Shown piece by piece: positions 1-64,000 of a stretch of 64,000 bases of DNA (the first letter of the stretch is position 1; the number at the start of each line of letters is the position of its first letter). Under the pieces are notes generated by a model. The model did no database searches, was not told where the DNA came from, and worked only from the letters and a program-made list of their open reading frames with translations. The stretch comes from Modicisalibacter xianhensis (GTDB lineage: Bacteria; Pseudomonadota; Gammaproteobacteria; Pseudomonadales; Halomonadaceae): positions 1-64,000 of the forward strand of contig NZ_FOPY01000006.1 in the NCBI RefSeq assembly GCF_900113605.1. Direction: 5' to 3'. The translations under genes and the position numbers were made by a program.

Positions 1-1134
1 GTTGCAGATCGCCAGGCTGCCCACGTAGCCCCGCTCCCGGGCAAAGCGCAGCGCCGCCAGGGTGTCGGCGGTCTCGCCGGACTGCGACAGGGTCACGAAC
101 AGAGTGCCCTCGGGCACCACCACCTGGCGGTAACGGTACTCGGAGGCCACCTCGACCTGGGTGGGCAGCCCGGCATACTTCTCCAGCCAGTAGCGCGCCA
201 CCAGGCCGGCATGGTAGCTGGTGCCACAGGCGACGATATGGATCTGGCGCGCCTGGGCGAACAGCGCCTCGGCCTCGCGGCCGAAGCTGCGCACCAGCGC
301 GTGGCGCTCGGTCAGGCGGCCCTCCAGCGTGGCGGCGATGACCTGCGGCTGCTCGTGGATTTCCTTGAGCATGAAGTGGCGGTAGCCGTCCTTGGTGGCC
401 GCGCCGTCGCCGTGCTCGAAGGTCTGCACCGGACGAGACTGGACATTGCCCGCCGTGTCGTGGACAGCGATGTCACCGCCCCGGGCGAGACGCACCACAT
501 CGCCTTCCTGCAGGTAGATGAAGCGGTCGGTGACCTGCAGCAGGGCCAGCGGGTCCGAGGCCAGGAAAGCCTCCTCGATGCCCACCCCGACGACCAGCGG
601 GCTGCCCTTGCGGGCTCCGACGACCACGTCGGGCTGGTTCTTGTGCACGACCGCCAGCGCGTAGGCGCCATCGAGCATGGCCACGGCGCTCTGCACCGCC
701 GTCAGCAGGTCCTGGCTGCGATTGAACTCGCGTGCCAGCAGGTGGGCGACGACCTCGGTGTCGGTCTCGGAGGTAAAGGCGTAACCTTGGCCTTCCAGCT
801 CCACCTTGAGGGGCTCGTAATTCTCGATGATGCCGTTGTGCACCACCGCCAGGCTCTCGCCGGACTGGTGCGGATGGGCATTCTGCTCGTTGGGCCGGCC
901 ATGGGTCGCCCAGCGTGTGTGAGCAATGCCCACGGTACCAATCAGCGGCGCCTCGTGCAGGCGTTCCTCGAGTGCGGCGACCTTGCCTACCGCACGCTGC
1001 CGATTGAGACGCGCATCCCGCGACAACACGGCCATGCCGGCCGAGTCATAGCCGCGGTACTCGAGGCGCCTGAGGCCCTCGAGCAGAATGTCCTGGACAT
1101 TACGCTCGGCCACTGCCCCCACGATTCCACACAT
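1..1134 (-). CDS. glmS: Glutamine--fructose-6-phosphate aminotransferase (isomerizing), 5' part only
   Basis: Makes glucosamine-6-phosphate from fructose-6-phosphate and glutamine, the first step toward UDP-GlcNAc for peptidoglycan and LPS, in the cytosol. The protein begins MCGIVGAV, so Cys2 becomes the N-terminal nucleophile of the class II glutaminase domain; LEYRGYDSAG, HTRWATHG and the HNGIIENY segment follow as in the family. About 378 of roughly 610 residues are inside the window; the first sugar-isomerase (SIS) domain has begun (IHIVACGTSYHA, LSQSGETADT) and the rest lies beyond position 1. The start lies 5 bases after the glmU stop, so the two genes form a glmU-glmS operon supplying one pathway. 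Confidence 0.96.
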   Translation of the reverse strand, partial: MCGIVGAVAERNVQDILLEGLRRLEYRGYDSAGMAVLSRDARLNRQRAVGKVAALEERLHEAPLIGTVGIAHTRWATHGRPNEQNAHPHQSGESLAVVHNGIIENYEPLKVELEGQGYAFTSETDTEVVAHLLAREFNRSQDLLTAVQSAVAMLDGAYALAVVHKNQPDVVVGARKGSPLVVGVGIEEAFLASDPLALLQVTDRFIYLQEGDVVRLARGGDIAVHDTAGNVQSRPVQTFEHGDGAATKDGYRHFMLKEIHEQPQVIAATLEGRLTERHALVRSFGREAEALFAQARQIHIVACGTSYHAGLVARYWLEKYAGLPTQVEVASEYRYRQVVVPEGTLFVTLSQSGETADTLAALRFARERGYVGSLAICN

Positions 1135-1139
1135 CGTCT

Positions 1140-2519
1140 CTACTCCTTGGATTCCGATTTGGGCTGTTTCCGCGGGCGCGGCCAGTCCGCCTTGGTGATC
1201 TGCCGGCCCCGGGCCACGGCCAGCGCCCCGTCATCGACGTTGCGGCTGATCGTGGAACCGGCGCCGATGGTGGCGCCATCGCCGACCCGGACCGGAGCGA
1301 CCAGCGCCGTATTGGAGCCGATGAACGCCCCGTCGCCGATCTCGGTATGATGCTTGTGGGCACCGTCGTAGTTGCAGGTGATGGTCCCGGCGCCGACGTT
1401 GACGTCACGACCCAGCCGGGCATCGCCGACGTAACTGAGGTGATTGATCTTGCTGCCCTCGCCGATCCGGGCATTCTTGGTCTCGACGAAGTTGCCGACC
1501 CTGGCGTGGCGCGAAAGCTGCGTGCCGGGGCGCAGGCGCGCGAAGGGGCCGACCCGGCAGTCGCCGTCGAGCGTGGCGCCGTCGAGCAGGCTGTGCGCCT
1601 CGATGACGCAGCCCGACCCGACGCGGCTGTCACGAATCACGCTGTAGGGGCCGACACGCACCCCGTCGCCCAGCTCGACCTCGCCCTCGAAGACGCAACC
1701 GACATCGATCTCGACATCCCGGCCGCAGCGCAGGCGGCCGCGCACGTCGAGGCGCGCCGGATCGGCCAGCGTCACGCCGTCGGTCATCAGCCGCTCGGCC
1801 TCGGCCCACTGATGGGCCCGCTCCAGGCGCGCCAGTTGCACGCGGTTGTTGACGCCCTCGACCTCGGTGGGCGAGGCGGGCTGGGCGGTGGCGATCGCCG
1901 TGCCTTCCGCGGCGGCCATGGCGATGACGTCGGTCAGGTAGTATTCGCCCTGGGCGTTGTCGGCCGACAGCCGGGGCAGCCAGCGGCGCAGCTGGTCGGC
2001 GGTCATGGCCATGATTCCGGTGTTGCACTCGGTGATGGCGCGCTCGGCGTCGGAGGCATCCTTGTGCTCGATGATGGCCACCGCCTCGCCCCGGGCGTTG
2101 CGCTTGATGCGTCCGTAGCCCGTCGGCTCGGCCAGGGTCACGGTGAGCAGCGCCATGCGCCGTTCATCGACCTCGTCGAGCAGCGCGGCGAGGGTGTCGC
2201 GCCGGATCAGCGGCACGTCGCCGTACAGCACCAGCACCTTGCCGTCGCCGAGGCCGTCCAGCGCCTGGGCCACGGCATGGCCGGTGCCGTTCTGCTCGGC
2301 CTGCACCACGAAGTGCAACGGGCAATCGGCGAGGCGTTCGCGCACCCGGTCGGCGCCGTGGCCGATCACCACATGCAGCCGGTCGGCGTCCAGCGCCTGC
2401 GCCGTGTCGATCACGTGGCGCACCATCGGCTTGCCGGCCACGGGGTGCAGGACCTTCGGCGTGGCCGAGCGCATGCGGGTACCCTGCCCCGCGGCGAGAA
2501 TCACTACGTCGAGCGTCAT
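1140..2519 (-). CDS. glmU: Bifunctional GlmU: UDP-GlcNAc pyrophosphorylase / glucosamine-1-phosphate acetyltransferase
   Basis: Acetylates glucosamine-1-phosphate and then couples it to UTP, giving UDP-GlcNAc. The N-terminal nucleotidyltransferase domain opens MTLDVVILAAGQGTRM, with the LAAGxGTRM signature, and the C-terminal half is a left-handed beta-helix of hexapeptide repeats (VGPFARLRPG, VGNFVETKNA, YVGDARLGRDVNVGAGTITCNYDG). The 459-residue length is normal. I chose the ATG at 2519 because LDVVILAAG should lie within a few residues of the start; an upstream in-frame ATG would add a 12-residue basic extension with no obvious purpose. It precedes glmS by 5 bases. Confidence 0.95.
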   Translation of the reverse strand: MTLDVVILAAGQGTRMRSATPKVLHPVAGKPMVRHVIDTAQALDADRLHVVIGHGADRVRERLADCPLHFVVQAEQNGTGHAVAQALDGLGDGKVLVLYGDVPLIRRDTLAALLDEVDERRMALLTVTLAEPTGYGRIKRNARGEAVAIIEHKDASDAERAITECNTGIMAMTADQLRRWLPRLSADNAQGEYYLTDVIAMAAAEGTAIATAQPASPTEVEGVNNRVQLARLERAHQWAEAERLMTDGVTLADPARLDVRGRLRCGRDVEIDVGCVFEGEVELGDGVRVGPYSVIRDSRVGSGCVIEAHSLLDGATLDGDCRVGPFARLRPGTQLSRHARVGNFVETKNARIGEGSKINHLSYVGDARLGRDVNVGAGTITCNYDGAHKHHTEIGDGAFIGSNTALVAPVRVGDGATIGAGSTISRNVDDGALAVARGRQITKADWPRPRKQPKSESKE

Positions 2520-2595
2520 GCCCTTCCCTTTTCCAGTTCGACGATCACGGGCCATTCTAAAGCCCGCCGCTGCGCCATACCAATGTCGCAGCGTG

Positions 2596-2638
2596 GCTAC
2601 AAAATAAATGCCCCGTGGATCGGAAATCCACGGGGCAT
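2596..2638 (-). terminator. Rho-independent terminator of the atp operon
   Basis: A perfect 13-bp inverted repeat (ATGCCCCGTGGAT, 2608-2620, and its complement, 2626-2638) with a 5-nt loop. On the minus strand it is followed by a T-rich run (TTTATTTTG). It lies about 30 bases past the atpC stop and before glmU, separating the ATP synthase and glmUS transcription units. Confidence 0.85.
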
Positions 2639-2670
2639 CCGTTCTTGCCGCGGGAAGCCGGAACTAGCGC

Positions 2671-3099
2671 TTAGCGCCGTCCGCCTTTCTGCCGTAGCTG
2701 GTCCAGCGTGCGTAGCTGGGCCACCGCCTCGGCGAGCTCCGCCGTCGCCCGGGAGTAATCCAGGTCCGACTTCTGCTCATTGAGTTGCTGCAGGGCCTCC
2801 TTGCGTGCCTCCTCGGCGGCGACCTCGTCGAGATCGTGCGCACGGATGGCCGTGTCGGCCAGCACCGAGACCACATGAGGCTGGACCTCGAGAAATCCTC
2901 CAGTCACGTAGAAGATTTCCTCTTCGGCACCCTCACGCATGACTCGCAGCGGACCCGGTTGCAGCTCGGTCAACAGCGGCGCGTGTCCGGGCAGGATCCC
3001 CAGATCGCCGACCACACCGGCGGCGACGAGCTGGTTGACCTCACCGGAAAAGATCGACTGCTCGGCGCTGACGATCTCGCATTGGAAGCTGTTCGCCAT
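2671..3099 (-). CDS. atpC: F1Fo ATP synthase subunit epsilon
   Basis: Central-stalk subunit of F1 that couples rotation of the c-ring to catalysis and can inhibit ATP hydrolysis. It is 142 residues with the expected order: N-terminal beta-sandwich (FQCEIVSAEQSIFSGEV, GILPGHAPLLTELQPG, GGFLEVQPHVVSVLADTA) and a C-terminal helical hairpin rich in Ala, Glu and Arg. It is the last gene of atpIBEFHAGDC and is followed by a strong terminator. Confidence 0.96.
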   Translation of the reverse strand: MANSFQCEIVSAEQSIFSGEVNQLVAAGVVGDLGILPGHAPLLTELQPGPLRVMREGAEEEIFYVTGGFLEVQPHVVSVLADTAIRAHDLDEVAAEEARKEALQQLNEQKSDLDYSRATAELAEAVAQLRTLDQLRQKGGRR

Positions 3100-3125
3100 A
3101 CCTTAGTCCTCTAACGTGAGCGGCC

Positions 3126-4535
<1,410 letters not shown>

Positions 4536-4551
4536 TTAGCCTCACCGGCGC

Positions 4552-5427
4552 TTATACCGCGGCGGCACCACTGACGATCTCGGAGATTTCCTGGGTGATA
4601 CTGGCCTGACGGGCCTTGTTGTACACCAGTTGCAATTCGTCGATCAGGTTGCCGGCGTTATCGGTCGCGTTCTTCATCGCGATCATGCGCGCCGCCTGCT
4701 CGCAGGCTGCATTCTCCACCACCGCCTGGTAGACCTGCGACTCGACATAGCGCTTGAGAAGCTTGTCGAGCAGGGCCTTGGCGTCCGGCTCATACAGGTA
4801 GTCCCAGCTTGTGGGACGGGCTTGTTCATCATGGTCGTCGGCCTGCTGGGGGACCAGCGGCACCAGCTGGCGAATGGTCGGCCGCTGGGTCATGGTGTTG
4901 ACGAATTCGTTGTACACCACGAAGAGCCGATCCAGTTCCCCGGCATCGAAGGCATCCAGCATCACCTTGACGCTACCGATCAGGTCCTTGGCTTCCGGGG
5001 CTTCGCCCAGACCGCTCTTGGCGGCCATCAGGTTGCCGCCGTACTTGCGGAAGAAGCCGCCAGCCTTGCTGCCGATAGCAACGAAGTTGACCTCGACGCC
5101 CTTGTCCCGCCACTGCTTGACGTCCTTGACCACGGCCTTGAACAGGTTGACGTTCAGGCCGCCGGCCAGGCCGCGGTCGCTCGAGACGACGATATAACCG
5201 ACGCGCTTGACCTCGCGATCGATCATGTAGTCGTGACGGTATTCCGGGTTCGCCTTGGCGATATGGCCCACAACATTGCGGATCTGCTTGGCATAGGGCT
5301 GGCTGGCCGCCATACGGTCCTGTGCCTTACGCATTTTCGATGCAGCGACCATTTCCATGGCGCTGGTGATCTTCTGCGTATTCTTGATGCTCCCGATCTG
5401 GGTGCGAATCTCTTTTGCAGCTGCCAT
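4552..5427 (-). CDS. atpG: F1Fo ATP synthase subunit gamma
   Basis: Rotor shaft of F1, threading the alpha3beta3 hexamer. The N-terminal helix ([38 protein letters not shown]) and the C-terminal helix ([27 protein letters not shown]) form the long coiled coil typical of the family. The central Rossmann-like part is present, for 291 residues in all, the usual size. Spacing to atpA and atpD fits one operon. Confidence 0.97.
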
Positions 5428-5491
5428 AGCGATCTACCTTATTCGTGGCCCTCAGGGAAATCGTTGGCCCGGCATCGCCGGGCCAGCGGGA

Positions 5492-7036
<1,545 letters not shown>

Positions 7037-7052
7037 GCCATGTCCCTCAGAC

Positions 7053-7592
7053 TCAGACGGAAAGCGCGTCGCGCAGACGGGCCAGTCGACCGCGTACCGA
7101 ACCGTCGATCACGGTGTCGCCGGCACGCAGGATGACGCCGCCCAGCAGGGCGCTGTCCACCTGAGTGGTAATGGAGATTTCGCGGTTCAGGCGCTTGGCC
7201 AGGGCACTCGCGAGCTTGTCTTCCTGCTTGGCGTCCAGCGGAAACGCGGAGACGATAGTCACGTCCATGCGCTTCTCCTGCTGTGCCTTGAGCAGGTCGA
7301 ACTGCTCGGCAATCGCCGGCAGCGCCGCCAGGCGGTTCTGTTGGCCGAGGGTCCGGAGGAGGTTCTGCCCCTCCTTGCCCATCGCATCGCCGCAGACCTC
7401 GATGATCACATCGGCCTTCTCGACGCCGGACAACCGGGGGTTGTCCATCACGCGGGCTCGCATATCGGCATCGGCGGCGACGTTCGCCGCCAGTGCCAGC
7501 ATGTCGGACCAGGCCTCTAGCGCCCCCTGGGCGTGCGCGAACTCGAACGCCGCCTTGGCGTAAGGTCGGGCAACGGTAGACGTTTCAGCCAT
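7053..7592 (-). CDS. atpH: F1Fo ATP synthase subunit delta
   Basis: Peripheral-stalk subunit joining the b dimer to the top of F1. It starts [19 protein letters not shown], the usual delta N-terminus, and the C-terminal part carries the beta-strand motif [25 protein letters not shown]. Length is 179 residues. It is 11 bases downstream of atpF and 16 bases upstream of atpA. Confidence 0.96.
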
Positions 7593-7603
7593 GGGTCACC
7601 TCC

Positions 7604-8074
7604 TCAGAGCTCGGTAGCGAGCTTGTCGACGAGCTCGCGGTGTTTGGCCTCGTCGATGGAGGATTCCAGGATCCGCTCCGCACCCTCGATGGCGAGTCGT
7701 GCGACCTGCGCACGCAGCTCTTCCTTCGCGCGGTTGATCTCCTGATCGATCTCGGCTCGGGCGTTGGCAATCATGCGCTCGCCTTCCAGGCGGGCGTTAT
7801 CGCGCGCCTCCTCGATCATCTGGTTCGACCGCTTGTGGGCCTGCTCAAGGATTTGCGCTGCCTGCTCCTTGCTTTCACGCAGTGTCTCGTTGGCCTGCTC
7901 CTGGGCCAGTTCGAGATCGCGGTTAGCACGGCTGGCAGCGTCCAGACCATCGGCAATCTTCTTCTGGCGCTCCTGCAGGGATTGCATGACCGGTGGCCAT
8001 ACATACCTCATGCAGAACCAGACGAAGACCGCGAAGGCAATGGCCTGGCCGATCAGGGTAAGGTTCAGATTCAC
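7604..8074 (-). CDS. atpF: F1Fo ATP synthase subunit b
   Basis: Membrane-anchored peripheral stalk. It starts [20 protein letters not shown], a single N-terminal transmembrane helix, then a long charged helix of about 120 residues ([27 protein letters not shown] region) that dimerises as a coiled coil. It is 156 residues, the same as E. coli AtpF. It lies between atpE and atpH. Confidence 0.96.
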
Positions 8075-8140
8075 GCCAGCACCTCTCGCTTCACAGGTTT
8101 GGGGTCAAAATCACGGTAGGTCGAGTCGACCGACCGCGAG

Positions 8141-8392
<252 letters not shown>

Positions 8393-8447
8393 TTACTCCA
8401 GTTTCTGTTTAAGTGGTTTAGCGGGTTAGGGTTAACGGGGATTGCTC

Positions 8448-9329
<882 letters not shown>

Positions 9330-9728
9330 TCAGGTGTGCGACGGTCTACGCAGCAGCCAGGGTCCCAGCCACTGGGTAAACAGTGTCGCCACATAAGCGC
9401 CAAAGAAGAAAGCGGGGTTTGAAGGAGGCACTGTAATGAACACCAGCGTGAACAATGCCGCCGTCAAACCGAACTTGCCGGCCTCGGCACGGTAAAAGCT
9501 CTTGACGATGTCCCTGGCAAAACGCGCTCCCTGATAGCGAAAGGCACGCCAGGCAAAATAGGCATTGGGAAGCAGGCAGACCAGACCGCCTGTCAGCGCC
9601 GAGATCGCTGCCGACCCTCCCGAGAGGGCCGCCCCCAGGATCACCATGAGCGTGACAGTGATGCCTTGGGCAACCAGTAGACGCTTGAATTGTGGACGCT
9701 TGAGCTGGGCCGGTACCGGGTTGTGCAT
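9330..9728 (-). CDS. atpI: ATP synthase protein I
   Basis: Small membrane protein that opens most bacterial atp operons and helps c-ring assembly in some species. It is 132 residues with about four hydrophobic segments (GITVTLMVILGAALSG, ALTGGLVCLLPNAYFAW, FGLTAALFTLVFITVP, YVATLFTQWLG), as in proteobacterial AtpI. It is the first gene of the operon; the 210-base spacer upstream presumably holds the operon promoter, but I could not pick a clear -35/-10 pair. Confidence 0.9.
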   Translation of the reverse strand: MHNPVPAQLKRPQFKRLLVAQGITVTLMVILGAALSGGSAAISALTGGLVCLLPNAYFAWRAFRYQGARFARDIVKSFYRAEAGKFGLTAALFTLVFITVPPSNPAFFFGAYVATLFTQWLGPWLLRRPSHT

Positions 9729-9914
9729 GATGTTCTATCTCTTGCGGTGCCGACCGCCGATTGTTGTTTCGTCCAAAAAGCTCCCAGAGCCAAGCCTCGG
9801 CGGATTATAGGGAAGCCCTTTGTCGCCTTCAACCGAACTGCGCCGAAATTGCGCGAACTCTTGCGACCTTACAACCAATGGGTAACGATCTACGCAGAAA
9901 AATGCTTAACCTGC

Positions 9915-9948
9915 TAATAAAAAAGAGACCCTGATTCGCTCAGCGAAT
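9915..9948 (-). terminator. Probable terminator of the mnmG-rsmG-parA-parB unit
   Basis: An inverted repeat ATTCGC-TCA-GCGAAT (9934-9948) overlaps the parB stop codon. On the minus strand it is followed after a few bases by a run of six T (complement of the A-run at 9917-9924). The short stem and tight loop make this moderate. Confidence 0.5.
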
Positions 9949-10854
9949 ATGCGCCAAGATCCCGTCGAGCTCGTCCAGGCTGCCATAGCGAATGGTGACC
10001 CGGCCATTGCCGTTGCGTCCGTGCTGGATACGCACCGGTGCGCCCAGCAGCTCGCCTAGTTGGGTTTCCAGCCGGGCTACGTCGGCTGAAGGCTTGGCTG
10101 CCGGTTTCTCGTCGGGCTTGCCTTGCTGAAGCTGCTTCACCAGGGCCTCGGTCTGGCGCACGGTGAGATCCTTGGCCACGACTTCATGCGCGGCCTTGCG
10201 CTGTTTTGCCGCAGGCAGGACGAGCAGGGCACGGGCGTGCCCCATGTCGAGATCGCCACGCTCGAGCAGGGTCTGCACCTCGGGATCGAGCGCCAGCAGG
10301 CGCAGCAGGTTGGCAACCTGGGCGCGCGATTTGCCCACCGCATCGGCGACCTGCTGCTGGGTCAACTCGAACTCGTCGAGCAGGCGCTTCAGGGCCAGGG
10401 CTTCCTCGACCGGGTTGAGGTTCTCGCGCTGGATGTTCTCGATCAGCGCCAATGCCAGTGCAGTCTGGTCGCTGACGTCGCGGACCACGGCCGGAATGTC
10501 GTCGAGTTCGGCGAGCTGAGCGGCACGCCAGCGGCGTTCGCCGGCAATGATCTCGTAGCGGTCCTCGCCGATCGGGCGCACCACGATGGGCTGCATGACG
10601 CCCTGGGCGCGAATCGAGTCGGTCAGCTCCTCGAGCGCCTCGGGCTGAATCTCGCGGCGCGGCTGATACTTGCCTCGGGACAGTTGTCCCAGCGGCAGCC
10701 GTACCAGACGCTCCCGGGGCTCCTCTGCGACGCTTTCGCCGACATCGAGCGGAACACTGTCGAGCTGGCCATCGGTATCCAGCAGTTCTCGGCGACGGGC
10801 ACCGGCGCCGATCAGGGCGTCCAGACCACGTCCCAGGGCACGTTTACGAGTCAT
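9940..10854 (-). CDS. parB: Chromosome partitioning protein ParB
   Basis: CTP-dependent DNA clamp that loads at parS and spreads, marking the origin region for segregation by ParA. The protein opens MTKKRALGRGLDALIGAG-like, as in chromosomal ParB. It carries the CTP-binding GERRWRAAQLA and ENIQRENLNPVEEA segments near residues 100-140, and a helix-turn-helix (LTQQQVADAVGKSRAQVANLLRLL) around 165-190. It ends in a C-terminal dimerisation domain (VTIRYGSLDELDGILAHI). It is 304 residues. It follows parA in the same operon; two parS sites lie in recF about 49 kb away. Confidence 0.96.
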   Translation of the reverse strand: MTRKRALGRGLDALIGAGARRRELLDTDGQLDSVPLDVGESVAEEPRERLVRLPLGQLSRGKYQPRREIQPEALEELTDSIRAQGVMQPIVVRPIGEDRYEIIAGERRWRAAQLAELDDIPAVVRDVSDQTALALALIENIQRENLNPVEEALALKRLLDEFELTQQQVADAVGKSRAQVANLLRLLALDPEVQTLLERGDLDMGHARALLVLPAAKQRKAAHEVVAKDLTVRQTEALVKQLQQGKPDEKPAAKPSADVARLETQLGELLGAPVRIQHGRNGNGRVTIRYGSLDELDGILAHIR

Positions 10855-10881
10855 GAGCGTTCCTACGAGGCGTTTCCCGAA

Positions 10882-11649
10882 TCATAACGACAAGCGACGG
10901 ATCAATTCCTTGGCCAGCACCCGGTGAGCCTGGCTGCCCCGCGAGAAGCGGGCGTACTTGGTGACCGGCAGGCCATGGCTGGGCGCCTCGGCCACACGCA
11001 CGTTGCGCGGAATGGTGGTCTTGAGCAGGGTATCACCGAAATAGTCGAGCAGTTGCTTGCTGACGTCGCGCGTCAGGCTGTTGCGGTTGTCGTACATGGT
11101 TCTGACAATGCCGAAGACCTGCAGGGTCGGGTTCACGCTGGCCTGGATCTGCTCGACGGTGTCGAGCAGTGCCGACAGGCCTTCGAGGGCATAGAACTCG
11201 CACTGCAGCGGGATCAGCACGCCATGCGCCGCAGTCAGGCCATTGAGGGTCAGCATGTTGAGCGACGGCGGACAGTCGATCAACACCACGTCGTACTCAT
11301 GCGCGACCTCGGCCAAGGCGTCGTTGAGGCAACGTTCGCGACCGTCACGGTCAAGCAGGTCGACTTCCGCCGCGGTGAGGTCGGCATTGCCCGGCAGCAA
11401 CGCATAGCCGGCCTCGGGACAGTCGAGGATCACTTCGGCGGCGCGCTTGTCGCCGAGCAGGACATCGAGCGCGCTGCCGTCGAGTTCATGCTTGTCGGCC
11501 CCGCTGCCCATGGTGGCATGCCCCTGGGGATCCAGGTCGACCAGCAGCACGCGGCGATCGAGTGCGGCCAGCGACGCGGCCAGATTGACCGCCGTGGTGG
11601 TCTTGCCAACGCCGCCCTTCTGGTTGGTCAAGGCAATGATCTTGGTCAC
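10882..11649 (-). CDS. parA: Chromosome partitioning ATPase ParA (Soj)
   Basis: Walker-type ATPase that binds the nucleoid and moves ParB-parS complexes. The deviant Walker A KGGVGKTT lies near residues 11-18, with VLLVDLDPQGHATMGSG and DVVLIDCPPSLNMLTLN following. I chose the GTG at 11649 because it overlaps the rsmG stop in a GTGA arrangement and puts the Walker A at the usual distance, giving 255 residues; a longer in-frame reading adds an unlikely basic leader from within rsmG. It is followed by parB after 27 bases. Confidence 0.95.
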   Translation of the reverse strand: MTKIIALTNQKGGVGKTTTAVNLAASLAALDRRVLLVDLDPQGHATMGSGADKHELDGSALDVLLGDKRAAEVILDCPEAGYALLPGNADLTAAEVDLLDRDGRERCLNDALAEVAHEYDVVLIDCPPSLNMLTLNGLTAAHGVLIPLQCEFYALEGLSALLDTVEQIQASVNPTLQVFGIVRTMYDNRNSLTRDVSKQLLDYFGDTLLKTTIPRNVRVAEAPSHGLPVTKYARFSRGSQAHRVLAKELIRRLSL

Positions 11650-12310
11650 GAACGACTCCCTTCCCGACTCCCCGTCAATATGTTCTCGGCACGCCGCAGG
11701 CGCAGCAACTGGCGGCTGGCCTCGTCGCCGGGCACGTGCAGCTCGCGCCGTTCGATCAGCGCGATGCTGGCCGGCAGCGCCTGGCTTTCCTGCTCGGCGG
11801 CGCGGCCCTTCATGGCCAGCCATTCGCCATCGACTGCCAGTAGCGGCTCGGTCAGCTCGACGAAGTCGGACAGGCTGGCAAAGGCTCGTGAAATGATCTG
11901 CTCGAACGGCGTCTCCACACGATACGCCTCGACCCGTGCCTGCACCGGAGTGACGTTATCCAGGCCCAGTTCGAGCACCGCCTGGCGCTGGAAGCGGACC
12001 TTCTTGCCGTTGCTGTCGAGCAGCGTCACGGTCAGTTGCGGATCGAGGATTGCCAGGACCAGGCCAGGCAGACCGGGTCCCGAGCCCACGTCCAGCAGCC
12101 GCGGGCCGCGAACCAGCGGCATCACCGACGCACTGTCGAGGAGGTGACGGGTCACCATCTCCTCGGCCGAGCGTACCGCGGTGAGGTTATAGGCGCGGTT
12201 CCACTTGTGCAACAGCGCCAGTAGCGCCAGCAGGCGTTCGCGTACCTGAGTGTCGATGGCGATCCCCAGCCGGTCCAGCCCCTGGTCGAGACGCTGTTCG
12301 CACGCCGGCG

Positions 12311-12314
<4 letters not shown>
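11646..12314 (-). CDS. rsmG: 16S rRNA (guanine527-N7)-methyltransferase
   Basis: S-adenosylmethionine-dependent methyltransferase that modifies G527 of 16S rRNA. The SAM-binding motif [16 protein letters not shown] is near residue 70, and [17 protein letters not shown] and [15 protein letters not shown] follow as in RsmG. It is 222 residues. It overlaps mnmG upstream and parA downstream by 4 bases each (ATGA and GTGA), so the three are translationally coupled. Confidence 0.95.
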
Positions 12315-14206
<1,892 letters not shown>

Positions 14207-14792
14207 GGTGCACCTCGACTTGCGCCTGTCGGCGCGCCGGTTTGGCAGGTGAGGGTAAATAGCCGCCCAGTATAACGTCCCTGTGGGTAACCGTCAGGGG
14301 TTTTCCACACGCGCTTTTCCACCTATCACCTTTCCATCTTCATTTAAAAAATAGAGTTAAAGAAAAGAAGTTCTGTTGTGGTTATGACTATTGGTGTGGA
14401 CATTTTTTGTGGATAACCTAAAAAACAACTTTTCTTTCATTAAATTGCATTGTTAATCGATAGGGGGAAAAGCAGTAGGGGGGCTGCGGAAATCCCGCGG
14501 TCAGGCTGTGGATGATATTGGAGATTATCCACAGCACGATTCATGCCCTGCTTATCCACCTGCCCATACCTCAACTATCAGCAGGCTGGTCAACAATGTT
14601 GGAAAAACTCAGGCATGCCAGCCATGACGGGGGCTGCCGGGCATAATCGAAGCCTTGAGAATGAAAAATATCCACAGGCAAAAAAGACCTTGTGTGCAGA
14701 ATATCAGGGGAAATGAAGCGCAACATCACCATGAGAAACGCCCACTCGATGAGCGGGCGCTGGAAGGAGGATGGGGGAGAGGCGCGGTGCGC
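14207..14792. other. AT-rich intergenic region with a DnaA-box cluster (candidate origin element)
   Basis: There is no gene in this 586-base spacer. Perfect or allowed DnaA boxes (TTWTNCACA) lie at 14301-14309, 14408-14416 and 14525-14533. One-mismatch boxes lie at 14282-14290, 14507-14515, 14552-14560 and 14668-14676. A strongly AT-rich stretch at about 14340-14460 resembles a DNA unwinding element. In E. coli oriC is also next to mnmG (gidA). Here the rpmH-dnaA spacer is an equally good or better candidate, so this may be a secondary or relic origin. Confidence 0.55.
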
Positions 14793-15581
14793 TCAGTGCT
14801 TGAGCACACGCGACAGGAATGACTGGGTCCGCTCGTGACGGGGATGGTCGAACACTTCTTCGGGTGGCCCCTGCTCGACGATGCGTCCGCCGTGCACGAA
14901 GATCACCCGGTCGGCAACTTCGCGGGCGAACCCCATTTCATGGGTGACGATCATCATGGTCATGCCCTCGTTGGCGAGTTCACGCATGGCATCCAGCACC
15001 TCTCCGATCATCTCCGGGTCGAGTGCCGAGGTCGGCTCGTCGAACAGCATCAGGCGCGGCCCCATGGCCAGGGCGCGCGCCAGAGCCACGCGTTGCTGCT
15101 GCCCGCCGGAGAGCTGGCCGGGATACTTGTCGGCCTGATCCTCGATGCCGACCCGGGCCAGCAGCTTGCGCGCCGTTTCCAGCGCCTTGTCGCGCGGCCA
15201 GTTACGCACTTTCATGGGGGCGAGAGTAACGTTGTCGAGTACCGACAGGTGCGGGAACAGATTGAACTGCTGGAAGACCATGCCGACTTCGGTGCGGATG
15301 GTCTGCAGCGACTTGCCACTCTTGCCGTTGGGCAGCAGTTCGTTGCCATCGACCACGATGCGTCCGCCCTGGAATTCCTCGAGACCGTTGACGCAGCGGA
15401 TCAGGGTCGACTTGCCGGAGCCACTGGCGCCGATGATCACCACCACTTCACCGGGAGCGACCTCGAGGTCGATGTCCTGCATGACGTGCAGCTTGCCGAA
15501 ATGCTTGTTGACCTTGTCCATGCGGACGATAGGCTCGCGTTCGCCGGTCTGGCGTGATGCGGTGTTGGTTGTTTCGTTCAT
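14793..15581 (-). CDS. Polar amino acid ABC transporter ATP-binding protein (GlnQ-like)
   Basis: ATPase of an amino acid importer at the inner membrane face. Walker [10 protein letters not shown] is near residue 52, the ABC signature [17 protein letters not shown] and Walker [15 protein letters not shown] follow, then [21 protein letters not shown]. It is 262 residues. It is the third gene of a binding protein-permease-ATPase operon on the minus strand. The family (GlnQ, HisP, ArtP type) is clear, but the exact amino acid is not readable from sequence. Confidence 0.93.
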
Positions 15582-15591
15582 GCGCTTCTCC

Positions 15592-16263
15592 TCACTGTCC
15601 GGCCAGGCCGCGGCGCTCTATCTGACGCAGGGCGAAGGACAGGCTCAGCGTGATGACCAGGTACATCATGGCGACCATGAAATAGACCTCGAGGGCGGTA
15701 AACGTCGTGGCGATGTAGATCTGTCCCTGACGTACCAGCTCGCCGACCCCGATCACCGAGAACAGCGATGTGTCCTTGATGCTGACGATGCCCTGGTTGC
15801 CGAGGGCGGGAATCATGCGACGAAAGGCCTGTGGCCAGATGATGTAGCGAAACGCCTGGGTGCGTGACAGGCCCAGTGACAGGCCGGCCTCGCGCTGGCC
15901 CTTCTCGATGGATTGCACGCCGCCGCGCACGATTTCCGAGATATACGCACCCGAGTTGAGGGCAATGGCGGCGATGCCGGCGGTCAGGGCGTTGATCGGT
16001 CCGCCGAGGATCTGCGGCAAGCCATAGAAGATGAACAGGACCTGCACCAGGACCGGCGTACCCCGGAAGACTTCGATGTAGGCGATTGCCGGCCAGCGCA
16101 GGAAAGTGATCGGACTGATGCGCAGCAGGCCGAAGACGATGCCGATGACAAAACCGATGGCCAGGCCACCGAAAGAGATCAACAGGGTCCAGGGTATCCC
16201 TTCCAGCAGGTAGGGAATGGAGTCGATGGCCGCCTGCCAATCGAACTGGAAAGTGACGTCCAC
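15592..16263 (-). CDS. Polar amino acid ABC transporter permease (GlnP/HisM-type)
   Basis: Inner-membrane channel of the importer, 223 residues with about five hydrophobic helices. It has the family features [20 protein letters not shown] and the EAA-loop [33 protein letters not shown] that docks on the ATPase. It lies 10 bases upstream of the ATPase gene. Only one permease gene is present, so it probably works as a homodimer. Confidence 0.92.
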
Positions 16264-16320
16264 GTCGGTTCTCCGTACGGGCCCGACGAGCGGGGCCCTT
16301 TTTCTTGAGGGTGGAAACGC

Positions 16321-16354
16321 AACGGGGCCGGGCGCTTGGCCACCCGGCCCCGTT
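16321..16354 (-). promoter_or_regulatory. Intergenic stem-loop between binding-protein and permease genes
   Basis: A 12-bp GC-rich inverted repeat (AACGGGGCCGGG at 16321-16332 with its complement at 16343-16354) lies just after the binding-protein stop. No T-run follows on the minus strand. Such hairpins often stabilise the upstream part of the message so that the binding protein is made in excess; that role is inferred here. Confidence 0.55.
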
Positions 16355-16372
16355 CATCACGGCAATGTGCGG

Positions 16373-17155
16373 TTACTGGGACGCGCCGTCCTTGCTGGGC
16401 GCCTCGCCGAACCACTTCTTGTAGATTTCGTCGTAGGTGCCGTCTTCCTTCATGGCCGCCAGCGCCTCGTTGGCGGGCTTGAGCCACTTGCTGCCGGACG
16501 TGAAGGCGATGCCGTATTGCTGACCCTCATAGAGCGGGCCGACCACCTTGGCGCGACCCTGGCCCTGAGTCTGGGCGAAGTAGCCGACGTTGGGCGCATC
16601 GTAGAAGACCGCATCGACACTGCCGCCCATCAGCGCCATGTACATGTCGGCACTGCCCGGATAGGGCTTGATGTCTGCTGAATCGCCGAGGTTTTCCTGA
16701 AGGAAGTCGTAGCTGGTGGAGCCGATCTTGGTGCCGATGCTCATGCCTTTCAGGTCGCTGATCTCGTCGACACTGTCGTTGTTGGCAGGCACCAGGATGC
16801 GCAGGCCGGAATCGTAGTAGGGGTCGCTGAAGTCGACGATCTTTTCACGTTCGTCGGTGATGGTGATGCCGGCAATGGCCAGATCGGCATTGCCGGTCTG
16901 TACGGCGGGGATAATGCCATTGAAATCCATGGTGCGCAGGTCGAGTTCGAAGCCGGCGCGATCGGCAATTTCGCGCAGGATGTCCATGTCGAAGCCGACC
17001 ATTTCGCCGGTTTCCTTGTCCATCATCTCGAAGGGGACAAAGCTGGGATCGGTAACGGCGCTGACGGTTTCCTGAGCGGAAGCGGAAGAGGCGACACCGA
17101 GGCCAACGGCCATGGCAGCGGTCAATGACAGGCGTTTCAGAACAGTCTTTTTCAT
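16373..17155 (-). CDS. Polar amino acid ABC transporter periplasmic substrate-binding protein
   Basis: Periplasmic receptor that delivers the substrate to the importer. It has an N-terminal signal peptide MKKTVLKRLSLTAAMAVGLGVASSASA, probably cut at ASA-QE. The family 3 solute-binding fold follows: FVPFEMMDKETGEMVGFDMDIL, NADLAIAGITITDEREKIVDFSDPYY, and IGTKIGSTSYDFL. It is 260 residues. It is the first gene of the operon. A GlnH-type protein is most likely; ligand unknown. Confidence 0.93.
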   Translation of the reverse strand: MKKTVLKRLSLTAAMAVGLGVASSASAQETVSAVTDPSFVPFEMMDKETGEMVGFDMDILREIADRAGFELDLRTMDFNGIIPAVQTGNADLAIAGITITDEREKIVDFSDPYYDSGLRILVPANNDSVDEISDLKGMSIGTKIGSTSYDFLQENLGDSADIKPYPGSADMYMALMGGSVDAVFYDAPNVGYFAQTQGQGRAKVVGPLYEGQQYGIAFTSGSKWLKPANEALAAMKEDGTYDEIYKKWFGEAPSKDGASQ

Positions 17156-17273
17156 GGAGTTCCCCAGTTAGAAATTATATTCATGGAACACGCCTTTTAC
17201 ATTGGCGAGTTCGGGGAAAACCGTCAAGTCACCTAAAGAATGACGCCGGCCCGGTCACCGGTGACATTCTCAC

Positions 17274-17627
17274 TCAGACCATGAACGAAGAGCCACAGCC
17301 GCAGGTCGAGGTGGCATTGGGATTCTTGATCACGAAGCGGGCACCGGCAAGGCCCTCCTCGAAATCGACGGTAGAGCCGACCAGATACTGGTAGGACAAC
17401 GGGTCGACGACCATGCCGACGTCATCGATGTCGATCACGGTATCGTCGGCAGCAGCCTCTTCGGCAAAATCGAACCCATACTGGAATCCCGAACAGCCGC
17501 CGCCGGTCACGAACACGCGCAGCTTGAGTTCGGGATTGCCTTCTTCGACGGCCAAGGCGCGCAGACGGCGAACGGCCGCATCGGTGAGCAGCAAGGGAGT
17601 GGGGGCGAAGGATTCGGCACCGCTCAT
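17274..17627 (-). CDS. erpA: Iron-sulfur cluster insertion protein ErpA
   Basis: A-type carrier that passes Fe-S clusters to apoproteins, including isoprenoid-synthesis enzymes. The three cluster cysteines are in [11 protein letters not shown] and the C-terminal STCGCGSSF. It is 117 residues. The segment [21 protein letters not shown] fits ErpA better than IscA or SufA. It stands alone on the minus strand, divergent from the CLC channel gene. Confidence 0.94.
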
Positions 17628-17840
17628 GGGATGGGGGCCTCCGAGAGTCGACGAGAACAGAACGCGATATTATCCGCAAAACCTAGCAAAAGGGTCAACT
17701 TTTACCAAGCGAATCGCCGGGAACACCGCAAGACGGATTGAGACGCTGATCTACAAATATGATACACAAGGAAAAGGTTAGCGCGCCGGGAACGATGACG
17801 CGGCGCTGCCACCTTTTGCAATGACCGTAAGGAACGTGTC

Positions 17841-19589
17841 TTGTCTCGTCTCACCTTGCCCGATCTCAGTCTCGAGCGTTTCCGGCGCCAACTGGCCAGC
17901 GTCGATGCCCTGCCGCAGCTTTGCGTACTTGGGGTGGCGTCGGGATTGTTGACCGGTGGGGTCATGGTGGTGTTCCGCTTCATGCTCGATCTGGGCGGCT
18001 GGGCATGGATGCCCAACGGCGATTCCGAATCCTTCGAGGCGTTGCCGCCGCTGGTGAGGTCGGCCTTGCCGCTGGTGGCCGTCGCGCTGATCGGGCTGTG
18101 GCTCGGGCGCCAGCCGCCCAAGGCCCGAAAGCTGGGCATCGCCCATGTCATCGAGCGGCTCAGCTACCATCAGGGGCGCTTTCCGGTGCGCAACTGGATC
18201 AACCAGTGGTGGGTGGGGGTGATCTCGGTCGTCGGCGGGCTGTCCGCCGGGCGTGAGGGGCCGGCCATCCATCTGGGGGCCGCCGCGTCCAGCGGACTGG
18301 GCGAGAAACTCCGCCTGCCGCACAACAGTTTGCGCGTGCTGGTTGGCTGCGGTACTGCCGCAGGCATCTCGGCCTCGTTCAACACGCCCATTGCCGGCGT
18401 CATCTTCGCCATGGAAGTGGTGCTGATGGAGTACACCATTGCCGGCTTCATGCCGGTGATCCTGGCCTCGAGCATGGGGGCGGTGGTCGCCCAACTCGTC
18501 TACGGCAGCGAACCGGCCTTCCAGGTGCCCAGCGTCAGCCTGGGGTCGTTGTTCAATCTGCCCTGGATCGTAATGACGGCACTACTGATCGGTCTGCTTG
18601 CCGGGGTATTCATCCGGATTGCCCAGAGCGATGCCTGGATGGCGCGCTGGCCGTTTGCCGTGCGCCTGGGGGCAGTGGGCCTGTCCGTGGCCGTGGTGGC
18701 ATGGTGGTATCCCGAGGTCCAGGGTATCGGTTACGACAGCCTGGCGGCCTCGCTGACCGGCGAGCTGTCGTTGGACGTGCTCGTTGCCCTGATCGTAGCC
18801 AAGCTGTTGTTGACTGCTTTCACCTTTGCCTGTGGCGTGCCGGTGGGCATCGTCGGTCCGGTCCTGGTGATCGGCGCCGCTGCCGGTGCATTGTGCGGCA
18901 TGGCAGGAGGCTGGTTATGGCCCCAGGTCGCTTCCGATGCCGGTCTCTATGCCATGCTTGGCATGGCTGCAATGATGGGGGCCGTGCTGCAGGCGCCACT
19001 GGCTGCGCTGATGGCGCTGCTCGAACTTACCCACAACCCCAACATCATTCTTCCGGGTATGCTGGCCGTGGTGGTGGCCGGCCTGACCTCGCGTCAGGTC
19101 TGCCATTGTCAGGGCTTCTTCGTGACGGCAACCCAGCATGGCCTGCACCTGTTGCAGCAGCCGTTGAGGCAGGCTTTGTCGCGTGTCGCGGTTCCGGCGG
19201 TGATGGAGCGCAGCCTGGCGCGTACCCAGCGCAGGATCAGTCGGGAACAGGCGCGTACACTGCTCGACGACAAGCCGACCTGGCTGGTGATCACCCGCTC
19301 CAGCGAAGAGAAGACGCCAATTGCGCTGAAGGCCGCCGACCTGGCACGTGCCCTGCTCGATGAGCAGTGGGCCGATGAGGAAGCCTTCGATCTGCTGGAG
19401 ATTCCCGGTCAGCGTCTGGAGCTGGCGCCGATCCACTTGCAGGCTACCCTCAACGAGGCGTTCGAGCGTCTCAACGAATACGGTGTGGATGCCCTGTACG
19501 TACAGCACACGACGGCACCGATGATCCAGAAGATTTCCGGTATCATCACCCGCGATGCCATCGAGAGTTATTACCGATACAAGCGCTGA
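17841..19589 (+). CDS. CLC-family chloride channel or chloride/proton antiporter
   Basis: Membrane protein of 582 residues with many hydrophobic helices. It has the CLC signatures SAGREGPAIHLGAA (gating glutamate near residue 139), GCGTAAGISASFNTPIAGVIFAMEV and GVPVGIVGPVLVIGAAAG. The C-terminal 150 residues are hydrophilic and resemble the CBS-type cytosolic region of longer bacterial CLCs. The start is a TTG at 17841, preceded by a good AAGGAA site; no ATG lies nearby in frame. Chloride traffic would suit a salt-adapted host, but transport mode is not determined. Confidence 0.88.
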   Translation: MSRLTLPDLSLERFRRQLASVDALPQLCVLGVASGLLTGGVMVVFRFMLDLGGWAWMPNGDSESFEALPPLVRSALPLVAVALIGLWLGRQPPKARKLGIAHVIERLSYHQGRFPVRNWINQWWVGVISVVGGLSAGREGPAIHLGAAASSGLGEKLRLPHNSLRVLVGCGTAAGISASFNTPIAGVIFAMEVVLMEYTIAGFMPVILASSMGAVVAQLVYGSEPAFQVPSVSLGSLFNLPWIVMTALLIGLLAGVFIRIAQSDAWMARWPFAVRLGAVGLSVAVVAWWYPEVQGIGYDSLAASLTGELSLDVLVALIVAKLLLTAFTFACGVPVGIVGPVLVIGAAAGALCGMAGGWLWPQVASDAGLYAMLGMAAMMGAVLQAPLAALMALLELTHNPNIILPGMLAVVVAGLTSRQVCHCQGFFVTATQHGLHLLQQPLRQALSRVAVPAVMERSLARTQRRISREQARTLLDDKPTWLVITRSSEEKTPIALKAADLARALLDEQWADEEAFDLLEIPGQRLELAPIHLQATLNEAFERLNEYGVDALYVQHTTAPMIQKISGIITRDAIESYYRYKR

Positions 19590-19628
19590 TCCGCGAGAAC
19601 CGAGACAGCCAACGCATAAGGAGCCGCA

Positions 19629-20060
19629 ATGTACCTGTGGGTAAAAGCGTTTCACCTGATGGCCATGGTGACCTGGTTCGCCGCCCTGTTCTATCTGCCG
19701 CGACTGTTCGTCTATCACGCTCTGGCCCGTGACAAGGGCGATACCCAGGCGATGGACTACTTCACCGTCATGGAGCGCAAGCTGTTTCGCGGCATCATGA
19801 CGCCGTCGATGATTGCCGTCATTGCACTTGGCGCCTGGCTGCTGTTCATGGCACCGGGGTTCCTGAGCCAGGGCTGGCTGCACACCAAGCTGCTGCTGGT
19901 CCTGCTGCTGGTGGGCTACCATCACATGTGCCTGGCCTACATGAAACGCCTGGCCGCGGGTACCTGCGCCAAGTCGCACACCTTCTTCCGCTGGTTCAAC
20001 GAGGCCCCCGTCATCGCGCTGATTCTGATCGTCATCCTGGCCATGGTTAAGCCCTATTGA
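19629..20060 (+). CDS. hemJ: Protoporphyrinogen IX oxidase, HemJ type
   Basis: Four-helix membrane protein that oxidises protoporphyrinogen IX to protoporphyrin IX in heme synthesis. It starts MYLWVKAFHLMAMVTWFAALFYLPRLFVYH, where the first-helix histidine and the PRLFVYH segment match HemJ (UPF0093). KLLLVLLLVGYHHMCLAYMKRLA is also typical. It is 143 residues. It is preceded by AAGGAG and overlaps the start of thiD (TGATG), so the two are coupled although in different pathways. Confidence 0.92.
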   Translation: MYLWVKAFHLMAMVTWFAALFYLPRLFVYHALARDKGDTQAMDYFTVMERKLFRGIMTPSMIAVIALGAWLLFMAPGFLSQGWLHTKLLLVLLLVGYHHMCLAYMKRLAAGTCAKSHTFFRWFNEAPVIALILIVILAMVKPY

Positions 20061-20857
20061 TGCGCGATGCCAATCTGCCCGTGGTGCTGGTCCTGGCGGG
20101 ACATGACCCGACCGGTGGCGCGGGCCTGGTCGCCGATGCCGAGACCGTGCAGGCTTGCGGTGGCTGGCCGATCACGGTACCGACCAGCCTGACAGTACAG
20201 TGCACCCATGACGTGCTCAGCGTAACGCCCTGCGCCCCCGATGGCATTCGCGGCATGGCCTGGGCACTGCTCGACGAGTTCGACGTCGCGGCAATCAAGG
20301 TCGGCCTGATCGCGGACGAGGCGAGCCTGGATGCCATCGAGGACGTGGTGCGGGCCTGCCCCGGCATTCCGCTAGTGGTCGACCCGGTGCTGCGCGCCGG
20401 CGGTGGCAAGAACTTGTCCACAAGTGAATTGATCGACGGCTTTCGCCATCGGTTGCTACCGCTTGTGGATATCCTGACGCCCAATCGGCATGAACTGGCG
20501 AGGTTGGCTGGCCCGGGCAGCGACAATGATGTCGACCGGGTCATCGCGCTGCTGTCGCAGGGCTGCCAGGCGGTGCTGGTTACCGGTACCGACGATCCGC
20601 CGCCGGAAGCGCCGGAAGATGCTGTCATCCATACCCTGCATACTCCCGAGACCAGCCGGCAATGGCACTGGCCGCGCCTGCCGGGTCAGTACCACGGGTC
20701 GGGCTGTACCCTGGCCTCGGCCGTGGCGACCCGCCTGGCCGTGGGGGAACGCCTGGTCACGGCTTGCGAGCAGGCACAGCAGTTCACTTGGGAAAGCCTG
20801 CGGCATGGCTGGCAGCCGGGATCGGGACAGGCCTTGCCCAGGCGGTGGAGATCATGA
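20060..20857 (+). CDS. thiD: Hydroxymethylpyrimidine/phosphomethylpyrimidine kinase
   Basis: Phosphorylates HMP twice to HMP pyrophosphate for thiamine synthesis. The ribokinase-fold motifs are GHDPTGGAGLVADAETVQACG near the N-terminus, VDPVLRAGGG in the middle, and the GQYHGSGCTLASAVATRLA anion-hole region near residue 210. It is 265 residues from the ATG that overlaps the hemJ stop; an in-frame TTG one codon earlier is possible but unneeded. It overlaps thiE by ATGA. Confidence 0.93.
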   Translation: MRDANLPVVLVLAGHDPTGGAGLVADAETVQACGGWPITVPTSLTVQCTHDVLSVTPCAPDGIRGMAWALLDEFDVAAIKVGLIADEASLDAIEDVVRACPGIPLVVDPVLRAGGGKNLSTSELIDGFRHRLLPLVDILTPNRHELARLAGPGSDNDVDRVIALLSQGCQAVLVTGTDDPPPEAPEDAVIHTLHTPETSRQWHWPRLPGQYHGSGCTLASAVATRLAVGERLVTACEQAQQFTWESLRHGWQPGSGQALPRRWRS

Positions 20858-21516
20858 ACGACAAGCGACACGACTGGACTCGAGGGGTCTACGCCATTAC
20901 CGATGCCCAACTGCTGCCCAGTGACAGGCAACTGATCGAGGCATGCCGGGCGGCCCTGAACGGGGGACTGGCCCTGTTGCAGTACCGTGACAAGTCCGGC
21001 GATCTGAGCCATCGTTTGCGTCAGGCGCTGGCGCTGGCCATGCTATGCCGTAACTACTCGGTGCCGTTGATCATCAACGATGACCTGGCCTTGGCGCGCC
21101 GGCTGCGTGATGACGGCTACGCCGGTGTCGGCCTGCACCTGGGCCAGGAGGATGGCTCGCTGCGCCAGGCCCGCGAGGTACTGGGGCCCGAGGCGATCAT
21201 CGGGGCCACTTGCCATGCACGCCTCGACCTGGCCGAGCGAGCCGCCGACGAGGGGGCCAGTTATCTGGCCTTTGGTCGGTTCTTCGCCTCGAAGACCAAG
21301 CCCGAGGCACCGCCGGCCACGCTCGATCTGCTGGCCGAGGCCGCCCGTTTCGGTTTGCCACGGGTGGCGATCGGCGGCATCGATATCGATAACGTCAGTC
21401 AGGCGCGCAATGCCGGGGCCGAACTGCTGGCTACGGTACACGGCGTATTCGGTGGTGAAGACCCCGAAACCCCGGTACGTGAACTCAATGCACGACTGAA
21501 TTCAACGTATTCATAG
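20854..21516 (+). CDS. thiE: Thiamine-phosphate synthase
   Basis: Joins HMP pyrophosphate and thiazole phosphate to thiamine phosphate. The TIM-barrel protein has RGVYAITDAQLL, LLQYRDKSGDLSHRL, LIINDDLALARRL, VGLHLGQEDG, the FGRFFASKTKP loop, and IGGIDIDNVSQARNAGAELLATV. It is 220 residues from the ATG that overlaps the thiD stop (ATGA) after a GGTGGAG site. The longer in-frame reading extends back into thiD and is rejected. Confidence 0.93.
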   Translation: MNDKRHDWTRGVYAITDAQLLPSDRQLIEACRAALNGGLALLQYRDKSGDLSHRLRQALALAMLCRNYSVPLIINDDLALARRLRDDGYAGVGLHLGQEDGSLRQAREVLGPEAIIGATCHARLDLAERAADEGASYLAFGRFFASKTKPEAPPATLDLLAEAARFGLPRVAIGGIDIDNVSQARNAGAELLATVHGVFGGEDPETPVRELNARLNSTYS

Positions 21517-21594
21517 GTTATCCACAGGTCGTCAACGCAAAGTTATTCGACCTGTCCAGAGATTTATCCACAATTGGTGATTTAGAGGCGTCCA
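21517..21594. promoter_or_regulatory. Two perfect DnaA boxes between thiE and hemL
   Basis: TTATCCACA occurs at 21518-21526 and again at 21564-21572 in the same orientation, 46 bases apart, in the 78-base spacer before hemL. Binding of DnaA here could regulate hemL or titrate DnaA near the origin; neither is shown by sequence alone. Confidence 0.6.
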
Positions 21595-22884
21595 ATGACC
21601 ACTTCCGCACAGCTCTTCGAGCAGGCCTGCCACCGCATTCCCGGCGGGGTGAATTCACCGGTGCGTGCCTTCAAGGGACTGGAGCGGCCGCCGGTCTTCA
21701 TCGAACGTGCCCAAGGGGCGTATCTGTTCGACGTCGAGGGCAAGCGCTATATCGACTATGTGGGGTCGTGGGGGCCCATGATCACCGGGCATGCCGATCC
21801 TGAGGTACTGGCGGCAGTGCGCGAGCGCCTCGATGCCGGTCTGTCCTTCGGCACGCCGACGGCCATCGAGACCACCATGGCCGACCTGATCTGCGACATT
21901 ATGCCGTCGATGGACATGGTGCGCATGGTCAATTCCGGCACCGAGGCGACCATGTCGGCGATCCGCCTGGCACGTGGTTACACGGGGCGCGACAAGATCG
22001 TCAAGTTCGAGGGCAATTACCATGGCCATTCCGATTCACTGCTGGTCAAGGCCGGCTCCGGTGCGCTGACTCACGGCGAGCCCAGTTCGCCCGGGGTTCC
22101 CGCATCGCTGGCCGAACACACCATCACGCTGCCCTACAACGACAGCGATGCCGTACGCGAAAGCTTCGCCGAGATCGGTGACGAGGTGGCCTGCATCATC
22201 GTCGAGCCGGTGGCCGGCAACATGAACTGCATTCCGCCCGTGGCGGACTTTCTGGAAACGCTGCGCACGGTCTGTGACCAGTACGGCAGCGTGCTGATCT
22301 TCGACGAGGTGATGACTGGCTTTCGCGTGGCGCTGGGCGGCGCACAGGCCCATTATGCGATCACCCCGGACCTGACCTGCCTGGGCAAGATCGTGGGAGG
22401 CGGCATGCCGGTCGGCGCGTTCGGCGGCAAGCGTGAGATCATGGAAAAGATCTCGCCGCTGGGACCGGTCTACCAGGCCGGCACGCTGTCGGGCAATCCG
22501 CTGGCCATGGCCGCCGGTATCACGCTGCTCAACAAGATCCGCGAGTCCGGCTTCCATGCTGCCCTCGCCGAGCGTGTCGAGACGCTGTGCAATGGCCTGA
22601 CGGAGCGTGCCAGGGCGGCCGGCGTGGAAATGATCACGCAACAGGCCGGCGGTATGTTCGGGGTGTTCTTCACTGGCCAGTCGCGGGTGGAAAACTTCGC
22701 CCAGGCCACGGCCTGCGATGCAGCCATGTTCCGGCGCTTCTTCAGCGGCATGCTTGACCACGGCATCTACCTGGCGCCGTCCGCCTACGAGGCCGGCTTC
22801 ATGTCCAGTGCGCACACCGACGCGGACATCGCCGCGACGCTGGATGCGGCTGAACAGGTGTTCGCCGACTTGGCCAAGGCCTGA
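21595..22884 (+). CDS. hemL: Glutamate-1-semialdehyde 2,1-aminomutase
   Basis: PLP enzyme converting glutamate-1-semialdehyde to 5-aminolevulinate, the C5 route to heme. The N-terminal [16 protein letters not shown], the [17 protein letters not shown] loop, the [18 protein letters not shown] cofactor site and the PLP lysine in [16 protein letters not shown] are all present. It is 429 residues. It stands near hemJ and hemW, giving this stretch a heme theme, though the genes are not one operon. Confidence 0.97.
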
Positions 22885-22918
22885 CGGAGTCAGGCCGTCA
22901 CTGCAGGGAGAGAGAGCA

Positions 22919-24496
22919 TTGACTCAGGCATTGATCCAGGCGCTGAGCGACGCGGGTTGTTACGACCATCCCGTCGAGACTATCGAGATCATCGAAACGC
23001 ACATCTCGTGGGTCGTGCTGACCGGCGAGTATGCCTACAAGCTCAAGAAGCCGCTGGACTTCGGCAGCTTCCTGGACTTTTCCACGCTCGACAAGCGCCG
23101 CCGTCTGTGCGACCAGGAAGTCCAACTCAACCGGCGGCTGGCACCGTCACTGTATCTGGAAGTCGTGCCCATCTCGGGCACTCACGAGGCGCCGCGAATC
23201 AACGATGCCTCGGCGCCCTTCGAATACGCGGTGAAGATGCGCCAGTTCAGTAATCGCCTGCTGTTCAGCAACCTGCAGGCCAGCGGCGACCTGTCACTGG
23301 AGTTGCTCGACGACCTGGTCGATCAATTGGTGGTCTTCCACGAGGATGCGCAATGCCTGCCTGACGGCGGAGACGACTGGGGCTCGCGCGAGGCCATGCA
23401 GCGCATCATGGAGCGTGAGTTCGCCCTGATCGCGCCGCGTCTCGAGGGCGATGCCGATCGCCGCCGGCTGGAGTCGCTGCAGACGTGGGTGACCGAGGCG
23501 CTCGAGCGCTTCGACAGCGAGTTCGCGCGTCGCCGCCACGAGGGTCATGTCCGCGAGACCCATGGCGACGTCCATCTGGGCAATGCCGTGCGCCATGAAG
23601 GGCGGGCAATGATGTTCGACGGCATCGAGTTCAACGATGAGCTGCGCTGGAACGATGTCGGCGCCGACCTGGCCTTTTTGCTGATGGACCTTGATGCGCG
23701 GGGTGAGGAAGCCTTCGCTCACCATGTCCTGAACCGCTATCTGGAACTCTCTGGCGATTACACGCTGGTGCGGCTTTTGCCGTTCTACAAGCTGTATCGC
23801 GCACTGATACGGGCCAAGGTCGCCATCCTGCGCTATCACCAGCCGGAACTGCATCCTGCTGACCGGCCCGCTGTGATGGCCAGTTATCGCCGCTATATCG
23901 AACTGGCCGAGCGCTACACGGAGTTCACCTTTCCTTATCTGGTGATCGGTGTCGGTGTGTCCGGCAGCGGCAAGAGCCGATTCACCGGCGAGATGGTGCG
24001 GCGCCTGGGCGGGGTGCGCCTACGTTCCGACGTGGAGCGCAAGCGCCTGTTCGGTTTCGATCCACAGGCCCGTACGGCCGAACAGGGTGTGGATATCTAT
24101 ACGCCCGAGGCCACCCGGCAGACCTATACGTGCCTGGCAAAACTCACTGGCGTGCTGCTCGAGTCGGGCCTGCCGGTATGCATCGATGCGACCTGCCTGA
24201 AGCGGGAGCAGCGCGACCTGCTTCGCCAGCAGGCGGTCGGGCGCGGCTTACCGGTATTGATGGTGAGTTTCGAGGCCGACGAGGCGACCCTCAAGGCAAG
24301 GATAGAGAAGCGTGCCCGACGTGGCGGCGACCCTTCCGAGGCTGGGCTGGCCGTGCTCGAGAAGCAATTGGCACGTTTCGAAGCATTCACCGAAGAGGAA
24401 CGGCTGCACCTCGTCCATCTGGACACTACGGCAGAGAACGCCAACTTGACGCTGGTAGGCATGATCCAGGAGCACCTGCGCCTGAATCGGCCGTGA
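22919..24496 (+). CDS. Aminoglycoside-phosphotransferase-like / AAA-family kinase fusion protein
   Basis: A two-part protein of 525 residues. The N-terminal 330 or so residues resemble the phosphotransferase (APH) fold, with ETHGDVHLGNAVRHEGRAMMFDGIEFNDELRWNDVGADLAFLLMDLD holding the HGDxHxxN catalytic and DGIEF metal-binding segments. The C-terminal part is a P-loop kinase with Walker A GVSGSGKSR near residue 347. The start is the TTG at 22919 behind a GGGAGAGAG site; a longer in-frame reading would run back into hemL. The family is widespread in proteobacteria, but the substrate is not known to me. Confidence 0.82.
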   Translation: MTQALIQALSDAGCYDHPVETIEIIETHISWVVLTGEYAYKLKKPLDFGSFLDFSTLDKRRRLCDQEVQLNRRLAPSLYLEVVPISGTHEAPRINDASAPFEYAVKMRQFSNRLLFSNLQASGDLSLELLDDLVDQLVVFHEDAQCLPDGGDDWGSREAMQRIMEREFALIAPRLEGDADRRRLESLQTWVTEALERFDSEFARRRHEGHVRETHGDVHLGNAVRHEGRAMMFDGIEFNDELRWNDVGADLAFLLMDLDARGEEAFAHHVLNRYLELSGDYTLVRLLPFYKLYRALIRAKVAILRYHQPELHPADRPAVMASYRRYIELAERYTEFTFPYLVIGVGVSGSGKSRFTGEMVRRLGGVRLRSDVERKRLFGFDPQARTAEQGVDIYTPEATRQTYTCLAKLTGVLLESGLPVCIDATCLKREQRDLLRQQAVGRGLPVLMVSFEADEATLKARIEKRARRGGDPSEAGLAVLEKQLARFEAFTEEERLHLVHLDTTAENANLTLVGMIQEHLRLNRP

Positions 24497-24534
24497 GGGT
24501 CGCGGCCGGCTTCAGGCTGGTGATTCGCTGACGA

Positions 24535-25218
24535 TCAGTTGTCGCTCTTCCTATGCCGCGAGTGGGAGTGGATGGGTGGCAACGGCCCCAGGTTCTGGCG
24601 TGCCCAGTTCATGGCCTGGATGCGGTTGTGAACCTTGATCTTTCGGAACGTGTTGTAAAGGTGTGACTTGACCGTATGCTCGCTGACGAACAGCTTGTCG
24701 GCGATTTCCGTGTTCGAGGCACCCGAGCCGAGCAAGCTGATGATCTCCTGTTCGCGGTGGGTCAGGCTGCAGACCGGGCGATAGGCATTGAGCTGCTGGC
24801 GACGGTAGAACTGGATCAAGCGGGTCATCAGCGACCGCGACATCCAGAGATCGCCTTTCAGCAGGGCATCGATGCCCTTGCAGATCAGCTTGAGGCTGTC
24901 GCGGCGGTAGAACACGCCATGCAGATGCAAGGCGGCGAGGATTTCGGCTGCATGGTCTTCATCGCGCAGGTTGAAGGCAGCCAGGATCACCTCCTGGCAC
25001 TCCACCGTATGGTGATGCCATTGCTGCATGCTGTTTTCGTCGACATGGTCGGCATCAAGCAATACCAGCTTGTTTTCGCACTCGATGTCATCACTGACAT
25101 CATGAGGCCCGACCGCCGAGATCTGTAGCCCCAGTTGCTCTGAAATGTAATCCATGAAAAGTTGCGACTGGGGGTTACAGTCTGTAACCAGAAGGATCTT
25201 CGCGTTCCCTTGGCTCAT
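24535..25218 (-). CDS. LuxR-family regulator of the CsgD/VpsT type
   Basis: Transcription factor of 227 residues. The N-terminal half looks like a degenerate receiver (VTDCNPQSQLFMDYI, KLVLLDADHVD). The C-terminal LuxR HTH reads LTHREQEIISLLGSGASNTEIADKLFVSEHTVKSHLYNTFRKI. Between them is WMSR (residues 125-128), which fits the W[FLM][TS]R cyclic-di-GMP-binding motif described for VpsT. I chose the ATG at 25218 because an AGGAG site precedes it. It probably controls biofilm matrix genes; targets are not in this window. Confidence 0.8.
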   Translation of the reverse strand: MSQGNAKILLVTDCNPQSQLFMDYISEQLGLQISAVGPHDVSDDIECENKLVLLDADHVDENSMQQWHHHTVECQEVILAAFNLRDEDHAAEILAALHLHGVFYRRDSLKLICKGIDALLKGDLWMSRSLMTRLIQFYRRQQLNAYRPVCSLTHREQEIISLLGSGASNTEIADKLFVSEHTVKSHLYNTFRKIKVHNRIQAMNWARQNLGPLPPIHSHSRHRKSDN

Positions 25219-25598
25219 GGTCCTGCTCCTGAAGTGTGGCCTATTCCGTGAAGTTATCGCATCCCTACTGCCATGAGGCTGCACTATAAAGGTTGTCGCT
25301 TTCTTACGTTTTGTAAAGCAATGTTACACAAAATAGTTATGATAAAAATAACTAAGCAACATCGCTACCATGCTCTTTCTTACCATGGCCGGGCTCCGTG
25401 GGGGGACCAAGCCACTAACACAACGGTATGACTGTTAAGCCCATGATTTCTATCAGTACTTATCATGGTAAAAAATTGATTCTTTCCTGTTTTAGGGAAT
25501 GAGTTTTCTCATTTTCAGGACATGGTCATTTGGTCAATGAGTGCGTGCTCACTGCGCCGTCAGCCCTTAGAATATGCCGATTTGCAAGGAGTGTTCCC
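25219..25598. other. Intergenic region between divergent csgD-like and rdgB genes
   Basis: No credible gene is seen in these 380 bases. The part next to the LuxR gene is AT-rich and holds a short hairpin (GTTATGATAAAAATAAC, about 25337-25353). It must hold promoters for both flanking genes, but I see no unambiguous -35/-10 pair. The length is consistent with complex control of a matrix regulator. Confidence 0.5.
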
Positions 25599-26195
25599 AT
25601 GAACGAGACGCAGCCGCTCGTACTGGCCAGTGGCAACGCCGGCAAGCTGAGAGAGTTTGCCGAGTTGCTGGCGCCGTTGGGTTATACGGTGCATCCACAG
25701 GCGGACTTCGATGTTCCCGAGGTCGAGGAAACCGGACTGACTTTCGTCGAGAACGCCCTGCTCAAGGCGCGTGAGGCGGCGCGCATCAGCGGATTGCCGG
25801 CCTTGGCCGACGATTCGGGGCTGGCCGTCGAGGCCCTTCAGGGAGCACCAGGCATCTATTCGGCTCGTTATGCCGGTGAACCCAAGAGCGACGAGGCCAA
25901 CAACCGCAAGCTTCTCGAGGCGCTGGCGGATGTGCCGGAAGGCCAGCGCAGTGCACGCTACTGGTGCGTCCTGGTGCTGCTGCGTCATGCCGAGGACCCG
26001 GTACCCGAAATCGTGCAGATGAGCTGGGAGGGGGAAATCCTGGCGCATCCACGCGGTGCCGGTGGTTTCGGCTATGACCCACTGTTCTGGGTACCGGAAA
26101 GTGGCTTGAGTGCCGCTGAGCTCAGCGCCGAGGAAAAGAATCGCCTGAGTCATCGGGGCAGGGCGCTGCGCCAGTTGGTCGAAAGGTTGCGCTGA
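25599..26195 (+). CDS. rdgB: dITP/XTP pyrophosphatase (RdgB/HAM1)
   Basis: Removes non-canonical purine nucleotides (dITP, XTP) from the pool. It starts with [24 protein letters not shown], then [37 protein letters not shown] and [12 protein letters not shown], then [12 protein letters not shown] and LSHRGRAL near the end. It is 198 residues. The ATG at 25599 follows an AAGGA site. It overlaps hemW by one base (TGATG). Confidence 0.95.
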
Positions 26196-27370
26196 TGCCA
26201 GCGTTGCCACCTCTCGCCCTGTACGTACATGTGCCTTGGTGCGTGCGCAAGTGTCCCTACTGCGATTTCAATTCGCATGGTATCGGTCGCAACGAAGCAC
26301 TGCCGGAGGAGGCCTATCTCGAGGCATTGTTGGCTGACCTCGATGCCGATGCCGGACTGGTTGGTGAACGTTCGCTCTCCAGCGTGTTCATCGGTGGTGG
26401 GACGCCCAGTCTGATGTCCCCGGATTTCTACTCACGTTTCCTTGCGGCGCTGTCGCAGCGCCTGGGATTGGAAACCAATTGCGAAATCACCCTGGAAGCC
26501 AATCCTGGCACCGTCGAACAGCAACGCTTCACCGGGTACCGGGAGGCGGGCATCAACCGCCTGTCTATCGGAGTCCAGAGCTTCCAGGCCGAACAGCTCG
26601 AGGTGCTGGGACGTATTCACAGCGGCGACGAGGCGAGACGGGCGGTCGAGAGTGCGCGGCGCTCGGGGTTTGACAACATCAACCTTGACCTGATGCACGG
26701 CTTGCCGGGGCAAACACTCGAGTTGGCACTGGACGACCTCGAGCAGGCCCTTGCGCTATCGCCCGAGCACCTTTCCTGGTACCAGCTGACCCTGGAGCCC
26801 AACACGGAATTCCATTCGCATCCGCCGCACCTGCCAGAGGATGACATGCTCTGGGACATCCAGGATGCCGGCCATGCCCGGCTCGAGCAGGCCGGCCTGG
26901 GTCGTTACGAAATATCCGCTTATGCCCGACCGGGATGTCGGTCGCGCCACAATCTCAACTATTGGCGATTCGGCGACTATCTGGGTATCGGCGCTGGTGC
27001 GCATGGCAAGTTGAGCCGCTGGGCCGATGATGAGCTGACGATCGAGCGTCGCTGGAAGAGCCGCCAGCCCGACGCCTACCTGCGACGCATGAACGATCCA
27101 CGCGGCTTCGTGGCTGGCCGACAGACAATCGCGGAAGACGAGTTGCCCCTGGAATTCGCCATGAACGCTTTGCGTCTGGTCGATGGCGTGGAAATGACGG
27201 CGTGGGAGACGACCTCCGGCCGACCGGCAGCATCCTTGGAGCGCCGCCTGAACCTTCTGCGCGATCAAGGATTAATGGTGCAAGACACCTCCCGAATACA
27301 GGCCACTCCCCAAGGCCTGTTATTCTTGAATGAACTTCTCACCCGAATTGCTGAGCAGAGTAAGGGATGA
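26195..27370 (+). CDS. hemW: Radical SAM heme chaperone HemW
   Basis: Radical SAM protein that binds heme and passes it to respiratory enzymes; long annotated as a coproporphyrinogen III oxidase-like protein. The cluster motif CxxxCxxC is in WCVRKCPYCDFNSHG, near residues 18-25. FIGGGTPSLMSP, LEANPGTVEQQRF, RLSIGVQSFQ and LMHGLPGQT follow. It is 391 residues. It lies between rdgB and a lipoprotein gene, with overlaps at both junctions. Confidence 0.93.
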   Translation: MPALPPLALYVHVPWCVRKCPYCDFNSHGIGRNEALPEEAYLEALLADLDADAGLVGERSLSSVFIGGGTPSLMSPDFYSRFLAALSQRLGLETNCEITLEANPGTVEQQRFTGYREAGINRLSIGVQSFQAEQLEVLGRIHSGDEARRAVESARRSGFDNINLDLMHGLPGQTLELALDDLEQALALSPEHLSWYQLTLEPNTEFHSHPPHLPEDDMLWDIQDAGHARLEQAGLGRYEISAYARPGCRSRHNLNYWRFGDYLGIGAGAHGKLSRWADDELTIERRWKSRQPDAYLRRMNDPRGFVAGRQTIAEDELPLEFAMNALRLVDGVEMTAWETTSGRPAASLERRLNLLRDQGLMVQDTSRIQATPQGLLFLNELLTRIAEQSKG

Positions 27371-27381
27371 GGAGAGGACCC

Positions 27382-28095
27382 ATGCTGGAAAGGAGTTTGC
27401 AAAGGATGACCAAACAGTTCTGGATGGCACTACCCCTGGCTACTGCCGTGGCGATGGCAGGTTGCACGACGACGGATCCGTACTCGGGTGAAACCCAGCG
27501 TGCCAATGCGACCACCGGTGCTGGCATCGGTGCGGCCGTGGGGGCTGTCGCGGGTGCGCTCAGCGGGGACGGCAGCTCGAGCCGGCGCGATCGGGCCCTG
27601 ATCGGTGCCGCCGTCGGCGCCGCGGCTGGTAGCGGTATCGGCTATTACATGGACCGCCAGGAAGCCCAGCTGCGCGAGCGTCTGCAGGGCACGGGAATCG
27701 GGGTGGAGCGCCAGGGCGACAACATCGTGCTCAACATGCCCAGCAGCGTGACGTTTGGCTTCGATTCCAGCGAGATCACGCCTGAAGCGCGCCAGGCCCT
27801 GAACGATGCGGCGGCCGTCATGCAACAGTATCCCGAGACGCGCATCACCATCGCCGGCCACACCGACAGCAGCGGCTCCGATACCTACAACCAGCAGCTA
27901 TCCGAGCGTCGCGCTCAGGCGGTAGGCAGTTACCTCATGCAAAATGGCGTTTCCTCGCAGCGTCTGACCATGGTGGGTTACGGCGAAAGCCAGCCGGTGG
28001 CCAGCAATGCCAACGAGCAGGGCCGGGCCCAGAATCGCCGCGTCGAGATCACGCTCACGCCCATGCAGCAGCAGATCCAGCAACAGCAGCAATAA
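27382..28095 (+). CDS. OmpA-family outer-membrane lipoprotein with glycine zipper
   Basis: Predicted lipoprotein that anchors to peptidoglycan. The signal sequence ends in a lipobox AMAGC, then a glycine-zipper segment (AGIGAAVGAVAGAL and IGAAVGAAAGSGIGYYMD). An OmpA-like C-terminal domain follows (TFGFDSSEITPEARQAL, IAGHTDSSGSDTYNQQLSERRAQAV, NRRVEITL), ending in a Gln-rich tail. Start uncertain: ATG 27382 has a GGAGAGG site close by, ATG 27406 has AAGGAG 11 bases upstream and gives a shorter signal, and ATG 27367 overlaps the hemW stop. It resembles YiaD/Lpp-OmpA proteins. Confidence 0.88.
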   Translation: MLERSLQRMTKQFWMALPLATAVAMAGCTTTDPYSGETQRANATTGAGIGAAVGAVAGALSGDGSSSRRDRALIGAAVGAAAGSGIGYYMDRQEAQLRERLQGTGIGVERQGDNIVLNMPSSVTFGFDSSEITPEARQALNDAAAVMQQYPETRITIAGHTDSSGSDTYNQQLSERRAQAVGSYLMQNGVSSQRLTMVGYGESQPVASNANEQGRAQNRRVEITLTPMQQQIQQQQQ

Positions 28096-28124
28096 GCGCA
28101 CCTGCGCTATCATCGTAGGTTGCC

Positions 28125-28155
28125 AGGGCCCGCCGATCTCGGCGGGCCCTTCTGA
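28125..28155 (+). terminator. Probable terminator after the OmpA-like lipoprotein gene
   Basis: A perfect 10-bp GC-rich stem (AGGGCCCGCC at 28125-28134 with its complement at 28141-28150) with a 6-base loop, followed by the short T-rich TCT run. It lies 30 bases past the lipoprotein stop and just before rlmJ. Confidence 0.65.
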
Positions 28156-28168
28156 TTGGACCATCGCC

Positions 28169-29023
28169 ATGCTTGCTTATCAGCACGCCTATCATGCCGG
28201 CAACTTTGCCGATGTGCACAAGCACTTGACGCTGTATGCCATGCAGCGAAGCTTGTTACGTAAAGAATCTCCTGTTACGTATGTTGATACCCATGCCGGT
28301 CGGGGGCGTTATCCCTTGGCCGGAAAGGAAACCCAGAAGCTCAAGGAATACCAGCAGGGTGTCATGCCGCTTTGGGAAGCGCGCCGGTCAATGAGTGGCA
28401 GGCATGACCTGCTCGCGGACTGGCTCTGCGCCCTGCAACGGGCTCAGGAAGGCCAGGCGGGACATGCATTGTCCCATTACCCGGGCTCACCATGGTGGCT
28501 CACCGACAGCCTGCGCCGTCAGGATCGGCTCAGTCTGTTCGAACTGCACCCTGGCGAACATGGCCATCTCGAAGGCCAGACATGGCCGGCCAATGTGCGT
28601 CACATCCATGCTGATGGCCTGGCGGGGCTGCGTCGGCTGGTGCCGGCGACGACCCCCCGGCTTTGTGTACTGATCGATCCCAGCTACGAGCGCAAGGAAG
28701 ATTACGGCGAAGTGGCCGACACGCTGGCCTACGTGGCCCGCAAAGCGCGTCATGCACAAGTAGCGATCTGGTATCCCCTGTTGCCGGCGGGACGCCATCA
28801 GACGCTGCTGGATCGCGTGCGTGATGCTGGCCTGCGCAAGCTGTGGCGCAGCGAGATCCGCCTGCACGCGTCCGGGGAGAGTCACGGCATGTACGGTAGT
28901 GGCATGCTGTTGTTCAACCCGCCCTGGGGACTGGATGATGCGCTGACCCGGCTGTTTGCCGACGTAGTCGGCGTGTGGGGGCGCGAAGCCACCCACCGCG
29001 GCGACTGGTGGGTGGAGGAGTGA
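28169..29023 (+). CDS. rlmJ: 23S rRNA (adenine2030-N6)-methyltransferase
   Basis: Methylates A2030 of 23S rRNA. It starts MLAYQHAYHAGNFADVHKHLTL, the standard RlmJ N-terminus, with TYVDTHAGRGRYPL as the SAM loop and LIDPSYERKEDY as the catalytic DPxY-type motif. It ends in GMLLFNPPWGLDDAL and WWVEE. It is 284 residues from the ATG at 28169. It is the last chromosomal gene before the genomic island, whose left attachment-like repeat begins 13 bases after the stop. Confidence 0.95.
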   Translation: MLAYQHAYHAGNFADVHKHLTLYAMQRSLLRKESPVTYVDTHAGRGRYPLAGKETQKLKEYQQGVMPLWEARRSMSGRHDLLADWLCALQRAQEGQAGHALSHYPGSPWWLTDSLRRQDRLSLFELHPGEHGHLEGQTWPANVRHIHADGLAGLRRLVPATTPRLCVLIDPSYERKEDYGEVADTLAYVARKARHAQVAIWYPLLPAGRHQTLLDRVRDAGLRKLWRSEIRLHASGESHGMYGSGMLLFNPPWGLDDALTRLFADVVGVWGREATHRGDWWVEE

Positions 29024-29035
29024 GGCCAGATTGGG

Positions 29036-29053
29036 CTACTTACCGATACAGAA
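29036..29053 (-). repeat. Left attachment-site-like repeat of the island
   Basis: Read on the minus strand this is TTCTGTATCGGTAAGTAG. It matches 14 of 18 bases of the mnmE 3' end at 52221-52238, and, from memory of the literature, 16 of 18 of the SGI1 attB repeat. It marks the sharp change from GC-rich rlmJ to AT-rich island DNA. Confidence 0.75.
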
Positions 29054-29244
29054 TGTTTATTATTCTTTAAAAACAATAGTTTGTAAATTTTCTGGAGCAC
29101 CCTAGGAGTGCAGGAATTTGCGAAAAAAGTGGAAAAATTGGCAAATTTCCGTCGATCCGAATGCAGGTGCCCCATCAATGAACCGGGAAAAGTGGGAAAC
29201 TGGGAACATGCTAAATGACTATTCCTAACCCGACTTGCTTGCGG
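29054..29244. other. Left-end noncoding region of the island with phased GGGAA repeats
   Basis: AT-rich spacer without a gene. A 26-base element at 29181-29206 has GGGAA at 29185, 29194 and 29202. It matches 22 of 26 bases, in inverted orientation, to 50418-50443 near the other end of the island. Such phased repeats could be protein-binding iterons or integrase arm sites; the function is unknown. Confidence 0.5.
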
Positions 29245-30114
29245 TCACGAAGCGATTTCCCTCTCTTCAAGCAATACAACTTGTTGCACATGGGGCGCCT
29301 CTTCCGTCGATTCTCCTGGTCGCGAAAGATCAGAAATAAAACCAAGACGCTTTTTCAAGTATGCGGACAGTGCCTTTCTGACCTGAATTTTGGCGATTCC
29401 TTCACTCATTCCATAATCTAGCTCAATGACGCGTTTATGAGCTGGAGGCAGGCTAGGGTTTGGAGCAATCGTTAATTCCAAGTATGTACGCCAATCAGCA
29501 TCAAGCGAGATATCGATGTCACTTCTGCGGGTTTCTCCAATCTCCAAAATTCGGCCAAACACAAAATCAATGAACTTCTGACGGTCATGGCAGTAGCTTC
29601 GTAAATGCCATCTGTACCCGTCTGACGCCATAGCATGCGGCGTTATCCAACGGTAGCTAGGCTCATCACGAGAAAGTGACTGATAAAGAATATTTACTGC
29701 CATTCCCTCCTCAATAGCTCTCAGCAATCTTCTCAGAAATGAAGGATCAATCGTTCGTTCTGGCACTGGCACGACATCAAAATCAGGAGGTGAGCTGATA
29801 AAGGACTCATGTGAAAGGCTACTCGAATGCTCAGCTTGACGAACCTCAAGCTGAGCCATGTAGTCCCCAGAGCTGGGGGTTATCAGCTTTGGAGAGAACT
29901 CTTCTGTCGCGAGATAGGCTTTTCGCTTGCGATCGTAAAAGGCGTTATCAGGAGCCAGTTCGAGATACCGCTTCAAGTCAAGCGTGCACTGCGGTACAGA
30001 AATCCGGAACTGTTCGATGAGATCCTGCCTGTTGATCTTGCCTTCCCAATATAGCCTAAATTCAATGAATTGCAGCCGTGTGTCGGCGCTCCAGTTTCCA
30101 ACTTTTTGAGTCAT
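29245..30114 (-). CDS. WYL-domain transcriptional regulator (BrxR/CapW-like) of the ubiquitin-like operon
   Basis: A 289-residue regulator with an N-terminal winged helix (about 1-75: RLQFIEFRLYWEGKINRQDLIEQFRISVPQCTLDLKRYLEL), a WYL domain (about 130-205: LLRAIEEGMAVNILYQSLS, WITPHAMASDGYRWHLRSYCHDRQKFIDFVFGRIL) and a C-terminal extension. This order matches BrxR/CapW repressors that control phage-defence operons. It is divergent from the ubiquitin-like gene across a 121-base spacer with an inverted repeat, so it probably represses both. It is related to, but clearly distinct from, the second WYL protein of the island at 37063. Confidence 0.85.
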   Translation of the reverse strand: MTQKVGNWSADTRLQFIEFRLYWEGKINRQDLIEQFRISVPQCTLDLKRYLELAPDNAFYDRKRKAYLATEEFSPKLITPSSGDYMAQLEVRQAEHSSSLSHESFISSPPDFDVVPVPERTIDPSFLRRLLRAIEEGMAVNILYQSLSRDEPSYRWITPHAMASDGYRWHLRSYCHDRQKFIDFVFGRILEIGETRRSDIDISLDADWRTYLELTIAPNPSLPPAHKRVIELDYGMSEGIAKIQVRKALSAYLKKRLGFISDLSRPGESTEEAPHVQQVVLLEEREIAS

Positions 30115-30129
30115 TTTTGCTCCATCCGG

Positions 30130-30217
30130 GGTACGAATAATTTTTATGTTGACATACTTTTTATTTCTATTGTAGCATCACTCTCAGAGCAACATCAGCA
30201 TAATTTCTATTCGTACC
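30130..30217. promoter_or_regulatory. Operator-like inverted repeat flanking the ubiquitin-like operon promoter
   Basis: GGTACGAATA at 30130-30139 is the exact complement of TATTCGTACC at 30208-30217, and the match extends to 15 of 19 bases on each arm (30130-30148 and 30199-30217). The arms bracket the plus-strand promoter, one upstream of the -35 and one downstream of the -10. This suits repression by the divergent WYL protein through two bound dimers or a loop. Confidence 0.65.
30149..30178 (+). promoter_or_regulatory. Predicted promoter of the ubiquitin-like operon
   Basis: A consensus -35 TTGACA (30149-30154), an 18-base spacer and a -10-like TAGCAT (30173-30178) lie about 58 bases upstream of the first gene's start, which has a GGAGG ribosome site at 30225-30229. 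Confidence 0.6.
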
Positions 30218-30235
30218 GCCGATTGGAGGAAAATC

Positions 30236-30505
30236 ATGAGCAACGGCAAGTCAGAGCAGGCACCAGGTCAGAACAAAAGTTACTCGATCATCGTAAATGG
30301 ACGGCCCAAGGAGGTTACCCAGAAAAAATTGAGTTACTTGGAGGTGGTGCAAATTGCATTTCCTGGTGAGCAACCCACACCACAACGTGTTTATACCGTC
30401 ACGTTTTCCAATCCCCATGGCAAAGACGGAACCATGGTGGAAGGCCAAGAAGAGGTAATTAAAGATGGCATCATCTTCAATGTCACAAAAACTGATCAGT
30501 CGTAA
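30236..30505 (+). CDS. Multiubiquitin-type beta-grasp (ubiquitin-like) protein
   Basis: An 89-residue protein with a single ubiquitin-like domain (about residues 14-86): SYSIIVNGRPKEVTQKKLSYLEVVQIAFPG, then VYTVTFSNPHGKDGTMVEGQEEVIKDGIIFNVT. The strand pattern and the GxxxNVT-like end fit the Multi_ubiq family, usually found beside ThiF and DUF6527 genes. Only one domain copy is present. It ends in FNVTKTDQS with no Gly-Gly, so either conjugation uses another carboxyl end or the tail is processed. It probably modifies targets via the enzyme encoded next, with which it overlaps by 41 bases. Confidence 0.8.
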   Translation: MSNGKSEQAPGQNKSYSIIVNGRPKEVTQKKLSYLEVVQIAFPGEQPTPQRVYTVTFSNPHGKDGTMVEGQEEVIKDGIIFNVTKTDQS

Positions 30506-31679
30506 TCCCGATCTCAGCAAACTTCAGAATGACGGGTACGAAGTAGAGTGCAGGGACGGTTACCTAATTGTTCATTCGGTACCCTACGTCAATTCTTCAG
30601 GTGTTATCGATCGGGCCGACTTGGTTAGCGCTCTTGAGCTCAGAGGTGAACAAACGTGCTCTCCAGTAAGAGACCATCAAGTTTGGTTTACTGGTTCTTT
30701 GCCATACACAAATCAGGGGCAACCTGTGAGTGGACTCGGCGGTCAGGGAGAAATACGCCAAACCCTTACTGAAGGGGTCGAAGCTCGCTACAGGTTTTCG
30801 AATAAACCTACCAGCGGATATCAAGATTTTTTCCAGAAAATGTCTCGATACGTATTGCTTCTCTCTCGGTATGCAATGGCTATCGATCCGGGTATTACAG
30901 CAAAGACTTTTAAGCCTATTCCGGAAACCGAAGAGTCATCTCCGTTTCGGTATATTGATTCAGCCTCCAGTAGGGCTGGTATCACCGCGGTCTCCCAGAA
31001 ACTTGCCATGGATAAAGTTGCGATCATAGGTTTGGGCGGAACTGGCTCATACATTCTGGACCTGTTGGCTAAGACCCCTGTTAGAGAAATACATCTTTTC
31101 GATGGCGATGACTTTCAGCAGCACAATGCATTTAGAGCGCCAGGGGCTGCATCAATTGAGAAGCTTCAGTCACAGCCCTCAAAAGTGAGCTATTTTTCGG
31201 ACATTTACGGTCACATGCGAAGCGGCTTGGTACCCCACCATCAATTTATTGATGAAACAACCGTTACTGAGCTATCTGAATTTAACTTCGTTTTTATATG
31301 TGTTGATAAACCTTCCGTGAGAAAGGTTGTTGTGGACTTCCTTGTAGATAAGGAGATCCCTTATATTGATGTGGGAATGGAAGTCACCCTGGTTGATGAA
31401 TCATCAACTCTCGTTGGTACTTGTAGAACAACTCTCGGTACTGCGTCGAAAAGTGACCATATCAGCAAATATGCATCCCTCGCGGGAACTGGAGCGGATG
31501 ATCTGTATCGCAGTAATATACAAGTAGCTGATTTAAATGCTCTAAACGCTACACTGGCAGTGATTAAATGGAAGAAACACTGTGGTTTTTATCAGGATTG
31601 TTATCGTGAACACCAATCATGCTACTCTTTGAACACCCACCAGCTCACGAGAGATGAACTATTTAAGGAGGTCTCGTGA
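30465..31679 (+). CDS. ThiF/E1-like adenylyltransferase with N-terminal accessory domain
   Basis: A 404-residue enzyme. Residues about 20-150 form a domain with HQVWFTGSLPYTNQG and RFSNKPTSGYQDFFQKMSRYV, matching the domain I know as DUF6791, which precedes ThiF domains in these operons. From about 180 is an E1 fold: nucleotide loop VAIIGLGGTGS (189-195), LFDGDD (Asp213), AFRAPGA (Arg224), and CVDKPSVRK (C279, D281). C-terminal cysteines are in KKHCGFYQDCYREHQSCYS. It should adenylate the ubiquitin-like protein. ATG 30465 has an AAGAGG site; ATG 30480 is an alternative. Its stop overlaps the next gene (GTGA). Confidence 0.85.
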   Translation: MASSSMSQKLISRNPDLSKLQNDGYEVECRDGYLIVHSVPYVNSSGVIDRADLVSALELRGEQTCSPVRDHQVWFTGSLPYTNQGQPVSGLGGQGEIRQTLTEGVEARYRFSNKPTSGYQDFFQKMSRYVLLLSRYAMAIDPGITAKTFKPIPETEESSPFRYIDSASSRAGITAVSQKLAMDKVAIIGLGGTGSYILDLLAKTPVREIHLFDGDDFQQHNAFRAPGAASIEKLQSQPSKVSYFSDIYGHMRSGLVPHHQFIDETTVTELSEFNFVFICVDKPSVRKVVVDFLVDKEIPYIDVGMEVTLVDESSTLVGTCRTTLGTASKSDHISKYASLAGTGADDLYRSNIQVADLNALNATLAVIKWKKHCGFYQDCYREHQSCYSLNTHQLTRDELFKEVS

Positions 31680-32119
31680 GGAAAGTAACAAGTATCATTC
31701 CTCAAAAGGTAGAGTTTATTCCTGAACGTCTTGAGCAGGGGATCCTCTACGTTTCTCCAAAATATAAAACAGCTATCCACTTATGCTGTTGTGGCTGTGG
31801 TAAAGAGGTTGTAACTCCCTTGGGCGCAACTGACTGGTCCCTTAAAGTAACAGGAAATGACGTTACGCTGTATCCATCAATTGGAAATTGGAGTTTTGAA
31901 TGTCGATCTCATTACTGGATTCGGAATAACAGGGTTGTTTGGGCGGAAGATATGTCCCAAGCTAAGATTGAAAGAGGACGGGCCGCTAATCTGAGACGAA
32001 AAGCCGCCTATTTCGAAGAAACGAACTCTAAACAGCATTCGCCGAAGAGAAAAACCCCAAGTGGCGAGAGTATCATTTCCCACATCTGGGCCACGATCAA
32101 ACGCTGGATCGGCTTATAA
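31676..32119 (+). CDS. DUF6527 family protein of the ubiquitin-like operon
   Basis: A 147-residue protein with the DUF6527 core: VEFIPERLEQGILYVSPKYKTAIHLC, a cysteine cluster at 37-39 and 41 (CCCGC), TPLGATDW, and the strongly conserved block PSIGNWSFECRSHYWI (residues 67-82) holding Ser78 and His79. The C-terminal 50 residues are basic with a hydrophobic end. I recall reports that DUF6527 proteins act as deconjugating peptidases in bacterial ubiquitin-like operons, but I cannot verify this here. It starts at a GTG that overlaps the E1 stop behind a perfect AAGGAGG. Confidence 0.8.
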   Translation: MRKVTSIIPQKVEFIPERLEQGILYVSPKYKTAIHLCCCGCGKEVVTPLGATDWSLKVTGNDVTLYPSIGNWSFECRSHYWIRNNRVVWAEDMSQAKIERGRAANLRRKAAYFEETNSKQHSPKRKTPSGESIISHIWATIKRWIGL

Positions 32120-32160
32120 ATGCAAAAATCACCTATTTCGTATCAGCAGCACTACCAGTT

Positions 32161-33393
32161 TCAGTAATAATAGCCCGGTGACCTTGGTTCCGGGCCATCC
32201 AGAATAGCATCTGAGACTGCTATTAACGGGTCCATGCAGTCTGCTTTGATCCGAGCCCAGCTTATCCAGTCCTTGAGCTCCTCGCTGAGCTCCCCATTCC
32301 TGACCGCAGCCTGCTCTACCGCATCGATATATTGTCGTAAACGTTCGGCTTCGAGCCACTGAGTGGCGCTAACCTTCAATTTTTCGAGTTGCTCCAGTTC
32401 GTGCTTTCGGAGCTCAACCTGGCGGTCGTGTCGGTCTTTTGCTGTCTGCCATGCTAGGCGTCTGCGTTCCTGCTCTTCAGCTCGGATACGGTGTTCTGCA
32501 ATCAGGTCTAATGCACCGGCAACAACTTGATGCAGCCGTTGCTCCAGCGGAGTTTTCGGCGTATCCCCCCAACTTCTGGATGGGTAACCGCCGATTGAAA
32601 TCGTCAATTTTCCGGTTGGGTGGTAGTCGTAATCAGGTGGCCTTGGGTAGTGGTATCCGGTTCCCCAGCGATTCGGAGAACGTTGCCAGCGTTCAATTGC
32701 TTTTTTCTCTGCTGCGGTTACTTCATGCTTGCTCCTGGCGACATGCTCGCTGATTGCTATGGTCAACGAAGTTTCGTCCAGTCCGATCAGGGTACGACTC
32801 TTTTCACGGTCTACCCAAACCTTCATACCCTGACGTTCAAGCGTTTTTATCAGTGTGTCGCCTATCAATAATGCTCTATCGATCGCATCTCTAGTCACTT
32901 CGAAAGCAAAAATTTCTCCCGGCGCTGAACGCAGTCCTTTGTAGTTGTCCCATCCGGATTTTTGCCTCAGTCGCTTGGATGCCTTCTTTATTAAGGCATG
33001 CGGAGATTCGAGTAATTCTGGCACATCGACAAAGCCTATACGTTCTTGGGCTGTCGTGGCTTTTTTCCGCGAAGCATCAGGATTATTGAGGTCGTAAGTG
33101 CGTGACCGACGGAGAGGTAGGGAGTAATTCTCAAACTCCTTGGCGGTAGGAAGCGGAATTTTCCTCGGAGAATGTCCGGCGTTGATTTTTGCCCAGTACC
33201 CACGTGGCGGCAGAGGTATCTTGTGCTTGCGACAAACTTTTCCCAATGCAACACCGGATATCCCATAGCGCGGCGCAACTCTGGAGACAGGCTCTGCCCA
33301 TACCTCGTTGTAAAGTGATTCTCGCGTAATTGCGGCGACGCTTTCCATAGGTAACCTCTGCTGATCAAAAGTGCCATTTTCTTTTATAGCCAA
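32161..33393 (-). CDS. Unrecognised HTH-containing protein, 410 residues
   Basis: I do not recognise a named family, although the N-terminal pattern ITRESLYNEVWAEPVSRVAPRYGISGVALGKVCRKHKIPLPPRGYWAKINAG is one I associate with hypothetical proteins in many bacteria. It reads as a helix-turn-helix (residues about 22-60). The middle is basic with several KK and RR pairs, and the C-terminal 120 residues are highly charged and likely coiled coil (EQERRRLAWQTAKDRHDRQVELRKHELEQLEKLK). It is convergent with the ubiquitin-like operon and has its own promoter region; a DNA-binding role is inferred. Confidence 0.6.
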   Translation of the reverse strand: MAIKENGTFDQQRLPMESVAAITRESLYNEVWAEPVSRVAPRYGISGVALGKVCRKHKIPLPPRGYWAKINAGHSPRKIPLPTAKEFENYSLPLRRSRTYDLNNPDASRKKATTAQERIGFVDVPELLESPHALIKKASKRLRQKSGWDNYKGLRSAPGEIFAFEVTRDAIDRALLIGDTLIKTLERQGMKVWVDREKSRTLIGLDETSLTIAISEHVARSKHEVTAAEKKAIERWQRSPNRWGTGYHYPRPPDYDYHPTGKLTISIGGYPSRSWGDTPKTPLEQRLHQVVAGALDLIAEHRIRAEEQERRRLAWQTAKDRHDRQVELRKHELEQLEKLKVSATQWLEAERLRQYIDAVEQAAVRNGELSEELKDWISWARIKADCMDPLIAVSDAILDGPEPRSPGYYY

Positions 33394-33542
33394 AGATATG
33401 CCTGCCCCGCCAATTTTTCGCTACGTCCGAATTTAAACTTTGTTCTGTTAGTACAAATCATTGATTTATAAAGATTATTTTTGGTTTTCCTCTTGCATAT
33501 TCTCAACCTCGTGAGAATATTTAATAAAAGCAGGAGGACATA

Positions 33543-34391
33543 ATGAAAAGATTAGCACCCTTAACTACAGCAATATTGGCCGCTGCCCTGGTTGGCTGCG
33601 CGGCCACCCCACGAGCTTACAATCCGGAAGAGTCTCGGGCTTTAAACCTGGCGAGAGCCGGTGGCATCTACGATATGGACTTGCGGGATTCTGGGGATGG
33701 CACTCGCTCCTACAGTAAAGGCATGTTGGTGCCATTACTGGATCTCGCCAGCCTGGCGACTTCATTCGATGCACCGCTTCGACATCTCTCAGGTAGCCAG
33801 ACGTCTTTGTTCAACGCTACTGAAATCATGATGACTCCAGACAGTCCGTCGGCGAGACCAAGCCTGATGGGATGGATGCCAGCGTCTATGGCCAGTTCGG
33901 AGGCTCAGGCCTATGAGCAGTATGTGGATCTGGTGGACCAGGCCATCCGATTAGCTGCCAATGATATGGCGTTGAGCGCCACCAAACTCAGTAACGTGGA
34001 GACGCCCGAGATAGACGGCCATCCACTGGTGCTTTGGTCGATTGAAAGCACTGAGTATGGATGTGGTGTGGGTCAATGTGTGGTTGCCTACAACATCAAG
34101 ACGCCGAATCGTTGGAAGTCTCCCGCCTACGTGGAAGGTACTGGGCCCGAAAGCTACAACATCGCGGCTAATCATCCAGAGAATTATTCTCGCCTCGTTT
34201 TCCGGCAATCAGGTGAGCAACTCAGCTTCCCTGTGGACGAGTTCTACCGCACGGTCAGTGGTGCCTTACCATCCTGGATGGTGGTGTATTTTCCTCCCGG
34301 CACCGTCATCCGGGATGGCGAACCGCTGCCGTATCCTGTGTTGTACGAGCAGGGACAGCGACTGATGTTCAAGGAGCCAGATCATGAGTGA
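33543..34391 (+). CDS. Predicted lipoprotein of unknown function
   Basis: A 282-residue protein with a lipoprotein signal MKRLAPLTTAILAAALVGC (lipobox LVGC, residues 16-19), behind an AGGAGG ribosome site. The mature part has no motif I recognise; it contains two close cysteines in YGCGVGQC. It overlaps the next gene by ATGA, so the two are coupled. It is likely anchored to the outer membrane. Confidence 0.6.
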   Translation: MKRLAPLTTAILAAALVGCAATPRAYNPEESRALNLARAGGIYDMDLRDSGDGTRSYSKGMLVPLLDLASLATSFDAPLRHLSGSQTSLFNATEIMMTPDSPSARPSLMGWMPASMASSEAQAYEQYVDLVDQAIRLAANDMALSATKLSNVETPEIDGHPLVLWSIESTEYGCGVGQCVVAYNIKTPNRWKSPAYVEGTGPESYNIAANHPENYSRLVFRQSGEQLSFPVDEFYRTVSGALPSWMVVYFPPGTVIRDGEPLPYPVLYEQGQRLMFKEPDHE

Positions 34392-34797
34392 CTGGCATGA
34401 TGAACTTGAGTTCGTGCTGTTGCCGCTTGAAGACGCCAAAATCGATAGCGACTGCATGACTTTTGTGATCAGCAATGCCCTGAGCGAACAAGGCATCTTC
34501 CATCAATGCCGTATCGGATACGCAGAGGACCGGCTGAGCCGAATGGCCACCGCCCCCCATTGCTGGATCGAACTCGAACAGGGTTGGTGTATTGATCTTC
34601 GGCTCAGGCATGGGCTCGGCGATGAGGACGACCTCCCTCACGGTGTATTCCAGCAATCCAACTACCCCAGAGCTCGATACCAAGGCAGTGCATGGCCGGT
34701 TCCACTCCTGGACGCGGGAGATTTGAAGGCGATGACGAACGATGTCTACGACAAATTGAAACTGCCATGGCTGGCCGGGCGAGCCAGAGCGGCCTGA
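34384..34797 (+). CDS. Small protein with possible papain/transglutaminase-like catalytic triad
   Basis: A 137-residue protein of unknown family. Its order of conserved-looking residues, Cys24 (DCMTFVISNAL), His59 (PHCWIEL) and Asp71 (WCIDLRLR), is that of small papain-fold transglutaminase-like enzymes. The fold assignment is a guess from this pattern only. It overlaps the upstream lipoprotein gene by 8 bases and lies 70 bases before a small membrane-protein gene. Confidence 0.5.
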   Translation: MSDWHDELEFVLLPLEDAKIDSDCMTFVISNALSEQGIFHQCRIGYAEDRLSRMATAPHCWIELEQGWCIDLRLRHGLGDEDDLPHGVFQQSNYPRARYQGSAWPVPLLDAGDLKAMTNDVYDKLKLPWLAGRARAA

Positions 34798-34867
34798 CGC
34801 CGGGCAAAACTTGCATTTTCTCAGGTTCTGGTAGCCTCGAAGTAAAGAGCTATCGGGGACTGAGACC

Positions 34868-35257
34868 ATGGTGAGGGTGACAAAAATAGTAGCAGTGGGG
34901 CTCGCCGGGATCGGCGTTGTGGAGCTCGCCTTGAGGGGTACCGATGCAGCACTTTACGCATGGTATCTATTGTTCGTGCTCTGGGTGGTCGTACTGCTTA
35001 TTCGCTTCGCACTGGCCGCAGTCGATGCTTACAAGACAGTTTTCTCGAAGGGACCCGATGGTGAAATGACGTTTCCTGAATTCGAGAAAAAGATGGCGTC
35101 GTTTGGTCGAGGCAGTGGTAGGGGAGAAAACGGTCCAAACAGCACGACAACCTCCGGCACCGGGAGTCAAGACGGCACTGGCGATCCGTTCGATGACTTC
35201 AGAGTCAATCCGATCCTCCGAGAAGATGATCCGTTCGGGGAGTTTTTCGACTCTTGA
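34868..35257 (+). CDS. Small membrane protein of unknown function
   Basis: A 129-residue protein with two hydrophobic segments (about 4-22 and 28-55, WYLLFVLWVVVLLIRFALAAV), then a Gly/Ser/Thr-rich linker and an acidic C-terminal tail (DDFRVNPILREDDPFGEFFDS). No family is recognised. It is the third of three plus-strand genes that may act together at the envelope. Confidence 0.5.
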   Translation: MVRVTKIVAVGLAGIGVVELALRGTDAALYAWYLLFVLWVVVLLIRFALAAVDAYKTVFSKGPDGEMTFPEFEKKMASFGRGSGRGENGPNSTTTSGTGSQDGTGDPFDDFRVNPILREDDPFGEFFDS

Positions 35258-35317
35258 GGTGGTTCCTGATGGGTACACATCAGGGGAACCAACTATTCAG
35301 GCCGCTCAACATGAAAA

Positions 35318-35366
35318 GGAACCATTTAAAACAGACCGGCCAAACGGAACCACTTATAACAGACCG
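35318..35366. repeat. 21-bp direct repeats upstream of the serine recombinase
   Basis: GGAACCATTTAAAACAGACCG (35318-35338) differs at two positions from the copy at 35346-35366; the period is 28 bases. They end just before the recombinase ribosome site, so they may be the recombinase's own binding (res-like) or operator sites. Confidence 0.55.
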
Positions 35367-35377
35367 AGGAGGCATTA

Positions 35378-36007
35378 ATGTTTATACGCGCCTATCTGAG
35401 AGCATCTACCCAGGAACAAAATGCCGAGCGGGCCAAAGCATCGCTAATCCAGTTTGCCGAGCAACACGGTCATCGCATTGCTGCCTTTTATACCGAGAAC
35501 GTCTCCGGTGCCACATTGCATCGCCCCGAACTGATGCGACTGATTGCCGAATCTGGTGAAGGTGACATTGTGCTGGTAGAACAGATAGACCGGCTTGCAC
35601 GCCTTAAACAGCAGGACTGGGATACGCTCAAACAGAAGCTGGCAGCCAAGCGGTTGGCGATTGTCTCGCCCGAGCTACCAACGAGTTGGTTGGCACTGGA
35701 CAAGAAAGACGATACCGGCTTTACCGACTCTATCTTGCAGGCTGTCAACAGCATGATGCTCGACATGTTGGCAGCGGTGGCCCGCAAAGATTATGAGGAT
35801 AGGCGTCGGCGCCAGAACCAGGGGATCAACAAGGCCCGCAGCGAGGGTAAGTATCAGGGGCGCCAACCTGATCTGAAGAGGCGGCAACACATCGCCAGTT
35901 TACTGCGCACCGGCCATAGCTATAGCGAAATCCAGGACATCCTGGGTTGTTCGCGCCATCTGATTGCTTCTGTCGCAAAGGAACAAAGGCAGTCAGATGC
36001 AGCATAG
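35378..36007 (+). CDS. Serine recombinase (resolvase/invertase family)
   Basis: A 209-residue site-specific recombinase. The N-terminal catalytic domain has RAYLRAST with the nucleophile Ser10, then VLVEQIDRLARLKQQDWDTLKQKL and MLDMLAAVARKDYEDRRRRQNQGI, the E-helix. The C-terminal HTH is RQHIASLLRTGHSYSEIQDILGCSRHLIASV. The start has an AGGAGG site. It could resolve or invert DNA within the island; its role is not shown by context. Confidence 0.9.
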   Translation: MFIRAYLRASTQEQNAERAKASLIQFAEQHGHRIAAFYTENVSGATLHRPELMRLIAESGEGDIVLVEQIDRLARLKQQDWDTLKQKLAAKRLAIVSPELPTSWLALDKKDDTGFTDSILQAVNSMMLDMLAAVARKDYEDRRRRQNQGINKARSEGKYQGRQPDLKRRQHIASLLRTGHSYSEIQDILGCSRHLIASVAKEQRQSDAA

Positions 36008-36048
36008 GCTGCAATTTGCACTCAAAGAACGAAAACAGGAGAACTCAC

Positions 36049-36204
36049 ATGATCGATATGTCCCTCACACTCATTGCTTTCCTCGGCTTTGTCGCCGTTA
36101 TCCTGGCGATCTGCGGCATCACATACCTGAATGCTGACAAGCTGGAAGCATTTCTCAACCGGAAGTTTAAAGCACGCCGCCAGGTCGATAAAAATTCCAG
36201 ATAA
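36049..36204 (+). CDS. Small single-pass membrane protein
   Basis: A 51-residue protein (MIDMSLTLIAFLGFVAVILAICGITYLNAD...) with one transmembrane helix at about 5-26 and a basic C-terminal tail. An AGGAG site lies 6 bases before the ATG, which supports translation. No family is recognised. It follows the recombinase gene by 41 bases. Confidence 0.5.
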   Translation: MIDMSLTLIAFLGFVAVILAICGITYLNADKLEAFLNRKFKARRQVDKNSR

Positions 36205-36313
36205 TCTGGGGGTAAACGGCTACTTTTGCTCAAATTGGCAAATTACAGACCCGTGGGTTTGTCTCTGCGGCCAGTAGCATTTCTCTTGAACATCAACCAA
36301 CAGGAGAATGCTA

Positions 36314-36886
36314 ATGAGCAAACCCAAAACCATTCAGGAAATCACCGATAAGTGGCATGAGGTGGCGCGCGCCGGGGAGTTTGACCATCACCAGGGGCGC
36401 CGAATGGCGCTTGATCAATGCAGACAGTATCTACAATCGCTATCCAAAAGCCTGGATATGGAGCGAGCACGCCTACGCTATCTCGCTCAGCGACTGTCGG
36501 ACCATTTCTGGGCGCATAATGAGGCTCATCGAACCAAGGAAACGAGAGGCTACCCTGGCCATCACGGCTGCCGGGTGAGAATGCTGCACGGTAGCTTGGA
36601 AATGCACTGGTATTACAACACCTTCGTAAGAGTAAAAAACGGTAAGGGGCATGCGGTTTTCAGTGAACACATCCGCCGAGCCTTGAAACACCGGTACTCA
36701 AAACCCGCATTTAACCGCGCTCACGACTGGGAGAGGCCCATCATTGACGAGACGGAAGCCGGGTTTGAGATAGTGCGTATCATGAATGCAAACCTCACTC
36801 ACATGCGCCGTCTCGTCAGGGCAAACCTGAAGCAGTTGGACAGTTTGGAGGCGCACTTCGATGGCCTTCAGCCCCCGGAATCCTAA
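36314..36886 (+). CDS. Unrecognised protein, possibly MobI-like mobilization factor
   Basis: A 190-residue soluble, helix-rich, basic protein. Its middle region (RVRMLHGSLEMHWYYNTFV, VFSEHIRRALKHRYSKPAF) resembles what I remember of MobI-like proteins needed for transfer of SXT/ICE and A/C plasmids, where an oriT lies close upstream. That similarity is by eye and weak. The ATG at 36314 has AGGAG at 36302; an in-frame ATG at 36308 is too close to the site. Nothing else of a transfer system is in the island, so any mobility would need a helper. Confidence 0.4.
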   Translation: MSKPKTIQEITDKWHEVARAGEFDHHQGRRMALDQCRQYLQSLSKSLDMERARLRYLAQRLSDHFWAHNEAHRTKETRGYPGHHGCRVRMLHGSLEMHWYYNTFVRVKNGKGHAVFSEHIRRALKHRYSKPAFNRAHDWERPIIDETEAGFEIVRIMNANLTHMRRLVRANLKQLDSLEAHFDGLQPPES

Positions 36887-36961
36887 ACAAAAAACCATTC
36901 AGGCCCTTCCCCTTCCGGCGGGCTTTATGCACCCATTCTTCCATCTGGAAAGGAGCCAAAA

Positions 36962-36977
36962 CTTTCACATGTGAAAG
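36962..36977. promoter_or_regulatory. 16-bp palindrome upstream of the second WYL regulator
   Basis: CTTTCACATGTGAAAG is a perfect 16-base palindrome 86 bases before the WYL regulator start. An identical copy lies at 48275-48290. It is the likely binding site of this WYL protein, giving autoregulation of the restriction operon. Confidence 0.7.
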
Positions 36978-37062
36978 CTCTATAGGACAAATCAAAATGA
37001 TTGCATGATATCGGTTTGTGTAATAAGGTGGCTAACCATATTCAGTCAAAAAAGGTGCGAAC

Positions 37063-37992
37063 GTGCCGGGAAACGCCGCCTTAAAGCTCGAAAATCACTC
37101 ACACGCCCAGCGCGAGCGCTTGGCGTTCATTGATTTTTGCCTGCAATACCACGGCTCAGTGGGCCGAAGTGAGCTAATGGCGCACTTCGGCACCGCAGTC
37201 GCCTCCAGCACCCGGGACTTCACCCTCTACCGTGAGCTAGCCCACGAGAACCTAATCCTCCGTCACGAAAACAAGCGCTACTACCGTACCGACAACTATC
37301 AGCCTCTGTTCCACCATGAGCCCCATGCCGCCTTGAAAACCCTGGCTCACGGCTTTGGCGACGGGCTATCGGTGACTCCTGGCCAATCTGGTTTCTGTGA
37401 GGATGCGCCAGATTTGATCTCGCCACCACAGGATGTGCTGGCGACAGTGAGCCGGGCCATAAGCCAAGAACAGGCTGTGCGGATGACTTACCAGTCCCTC
37501 AATTCAGGCGCTAGCGAGCGTGTGGTTGTGCCACACAGCATCATCAACAACGGCCAGCGTTGGCACATGCGCGGCTACTGCCGGAAACGCGGTGCATTCC
37601 GAGATTTTGTCTGCAATCGCATCACCAGCGTGATTATCGACAAAGCGGATATCGCAGAGCATGAGCATCAAACGTCGGATTCCGAATGGAACGAGCAACT
37701 GACCTTAGAGCTCATCCCGCACCCGTGCCACAGTCATCCGGAGGCTATTGCGCTGGATTTTAATATGTCCCGGCAGAACAACCAGCCGGTCCGACAGCTC
37801 AGCATCCGTGCCGCTCGCGCTGGCTACCTGCTACGCCATTGGAACGTGGACTGTAGCCCCGATCATCGGTTGCCAGAGCAGGAATATCACCTGTGGCTGC
37901 GTAACCACAACATTCTTGAACACTGCGCTAACGCTGTCCTGGCACCTGGCTATGTCGACACGCATGGCAAGGCAGCGGTAATTATTAAATAG
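37063..37992 (+). CDS. WYL-domain transcriptional regulator (BrxR/CapW-like) of the restriction operon
   Basis: A 309-residue regulator starting at a GTG. It has a winged helix (about 15-75: RERLAFIDFCLQYHGSVGRSELMAHFGTAVASSTRDFTLYREL), a WYL domain (about 125-205: AVRMTYQSLNSGASERVVVPHSIINNGQRWHMRGYCRKRGAFRDFVCNRI), and a C-terminal extension of the BrxR/CapW type. It lies 10 bases before hsdM and is probably the first gene of that operon. Such repressors are known to hold defence operons down; the 16-bp palindrome upstream suits autoregulation. Confidence 0.85.
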   Translation: MPGNAALKLENHSHAQRERLAFIDFCLQYHGSVGRSELMAHFGTAVASSTRDFTLYRELAHENLILRHENKRYYRTDNYQPLFHHEPHAALKTLAHGFGDGLSVTPGQSGFCEDAPDLISPPQDVLATVSRAISQEQAVRMTYQSLNSGASERVVVPHSIINNGQRWHMRGYCRKRGAFRDFVCNRITSVIIDKADIAEHEHQTSDSEWNEQLTLELIPHPCHSHPEAIALDFNMSRQNNQPVRQLSIRAARAGYLLRHWNVDCSPDHRLPEQEYHLWLRNHNILEHCANAVLAPGYVDTHGKAAVIIK

Positions 37993-38002
37993 CGAGAACA
38001 GC

Positions 38003-40276
38003 ATGCAACAAAACCATCATCAAAACCTTGTCGGCTTCATCTGGAACATCGCTAACAAGCTGCGAGGCCCGTATCGGCCACCCCAGTACCGGCGGGTAAT
38101 GCTACCAATGATCGTCTTGCGTCGGTTTGACCTGGTATTGGCGGAAAACCAGAAAAAGGTACTGGCTGAGAAGGAACGCCTGGAAGCCCGCGGCATAACC
38201 GGCCCTGCACTGGAAAAGGCGCTTTCGCGCATTGCCACCAGTGGCCGCAAACAGGAACTGTTCAATACCAGCGGCTTCACCTTCGATAAGCTACTGGCTG
38301 ATCCGCCGAACATTGCGGGCAACATGATTGCCTACATCCAGGGTTTCTCACCCCGCGCTCGGGACATCTTTGATAAGTTCGATTTCGAGGCGGAAATCGC
38401 CAAGCTGGATGAAGCCAACCGCCTTTTCCTGATTCTCAAAGAGTTCTGTAGCAACGAAATTGATCTCTCACCCAAGACCCTCAGCAACCTACAGATGGGC
38501 TATCTGTTCGAAGAGCTGGTCAGAAAATTCAATGAACAGGCAAACGAAGAGGCCGGGGACCACTTTACTCCCCGTGAAGTCATCCGGCTGATGGTGCAGT
38601 TGTTATTTACCGATGAGGAAGGCATCTTCGCGCCGGGCATTTACCGGAGTATCTACGACCCCACAGCCGGTACCGGTGGCATGCTCTCGGAAGCTGAAAA
38701 GTACATTTGCGGTGACGGTACCCATGAAGGATTGAACCCCGATGCCCACATCGAGCTGTTCGGCCAGGAGTACAATCCGGAATCCTACGCCATTTGTTGC
38801 TCAGACCTCCTGATCAAAGACGAACCCATCGATAATCTCATCTATGGGGACACGCTGGGCGTGAAAGACGCCAAGAACAAAAACAACGGCTTCGTACCGC
38901 ACGATGGCCACCAGGAGAAGAAATTCCACTACATGCTTTCCAACCCGCCTTTTGGGGTTGAATGGAAGCCGGAAGAAGATTTCGTTCGTGAGGAGTACGA
39001 CGACCAGGGCTTTTCCGGGCGCTTCGGTGCCGGTCTGCCACGTATCAATGATGGCTCGCTGCTTTTCCTGCAACACATGATTTCAAAGATGCACAACCCG
39101 CCGAAACTGGTGGATGGCCTTCCTCTTGATAATAACAGCGAAGGTGGTGACGGCTCGAAAATTGCCGTGGTCTTCAACGGCTCCCCGTTATTCACCGGCG
39201 ATGCCGGTAGTGGTGAGAGCAATATTCGACGTTGGATTATCGAAAACGACCTGCTCGATGCCATCGTGGCCCTGCCAGATCAGATGTTCTACAACACGGG
39301 CATTTACACCTACGTCTGGATTGTCAGTAATCGCAAGCCAGAACACCGCCGAGGCAAAGTGCAGCTAATCGACGGCACCCGCCACTACAAAAAGATGGAC
39401 AAAAGCCTGGGTAACAAGCGAAACGAGCTAGCAGAGGACCATATACGCGAACTGGTGCGCCTCTACGCAGAACATCAGCATGAGGCGACGTCCATAGCGC
39501 CGGTACATACCAAAGGATCATCAAAACCGACAGGAACCGAAAACCGTACCGTCAGCAAGATCTTTGATAACCACGAGTTTGGCTATCTGAAAATCACAGT
39601 GGAACGCCCTCTAAGGCTGAATTTCCAGGCCAACCCCCAGAGAGTTGCTCGACTCGACGAACAGCGCGCCTTTGCCAACCTGGCCACCAGTAAAAAGCGT
39701 AAGGACCAAGCGGCCTATCAGGCGGAAATTGAGGCTGGCAAACAGACTCAGATTGCCATCAAAGAGCTGCTGGAAGAGCTGGATGGCAACATTCTTTATC
39801 AGAACCGGGGTGAATTTGAAGCCGTATTGAATAAGGCTTTGAAGAAGGCCGACCTCAAGGTAGGTGCTCCGGTGAAGAAGGCGATACTGGCGGCGCTGTC
39901 AGAGCGAGACCCAGAGGCCGACATTTGTCGTGACAAGAAGGGCAATCCAGAGCCAGATCCGGAGTTGCGCGATACCGAAAACGTGGTGTTGCCCGCTGAT
40001 ATCAGCCTCCCCTTGCCGCTGAAATACGACAACGAAACCGGTCATGACAAGCTGCTTGCGTTGGTAAAGGACTATTGCGAGGCCTATCTGGCTGCTGAGG
40101 TATTGCCCCATGTGCCGGATGCCTGGATTGACCATAGCAAAACCAAGGTTGGTTACGAGATCCCGCTGAATCGCCATTTCTATGTCTATGAGCCACCACG
40201 CCCATTGGAGGAGATTACTGGCGAAATTAGTCAGTTGGAAAAGGAAATCGTCGCCATGCTAGCTGAGGTGGTTTGA
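38003..40276 (+). CDS. hsdM: Type I restriction-modification system DNA methyltransferase subunit
   Basis: N6-adenine methyltransferase subunit that protects host DNA at the sequence chosen by HsdS. The SAM motif DPTAGTGG is at residues 219-226 and the catalytic NPPF at 314-317. The N-terminal HsdM helical domain (LVGFIWNIANKLRGPYRPPQYRRVMLPMIVLRRFD) is clear. At 757 residues it is longer than classical HsdM because of a C-terminal extension rich in charged helices, as in one common subfamily. It overlaps hsdS, forming a tight operon. Confidence 0.94.
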   Translation: MQQNHHQNLVGFIWNIANKLRGPYRPPQYRRVMLPMIVLRRFDLVLAENQKKVLAEKERLEARGITGPALEKALSRIATSGRKQELFNTSGFTFDKLLADPPNIAGNMIAYIQGFSPRARDIFDKFDFEAEIAKLDEANRLFLILKEFCSNEIDLSPKTLSNLQMGYLFEELVRKFNEQANEEAGDHFTPREVIRLMVQLLFTDEEGIFAPGIYRSIYDPTAGTGGMLSEAEKYICGDGTHEGLNPDAHIELFGQEYNPESYAICCSDLLIKDEPIDNLIYGDTLGVKDAKNKNNGFVPHDGHQEKKFHYMLSNPPFGVEWKPEEDFVREEYDDQGFSGRFGAGLPRINDGSLLFLQHMISKMHNPPKLVDGLPLDNNSEGGDGSKIAVVFNGSPLFTGDAGSGESNIRRWIIENDLLDAIVALPDQMFYNTGIYTYVWIVSNRKPEHRRGKVQLIDGTRHYKKMDKSLGNKRNELAEDHIRELVRLYAEHQHEATSIAPVHTKGSSKPTGTENRTVSKIFDNHEFGYLKITVERPLRLNFQANPQRVARLDEQRAFANLATSKKRKDQAAYQAEIEAGKQTQIAIKELLEELDGNILYQNRGEFEAVLNKALKKADLKVGAPVKKAILAALSERDPEADICRDKKGNPEPDPELRDTENVVLPADISLPLPLKYDNETGHDKLLALVKDYCEAYLAAEVLPHVPDAWIDHSKTKVGYEIPLNRHFYVYEPPRPLEEITGEISQLEKEIVAMLAEVV

Positions 40277-40278
40277 CT

Positions 40279-41649
40279 ATGAGACAAGTACGATATCCGA
40301 GCTATAAAACGACCAAATCTACTTGGCTCGCGTCTATACCTGAACATTGGGAAGAGAAGCGTCTAAAAGATGTCGCCACATACAATGACGAGAGTTTGGA
40401 TGAGAAAACCGATCCAGACTTTGAAATTGAGTATGTCGATATCTCCAGTGTGTCATTGACACATGGTATCGAAAAAACCGAATTATTAGCTTTTGAGAAA
40501 GCGCCATCCCGTGCGCGTCGCAAAGTCAGACATGGCGATGTCATAGTTTCGACTGTGCGCACATATCTCAAAGCAATTGCTCCTATAAAGAACCCTCCTC
40601 TTAATATGGTTGTCTCGACGGGATTTGCAGTAATTCGCCCTCGTTCGAGTTTAGATGCCCGATTTGCTGGTTACATGTTGCAGTCCAATGGATTCGTCGG
40701 CGACGTTGTCGCTAACTCGGTTGGAGTGAGTTATCCAGCGATCAATGCGAGTGACCTAGCTCGTTTACCATTTGCAGAACCACCATTGCCTGAACAAATA
40801 AGAATATCAGACTTTCTTGACCACAAAACTGCTCAGATTGATGCACTGATCGCCAAAAAGCAGTCTCTCTTGGACAAGCTGGCCGAGCAACGCACAGCTC
40901 TAATCAGCCAGGCGGTAACCAAAGGGCTCGATCCATCGGTACCCATGAGAAATTCAGGTGTTGACTGGGTTGGGGAAATACCGGCGCATTGGACTGTGCC
41001 TATTTTAGGCTATGTCGCAGAGGTGAGAGGTGGAGTAACGAAAGGTCGAAAACTGCCAAACGAAGCAACGGTAGAAGTTCCGTATTTGAGGGTTGCCAAT
41101 GTTCAGGATGGCTTCATTGATCTCAGCCATGTCACCAACATTGAAATACTAGTGACAGAACTGGAACGCTACTCCCTGCAGAAGGGGGATGTACTGATGA
41201 ATGAAGGGGGTGACAACGACAAACTTGGTCGTGGAGCCGTTTGGGAGGGGGAAATCAGCCCATGTCTTCATCAGAATCATGTTTTCGCTGTGCGTCCAAG
41301 GATTCCAGAGTTTTCTGATTGGCTGGCTCTGCTTACGCAGTCCGGTTACGCCAAGTTTTACTTTTATACCACGGCAAAACAGAGCACAAATCTGGCTTCA
41401 ATTTCCTCTAGTAATATCAAGAAATTACCGGTATTGCTGCCTCCCGAAGCCGAGCGAAGAGAAATCATTGATCACGTAAAGACTTCGTTGGATAAACTAA
41501 CAAAACAACGCGAAAGAGTTATCCAAGTCATCGAGCGACTCAAAGAATACCGCTCTGCCCTGATCACCAATGCTGTCACCGGCAAAATCGACGTGCGGGA
41601 TTTCTGCATACTTACTACCAGTGAGCAAAGGGAGGTTGCCCATGGCTGA
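40279..41649 (+). CDS. hsdS: Type I restriction-modification system specificity subunit
   Basis: Selects the DNA target. It has two target-recognition halves, each followed by a coiled helix: PEQIRISDFLDHKTAQIDALIAKKQSLLDKLAEQRTALISQAVTKGLDPS after the first and the KQRERVIQVIERLKEYRSALITNAVTGKIDV helix at the end. It is 456 residues from the ATG at 40279; an in-frame TTG two codons earlier overlaps the hsdM stop. The second half is followed directly by dinD, with an 8-base overlap. Confidence 0.92.
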   Translation: MRQVRYPSYKTTKSTWLASIPEHWEEKRLKDVATYNDESLDEKTDPDFEIEYVDISSVSLTHGIEKTELLAFEKAPSRARRKVRHGDVIVSTVRTYLKAIAPIKNPPLNMVVSTGFAVIRPRSSLDARFAGYMLQSNGFVGDVVANSVGVSYPAINASDLARLPFAEPPLPEQIRISDFLDHKTAQIDALIAKKQSLLDKLAEQRTALISQAVTKGLDPSVPMRNSGVDWVGEIPAHWTVPILGYVAEVRGGVTKGRKLPNEATVEVPYLRVANVQDGFIDLSHVTNIEILVTELERYSLQKGDVLMNEGGDNDKLGRGAVWEGEISPCLHQNHVFAVRPRIPEFSDWLALLTQSGYAKFYFYTTAKQSTNLASISSSNIKKLPVLLPPEAERREIIDHVKTSLDKLTKQRERVIQVIERLKEYRSALITNAVTGKIDVRDFCILTTSEQREVAHG

Positions 41650-42508
41650 TACACCGTCCACCAATACTCACCACGAGAGCTTTGAAGGCATCCGCAGAGA
41701 GGATGAGCATGGCAACGAGTTCTGGTCAGCCAGAGAGCTGGCACCTCTGCTGGAATACCCGCAGTGGCGGAATTTTGTCCCGGTTATTGGTAAGGCCAAA
41801 CATGCCTGTGAAAGATCCGGGAACGTCGTTGCAGACCATTTTGCGGACGTGCGCAAAATGGTTGGTATCGGCTCCGGCGCGCAACGCCCGGTACCGGATG
41901 TCCACCTGTCACGCTATGCCTGCTACCTGATCGTCCAGAACGGCGATCCCACGAAGCCAGTCATCGCCAACGGCCAGACCTACTTCGCTATCCAAACGCG
42001 CCGACAGGAGCTGGAGGACAGCGAGCAGTTCACATCCCTCTCCGAGGATGAGAAGCGCCTGGCAATCCGTAAGGAGCTTATTGCCCACAACAAGTACCTG
42101 GCGGCGGCTGCCCAGGATGCTGGCGTGGAGACCCCATTGGATTACGCCATTTTTCAGGATCATGGCTACAAAGGGCTATACGGAGGGCTGGGCGCCAAGG
42201 ACTTACATGCCAGAAAAGGGCTCAAGAAGAGCCACAAGATTCTGGACTACATGGGGAGCACAGAGCTCGCTGCCAATCTGTTCCGTGCTACACAGGCAGA
42301 AGAGAAGCTTCGCCGGGACAACATTCAGGGTAAGCAGAACGCCAACAAAACCCATTTCGAGGTAGGCCAGAAGGTTCGGCAAACCATCGGCGAACTGGGC
42401 GGCACCATGCCAGAAAACCTGCCCACCCCGGATAAAAGCGTCAAACAAGTAGAAAACGCGCAGAAGAAGCTGGGAAAGCAGCAGAACGACGACTCTGACC
42501 AAGATTAG
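41642..42508 (+). CDS. dinD: DNA-damage-inducible protein D (DinD family)
   Basis: A 288-residue protein with the DinD N-terminus SFEGIRREDEHGNEFWSARELAPLLEYPQWRNFVPVIGKAKHACERSGN (a BRO-N/antirepressor-like module) and the internal DFAIFQDHGYKGLYGG-like segment typical of DinD. In E. coli DinD is an SOS protein that inhibits RecA strand exchange in vitro. Here it lies between hsdS and hsdR in the same operon; the ATG at 41642 follows a GGGAGG site. It may limit recombination at cut DNA or regulate the system; that is inference. Confidence 0.87.
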   Translation: MADTPSTNTHHESFEGIRREDEHGNEFWSARELAPLLEYPQWRNFVPVIGKAKHACERSGNVVADHFADVRKMVGIGSGAQRPVPDVHLSRYACYLIVQNGDPTKPVIANGQTYFAIQTRRQELEDSEQFTSLSEDEKRLAIRKELIAHNKYLAAAAQDAGVETPLDYAIFQDHGYKGLYGGLGAKDLHARKGLKKSHKILDYMGSTELAANLFRATQAEEKLRRDNIQGKQNANKTHFEVGQKVRQTIGELGGTMPENLPTPDKSVKQVENAQKKLGKQQNDDSDQD

Positions 42509-42548
42509 TCGCTGGAACCCAGCCAAGTTTTAAAAAGGAACATAGGTT

Positions 42549-45500
42549 ATGCACAAAGAAATCGACTTTGAGAACGCCATAGAGCAGGCGCTGATCATCC
42601 AAGGTGGCTATCAGAAGGGAGATCCCACCAGTTTCGATGCTGAAACCGCCTTGTTCCCGGCGGATGTCGTGAGCTTTGTGCAGAAGACACAACCCAAAAT
42701 CTGGGAGCGGTTGAACAACCTGGATGCGAGCAAGGCCGAGAGCATGCTCCTTGATGCCCTAACCAAAGAACTGGCCGCAAAAGGCGCCTTGACCGTGCTG
42801 CGCGAGGGTTTCAAGTGCGTCGGCAAGTCGGTGAAGCTGGCTTACTTTGCCCCCAATACCAGTATTGATACCGGCGCGGCTGAACGCTACGCCGCGAACA
42901 GGCTTACCGTGGTTCGTCAGGTACATACCAAGACGGGCGCAATTCCGGACATGGTACTGGCTGTGAACGGCCTCCCAGTTGCCACACTGGAGCTGAAAAA
43001 TGCCATGTCGGCGACCGGGTGGACCGTTGAAAATGCCAAGTCCCAGTACCGCTTCGAACGGAACCCCAAAGACCCGCTGTTCGCCTTCAAGAATCGCTGC
43101 CTGGTGCATTTCGCGGTAGATACCGAGCAAGCTTTTATGACGACCCACCTGGAGGGTAAGGATACCTTTTTCCTGCCTTTCAACCGGGGTTTTAATCACG
43201 GCGCTGGCAACCCGCCGATGGAAGGTGATGTTCGTACCGCCTACCTCTGGGAAGAGGTGCTGGAGCGGGACAGCCTGATGGATATCCTCGCCCGTTTTCT
43301 GCACCTTCAGGTAGAGGAGAAAACGGTCGTGACCGAAAAGGGAATCAAGCGGCACCGCAAGGAAACATTGATCTTCCCACGGTACCACCAACTGGATGCC
43401 GTAAGGTCTCTGACCCAGCACGCAAAAGCCAAGGGCTCCGGCCATAACTATCTCGTACAGCACTCTGCGGGTTCCGGTAAATCCAACTCCATTGCCTGGT
43501 TGGCCCATCGTTTGTCCAGTCTGCACGATGCTAACAACGAGAAGGTATTCCATTCCGTGGTGGTGATTACCGACCGCCGGGTACTCGACCAGCAATTGCA
43601 GAACACCATCTTCCAGTTCGAGCACAAGTTGGGCGTTGTTCAGAAGATCGACGAGAATACTCAGCAACTGGCCAAGGCGCTGGCTGACGGGGTGCCGATC
43701 ATCATCTCGACTATCCAGAAGTTCCCCTTCATCAGTCAGGCCATCCGCACGCTGGAGCAGAAAGGCAAAGGCATCTCAATTTCGACGGAAGGCAAACGCT
43801 TCGCGGTGATTGTGGATGAGGCCCACAGCTCGCAGAGTGGCGAAACGGCTATGGAGCTGCGGAAGATCCTGAACAAAGATGGCATCGAGTCAGCCATTGC
43901 TGAGCAATTACTGGACATGGAGGACGAGAGCCTTAGCGAAGAAGCTAAAAAGGAGCTCATCAGAGAGCAACTCAAACGTGCCAAACAGCTCAACCTGAGC
44001 TTTTTCGCGTTCACCGCAACGCCCAAGTTCAAGACCATGGCCGTGTTTAACGAGCCGGGGCGAAACGGAGAAGCTCCGTTCCATCACTACAGTATGCGGC
44101 AGGCCATCGAAGAGGGTTTTATCCATGACGTGCTGGCCCACTACACCTGCTACAAGCGTTATTACAAGCTGATCCAGAAGGTTGAGGATGACCCTGAAGT
44201 ACCGCGCCGCAAAGCAGCAAGGGCGTTGGCTCGTTTTGTTTCCTTCCACGACTATGAGATAGCGCAGAAGGTTGAGGTGATCGTTGAGCACTTCCGCACC
44301 CATACCCGCCACAAGATCGGTGGCCGGGCAAAGGCCATGGTAGTGACCAGCTCTCGTGAACATGCGGTGCGCTACAAGCTGGGCTTCGACAAGTACATCA
44401 AATCTAAAGGCTATACGGATGTGAAGTCCCTTGTAGCCTTCTCGGGAGAAATCGCTCTCAAGGAATATGCTGACAAGACATTTACCGAAGTCGGTATGAA
44501 CCAGGGCATCAAGGAGTCTGAGCTACCGGATAAATTCAACACCGAGGAATATCAGGTGTTACTGGTCGCTGAAAAATACCAAACCGGCTTTGACCAGCCA
44601 CTGCTTCATAGCATGTATGTGGATAAGAAGCTGTCAGGCATTCAGGCGGTGCAAACGCTGTCACGGCTTAACCGAACGGCCAGGGGCAAGACAGATACCT
44701 TTGTCCTGGACTTCGTGAATGAGCCGGATGAAATCTACAAGGCGTTCAAACCCTATTACGAGGTGACCACCAAGGAAGAGGATACCGACCCTCAGCAGCT
44801 CAATAACCTGGCCCACACCCTGTCCACCTGGCAGATTTTCACGGAGGGTGAGGTGAGCGCGTGGTGCGAGATCTGGTTCCGCAACCGACTGAACCCGACG
44901 GGCGGCGAGCATAAGAAGCTGAATAGTTTGATTGACCTGGCTGTCGAGCGTTTCAAGAAATTGAGCGAGGAAGACCAAGCCCTGTTCAAGGGGCAATTGG
45001 TCAGCTTCCGTAACCTGTACGGCTTCGTTGCCCAGATCATTCCTTATCAGGACTCGGACCACGAGAAGCTGTACACCTATTCCCGCTTCCTGCTCACCAA
45101 GCTGCCTTACACCACCGATACGCGCACTGTGCAGGTCGATGATGAGGTAGAGCTGAAGTACTACCGGCTTCAGAAAATCAGTGAAGGAGCCATCGACCTG
45201 AAAGTAGGCGAACCGGAAGCCTTGTATGGCCCGACCGAGGTCGGCACCGGCCAGGCAGAGGAAGAGGTGCAGTTATCGACGCTGGTCGACAAGCTCAATG
45301 AGCGATTTGGTACTGAGTTTACCCCGGCAGATCAGCTGTTCTTCGACCAAGTGAAGGAAACCGCCGTTGCCAACGAGCAGCTTCGCCAGGCCGTCATGGC
45401 CAACAGCCTGGAGAACTTCGAACCGGTATTTAACAAGCAGCTTGAGAACTTGTTTGTAGAGCGCATGGACGGCAACGAAGACATTTTCATACGCCTGATG

Positions 45501-45587
45501 AACGATACGTCTTTCCGCAACATCGCTTCTCAGTACCTGATGCGGGCTGTGTATAACCAGGTCAAAACCAGCGTTGAATCGCAGTAA
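42549..45587 (+). CDS. hsdR: Type I restriction endonuclease subunit R
   Basis: Motor and nuclease of the type I system. An N-terminal PD-(D/E)xK nuclease is seen around Asp134 (IPDMV) with ELK at 148-150. A helicase follows with Walker A SAGSGKS (about 306-312), the DEAH box VDEAHS at 423-426 and later motifs AEKYQTGFDQP and LSRLNRTARGK. It is 1012 residues, normal for HsdR. With hsdM and hsdS it forms a complete, apparently intact system. Confidence 0.94.
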   Translation: MHKEIDFENAIEQALIIQGGYQKGDPTSFDAETALFPADVVSFVQKTQPKIWERLNNLDASKAESMLLDALTKELAAKGALTVLREGFKCVGKSVKLAYFAPNTSIDTGAAERYAANRLTVVRQVHTKTGAIPDMVLAVNGLPVATLELKNAMSATGWTVENAKSQYRFERNPKDPLFAFKNRCLVHFAVDTEQAFMTTHLEGKDTFFLPFNRGFNHGAGNPPMEGDVRTAYLWEEVLERDSLMDILARFLHLQVEEKTVVTEKGIKRHRKETLIFPRYHQLDAVRSLTQHAKAKGSGHNYLVQHSAGSGKSNSIAWLAHRLSSLHDANNEKVFHSVVVITDRRVLDQQLQNTIFQFEHKLGVVQKIDENTQQLAKALADGVPIIISTIQKFPFISQAIRTLEQKGKGISISTEGKRFAVIVDEAHSSQSGETAMELRKILNKDGIESAIAEQLLDMEDESLSEEAKKELIREQLKRAKQLNLSFFAFTATPKFKTMAVFNEPGRNGEAPFHHYSMRQAIEEGFIHDVLAHYTCYKRYYKLIQKVEDDPEVPRRKAARALARFVSFHDYEIAQKVEVIVEHFRTHTRHKIGGRAKAMVVTSSREHAVRYKLGFDKYIKSKGYTDVKSLVAFSGEIALKEYADKTFTEVGMNQGIKESELPDKFNTEEYQVLLVAEKYQTGFDQPLLHSMYVDKKLSGIQAVQTLSRLNRTARGKTDTFVLDFVNEPDEIYKAFKPYYEVTTKEEDTDPQQLNNLAHTLSTWQIFTEGEVSAWCEIWFRNRLNPTGGEHKKLNSLIDLAVERFKKLSEEDQALFKGQLVSFRNLYGFVAQIIPYQDSDHEKLYTYSRFLLTKLPYTTDTRTVQVDDEVELKYYRLQKISEGAIDLKVGEPEALYGPTEVGTGQAEEEVQLSTLVDKLNERFGTEFTPADQLFFDQVKETAVANEQLRQAVMANSLENFEPVFNKQLENLFVERMDGNEDIFIRLMNDTSFRNIASQYLMRAVYNQVKTSVESQ

Positions 45588-45613
45588 CAGAACAAAAAGG
45601 GATAACGTCCGTT

Positions 45614-47713
45614 ATGAAAGCTACAGAAGCCAAGTTGCTAGACTTCCTGAAGAAGTCGCCACAATTTGTCATTCCGATCTACCAGAGAACGTACTCCTGG
45701 TCGGAACAGCAATGTCGCCAACTGTGGGACGACATTATGCGAGCTGGTACCAACGATGGCATATCAGCACATTTTATTGGCTCGGTGGTCTACATCGAGA
45801 AGGGGCTTTATCAGGTGTCCAGCCAATCACCATTGCTGGTCATTGATGGGCAACAGCGACTGACTACCACCATGCTGATTCTTGAGGCGCTATCTCGGCA
45901 CCTTGGGGATACAGAACCTCTGGAGGGGTTTTCGGCTAAGAAGCTGCGCAATTACTACCTGCTTAACCCGTTGGAAGACGGTGAGCGAGCGTACAAACTG
46001 CTATTGACCCAGACGGACAAAGAGAGCCTTCTGGCGTTGGTCACGCAGAAGCCGTTACCTGATGACGGTTCTCTTCGAATCCAGGAAAACTTCGAGTTCT
46101 TCAACAGCCAAATTGAGCGGCTTAATGGGGAACTGGAAACTCTCTGCCGGGGCCTTTCAAAGCTCATTATCGTTGATATTGCGCTGAGCCGAGATCAGGA
46201 TAACCCGCAACTCATTTTTGAGAGCATGAATTCCACAGGAAAAGCTTTGAGCCAGGCTGACCTGATCCGAAACTATGTGCTGATGGGACTGGAGCCGGAG
46301 CATCAAACTCGGCTCTATCGCGATCACTGGCGTCCGATGGAGGTGGAATTCGGGCAAGAAGGCTATGGCGTATACTTTGACAGCTTCATGCGCCACTACC
46401 TCACGGTTAAAACCGGGGAAATTCCACGGTTAGATGAGGTATACGAAGCTTTCAAACAGCATTCACGTCGTGCCGAAGTGGCGAGTGCTGGAGTCGATTC
46501 ATTGGTTGCTGAAATACATGCTTTCGCTCGGTATTTTTGTGCGATGGCATTGGGGAAAGAAACAGATAAACAGCTCGGAATGGCATTTAAGGACCTGCGG
46601 GAGCTAAAAGTCGACGTGGCATATCCGTTCCTGCTGGAGCTTTACCATGATTACCAACAGGACAATCTGTCCCGAGATGACTTCCATAGCGCTATTCGGC
46701 TGATCGAGGCTTATGTGTTCCGTCGTGCCGTTTGTGCTATCCCCACAAACTCGCTGAACAAGACCTTTGCGACCTTTCACAAATCATTGCAGAAGAACCG
46801 TTACCTGGAGAGCATCAAGGCTCACCTGCTCGGTTTGAAGTCATACCGGCGTTTCCCGAATGACGAAGAGTTCAAACGGGAACTGGCAGTACGCGATCTA
46901 TACAATTTCCGCAGCCGGAGCTACTGGTTACGCCGTTTGGAGAATTTCGAGCGCAAGGAACGAGTTCCGGTCGACGAATACACGATCGAACACATCATGC
47001 CGCAGAATGAGAATATGTCTGCTAGATGGAAGGATGAGCTAGGTCCGGAATGGAAGCGTGTGCATGAAACCTGGCTGCATACGCTGGGTAACCTGACTCT
47101 TACGGGCTACAACTCAGAGTACAGCGACCGAGCTTTCATCGAGAAGCGCGATATGCAGGGCGGATTCAAACAAAGCCCTCTACGGCTCAACGAGGGCCTG
47201 GGAGCTGTAGAAGCATGGAATGAGGACTCAATTAAGAATCGGGCCGCCAAGCTGGCCCAGGAAGCGGTGCGGGTTTGGGCGGCTCCGGTATTGCCGGACG
47301 AGATCCTCGATACCTACCGCAACGTGGCCGTTAAACCAGAAGCCTACAACCTTGAGGATCACCCTCAACTAGCAAACGGGACCCCAATGCGCGCTCTATT
47401 TGAGCAGCTCCGAAAGGAAGTCCTGGCGCTCGACCCGAGCGTCACTGAAGAAGTCCTCAAGCTCTATATAGCGTTCAAAGCCGAGACGAACTTTGTCGAT
47501 GTGGTCCCGCAAAAGACCCGTTTGCGACTGTCTCTGAATATGCCGTTTCACGAGTTGAGCGATCCGAAAGGGATGGCTCGAGACGTGACCAACCTCGGAC
47601 GTTGGGGAAATGGCGATGTGGAAGTAGGGTTAAGTGAGGAATCTGAGCTGGCCTATGTAATGGGGCTCATTCGACAGGCGTTCGAAAAGCAGATGGGGAA
47701 CGATGCTGATTGA
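45614..47713 (+). CDS. GmrSD-type modification-dependent restriction enzyme (DUF262-DUF1524)
   Basis: A single-chain 699-residue protein. The N-terminal DUF262 domain has FVIPIYQRTYSWSEQQCRQLW and IDGQQRLTTTMLIL (Asp78 region), the ParB-like nucleotide-binding GmrS part. The C-terminal DUF1524 domain has an HNH-type nuclease motif DEYTIEHIMPQN (His460). The last 100 residues resemble DUF5655. GmrSD enzymes cleave DNA carrying modified cytosine; here it may attack phages that escape the type I system. It lies 26 bases past hsdR, so probably the last gene of that operon. Confidence 0.88.
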   Translation: MKATEAKLLDFLKKSPQFVIPIYQRTYSWSEQQCRQLWDDIMRAGTNDGISAHFIGSVVYIEKGLYQVSSQSPLLVIDGQQRLTTTMLILEALSRHLGDTEPLEGFSAKKLRNYYLLNPLEDGERAYKLLLTQTDKESLLALVTQKPLPDDGSLRIQENFEFFNSQIERLNGELETLCRGLSKLIIVDIALSRDQDNPQLIFESMNSTGKALSQADLIRNYVLMGLEPEHQTRLYRDHWRPMEVEFGQEGYGVYFDSFMRHYLTVKTGEIPRLDEVYEAFKQHSRRAEVASAGVDSLVAEIHAFARYFCAMALGKETDKQLGMAFKDLRELKVDVAYPFLLELYHDYQQDNLSRDDFHSAIRLIEAYVFRRAVCAIPTNSLNKTFATFHKSLQKNRYLESIKAHLLGLKSYRRFPNDEEFKRELAVRDLYNFRSRSYWLRRLENFERKERVPVDEYTIEHIMPQNENMSARWKDELGPEWKRVHETWLHTLGNLTLTGYNSEYSDRAFIEKRDMQGGFKQSPLRLNEGLGAVEAWNEDSIKNRAAKLAQEAVRVWAAPVLPDEILDTYRNVAVKPEAYNLEDHPQLANGTPMRALFEQLRKEVLALDPSVTEEVLKLYIAFKAETNFVDVVPQKTRLRLSLNMPFHELSDPKGMARDVTNLGRWGNGDVEVGLSEESELAYVMGLIRQAFEKQMGNDAD

Positions 47714-48181
47714 GCAGTGGGAACAGCGCCCCGGCAACTGGGGCGGAAAGTAGTGGCTGGATGATGACAATGAGTGAGAGTTCTCCAACAGCGGTCGGGG
47801 ACTCTCCTGGAGGACTTTCCAATCGCTACACATACCTATCTGATTTGGATAACTTTGAGCTCATTCCATGCGCTCTAATAGGCCGCCTCTTGGAGATATG
47901 ACCTGCACATACGCTATTAATCTGGATAAGTTGTCGTCGGAATCCCAGTGCGTGAGTTTTCCAAATCAGATGGAACCGATGGGCTTTCAGTCCAGTAAAC
48001 TCCCTGCCAGCGCTTCTACGACTGGTGCACCCTAAAGCGCCTCCAAAAAGGCTCGCTGGGCACTTGTTGATGTTTCCCAGACTCGACGTTTACTGATATG
48101 GCGTGAATGGGCCTCTGAAAGGGCCTTCATGAGGCTATTTGGGTTAGCGAGCCCCTGGTGCTATTCAGCCCAGCTCAAAAC

Positions 48182-48202
48182 GGCCTCACAAAGGCCTTTT
48201 TT
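48182..48202 (+). terminator. Short rho-independent-like terminator
   Basis: GGCCT-CACAA-AGGCC followed by TTTTTT. The stem is only 5 bp, but the T-run is strong. It may end transcripts from the restriction operon about 470 bases downstream of the nuclease gene. Confidence 0.45.
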
Positions 48203-48274
48203 AAAGAAGAGTGTGTGGTTCGAACTCGTACAGCCATCAGTGAATCAAAATATGATTCTGAGACCGGAGAATGG

Positions 48275-48290
48275 CTTTCACATGTGAAAG
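48275..48290. promoter_or_regulatory. Second copy of the 16-bp palindrome
   Basis: CTTTCACATGTGAAAG, identical to 36962-36977, lies 230 bases before the AlpA-like gene. It suggests that the WYL regulator of the restriction operon also controls the AlpA-DUF927 module. Confidence 0.7.
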
Positions 48291-48519
48291 TCATGCAGCT
48301 AATTTGATCATTAAATGCACAAAATCCACTCGTGTAAGCCCTAATTCTGCGATTATGACTTTCTTTTTCTGATTTCTTTTGATTTTTATTTTTTTTACTA
48401 TCAATGACTTAATAGCCATCCTCGCCTTTGCGCCCTCTATGGGCAATTCCACGGTTCTCCCTCCAGACCAATATTTCCGATGATTGCTCCGAAAGATTCA
48501 CAACCCAACTGGAGTAGTC

Positions 48520-48717
48520 ATGAAAAAACAAACAAATACCACGACAGAGCGCCTGCTGACCTATGAAGAAGTCTGCACCGTTCTAAAAACATCGCAGGCA
48601 ACGCTGCGCCGCTATGTAAAACAGGGGCGGTTCCCGGCACCTGTGAAGCCGAATCCCCATGGCCGGGCCGTTCGCTTTCGTTACCAGGACGTAAAAGCGT
48701 GGCTGGACAAGCTGTGA
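48520..48717 (+). CDS. AlpA/excisionase-like small HTH protein
   Basis: A 65-residue MerR-like winged helix: LLTYEEVCTVLKTSQATLRRYVKQGRFPAPVKPNPHGRAVRFRYQDVKAWLDKL, the typical AlpA/Xis pattern. The ATG at 48520 follows a GGAG site, and the longer in-frame reading from 48484 has none. AlpA proteins activate integrase or excision genes in islands. It is followed 15 bases later by the DUF927 gene. Confidence 0.8.
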   Translation: MKKQTNTTTERLLTYEEVCTVLKTSQATLRRYVKQGRFPAPVKPNPHGRAVRFRYQDVKAWLDKL

Positions 48718-48732
48718 GAGGAGCTGCGTGAT

Positions 48733-50409
48733 ATGCAATACAGACTGCAAGAAGATGGGCTCTATGCCTTATCAGGGGATCACTGGCAGCGTATCGGTGG
48801 CTGGATTCAGGTGATGGCTCGAACCAGGTTAACCGACAAGCGGCACGGACACGGAGCGTTACTGGAATGGCAGAATTTCGATGGTGTGAAACTACGCGAG
48901 GTCGTCTATGCCCGAGATCTCAACAGCGATAATGCCCGGCAGGTGCGGGATATGCTGGTTGATACCGGTTATCCACTTACGCCCGGCCAAGCAAGCTGGA
49001 ACCGGCTTCAGCACTATCTGTTGGAACAGATGGCTCTGGTCGAACCGGCGACAGTGGTTAATCGAACGGGTTGGCACGGCGGAGTATTTGCTACCAGTAA
49101 CTGGACGATCGGCTCCGCTGACGAGCCGCACCATTTCGTAGGCCAATTATCAGGCTCTGCGACGTTAGAGGAGTCTGGAAGTCTCAGCGACTGGCAGACT
49201 TATGTCGGTCAGCTATGCCGAGGCAACCCGTTAGCAATATTCAGTATTGGCACGGCTCTGGCTGCGCCATTGATTGCGTCTGCTGGGATGGAAAATGGCG
49301 CCATCCATCTGGTTGGAGCATCGTCGACTGGGAAGACGACCTTGTTGCAATTGGCGGCCAGCGTCTACGGGAGCAACCGCTATGTCCGCAGTTGGATCTC
49401 AACGAGCAACGGATTAGCGGCAGTCTCTTCAGAGCACAACGACATGCTGTTGCCACTGGATGAAATCGGAATGGCTCGTCCGGAAGACATCGATACCGCT
49501 ATCTATCAGATCATGAACGGCTCGGGGAAGTTACGGGCTAACGTCTCCGGCGACCTCGCCGCGACCTCGCATTGGCGGACGCTGGTGTTGAGTAGCGGCG
49601 AAGTCTGGATTGCTGAGCTACTTCAGCAGATCGGTAAACCGTTACGCGCAGGCCAGCAGATACGACTGGTGGAAATTCCTGTATTTGGAGCCCAAGGGGC
49701 GTTCGATGAACTACACGGTCATAAGCACCCTCAGCAGTTTGTGGACGAGCTGAAATCGTCTTGTCAGCGCTACCACGGCACTGTCATTCGGGAGTGGGTG
49801 TCATTGCTGACCGAACGTCACTCTGAGCTAAGTCAGTATCTAAATCATGAGGTTGGTCGTCTGAGCGGTGCTTGGGCCAACGATCAGATGGCATCCCAAG
49901 TGCAACGGGTCATCCGGCGATTTGCCTTGATTGGGGCAGCACTTTGCCTCGGAAGCAGAAATTTCATCCTCCCATGGTCCGAAGAGGAATCTCTATCGGC
50001 AGTCCACAGAACTTTGAAGGCCTGGCTGGATAACAGGGGTCATTCCAGAAATTCTGAGGAATTCCGGCTTCTCAAAGCGCTGGAGCGGGCCATGAAAGTC
50101 TGGGAGCGCAGTCTCAGTGATATCGAACAAGCGAGTGGCCAGGGGGGAGCTGGTTTTCGACGCTCACACGAGGGACGCGAGTTGTGGTTGATCTATAAAT
50201 CGCACTTCCTAAAGCGGCTCGGGCTGCCGACCCATTACATGAGGGAAGTGGAGGTGCTGTTACAGCGCGACTGCCTGGTGAGTAATGAGCGCTCCCGGGG
50301 GACCTACAAAACCAGGGTCAATGGAGATTTGCAGCGGTTTTTCGCGCTCAGGCCTGACCAAGTTAGGCGGCAACTTGAAGAACTGGAGAGGATTGAGCAT
50401 GAGGACTGA
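48733..50409 (+). CDS. DUF927-domain ATPase/helicase-like protein
   Basis: A 558-residue protein with Walker A VGASSTGKTTLL near residues 194-205. After it come LLPLDEIGMARPEDIDTAIYQIMNGSGKLRAN (Walker B-like) and LRAGQQIRLVEIPVFG, the DUF927 pattern. The family is common in phage satellites and integrated plasmids, beside primases, and probably acts in replication. No primase (Toprim) gene is beside it here, so replication function would be incomplete or rely on the host. It is flanked by two small HTH genes. Confidence 0.82.
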   Translation: MQYRLQEDGLYALSGDHWQRIGGWIQVMARTRLTDKRHGHGALLEWQNFDGVKLREVVYARDLNSDNARQVRDMLVDTGYPLTPGQASWNRLQHYLLEQMALVEPATVVNRTGWHGGVFATSNWTIGSADEPHHFVGQLSGSATLEESGSLSDWQTYVGQLCRGNPLAIFSIGTALAAPLIASAGMENGAIHLVGASSTGKTTLLQLAASVYGSNRYVRSWISTSNGLAAVSSEHNDMLLPLDEIGMARPEDIDTAIYQIMNGSGKLRANVSGDLAATSHWRTLVLSSGEVWIAELLQQIGKPLRAGQQIRLVEIPVFGAQGAFDELHGHKHPQQFVDELKSSCQRYHGTVIREWVSLLTERHSELSQYLNHEVGRLSGAWANDQMASQVQRVIRRFALIGAALCLGSRNFILPWSEEESLSAVHRTLKAWLDNRGHSRNSEEFRLLKALERAMKVWERSLSDIEQASGQGGAGFRRSHEGRELWLIYKSHFLKRLGLPTHYMREVEVLLQRDCLVSNERSRGTYKTRVNGDLQRFFALRPDQVRRQLEELERIEHED

Positions 50410-50417
50410 CACGGTGT

Positions 50418-50443
50418 TCCCAATTTCCCAGTTTTCCCACTTT
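50418..50443. repeat. Right copy of the inverted 26-base island repeat
   Basis: TTCCC at 50418, 50425 and 50434. The 26-base stretch matches the complement of 29181-29206 at 22 of 26 positions. It lies between the DUF927 and HTH genes. Confidence 0.5.
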
Positions 50444-50469
50444 GGTTATGGCGGTGTAGGGGTAGAGCG

Positions 50470-50814
50470 ATGACAGAAAAAGAGATGTTACAGCGAGTAT
50501 TGCAGGACATGATGGTCCTCAAAAAAATCATTTTGGACCATATTAATGGTAGCAAGGCCCCGGAGACCGACAAGGAGATCATGAGCCTTGAGGAGTGTGC
50601 GGAATACACTGGGCTGAAGAAAAGCACCCTGTACCAGCTAACCTCCCAAAAGAAGATCCCTCACTTCAAGCCAAATGGTCACCGGCTTTTCTTTCGCCGC
50701 GAAGACATTCTGAAGTGGCTCCAGTCCAATCGGATCGCGACATCGGACGAAATCGAAAAGGCGGCTGCTCAGCACCTGGTGAGCCATCGAAGACCAGGAC
50801 GGCGGAGTGTTTGA
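50470..50814 (+). CDS. Excisionase-family HTH protein
   Basis: A 114-residue protein with a central MerR/excisionase winged helix: MSLEECAEYTGLKKSTLYQLTSQKKIPHFKPNGHRLFFRREDILKWLQSNR (residues about 38-90). Its N-terminal 35 residues form a short helix. It is convergent with the integrase gene and could be the directionality factor (Xis) for it; AlpA at 48520 is the other candidate. Confidence 0.78.
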   Translation: MTEKEMLQRVLQDMMVLKKIILDHINGSKAPETDKEIMSLEECAEYTGLKKSTLYQLTSQKKIPHFKPNGHRLFFRREDILKWLQSNRIATSDEIEKAAAQHLVSHRRPGRRSV

Positions 50815-50830
50815 TGTGGGGCAGGTGTAA

Positions 50831-50853
50831 AGAGGGGCTGTGAAAGCCCCTCT
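50831..50853. terminator. Stem-loop between convergent HTH and integrase genes
   Basis: AGAGGGGCT-GTGAA-AGCCCCTCT, a perfect 9-bp stem. Neither side has a long T-run, so termination efficiency is uncertain, but the position between convergent genes fits a bidirectional terminator. Confidence 0.5.
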
Positions 50854-50859
50854 CGTCAC

Positions 50860-52050
50860 TTAGGCTGCACATTCCTCAACCTCGTCCAGTGTCTCCTCAA
50901 ATATGTCAGGAAAACTCCTCATGGCCTCTGTACGGCGAGTTTCGAGTATGTCCGCATAGATCTCCGTGGTTCTGAGCTCGCTGTGGCCCAGAAGCCGGGA
51001 CAACGAGTAGATATCCACACCCCTGGCCAGTTGATTGACCGCAAAGGTGTGCCGTCCGGCATGGAAGGTGACGTTCTTGGTGATTCCTGCCCGCATGACC
51101 CACTGCGCTAATGCAACGTTGGTGTAGGAGTCATACTTCAGACCCTTGAATACCCTATCGCTTGGCTTACCGCGATTCTCCAAGTTCAACAATCTCACCG
51201 CTGAGTCTGGAAGATCCAAGTATTGCAGTGAGTTCCCGGCGTTCACCAGCTTCTTCTGCCGAAAAATGATGCGGTAGTGGCCATCGGCGAATTCCTCTAT
51301 CTCACCCCAGACCAGCTTGTGGATGTCTGACCAGCGAAGGCCTGTGGTGCAGGAGAACAGGAAAGCCCGCCGCAGCACGTCATAACGGCATTCGGCTTTG
51401 GTTAGAGCCCTTACCTCTTCCAGGGTCAAGTAAGTGCGTTTCGTGTTTTCCGGCTTGATGGACTTGACCTGTTGAACCGGGTTGTCGCGGACAATGCCAT
51501 CCCGATAGGCTTGGTTGAGCGCTGCCCGAACCTTGTTGAAATAACTGCTGGTGGTGTTCTTGGCTAGTTTGGTACCGGATTTGGTGGTGGCCTCATGCAG
51601 AAGGTAGTGCCGGAACCCCTCCAGGAATCGCTTATCGACTTGTTCAAAGGTCAGTTCAGACAAGCCATGGTAGCGGTGCAGGTGGTGACGGGTGGAGATC
51701 CAGATCGAATGGTTGGATTTGCTTCCGGAAGCTTTCTCGTCAGTCAGCTGGTCGAAGTAATCGAAGAAGCTGGCAGAAAGCTTGGTCCGATCATCCAATC
51801 CATGTCGTGACGACTCGATTTCCAACAGCCGTTTTGCCCGGATGGCCTCAGCCTTCTGATTCACGGTCTTGTTGTGCTCGCGCTCCGCCGGAAGTCGAGG
51901 TTTGTCGTAGAGGAACAGGTTCAGGGGCTCATACGAGCGCTTCTGCGCCCGAGAACCGTTCTGGCCTGTCTTGGAACCGTGATAGTAGACCAGTCGCAAG
52001 GCACGGTGGCCGTTCTTGTCTGGTTCGCGTTTCTGGATAGTGATTTTCAT
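50860..52050 (-). CDS. Tyrosine-type site-specific integrase
   Basis: A 396-residue tyrosine recombinase. An arm-binding N-terminus (MKITIQKREPDKNGHRALRLVYYHGS) and a SAM-like core-binding domain (SFFDYFDQLTDEKASGSKSNHSIWISTRHHLHRY) precede the catalytic part. The catalytic residues are seen in TTGLRWSDIHKL (Arg), FHAGRHTFAV (His, Arg) and LLGHSELRTTEIYADI (His, Tyr). The arm and SAM style looks like that common in Bacteroidetes integrases. It lies next to the mnmE 3' end, in the same direction as mnmE, and should be the enzyme that inserted the island. Confidence 0.92.
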   Translation of the reverse strand: MKITIQKREPDKNGHRALRLVYYHGSKTGQNGSRAQKRSYEPLNLFLYDKPRLPAEREHNKTVNQKAEAIRAKRLLEIESSRHGLDDRTKLSASFFDYFDQLTDEKASGSKSNHSIWISTRHHLHRYHGLSELTFEQVDKRFLEGFRHYLLHEATTKSGTKLAKNTTSSYFNKVRAALNQAYRDGIVRDNPVQQVKSIKPENTKRTYLTLEEVRALTKAECRYDVLRRAFLFSCTTGLRWSDIHKLVWGEIEEFADGHYRIIFRQKKLVNAGNSLQYLDLPDSAVRLLNLENRGKPSDRVFKGLKYDSYTNVALAQWVMRAGITKNVTFHAGRHTFAVNQLARGVDIYSLSRLLGHSELRTTEIYADILETRRTEAMRSFPDIFEETLDEVEECAA

Positions 52051-52054
52051 GTTT

Positions 52055-52111
52055 TGCTCCTTTTGTGCTCCGAGTGCTCCGAAAACTTATACTCGGAGCA
52101 CACACGGAGCA
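52055..52111. repeat. TGCTCC repeats upstream of the integrase
   Basis: TGCTCC occurs at 52055, 52066 and 52075, and its complement at 52095 and 52106. GTGCTCCGAG (52065-52074) pairs exactly with CTCGGAGCAC (52092-52101). These may be integrase arm-binding sites or an operator for the integrase gene. Confidence 0.55.
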
Positions 52112-52220
52112 AGAGGGGGCAAAACGGATCAAATTGCCTGCAAAGAAATAGAATAAATTTCTTTATAAAACAATGGCTTATTTGTATTTGGTTGGATGCT
52201 TTTCGATCTTTTTGGCCATT

Positions 52221-52238
52221 TTACTTCCCAATGCAGAA
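52221..52238 (-). repeat. Right attachment-site-like repeat at the mnmE 3' end
   Basis: TTCTGCATTGGGAAGTAA on the minus strand encodes the last residues (FCIGK, stop) of MnmE. It matches 14 of 18 bases of the left copy. The mnmE reading frame is intact, so the integration event restored the gene end, as is usual for this target. Confidence 0.75.
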
Positions 52239-53621
52239 CTCGCCGAATATCTTGCCAAGCAGATCATCGGCACTGAATTCGCCTGTTATCTCGCCGAGGG
52301 CCTGCTGGGCGTCACGCAGGTCCTCGGCCAGCAGTTCCCCTGCCCCGTAACCCTGCAGCTGGGCTTCGCCATTGGCCAGGGCGTCTTCTGCACGGTCCAG
52401 AGCATCCAGATGCCGGCGGCGCGCGGAAAAGCGTCCTTCCGTGGTCGTACGGTAGCCCATCACGTCCTTCAGATGTTCCTTCAGGTTATCCACACCCGCT
52501 CCGGTCCTTGCCGACAGACGCAGGGTCGGTGGGGTTGTGGATAGATCGATACCCGATGCTTCATGGCTGGCATCGATCTTGTTGCGAACCAATGTGAGCC
52601 GTGAAGGGTCTGGCAGCCGCGCCACGAACTCCGGCCAGATCGCCATGGGATCGGTCGCCTGGGTAGCCGCCGCATCCACCAGCAGCAGCACGCGGTCGGC
52701 TTTTTCGATTTCGGCCCAGGCGCGGGCTACGCCGATCTGCTCCACGGCATCGGGAGTGTCGCGCAGGCCTGCGGTATCGATGATGTGTAGTGGCATGCCG
52801 TCGATATGGATATGCTCGCGCAACACATCGCGTGTGGTGCCCTCGATGTCGGTGACGATGGCAGTGTCCTGCTCGGTCAGGGCGTTGAGCAGGCTGGACT
52901 TGCCGGCATTGGGACGCCCGGCAATCACCACGCTCATGCCTTCGCGCATCAGCGAGCCCTGGCCTGCCGCCGCACGCACCCTGGCGAGCTCCTGGCGGAC
53001 CTCGTCGAGCATTGCTGCGACCTTTCCATCCGCCAGGAAGTCGATCTCCTCCTCGGGAAAGTCGATGGCCGCCTCGACGTACATGCGCAGTTCGACAAGC
53101 CGCTCGACCAGGGCCGTGACACGCTGCGAGAACTCGCCCTGCAGCGAACGCAGCGCGTTCTCGGCGGCGGCCCGCGAGCTGGCATCGATCAGGTCGGCGA
53201 TAGCCTCGGCCTGTGCCAGATCGAGCTTGTCGTTGAGAAAGGCGCGCTCGGAGAATTCGCCGGGCCTGGCCAGGCGTGCACCAAGCTGGATACAACGTTC
53301 GAGCAGCAGGTCCATGATCACTGGGCCCCCATGCCCCTGGAGTTCGAGCACGTCTTCGCCGGTAAAGGAATTGGGACCCGAAAAGTACAGGGCGATGCCT
53401 TCATCGATGATGCGGTCGTCGTGGCCCGCAAATGGGCCGTAGTGGGCATGACGTGGCGCCGGGCAGTGTCCCAGCACCTGACTGGCAATCTCGCGGCTGG
53501 CAGGCCCTGAGACGCGAACGATGCCGACGCCGCCACGTCCGGAAGGCGTGGCCAGGGCGGCAATGGTGTCCTGGGTATAGAGCGGGCTATCGGGCATGGG
53601 CATTCTCGTGTTTGCCGACAT
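52221..53621 (-). CDS. mnmE: tRNA uridine-5-carboxymethylaminomethyl modification GTPase MnmE
   Basis: GTPase partner of MnmG in wobble-uridine modification. It has the N-terminal tetrahydrofolate-binding domain ([22 protein letters not shown]), a helical middle domain, the inserted G domain with [30 protein letters not shown] and NKID, and the C-terminal FCIGK whose cysteine is catalytic. It is 466 residues from the first in-frame ATG; ATG codons 6-8 residues later are also possible and no strong ribosome site decides between them. Its 3' end is the island attachment site. Confidence 0.95.
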
Positions 53622-53646
53622 TGTCGCGGGGGAAGGCCATAAACGC

Positions 53647-53673
53647 CAGACCCCCGCACGGGGCGGGGGTCTG
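53647..53673 (-). promoter_or_regulatory. Stem-loop between yidC and mnmE
   Basis: CAGACCCCCGC and its complement form a perfect 11-bp stem with a 5-base loop. On the minus strand it follows yidC and precedes mnmE. Only GTTTA follows, so it is either a weak terminator or an RNA-stabilising hairpin within the transcript. Confidence 0.5.
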
Positions 53674-53690
53674 GGCTTGGCATCGCGACT

Positions 53691-55373
53691 TTACTTGGTC
53701 TTGCTGGCCGGTGCCGGGTCGGCCATCAGCTTGCGTGTGATGAACCACTGCTGAAGGATCGAGATGGTGTTGTTGACGATCCAGTAGATGACCAGACCGG
53801 CCGGGAACCACAGGAAGAAGAACGTGAAGACGATGGGCAGCATCTTCATGATCTTGGCCTGGGTCGGGTCCGGCGGTGTCGGGTTCAACTGCTGCTGCAC
53901 GAACATGGAAATGCCCATCAGGATCGGCAGCACGAAGTACGGATCCTTCACCGACAGGTCGTCTATCCACAGGATGAACGGCGCGTGGCGCAGTTCCACG
54001 GATTCAAGCAGCATCCAGTAGAGCGCGATGAAGACCGGCATCTGGATCAGAATCGGAAGACAGCCGCCCAGCGGATTGATCTTCTCCTTCTGATAGAACT
54101 TCATCATCTCCTGGGACATCTTCTGGCGATCGTTGCCGTACTGCTCCTTGATGCGCTGCATCTCGGGGCCGAGCTTGCGCATCTTGGCCATCGACTTGTA
54201 GGCGGTGGCGGAGAGCGGGAACAGCACGAGCTTGACAAGGACCGTCAGACCCACGATCGCCCAGCCCCAGTTGCCGATGACGCTGTGGATCTTCTCGAGC
54301 AGCCAGAACAGCGGATTGGCAATGAACCACAGCCAGCCGAAGTCGACGGTCAGCTCCAGGTAGGGGGCGACCTCTTCCAGGCGTTCCTGCACCTTGGGCC
54401 CCAGGTACAACGTGGCGTCCAGCGTTGCTTCGCTGCCTGGCGCAAGGGTACGGGTCGGGCCGGCGAAGGCAGCAACGTTGCGGTCACGCGAATCGGTCGT
54501 CGCATAATAGAGATTCTGCTGCTCCTGGCCCGGTACCCAAGCGGAAACGAAGTAGTGCTGGATGATCGCGACCCAGCCGCCCTGGACATCGCGATTGTTG
54601 AAGCCGCCTGCTTGGACGTCCTCGAAGTCGACTTTCTCGTAGTGACTGTCGGGTGAGGAATAGGCGGCACCGAGGAAGGAACTCATGCCCATGGACACGC
54701 CACTGGTCGGGTCGGGGCTGTTGTCGCGGGCCAACTGGCCGATGAAGCGGGCCGTGACCGGCGTCTCGCTCTCGTTGGCCAGGTGGTAGCTGACGTTCAC
54801 TGCGTAGCTGTCGCGTTCGAAAGTGAAGCGCTTGATGATATCGACGCCGTTGACTTCGGCTGCCAGGTCGACGGTCAGCGCCTCGCTATCCGGCTCGAGC
54901 CGGTAGGTGGTCCGTTCGGGGGTGAAGGCGATACGTCCCTGATGTCCCTCCAATTGCAGGCCGGACTTGGCGACGTAACTGCGCACCTGATTGTCTGACA
55001 ACAGAACGAAGGGGTGCTCGGAATCCTGGCTGCGCAGATGCTGCGGGAGCGCAGCGTAGACGATGTCGCCGCCCTGCGGATCGATGCGCACGTCGAGGAC
55101 GTCGGTGACGACCTGGACAAGGCTGCGGCGGTTGTCGGCAGCGCCTTCGCCCGGCATGTTGCTGCTGGCCGGCGTCGCCGAGGCATCCGATGGTGCCGCC
55201 AGGCCCTGATCATCCGCAGGGGATGTGTCGTTGCCGCCCTGGGGCGCTTCGCTGACAGTGGGGGCACTGGGGACGTTGACGTCAGGCTGGCCGTAATCCT
55301 GATTCCACTGGATTACCAGCAGGTAGGCGAGCACCGCTAGCGGTATCACGAGAAGAAGTCGTTTTACATCCAT
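53691..55373 (-). CDS. yidC: Membrane protein insertase YidC
   Basis: Inner-membrane insertase that works alone or with SecYEG, for example for ATP synthase subunits a and c. It starts with a membrane anchor MDVKRLLLVIPLAVLAYLLVIQW. A large periplasmic domain follows, then the conserved C-terminal core of five helices (IGNWGWAIVGLTVLVKLVLFPLSATAYKSMAKMRKLGPEM, LPILIQMPVFIALYWMLLESVELRHAPFILWI, GLVIYWIVNNTISILQQWFI). It is 560 residues, the Gram-negative form. It lies downstream of rnpA; no yidD gene lies between them. Confidence 0.96.
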   Translation of the reverse strand: MDVKRLLLVIPLAVLAYLLVIQWNQDYGQPDVNVPSAPTVSEAPQGGNDTSPADDQGLAAPSDASATPASSNMPGEGAADNRRSLVQVVTDVLDVRIDPQGGDIVYAALPQHLRSQDSEHPFVLLSDNQVRSYVAKSGLQLEGHQGRIAFTPERTTYRLEPDSEALTVDLAAEVNGVDIIKRFTFERDSYAVNVSYHLANESETPVTARFIGQLARDNSPDPTSGVSMGMSSFLGAAYSSPDSHYEKVDFEDVQAGGFNNRDVQGGWVAIIQHYFVSAWVPGQEQQNLYYATTDSRDRNVAAFAGPTRTLAPGSEATLDATLYLGPKVQERLEEVAPYLELTVDFGWLWFIANPLFWLLEKIHSVIGNWGWAIVGLTVLVKLVLFPLSATAYKSMAKMRKLGPEMQRIKEQYGNDRQKMSQEMMKFYQKEKINPLGGCLPILIQMPVFIALYWMLLESVELRHAPFILWIDDLSVKDPYFVLPILMGISMFVQQQLNPTPPDPTQAKIMKMLPIVFTFFFLWFPAGLVIYWIVNNTISILQQWFITRKLMADPAPASKTK

Positions 55374-55470
55374 GGGGGATCTGCCCGGTGGGGTGATGGA
55401 TCATTCTGGCGGCTTCGTTCAGCACCGATGGCCGGAGGGGGCATGGCGAGGCCGCGCTGTTGCTATCCGG

Positions 55471-55860
55471 TCAAGAGAGTGAGGAGGCTGCCGTTTGCTT
55501 GCGGACATCCTTCTCCAGGCGACGCCACATGCCGTAAAGCTGGCGATGCAGTGTCTCGTTGTCCAGATCGTTGACGCCGCGGCGTGCCAAAACGACGATG
55601 TCCACAGCGGGCAAACGATGCTGCTGCAGACGAATGGATTCGCGCACGAGGCGTTTCAGGCGGTTGCGATCGACGGCACGACGTACGTTCTTCTTGCTGA
55701 ATACCAGCCCCACCCGCGGATATCCCAGCGCGTTGTCACTGGCCAGTGCCAGCAACCCCTTGCCATGGATCTTGTAGGTGGCCTGGTCGAAGACGCGCCG
55801 ATATTCCCCGGCGGTCAGCAGACGCAGCTGCCGGGGAAATCCCTGACAGGACATTCGCAA
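55471..55860 (-). CDS. rnpA: Ribonuclease P protein component
   Basis: Small basic protein that helps the RNase P RNA trim tRNA 5' ends. It has the N-terminal FPRQLRLLTAGEYRRVFD and the RNR-type motif RVGLVFSKKNVRRAVDRNRLKRLVRESIRLQQ. Length is 129 residues. It is 6 bases from rpmH, the usual rpmH-rnpA pair. Confidence 0.95.
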   Translation of the reverse strand: MRMSCQGFPRQLRLLTAGEYRRVFDQATYKIHGKGLLALASDNALGYPRVGLVFSKKNVRRAVDRNRLKRLVRESIRLQQHRLPAVDIVVLARRGVNDLDNETLHRQLYGMWRRLEKDVRKQTAASSLS

Positions 55861-55866
55861 CCGGGA

Positions 55867-56001
55867 TCAAGCGCTCAGACGCTTGCGACCCTTGGCGCGA
55901 CGACGCGCAATGACCTGGCGGCCGTTCTTGGTGGCCATACGAGCACGGAAACCGTGCACGCGCTTGCGCTTCAGTACGCTGGGCTGAAAAGTGCGTTTCA
56001 T
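55867..56001 (-). CDS. rpmH: 50S ribosomal protein L34
   Basis: A 44-residue basic protein, [44 protein letters not shown] in sequence order, identical in form to L34 of other bacteria. I took the ATG at 56001 because the family always starts MKRTFQPS; a longer in-frame reading has no support. Confidence 0.97.
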
Positions 56002-56571
56002 AGTTGCTGCTTCCCACGTGATTGAGTGAACGAGAGGTAAAACGGAGTGCCCCGATTCCAACCTGGAATCGGGGCGGATTCGGTTCAAGGTCGGGAATTC
56101 TAGTGAATTCGCAAGCTGCGTGCAATTTTTAAGCGCATTTATCCACACAGGGTTTGTCGCCTTGCTTGATGGCAGTGCCTAGGATCGAAAAAAGGCAAAA
56201 GCCGAAGTACCCCTAGGGGCGTTCGTCGTCTATCGACTCACTACAATAATGTTTGGTTTACCTGATGATGTTGTTATTAATACTGTGGGCAATATTTGTG
56301 GATAAGTAACAAAAAAATACTTATATGAATGACTTATAACAATGATATCGATGTGGAGAAATTGCGGACATGCGGTGCGGGGCACGGGGACGGTCGTGTG
56401 GATAACTAGCGATTCCTCCACAGGCAGGCGTTATCCTCACAATCATACCGATTCTGTCCACCTGGCTTTGGGCAAGTTTTCCACAAGGCCAGCAAAGCGG
56501 ATGGCGTGTGGATAACTCGTCCGTAGGACGATACAATGCCCGGTCATTCGCTAACTGGATGGTGAGGTCGC
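56002..56571. other. rpmH-dnaA intergenic region: candidate replication origin
   Basis: A 570-base spacer. Exact or allowed DnaA boxes lie at 56139-56147, 56297-56305, 56397-56405, 56477-56485 and 56507-56515. One-mismatch boxes lie at 56352-56360 and 56431-56439. An AT-rich tract at about 56240-56350 may be the unwinding element. This is the classical origin position in Pseudomonas. Flanking genes diverge from it, so all nearby essential genes would be read in the direction of replication. Confidence 0.7.
56049..56075 (-). promoter_or_regulatory. Stem-loop in the rpmH leader
   Basis: GCCCCGATTCCA and its complement form a perfect 12-bp stem with a 3-base loop, about 48 bases upstream of the rpmH start. 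It may be an attenuator or a regulatory hairpin in the L34 transcript. Confidence 0.5.
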
Positions 56572-58044
56572 GTGTCGGTCGCTCTCTGGCAACAATGTCT
56601 TGGCTTTTTGCAGGACGAGCTGAATTCGCAGCAGTTCAACACCTGGATTCGTCCCTTGCAGGCGGAAGAAGGTGACGCCAACGAGCTGAGTCTGTTGGCG
56701 CCCAATCGCTTTGTACGAGACTGGGTCAGCGACAAGTATCTCAAGCGCATCAATGAATTGCTGCGTGAGCTATCGCCAGCCAAGCCGCCCAAGGTGACCC
56801 TGGCGGTGGGTAGTCGTCGTGCGGCGCCCAGCCCTCAACCCCGTGATCTGGGCAGCCCCGTCTCGGCCAGTCGTTTCCAGCAGCAGCCCGCAGCGCCTGC
56901 CGTACAGACTTCTGCGCGCGGCGACTATGCCGACGAGCAGGAAATTGAGCAGTTGCGCGAGGAGACGCCCCGGCGCGGGACGACGGGCGAGCGCCAGGTC
57001 CAGGTGGAAGGCAGCCTCAAGCACCAGAGCGGCCTCAACCCCAACTTCACCTTCGATACCTTCGTGGAAGGTAAGTCGAACCAGCTGGCTCGGGCTGCGT
57101 CACGACAGGTCTCGGAAAATCCCGGTGGCGCCTATAACCCCTTGTTCCTCTACGGGGGAGTTGGCCTGGGCAAGACGCACCTGATGCATGCCGTCGGCAA
57201 CCAGCTTGCCGGGCAGCGCGAAAACGCCAAAGTGATCTATCTGCACTCGGAGCGCTTCGTGGCGGATATGGTCAAGGCGCTGCAGCTCAATGCCATCAAT
57301 GACTTCAAGCGTTTCTACCGCAGTGTCGATGCATTGTTGATCGACGATATCCAGTTCTTTGCCGGCAAGGAGCGTTCTCAGGAAGAGTTCTTCCATACGT
57401 TCAATGCGCTGCTCGAGGGGGGGCAGCAGATGATCCTCACCTCGGATCGCTACCCCAAGGAGATCAGCGGGGTGGAAGAACGTCTCAAGTCGCGCTTTGG
57501 CTGGGGACTCACGGTGGCGATCGAACCGCCGGAACTGGAAACGCGCGTGGCCATCCTGATGAAGAAGGCCGATCAGGCCAAGGTCGACCTGCCGCATGAC
57601 GCGGCCTTCTTCATTGCCCAGAAGATCCGCTCCAACGTGCGCGAACTGGAAGGCGCCCTGAAAAAGGTCATTGCCGACTCCCATTTCATGGGCAAGCCGA
57701 TCACCCAGGACTTCATCCGCGAGTCGCTCAAGGATCTGCTGGCCCTGCAGGACAAGCAGGTCGGCGTGGACAATATCCAGCGTACCGTGGCCGAGTACTA
57801 CAAGATCAAGGTTGCCGACCTGCTGTCCAAACGACGTTCTCGTTCGGTGGCGCGGCCGCGTCAGGTCGCCATGGCGTTGGCCAAGGAGTTGACCAACCAC
57901 AGCTTGCCGGAAATCGGTGATGCCTTCGGTGGTCGCGACCATACCACCGTGCTGCATGCCTGCCGCAAGGTCCAGGCCTTGCAGGAGGAGAGCGCCGACA
58001 TCCGCGAGGATTACAAGAATTTGCTGCGATTGCTGACCAGCTGA
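56572..58044 (+). CDS. dnaA: Chromosomal replication initiator protein DnaA
   Basis: Binds the DnaA boxes and melts the origin with ATP. It starts at a GTG ([31 protein letters not shown]). The variable domain II is at about 85-150, and the AAA+ domain has [16 protein letters not shown] and [23 protein letters not shown]. The C-terminal DNA-binding signature is [19 protein letters not shown]. It is 490 residues. It begins the dnaA-dnaN-recF-gyrB cluster. Confidence 0.98.
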
Positions 58045-58112
58045 CACACGGCAGCCATCGTCATGCGATGGCACAATGTTGCCCAGGAACCCAGTTCAAG
58101 AGTGGAGCCTTC

Positions 58113-59216
58113 ATGAAATTTTCCATCTCCCGCGAAGCGTTGCTGCGCCCGCTGACGCTGGTCGCTGGTGTGGTCGAGCGTCGTCAGACACTGCCGGTGC
58201 TGTCCAACGTGCTGCTCGAGGTGCAGGATAACCAGCTATCCCTGACCGGTACCGACCTCGAAGTCGAATTGATCGGTCGCACGGAGCCCAATACCGTCGA
58301 CGAGCCCGGCTCGGCTACCGTGCCGGCCCGCAAGCTGATGGATATCTGCAAGTCGCTGCCGGATCAGTCCGAGATCAACTTCAGCCTGGAAGAGGGGCGG
58401 GCGGTGTTGCGCGCGGGGCGCTCGCGATTCACCCTGTCGACGCTGCCTGTCGCGGAATTTCCCAATATCGAGGACGGCCAGAGCACCCAGGAGCTCAGCC
58501 TGCCGCGCGGCACGCTGAAGCATCTCATCGACTCCACGGCCTTTGCCATGGCGCAGCAGGACGTGCGTTATTACCTCAACGGCATGCTGCTGGAACTGGG
58601 CCACCATATCGTGCGCACCGTGGCGACCGACGGACACCGCCTGGCGGTCTGCTCGCGGTCGGCGGATGTCGATGTCGATCCGGTGCAGAAGCTGATCGTG
58701 CCACGCAAGGGTATCCTCGAGCTGGCCAGGCTGCTGGACAACAGCGATGAGCCGGTCAGCCTGACGCTGGGGGCCAATCATGTTCGTGCCCACACCGGTG
58801 AATTCACCTTTACTTCCAAGCTGGTCGACGGCAAGTTTCCCGATTACGAGCGGGTCATTCCGCGCGGGGGTGACAAGGCCTTCATTGCCGAGCGCGCCGA
58901 GCTACGCCAGGTCCTTTCGCGTACCTCGATTCTCTCCAACGAGAAATACCGCGGGGTACGCTTGAACCTAGAAGAAGGCAATCTACGCGTCATGGCCAAC
59001 AATCCGGAGCAGGAAGAGGCCGAGGAAAACGTCGCTATCGAATACGACGGTACGGCCATGGAGATCGGCTTCAATGTCGGCTATCTCATCGATGTGCTCA
59101 ATGCCCTCGACGAGAGTCGTGTTCAGATGACCCTGTCCGACCCCAACAGTAGCGCAATCATGGAAGAGCCGGGTGGTGGCGACGCCCTCTACGTTGTCAT
59201 GCCCATGCGCCTCTAA
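58113..59216 (+). CDS. dnaN: DNA polymerase III beta sliding clamp
   Basis: Ring-shaped processivity clamp. It starts MKFSISREALLRPLTLVAGVVERRQTLPVLSNVLLEV and ends in GGDALYVVMPMRL, the usual last residues that form the hydrophobic pocket for clamp-binding motifs. It is 367 residues in three similar domains. I placed the start at 58113 because a GTGGAG site precedes it and the family starts MKF; the in-frame extension upstream is spurious. Confidence 0.97.
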   Translation: MKFSISREALLRPLTLVAGVVERRQTLPVLSNVLLEVQDNQLSLTGTDLEVELIGRTEPNTVDEPGSATVPARKLMDICKSLPDQSEINFSLEEGRAVLRAGRSRFTLSTLPVAEFPNIEDGQSTQELSLPRGTLKHLIDSTAFAMAQQDVRYYLNGMLLELGHHIVRTVATDGHRLAVCSRSADVDVDPVQKLIVPRKGILELARLLDNSDEPVSLTLGANHVRAHTGEFTFTSKLVDGKFPDYERVIPRGGDKAFIAERAELRQVLSRTSILSNEKYRGVRLNLEEGNLRVMANNPEQEEAEENVAIEYDGTAMEIGFNVGYLIDVLNALDESRVQMTLSDPNSSAIMEEPGGGDALYVVMPMRL

Positions 59217-59260
59217 TCCTTCCGACCGGCGGCGCTCTTGCGCCGCCGCCGAGCGCAACG

Positions 59261-60370
59261 ATGCCTCTCGACCGTCTGACCTTCCTGGGCCTACGCAATC
59301 TCGACTCGCTGGACATGCGTCCGTCTGCCGGGATCAATCTGATCTTCGGTGCCAATGGCAGTGGCAAGACCAGCGTACTTGAAGGTGTGCATCTGTTGGG
59401 TATGGGGCGTTCGTTCCGTACCCAACAGGTCAAGCATGCGATTGGCCATGACAGCGATGCCCTGGTACTCCATGGCCGCCTGTCGGGGTCACCTCCCTTG
59501 CCGCTGGGTGTCCGTCGGCAACGTGCCAGCAGTGAACTGGAAATGCGCCTGGGAGGCGAGCGCGTCGCGCGCGTGGCACAGCTGGCCGAGGCCTTGCCCT
59601 TGCAGTTGATCAATCCCGATGCCTTCCGGTTGCTCGAAGGCTCGCCTGCCTCTCGGCGCGAGTTTCTCGATTGGGGAGTGTTTCACGTGAAACACGACTT
59701 CTTTGCGGTCTGGAAAGGGTTCCGTCGCGCGCTGAAACATCGGAATGCCCTGCTTAGGCATGATAGAATCGACCTTCAGTCCATCAGGGTCTGGGAGCAT
59801 GAGCTGGTGCAGTGGAGCGAACGGCTCGATGCACTACGCGAGGCCTATGTGGAACGCTTTCTGCCGGTCTTCGAGGAGACGCTGGCAGGCCTGCTGTCGT
59901 TGCCCGGCCTATCGCTGAAATACAGTCGGGGCTGGGATCGCAGCCGTGCGCTGGCCGAGGTGCTGGAGCAGGGGCGTGACAGCGATAGCCAGATGGGATT
60001 TACCCAACAAGGCCCGCAACGCGCCGACCTGCGCATCAGGCTGGAGCGTCGCCCTGCCGTCGAGGTGCTATCCCGGGGGCAGCAAAAGCTGGTGGTCAGC
60101 GCCATGAAACTTGCGCAGGGGCGCCTGCTGGAAGCCTTGACGGGGCGGACCTGCATCTACCTCATCGACGACTTGCCTGCAGAGCTGGACATCGAGCACC
60201 GGCAGGCTTTCTGCCGCTGGCTGGAGCGCATGCAGTGTCAGGTCTTCATCACCAGTGTCGAGCGCGAAGCGCTGGCCGGCCTGTGGCAGCCGGAAACCGC
60301 AGTCGCGATGTTTCACGTGAAACAGGGGCGGCTCATGGACCATGGACAGTACGACTTCACGACGGAGTAG
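59261..60370 (+). CDS. recF: DNA replication and repair protein RecF
   Basis: SMC-like ATPase that helps load RecA on gapped DNA. Walker A GANGSGKTS is near residues 28-36, ELLSRGQQKLVVSAMKLAQ-type signature and YLIDDLPAELDIEHR (Walker B) lie near the C-terminus. It is 369 residues. The coding sequence contains two parS sites, so this gene doubles as a partition locus. It is followed directly by gyrB. Confidence 0.96.
   Translation: MPLDRLTFLGLRNLDSLDMRPSAGINLIFGANGSGKTSVLEGVHLLGMGRSFRTQQVKHAIGHDSDALVLHGRLSGSPPLPLGVRRQRASSELEMRLGGERVARVAQLAEALPLQLINPDAFRLLEGSPASRREFLDWGVFHVKHDFFAVWKGFRRALKHRNALLRHDRIDLQSIRVWEHELVQWSERLDALREAYVERFLPVFEETLAGLLSLPGLSLKYSRGWDRSRALAEVLEQGRDSDSQMGFTQQGPQRADLRIRLERRPAVEVLSRGQQKLVVSAMKLAQGRLLEALTGRTCIYLIDDLPAELDIEHRQAFCRWLERMQCQVFITSVEREALAGLWQPETAVAMFHVKQGRLMDHGQYDFTTE
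59679..59694. promoter_or_regulatory. parS site within recF
   Basis: TGTTTCACGTGAAACA is a perfect 16-base palindrome identical to the consensus chromosomal parS. It is the first of two in recF and is the expected loading site for the ParB encoded at 9940-10854. Confidence 0.92.
60309..60324. promoter_or_regulatory. Second parS site within recF
   Basis: TGTTTCACGTGAAACA again, identical to the copy at 59679 and 630 bases further on. It lies in the last codons of recF, coding for the same VSRETG/FHVKQ-type peptide as the other site (FHVKH, FHVKQ). Confidence 0.92.
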
Positions 60371-62794
<2,424 letters not shown>

Positions 62795-62822
62795 TCGTTG
62801 TCCACTGGGACTGGTTTCATCC

Positions 62823-62855
62823 AACCCGGCTTCTTGCGAGGCCGGGTTTTTTATT
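62823..62855 (+). terminator. Rho-independent terminator after gyrB
   Basis: AACCCGGC (62823-62830) and GCCGGGTT (62841-62848) form an 8-bp stem, followed by TTTTTATT. It lies about 30 bases past the gyrB stop and ends the dnaA-gyrB unit. Confidence 0.85.
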
Positions 62856-62928
62856 GCAATGAGGTAGATAGTAGCCTACCAGCGACTGAACGTTAAACCA
62901 TTCCCCCTGAGTGAAGGCAAATCTGCTT

Positions 62929-63059
62929 CGCAGTCATGGGTCTCTTGCTGCGCAGCAAAACTAGAATAATCAATAAGTTAAATGCACAAAATGCAGAGAG
63001 TTCAACCCAGTTAACAGCCTGTGCTGTGCAAATAACCGCCACTGTCTTGCTGCGCAGCA
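62929..63059. repeat. Short palindromic repeats TTGCTGCGCAGCAA downstream of gyrB
   Basis: A perfect 14-base palindrome TTGCTGCGCAGCAA is at 62945-62958 and a 13-of-14 copy at 63046-63059; a more degenerate relative (TCTGCTTCGCAGTC) begins about 62929. They lie in a gene-free 438-base spacer (62795-63232) and look like REP-type elements or a binding site for an unknown protein. Confidence 0.55.
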
Positions 63060-63232
63060 TGAGAGTGTAGATATTGAGACGGGCGGATCGATGTAAATCG
63101 AATGGGCTCTGTGGTCCCCGGCGTGGAGAGGATAATTCCTCTGCATGAGTGTATATCGTTTACTGCACTAGCGGTCCGGCGTGGCGGCGATGCGGAAGGA
63201 AAGGTCTGTAACGGCTGGCGCGAAGTGCAGGG

Positions 63233-63847
63233 CTACGGATTGATCCATCGAACGTCAACAAGGATACCTGAGGCATCGTAAGACAACCTTGCCCTTAGAT
63301 TGTGTCGCCGCCTCAGTTGAAGCCAGTCCAGCGTCCTGGTCTTGAAATGGATAACTCCGAAATGCATCTTGCCTTTCGTATCGTGTGTCCCCTGCAGTGC
63401 ATCGGTTTCAGTGAGGGTGGCGTCAGCGTGCTCGTTCCCGGGTGGTCCTCCCGTGTAGGTTTGGCGTGTCCAGCTAGGTAGGGCCTGCCAGGCGTGGTTG
63501 GCAACGGCGCTATCTGGCGAGTAAATCCTGGCTGTTCCCTGCAATCGAAGCTGAAGTCGGGTCTGGCCGCAGAAGCCCAGAATTGTCATGTGAGGGTTTC
63601 TGGATAACTCCAGCCACTTGGGGCTGCGTACATCAGTATGAAAGGCGAGTGTCCGCGTTGCCCTATCCGCGTCGCGCAAGACAACCATGCGCGCTTGCGG
63701 TTTGCTCTCGGCATCGACAGAGCAGAGGGTCAAGTAGCGAAAGCCTGACTGCGGGTCGGCCACGGCATTGACAAGTTCAACCCAGGTCGAAGCGTCTATG
63801 TCGGCGAGTGTCAATGGTAGAGATGCCATCGGGTCGTCTGATGCCAT
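63233..63847 (-). CDS. Pyridoxamine 5'-phosphate oxidase-like flavin-binding protein
   Basis: A 204-residue protein of the PNPOx-like split-barrel family. YLTLCSVDAESKPQARMVVLRDADRATRTLAFHTDVRSPKWLELSRNPHMTILGF matches the FMN-binding half, and the C-terminal LDWLQLRRRHNLRARLSYD resembles the PNPOx end. It may be a PdxH relative, but several PdxH residues I would expect are not obvious, so a general flavin-binding role is safer. It stands alone on the minus strand. Confidence 0.78.
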   Translation of the reverse strand: MASDDPMASLPLTLADIDASTWVELVNAVADPQSGFRYLTLCSVDAESKPQARMVVLRDADRATRTLAFHTDVRSPKWLELSRNPHMTILGFCGQTRLQLRLQGTARIYSPDSAVANHAWQALPSWTRQTYTGGPPGNEHADATLTETDALQGTHDTKGKMHFGVIHFKTRTLDWLQLRRRHNLRARLSYDASGILVDVRWINP

Positions 63848-63882
63848 TTGAATTCGCCTCGCTACAGGGTGCTTTGGTTGGT

Positions 63883-64000
63883 TCAGTGCAAGGGTTGTAA
63901 AAAATAGGCGAAGCCCGCCAGATCATCGAATATCCTGACATTAGCCAATCCTCCCTTGGCCTCGGTGCGATGTCCCTTGCCGGTGCGCACCAGAACGCCA
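63883..64000 (-). CDS. gmhB: D-glycero-beta-D-manno-heptose-1,7-bisphosphate 7-phosphatase, C-terminal fragment
   Basis: Only the last 38 codons are in the window, read on the minus strand: GVLVRTGKGHRTEAKGG, then VRIFDDLAGFAYFLQ. The VRTGKG loop and the FDDL helix match the C-terminal end of GmhB-type HAD phosphatases, which remove the 7-phosphate in LPS heptose synthesis. A gmhB near gyrB is common in Pseudomonas-like genomes. The rest lies beyond position 64000. Confidence 0.65.
   Translation of the reverse strand, partial: GVLVRTGKGHRTEAKGGLANVRIFDDLAGFAYFLQPLH

Follow-up and report, generated by a model that had tools for sequence, protein, structure and literature searches.

A DUF6791-type ubiquitin-like operon in a mobile island of Modicisalibacter xianhensis is a sister of Bub with a serine-ended Ubl and no E2 or JAB gene beside it

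How might a ubiquitin-like protein (Ubl) be activated and passed on by an operon that carries an E1-like gene and has neither an E2 nor a JAB gene beside it? The question is raised by three genes, about 1.9 kb in all, in the window, the 64,000-nucleotide stretch of Modicisalibacter xianhensis DNA (contig NZ_FOPY01000006.1) analysed here. An earlier note had described them as a minimal ubiquitin-like conjugation operon, and the three open reading frames are present where it placed them, with family assignments that were borne out by Pfam. The Ubl gene (30236-30505, plus strand) encodes 89 aa with a single Multi_ubiq domain (PF14452, E=4e-14) and the end ...NVTKTDQS. The gene for an E1-like adenylyltransferase (30480-31679, plus strand; 399 aa counted from the family start) encodes a DUF6791 domain at residues 10-161 (30507-30962; PF20590, E=5e-49) and a ThiF adenylation core (30993-31379; PF00899, E=7e-13), and NCBIfam NF004805, a 'hypothetical protein' family of the PRK06153 group, spans nearly the whole E1 (E=6e-155). 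The last gene (31676-32119, plus strand, GTG start) encodes a DUF6527 protein of 147 aa (PF20137, E=1.4e-25). The GLGGTGS loop of the E1 and the PSIGNWSFECRSHYWI block of the DUF6527 protein were both read in the sequences.

The E1 and DUF6527 genes share four bases (31676-31679), as noted earlier. The overlap between the Ubl and E1 genes also exists, but its length was given as 41 bases, counted from an upstream in-frame ATG (30465). Because the E1 start of relatives corresponds to 30480 and not to 30465, the overlap is 26 nt (30480-30505, plus strand), encoding the C-terminus of the Ubl and the N-terminus of the E1. Measured from the profile-aligned E1 start, 27 of 28 operons have this 26-nt overlap, and L087 has one of 23 nt; in L087, L092 and L093 this start point is not a start codon, and the annotated overlaps are 26, 41 and 41.

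Divergent from the operon lies a gene absent from the earlier note (29245-30114, minus strand), which encodes a CapW/BrxR-type WYL repressor (PF13280, E=1.5e-12). As shown by phmmer, it matched S. maltophilia CapW (7tb6, E=1e-53) and BrxR (7t8k, E=2e-39), and it is homologous to the CapW/BrxR repressors described in PMC9122588 across the wHTH and WYL regions and occupies the same divergent position. For a repressor of this kind a palindromic operator overlapping the -10 element would be expected. No clear palindrome was seen in the window: the best score in the divergent intergenic region (30115-30235) was equalled or exceeded in 58 of 60 shuffles. A palindrome was present in the WYL-type relatives L014 and L083 (0 of 60 shuffles). 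The same region holds a -35-like TTGACA at 30149, a -10-like TAGCAT ending at 30178 and a GGAGG before the ATG at 30236. The dedicated promoter claimed for the operon earlier amounts to a 10/12 match, which is not above chance: such matches numbered 4 over 29000-33600 against 5.3 expected in shuffles.

Regulators of this kind recur beside related operons. In the 14 annotated plasmid loci of the DUF6791 type, a WYL gene was found upstream in 3 (one of them behind a nuclease gene) and an HTH gene with ImmA/IrrE in 4, and neither in the other 7. According to the CapK/CapS paper (PMC13373217), CapW/BrxR proteins repress until they bind ssDNA, CapH+CapP is also ssDNA-responsive, and 219 of 544 Bub operons carry CapW or CapH+CapP. 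A 2016 paper (PMC4963859) reported COG2856/DUF955 loci next to 70% of Multi_ubiq proteins and interpreted these loci as toxin-antitoxin; they are now probably better read as CapH+CapP. UvrD/RecB-like helicase-nuclease genes were also seen upstream of Multi_ubiq operons of both types, at no fewer than five loci (L085, L015 and L093 by annotation; L132 and L133 by eye from the ORF).

The surroundings of the operon were compared with those in other genomes. In the window, about 23.2 kb separate rlmJ and mnmE, whereas the two genes are immediate neighbours in the three congeners compared (of ten genomes with a match); in one of the three, L157, the rlmJ-side and mnmE-side matches share 17 nt, which is what a target repeat would give. 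Beside mnmE (52221-53621) lies a gene for a tyrosine integrase (50860-52050, minus strand; PF00589). The adjacency in congeners and the position of the integrase therefore indicated that the operon is cargo of an island that entered at the 3' end of mnmE and spans about 29037-52238. By Pfam or PADLOC, applied to the operon region and to ORFs of at least 200 aa from 37063 onward, the island contains beyond the operon a resolvase, a second WYL gene, a type I restriction-modification set and other defence-like genes, so that the earlier description of an island with restriction genes proved right. The second WYL regulator gene and, after it, the type I set with an Orf5/HEC-06-like protein occupy 37063-47713. 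A convergent gene adjoining the operon (32161-33393) encodes a 410-aa protein with no family match above the cut-off.

Relatives of the DUF6791-type genes are routinely annotated, and the type was found in Pseudomonadota, Bacteroidota, Cyanobacteriota, Actinomycetota and Bacillota. In a phylum sample of 398 genomes, DUF6791 occurred in 8, Multi_ubiq in 15 and DUF6527 in 19; in all 8 DUF6791-positive genomes, Multi_ubiq and DUF6527 genes adjoin the DUF6791 gene, a co-occurrence far above chance. A search with the E1 matched 117 of 72,556 plasmid records, in 108 cases across 80% or more of E1 length, and no entry among 50,697 phage records.

Other Multi_ubiq operons consist of Ubl, Prok-E2_E, JAB-ThiF and DUF6527, encoded either separately or in fused form. 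One of them, the copy on a Citrobacter freundii plasmid (L141), fits the residue numbers in the PDB titles of the Bub structures: residue 104 is the JAMM Asp, residue 370 is Tyr, and BubA 155-229 ends in NNG. The BubCD chain in the PDB has 458 residues and that of L141 has 456. In L141, a JAB domain (H91, H93, S101, D104) is fused to the E1, whereas the window E1 has no JAB domain. Since L141 fits Bub, the gene that always comes last in Bub is likewise DUF6527, and DUF6791 replaces E2_E and JAB in the sister type. The E2_E profile, made from 11 of the 12 Bub-type loci, and the JAB profile, made from 9, each matched 12 of those 12 and 0 of 29 DUF6791-type loci, seven of which extend over only about 3.4 kb. 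This agrees with the earlier statement that E2 and JAB genes are lacking beside the operon. The search of the source genome for E2 families covered Prok-E2_B and Prok-E2_E (PF14462) and gave no match to either. The DUF6791 type is thus named here as a sister of Bub. A cassette on Synechocystis pSYSX, noted in the 2016 paper (PMC4963859), is of the Bub type in the present comparison (L143). Plasmid pXBB1-8 of Acinetobacter johnsonii bears both types (L015, DUF6791; L142, Bub), and two Bub-type loci (L131, L147) have an extra phosphotransferase-like gene before DUF6527.

To compare catalytic residues, 29 E1s were aligned, leaving out the window's own copy (L012), a fragment (L019) and two entries from the same contigs as L017 and L019 (L020 and L022). 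The residues G184, G186, G187, G189, D210, R219 and K235 were kept in all 29, including the adenylation Asp and Arg pointed out earlier, and D276 was kept in 27. Y343 and Q348 were also invariant (29/29). No cysteine was invariant among the 29, the best Cys columns having Cys in 21, 16 and 8; this lack of an invariant cysteine together with an invariant tyrosine is apparently a new observation. As candidate catalytic cysteines, C76 (Cys in 21 of 29, and Tyr in the window E1) and C368 (in KHCGFY; Cys in 8 of 29 only) were rejected. A possible equivalence of Y343 with Y370 of BubCD was seen in one of three MAFFT modes, and hhalign pairs Y343 with another Tyr.

The E1 model was of moderate quality overall (pLDDT 72), and ten-residue blocks within residues 11-140, in the DUF6791 domain, had mean pLDDT of 77-93. 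In Foldseek with this model, the best eight matches were all BubCD chains, with Citrobacter BubCD at the top, followed by PaaA and MccB. The ThiF part matched the E1 part of BubCD-type proteins by hhalign at a probability of 99.4%. DUF6791 was considered as a detectable E2 or JAB homologue and rejected, as profile comparison gave 0.4% for E2_E (11 sequences) and 0.1% for JAB (9 sequences), against 0.7-1.1% for reversed controls. Pfam at E<=10 returned DUF6791 only for seven of seven members, and a PDB profile search with DUF6791 found no credible match.

The Ubl was compared in 28 operons, the E1 set of 29 less L018, which has no Ubl because its contig begins at the E1. The C-terminal residue was Ser in 28 of 28. 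Its codon was always TCN, and the overlapping E1 codon varied (R in 13, H in 8, L in 4 and P in 3). The free third base of TCN alters the overlapping E1 residue, yet the Ser is kept; selection therefore acts on the Ubl. In 14 of the 28 the Ubl ORF was short (<125 aa), like that of the window. Conjugated ubiquitin-like proteins generally end in glycine. A Ubl that ends in serine throughout is apparently a new feature. The sole credible PDB sequence match of the window Ubl was residues 141-222 of the ZDHYS365 multi-ubiquitin domain protein (PDB 9cd2), whose chain has 222 residues against 89 and likewise ends in serine (...TDKS, compared with ...TDQS). Pfam and homology to this solved protein suggest that the window Ubl adopts a beta-grasp fold. 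Among the separate Ubls of the Bub type, Gly is last in two of five (L143, L145) and stands 1-4 residues before the end in the other three (L131, L146, L147); of six fused ones the end is known for L141 alone, by the PDB construct ending at Gly229.

The third protein has a core (31766-31945) with C37-x3-C41 and C76-x2-H79. C76 and H79 were invariant across the 30 DUF6791-type rows, and C37 and C41 were each present in 29, with a gap in the remaining row, a set that fits a probable zinc site. The model (pLDDT 92) showed an all-beta core plus two helices. No known fold could be assigned, as there was no PDB match at E<=0.001 (best Foldseek E 0.38, probability 0.10), and a PDB profile search gave nothing credible. 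After the core follows a C-terminal tail (31958-32116), helical in the model. Tails of 38-71 residues were found in all 29 scored DUF6791-type copies; a tail of at least 30 residues occurred in 2 of 12 Bub copies and in 0 of 57 copies from viral contigs, where the longest was 13. The core pattern used for scoring missed 1 of 30 DUF6791-type, 1 of 13 Bub and 3 of 60 viral rows. The tail end fits h..h[KR].hh in 16 of 29 operon copies, against 3% in shuffles.

These viral copies come from IMG/VR contigs, some of which may be prophages or wrongly classed as viral. DUF6791-type patterns found 64 DUF6527 relatives in 63 viral loci, and Bub patterns found 2; tblastn in phage records gave 3 matches for the DUF6791-type DUF6527 against 0 for that of Bub, including the large-genome phages pEa_SNUABM_29 and FLC9. 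An E1 lay within 4 kb in 3 of the 54 viral-contig loci examined, and no gene cluster within 4 kb was common to more than 4 of the 54. In the 54 viral rows, Tyr stands at position 76 in 17 and His at position 77 in 17. Such standalone tail-less cores in viral contigs are apparently a new observation. Small genes of this kind were seen in phages at L164 (2495-2764) and at viral-contig loci among L023-L081. In the DUF6527 tree, all 13 Bub copies formed one clade (100/99), and the DUF6791-type copies were scattered among viral copies and did not form one clade, in an analysis with few columns, unsettled bootstrap and a viral set found with DUF6791-type patterns.

With confidence a little above even, we read the operon as a module for Ubl activation and conjugation, of the DUF6791 type, that is inducible by stress or DNA damage and works without E2 or JAB. 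We infer its activities from the comparisons given above. The CapW-type repressor would silence the operon until ssDNA arising from DNA damage or phage infection lifts the repression. The Ubl would be synthesised with its final C-terminus, ...TDQS, and on this proposal trimming by a JAB protein would therefore be unnecessary. The ThiF domain would adenylate the carboxylate of the terminal serine (Ser89), and DUF6791 would stand in for the E2 (and JAB) of Bub, most probably by bringing the activated Ubl or the acceptor into position. The Ubl would then be handed to its protein targets with no cysteine of an E1 or E2 being obligatory. DUF6527 would be a zinc-binding accessory common to Bub, perhaps selecting the target or site, and its operon-specific amphipathic tail may dock the protein to a membrane or a partner. 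The module may also serve in defence. Several observations weigh against this reading: DUF6791 has no significant profile similarity to E2_E or JAB, and Iyer et al. (PMC1779556) guessed a JAB-like role for the replacing domain; the E1 model is of moderate quality; Y343 meets Y370 of BubCD in one alignment mode of three; the window has no clear palindrome; 7 of the 14 annotated plasmid loci have neither kind of regulator upstream; and the Ubl does not end in the glycine usual for conjugated ubiquitin-like proteins. In a bolder form, which we regard as doubtful, two proteins would suffice for conjugation without E2, JAB or an obligatory thioester, with E1 and DUF6791 transferring the Ubl directly and the zinc protein DUF6527 guiding; phages, jumbo phages included, would carry the tail-less DUF6527 core as a decoy or inhibitor of the DUF6791 type and not of Bub.

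Other readings share part of this evidence. The same module could serve a general stress response to DNA damage and not phage defence, which the ssDNA response of CapW/BrxR and CapH+CapP would suit, as would the remark that Bub operons 'have not been demonstrated to protect a host cell against phage infection' (PMC13373217); its location on a mobile island that also encodes a type I restriction system argues against this, and we give it a low probability. Equally unlikely, in our judgement, is an E1 that does not conjugate and instead adenylates the C-terminal residue of the Ubl in the manner of MccB or PaaA, giving it a modified or nucleotide-carrying terminus that acts as a signal or a poison. 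PaaA and MccB do come next after BubCD in Foldseek, the Ubl terminus is not glycine and the E1 has no conserved cysteine, but the partner of the E1 is a beta-grasp family protein and not a short peptide, DUF6527 is common with Bub, and the closest kinship of the ThiF domain is to BubCD.

It seems quite improbable that the operon is what remains of a Bub operon after the loss of E2 and JAB, and that it is either decaying or borrowing these functions from elsewhere in the cell. This would account for the absence of E2_E and JAB beside it, and both the plasmid with the two types (L015, L142) and two Prok-JAB matches elsewhere in the source genome, one above the cut-off, could be cited for it. Prok-JAB also matched in 8 of 14 control genomes, however, and such matches are therefore unspecific; the source genome gave no Prok-E2_B or Prok-E2_E match, and DUF6791 is present in 29 of 29 E1s, which come from five phyla and have their conserved residues intact. 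A sulphur-carrier system of the ThiS/MoaD kind is scarcely credible: a ThiF fold with a beta-grasp partner would be expected of it, but the Ubl ends in Ser and not in Gly-Gly, and the features listed for the 14 annotated plasmid loci include no thiamine, molybdopterin or sulphurtransferase gene.

If the module does conjugate its Ubl as the favoured reading proposes, few simpler systems of ubiquitin-like conjugation would be known, and E2, deubiquitinase, catalytic cysteine and terminal glycine would each be dispensable. Being so small (~1.9 kb) and contrasting so exactly with Bub, the operon lends itself to direct tests of what DUF6791, DUF6527 and the terminal serine do, and the phage-borne DUF6527 cores offer a concrete lead to counter-defence.

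The class itself is not new. It was predicted in 2006 by Iyer, Burroughs and Aravind (PMC1779556, row 6e), who described polyUbl operons, a subset of which has an unknown domain replacing JAB on the E1, and guessed a JAB-like role for that domain. The matches listed in our literature search included no functional study of the DUF6791 type. The operon of the window agrees with row 6e in its Ub-like protein (one to three domains there) with an adjacent E1-like gene, in the unrelated N-terminal E1 domain in JAB's place (PF20590 here) and in a metal-binding protein with C-x3-C, where the later pair is printed as H-x2-C as against C76-x2-H79 in the window. By this description, DUF6791 appears to be 'domain X' of that paper. 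The row 6e description does not appear to mention the serine terminus, the 26-nt overlap, the link to CapW or a phage-borne third protein.

Among systems known since, the CBASS Cap2-type and 6A-MBL E2-E1 proteins resemble the window E1 in having an N-terminal domain fused to a ThiF E1. The matches are weak and limited to about the ThiF part; DUF6791 is not recognisable as an E2, and the three-gene operon has no cyclase or metallo-beta-lactamase gene. Bub (Citrobacter BubA, BubB and BubCD; PDB 9ea4-9eav) has in common with the window, as far as its PDB entries and L141 describe it, a Multi_ubiq Ubl, a ThiF E1 that is the closest fold, a terminal DUF6527 and the same kinds of upstream regulator. 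It differs in having an E2_E domain (BubB) and a JAB domain fused to the E1, of which the window type has neither, and in a Ubl that ends at or near Gly, whereas the Ubl of the window type ends in Ser.
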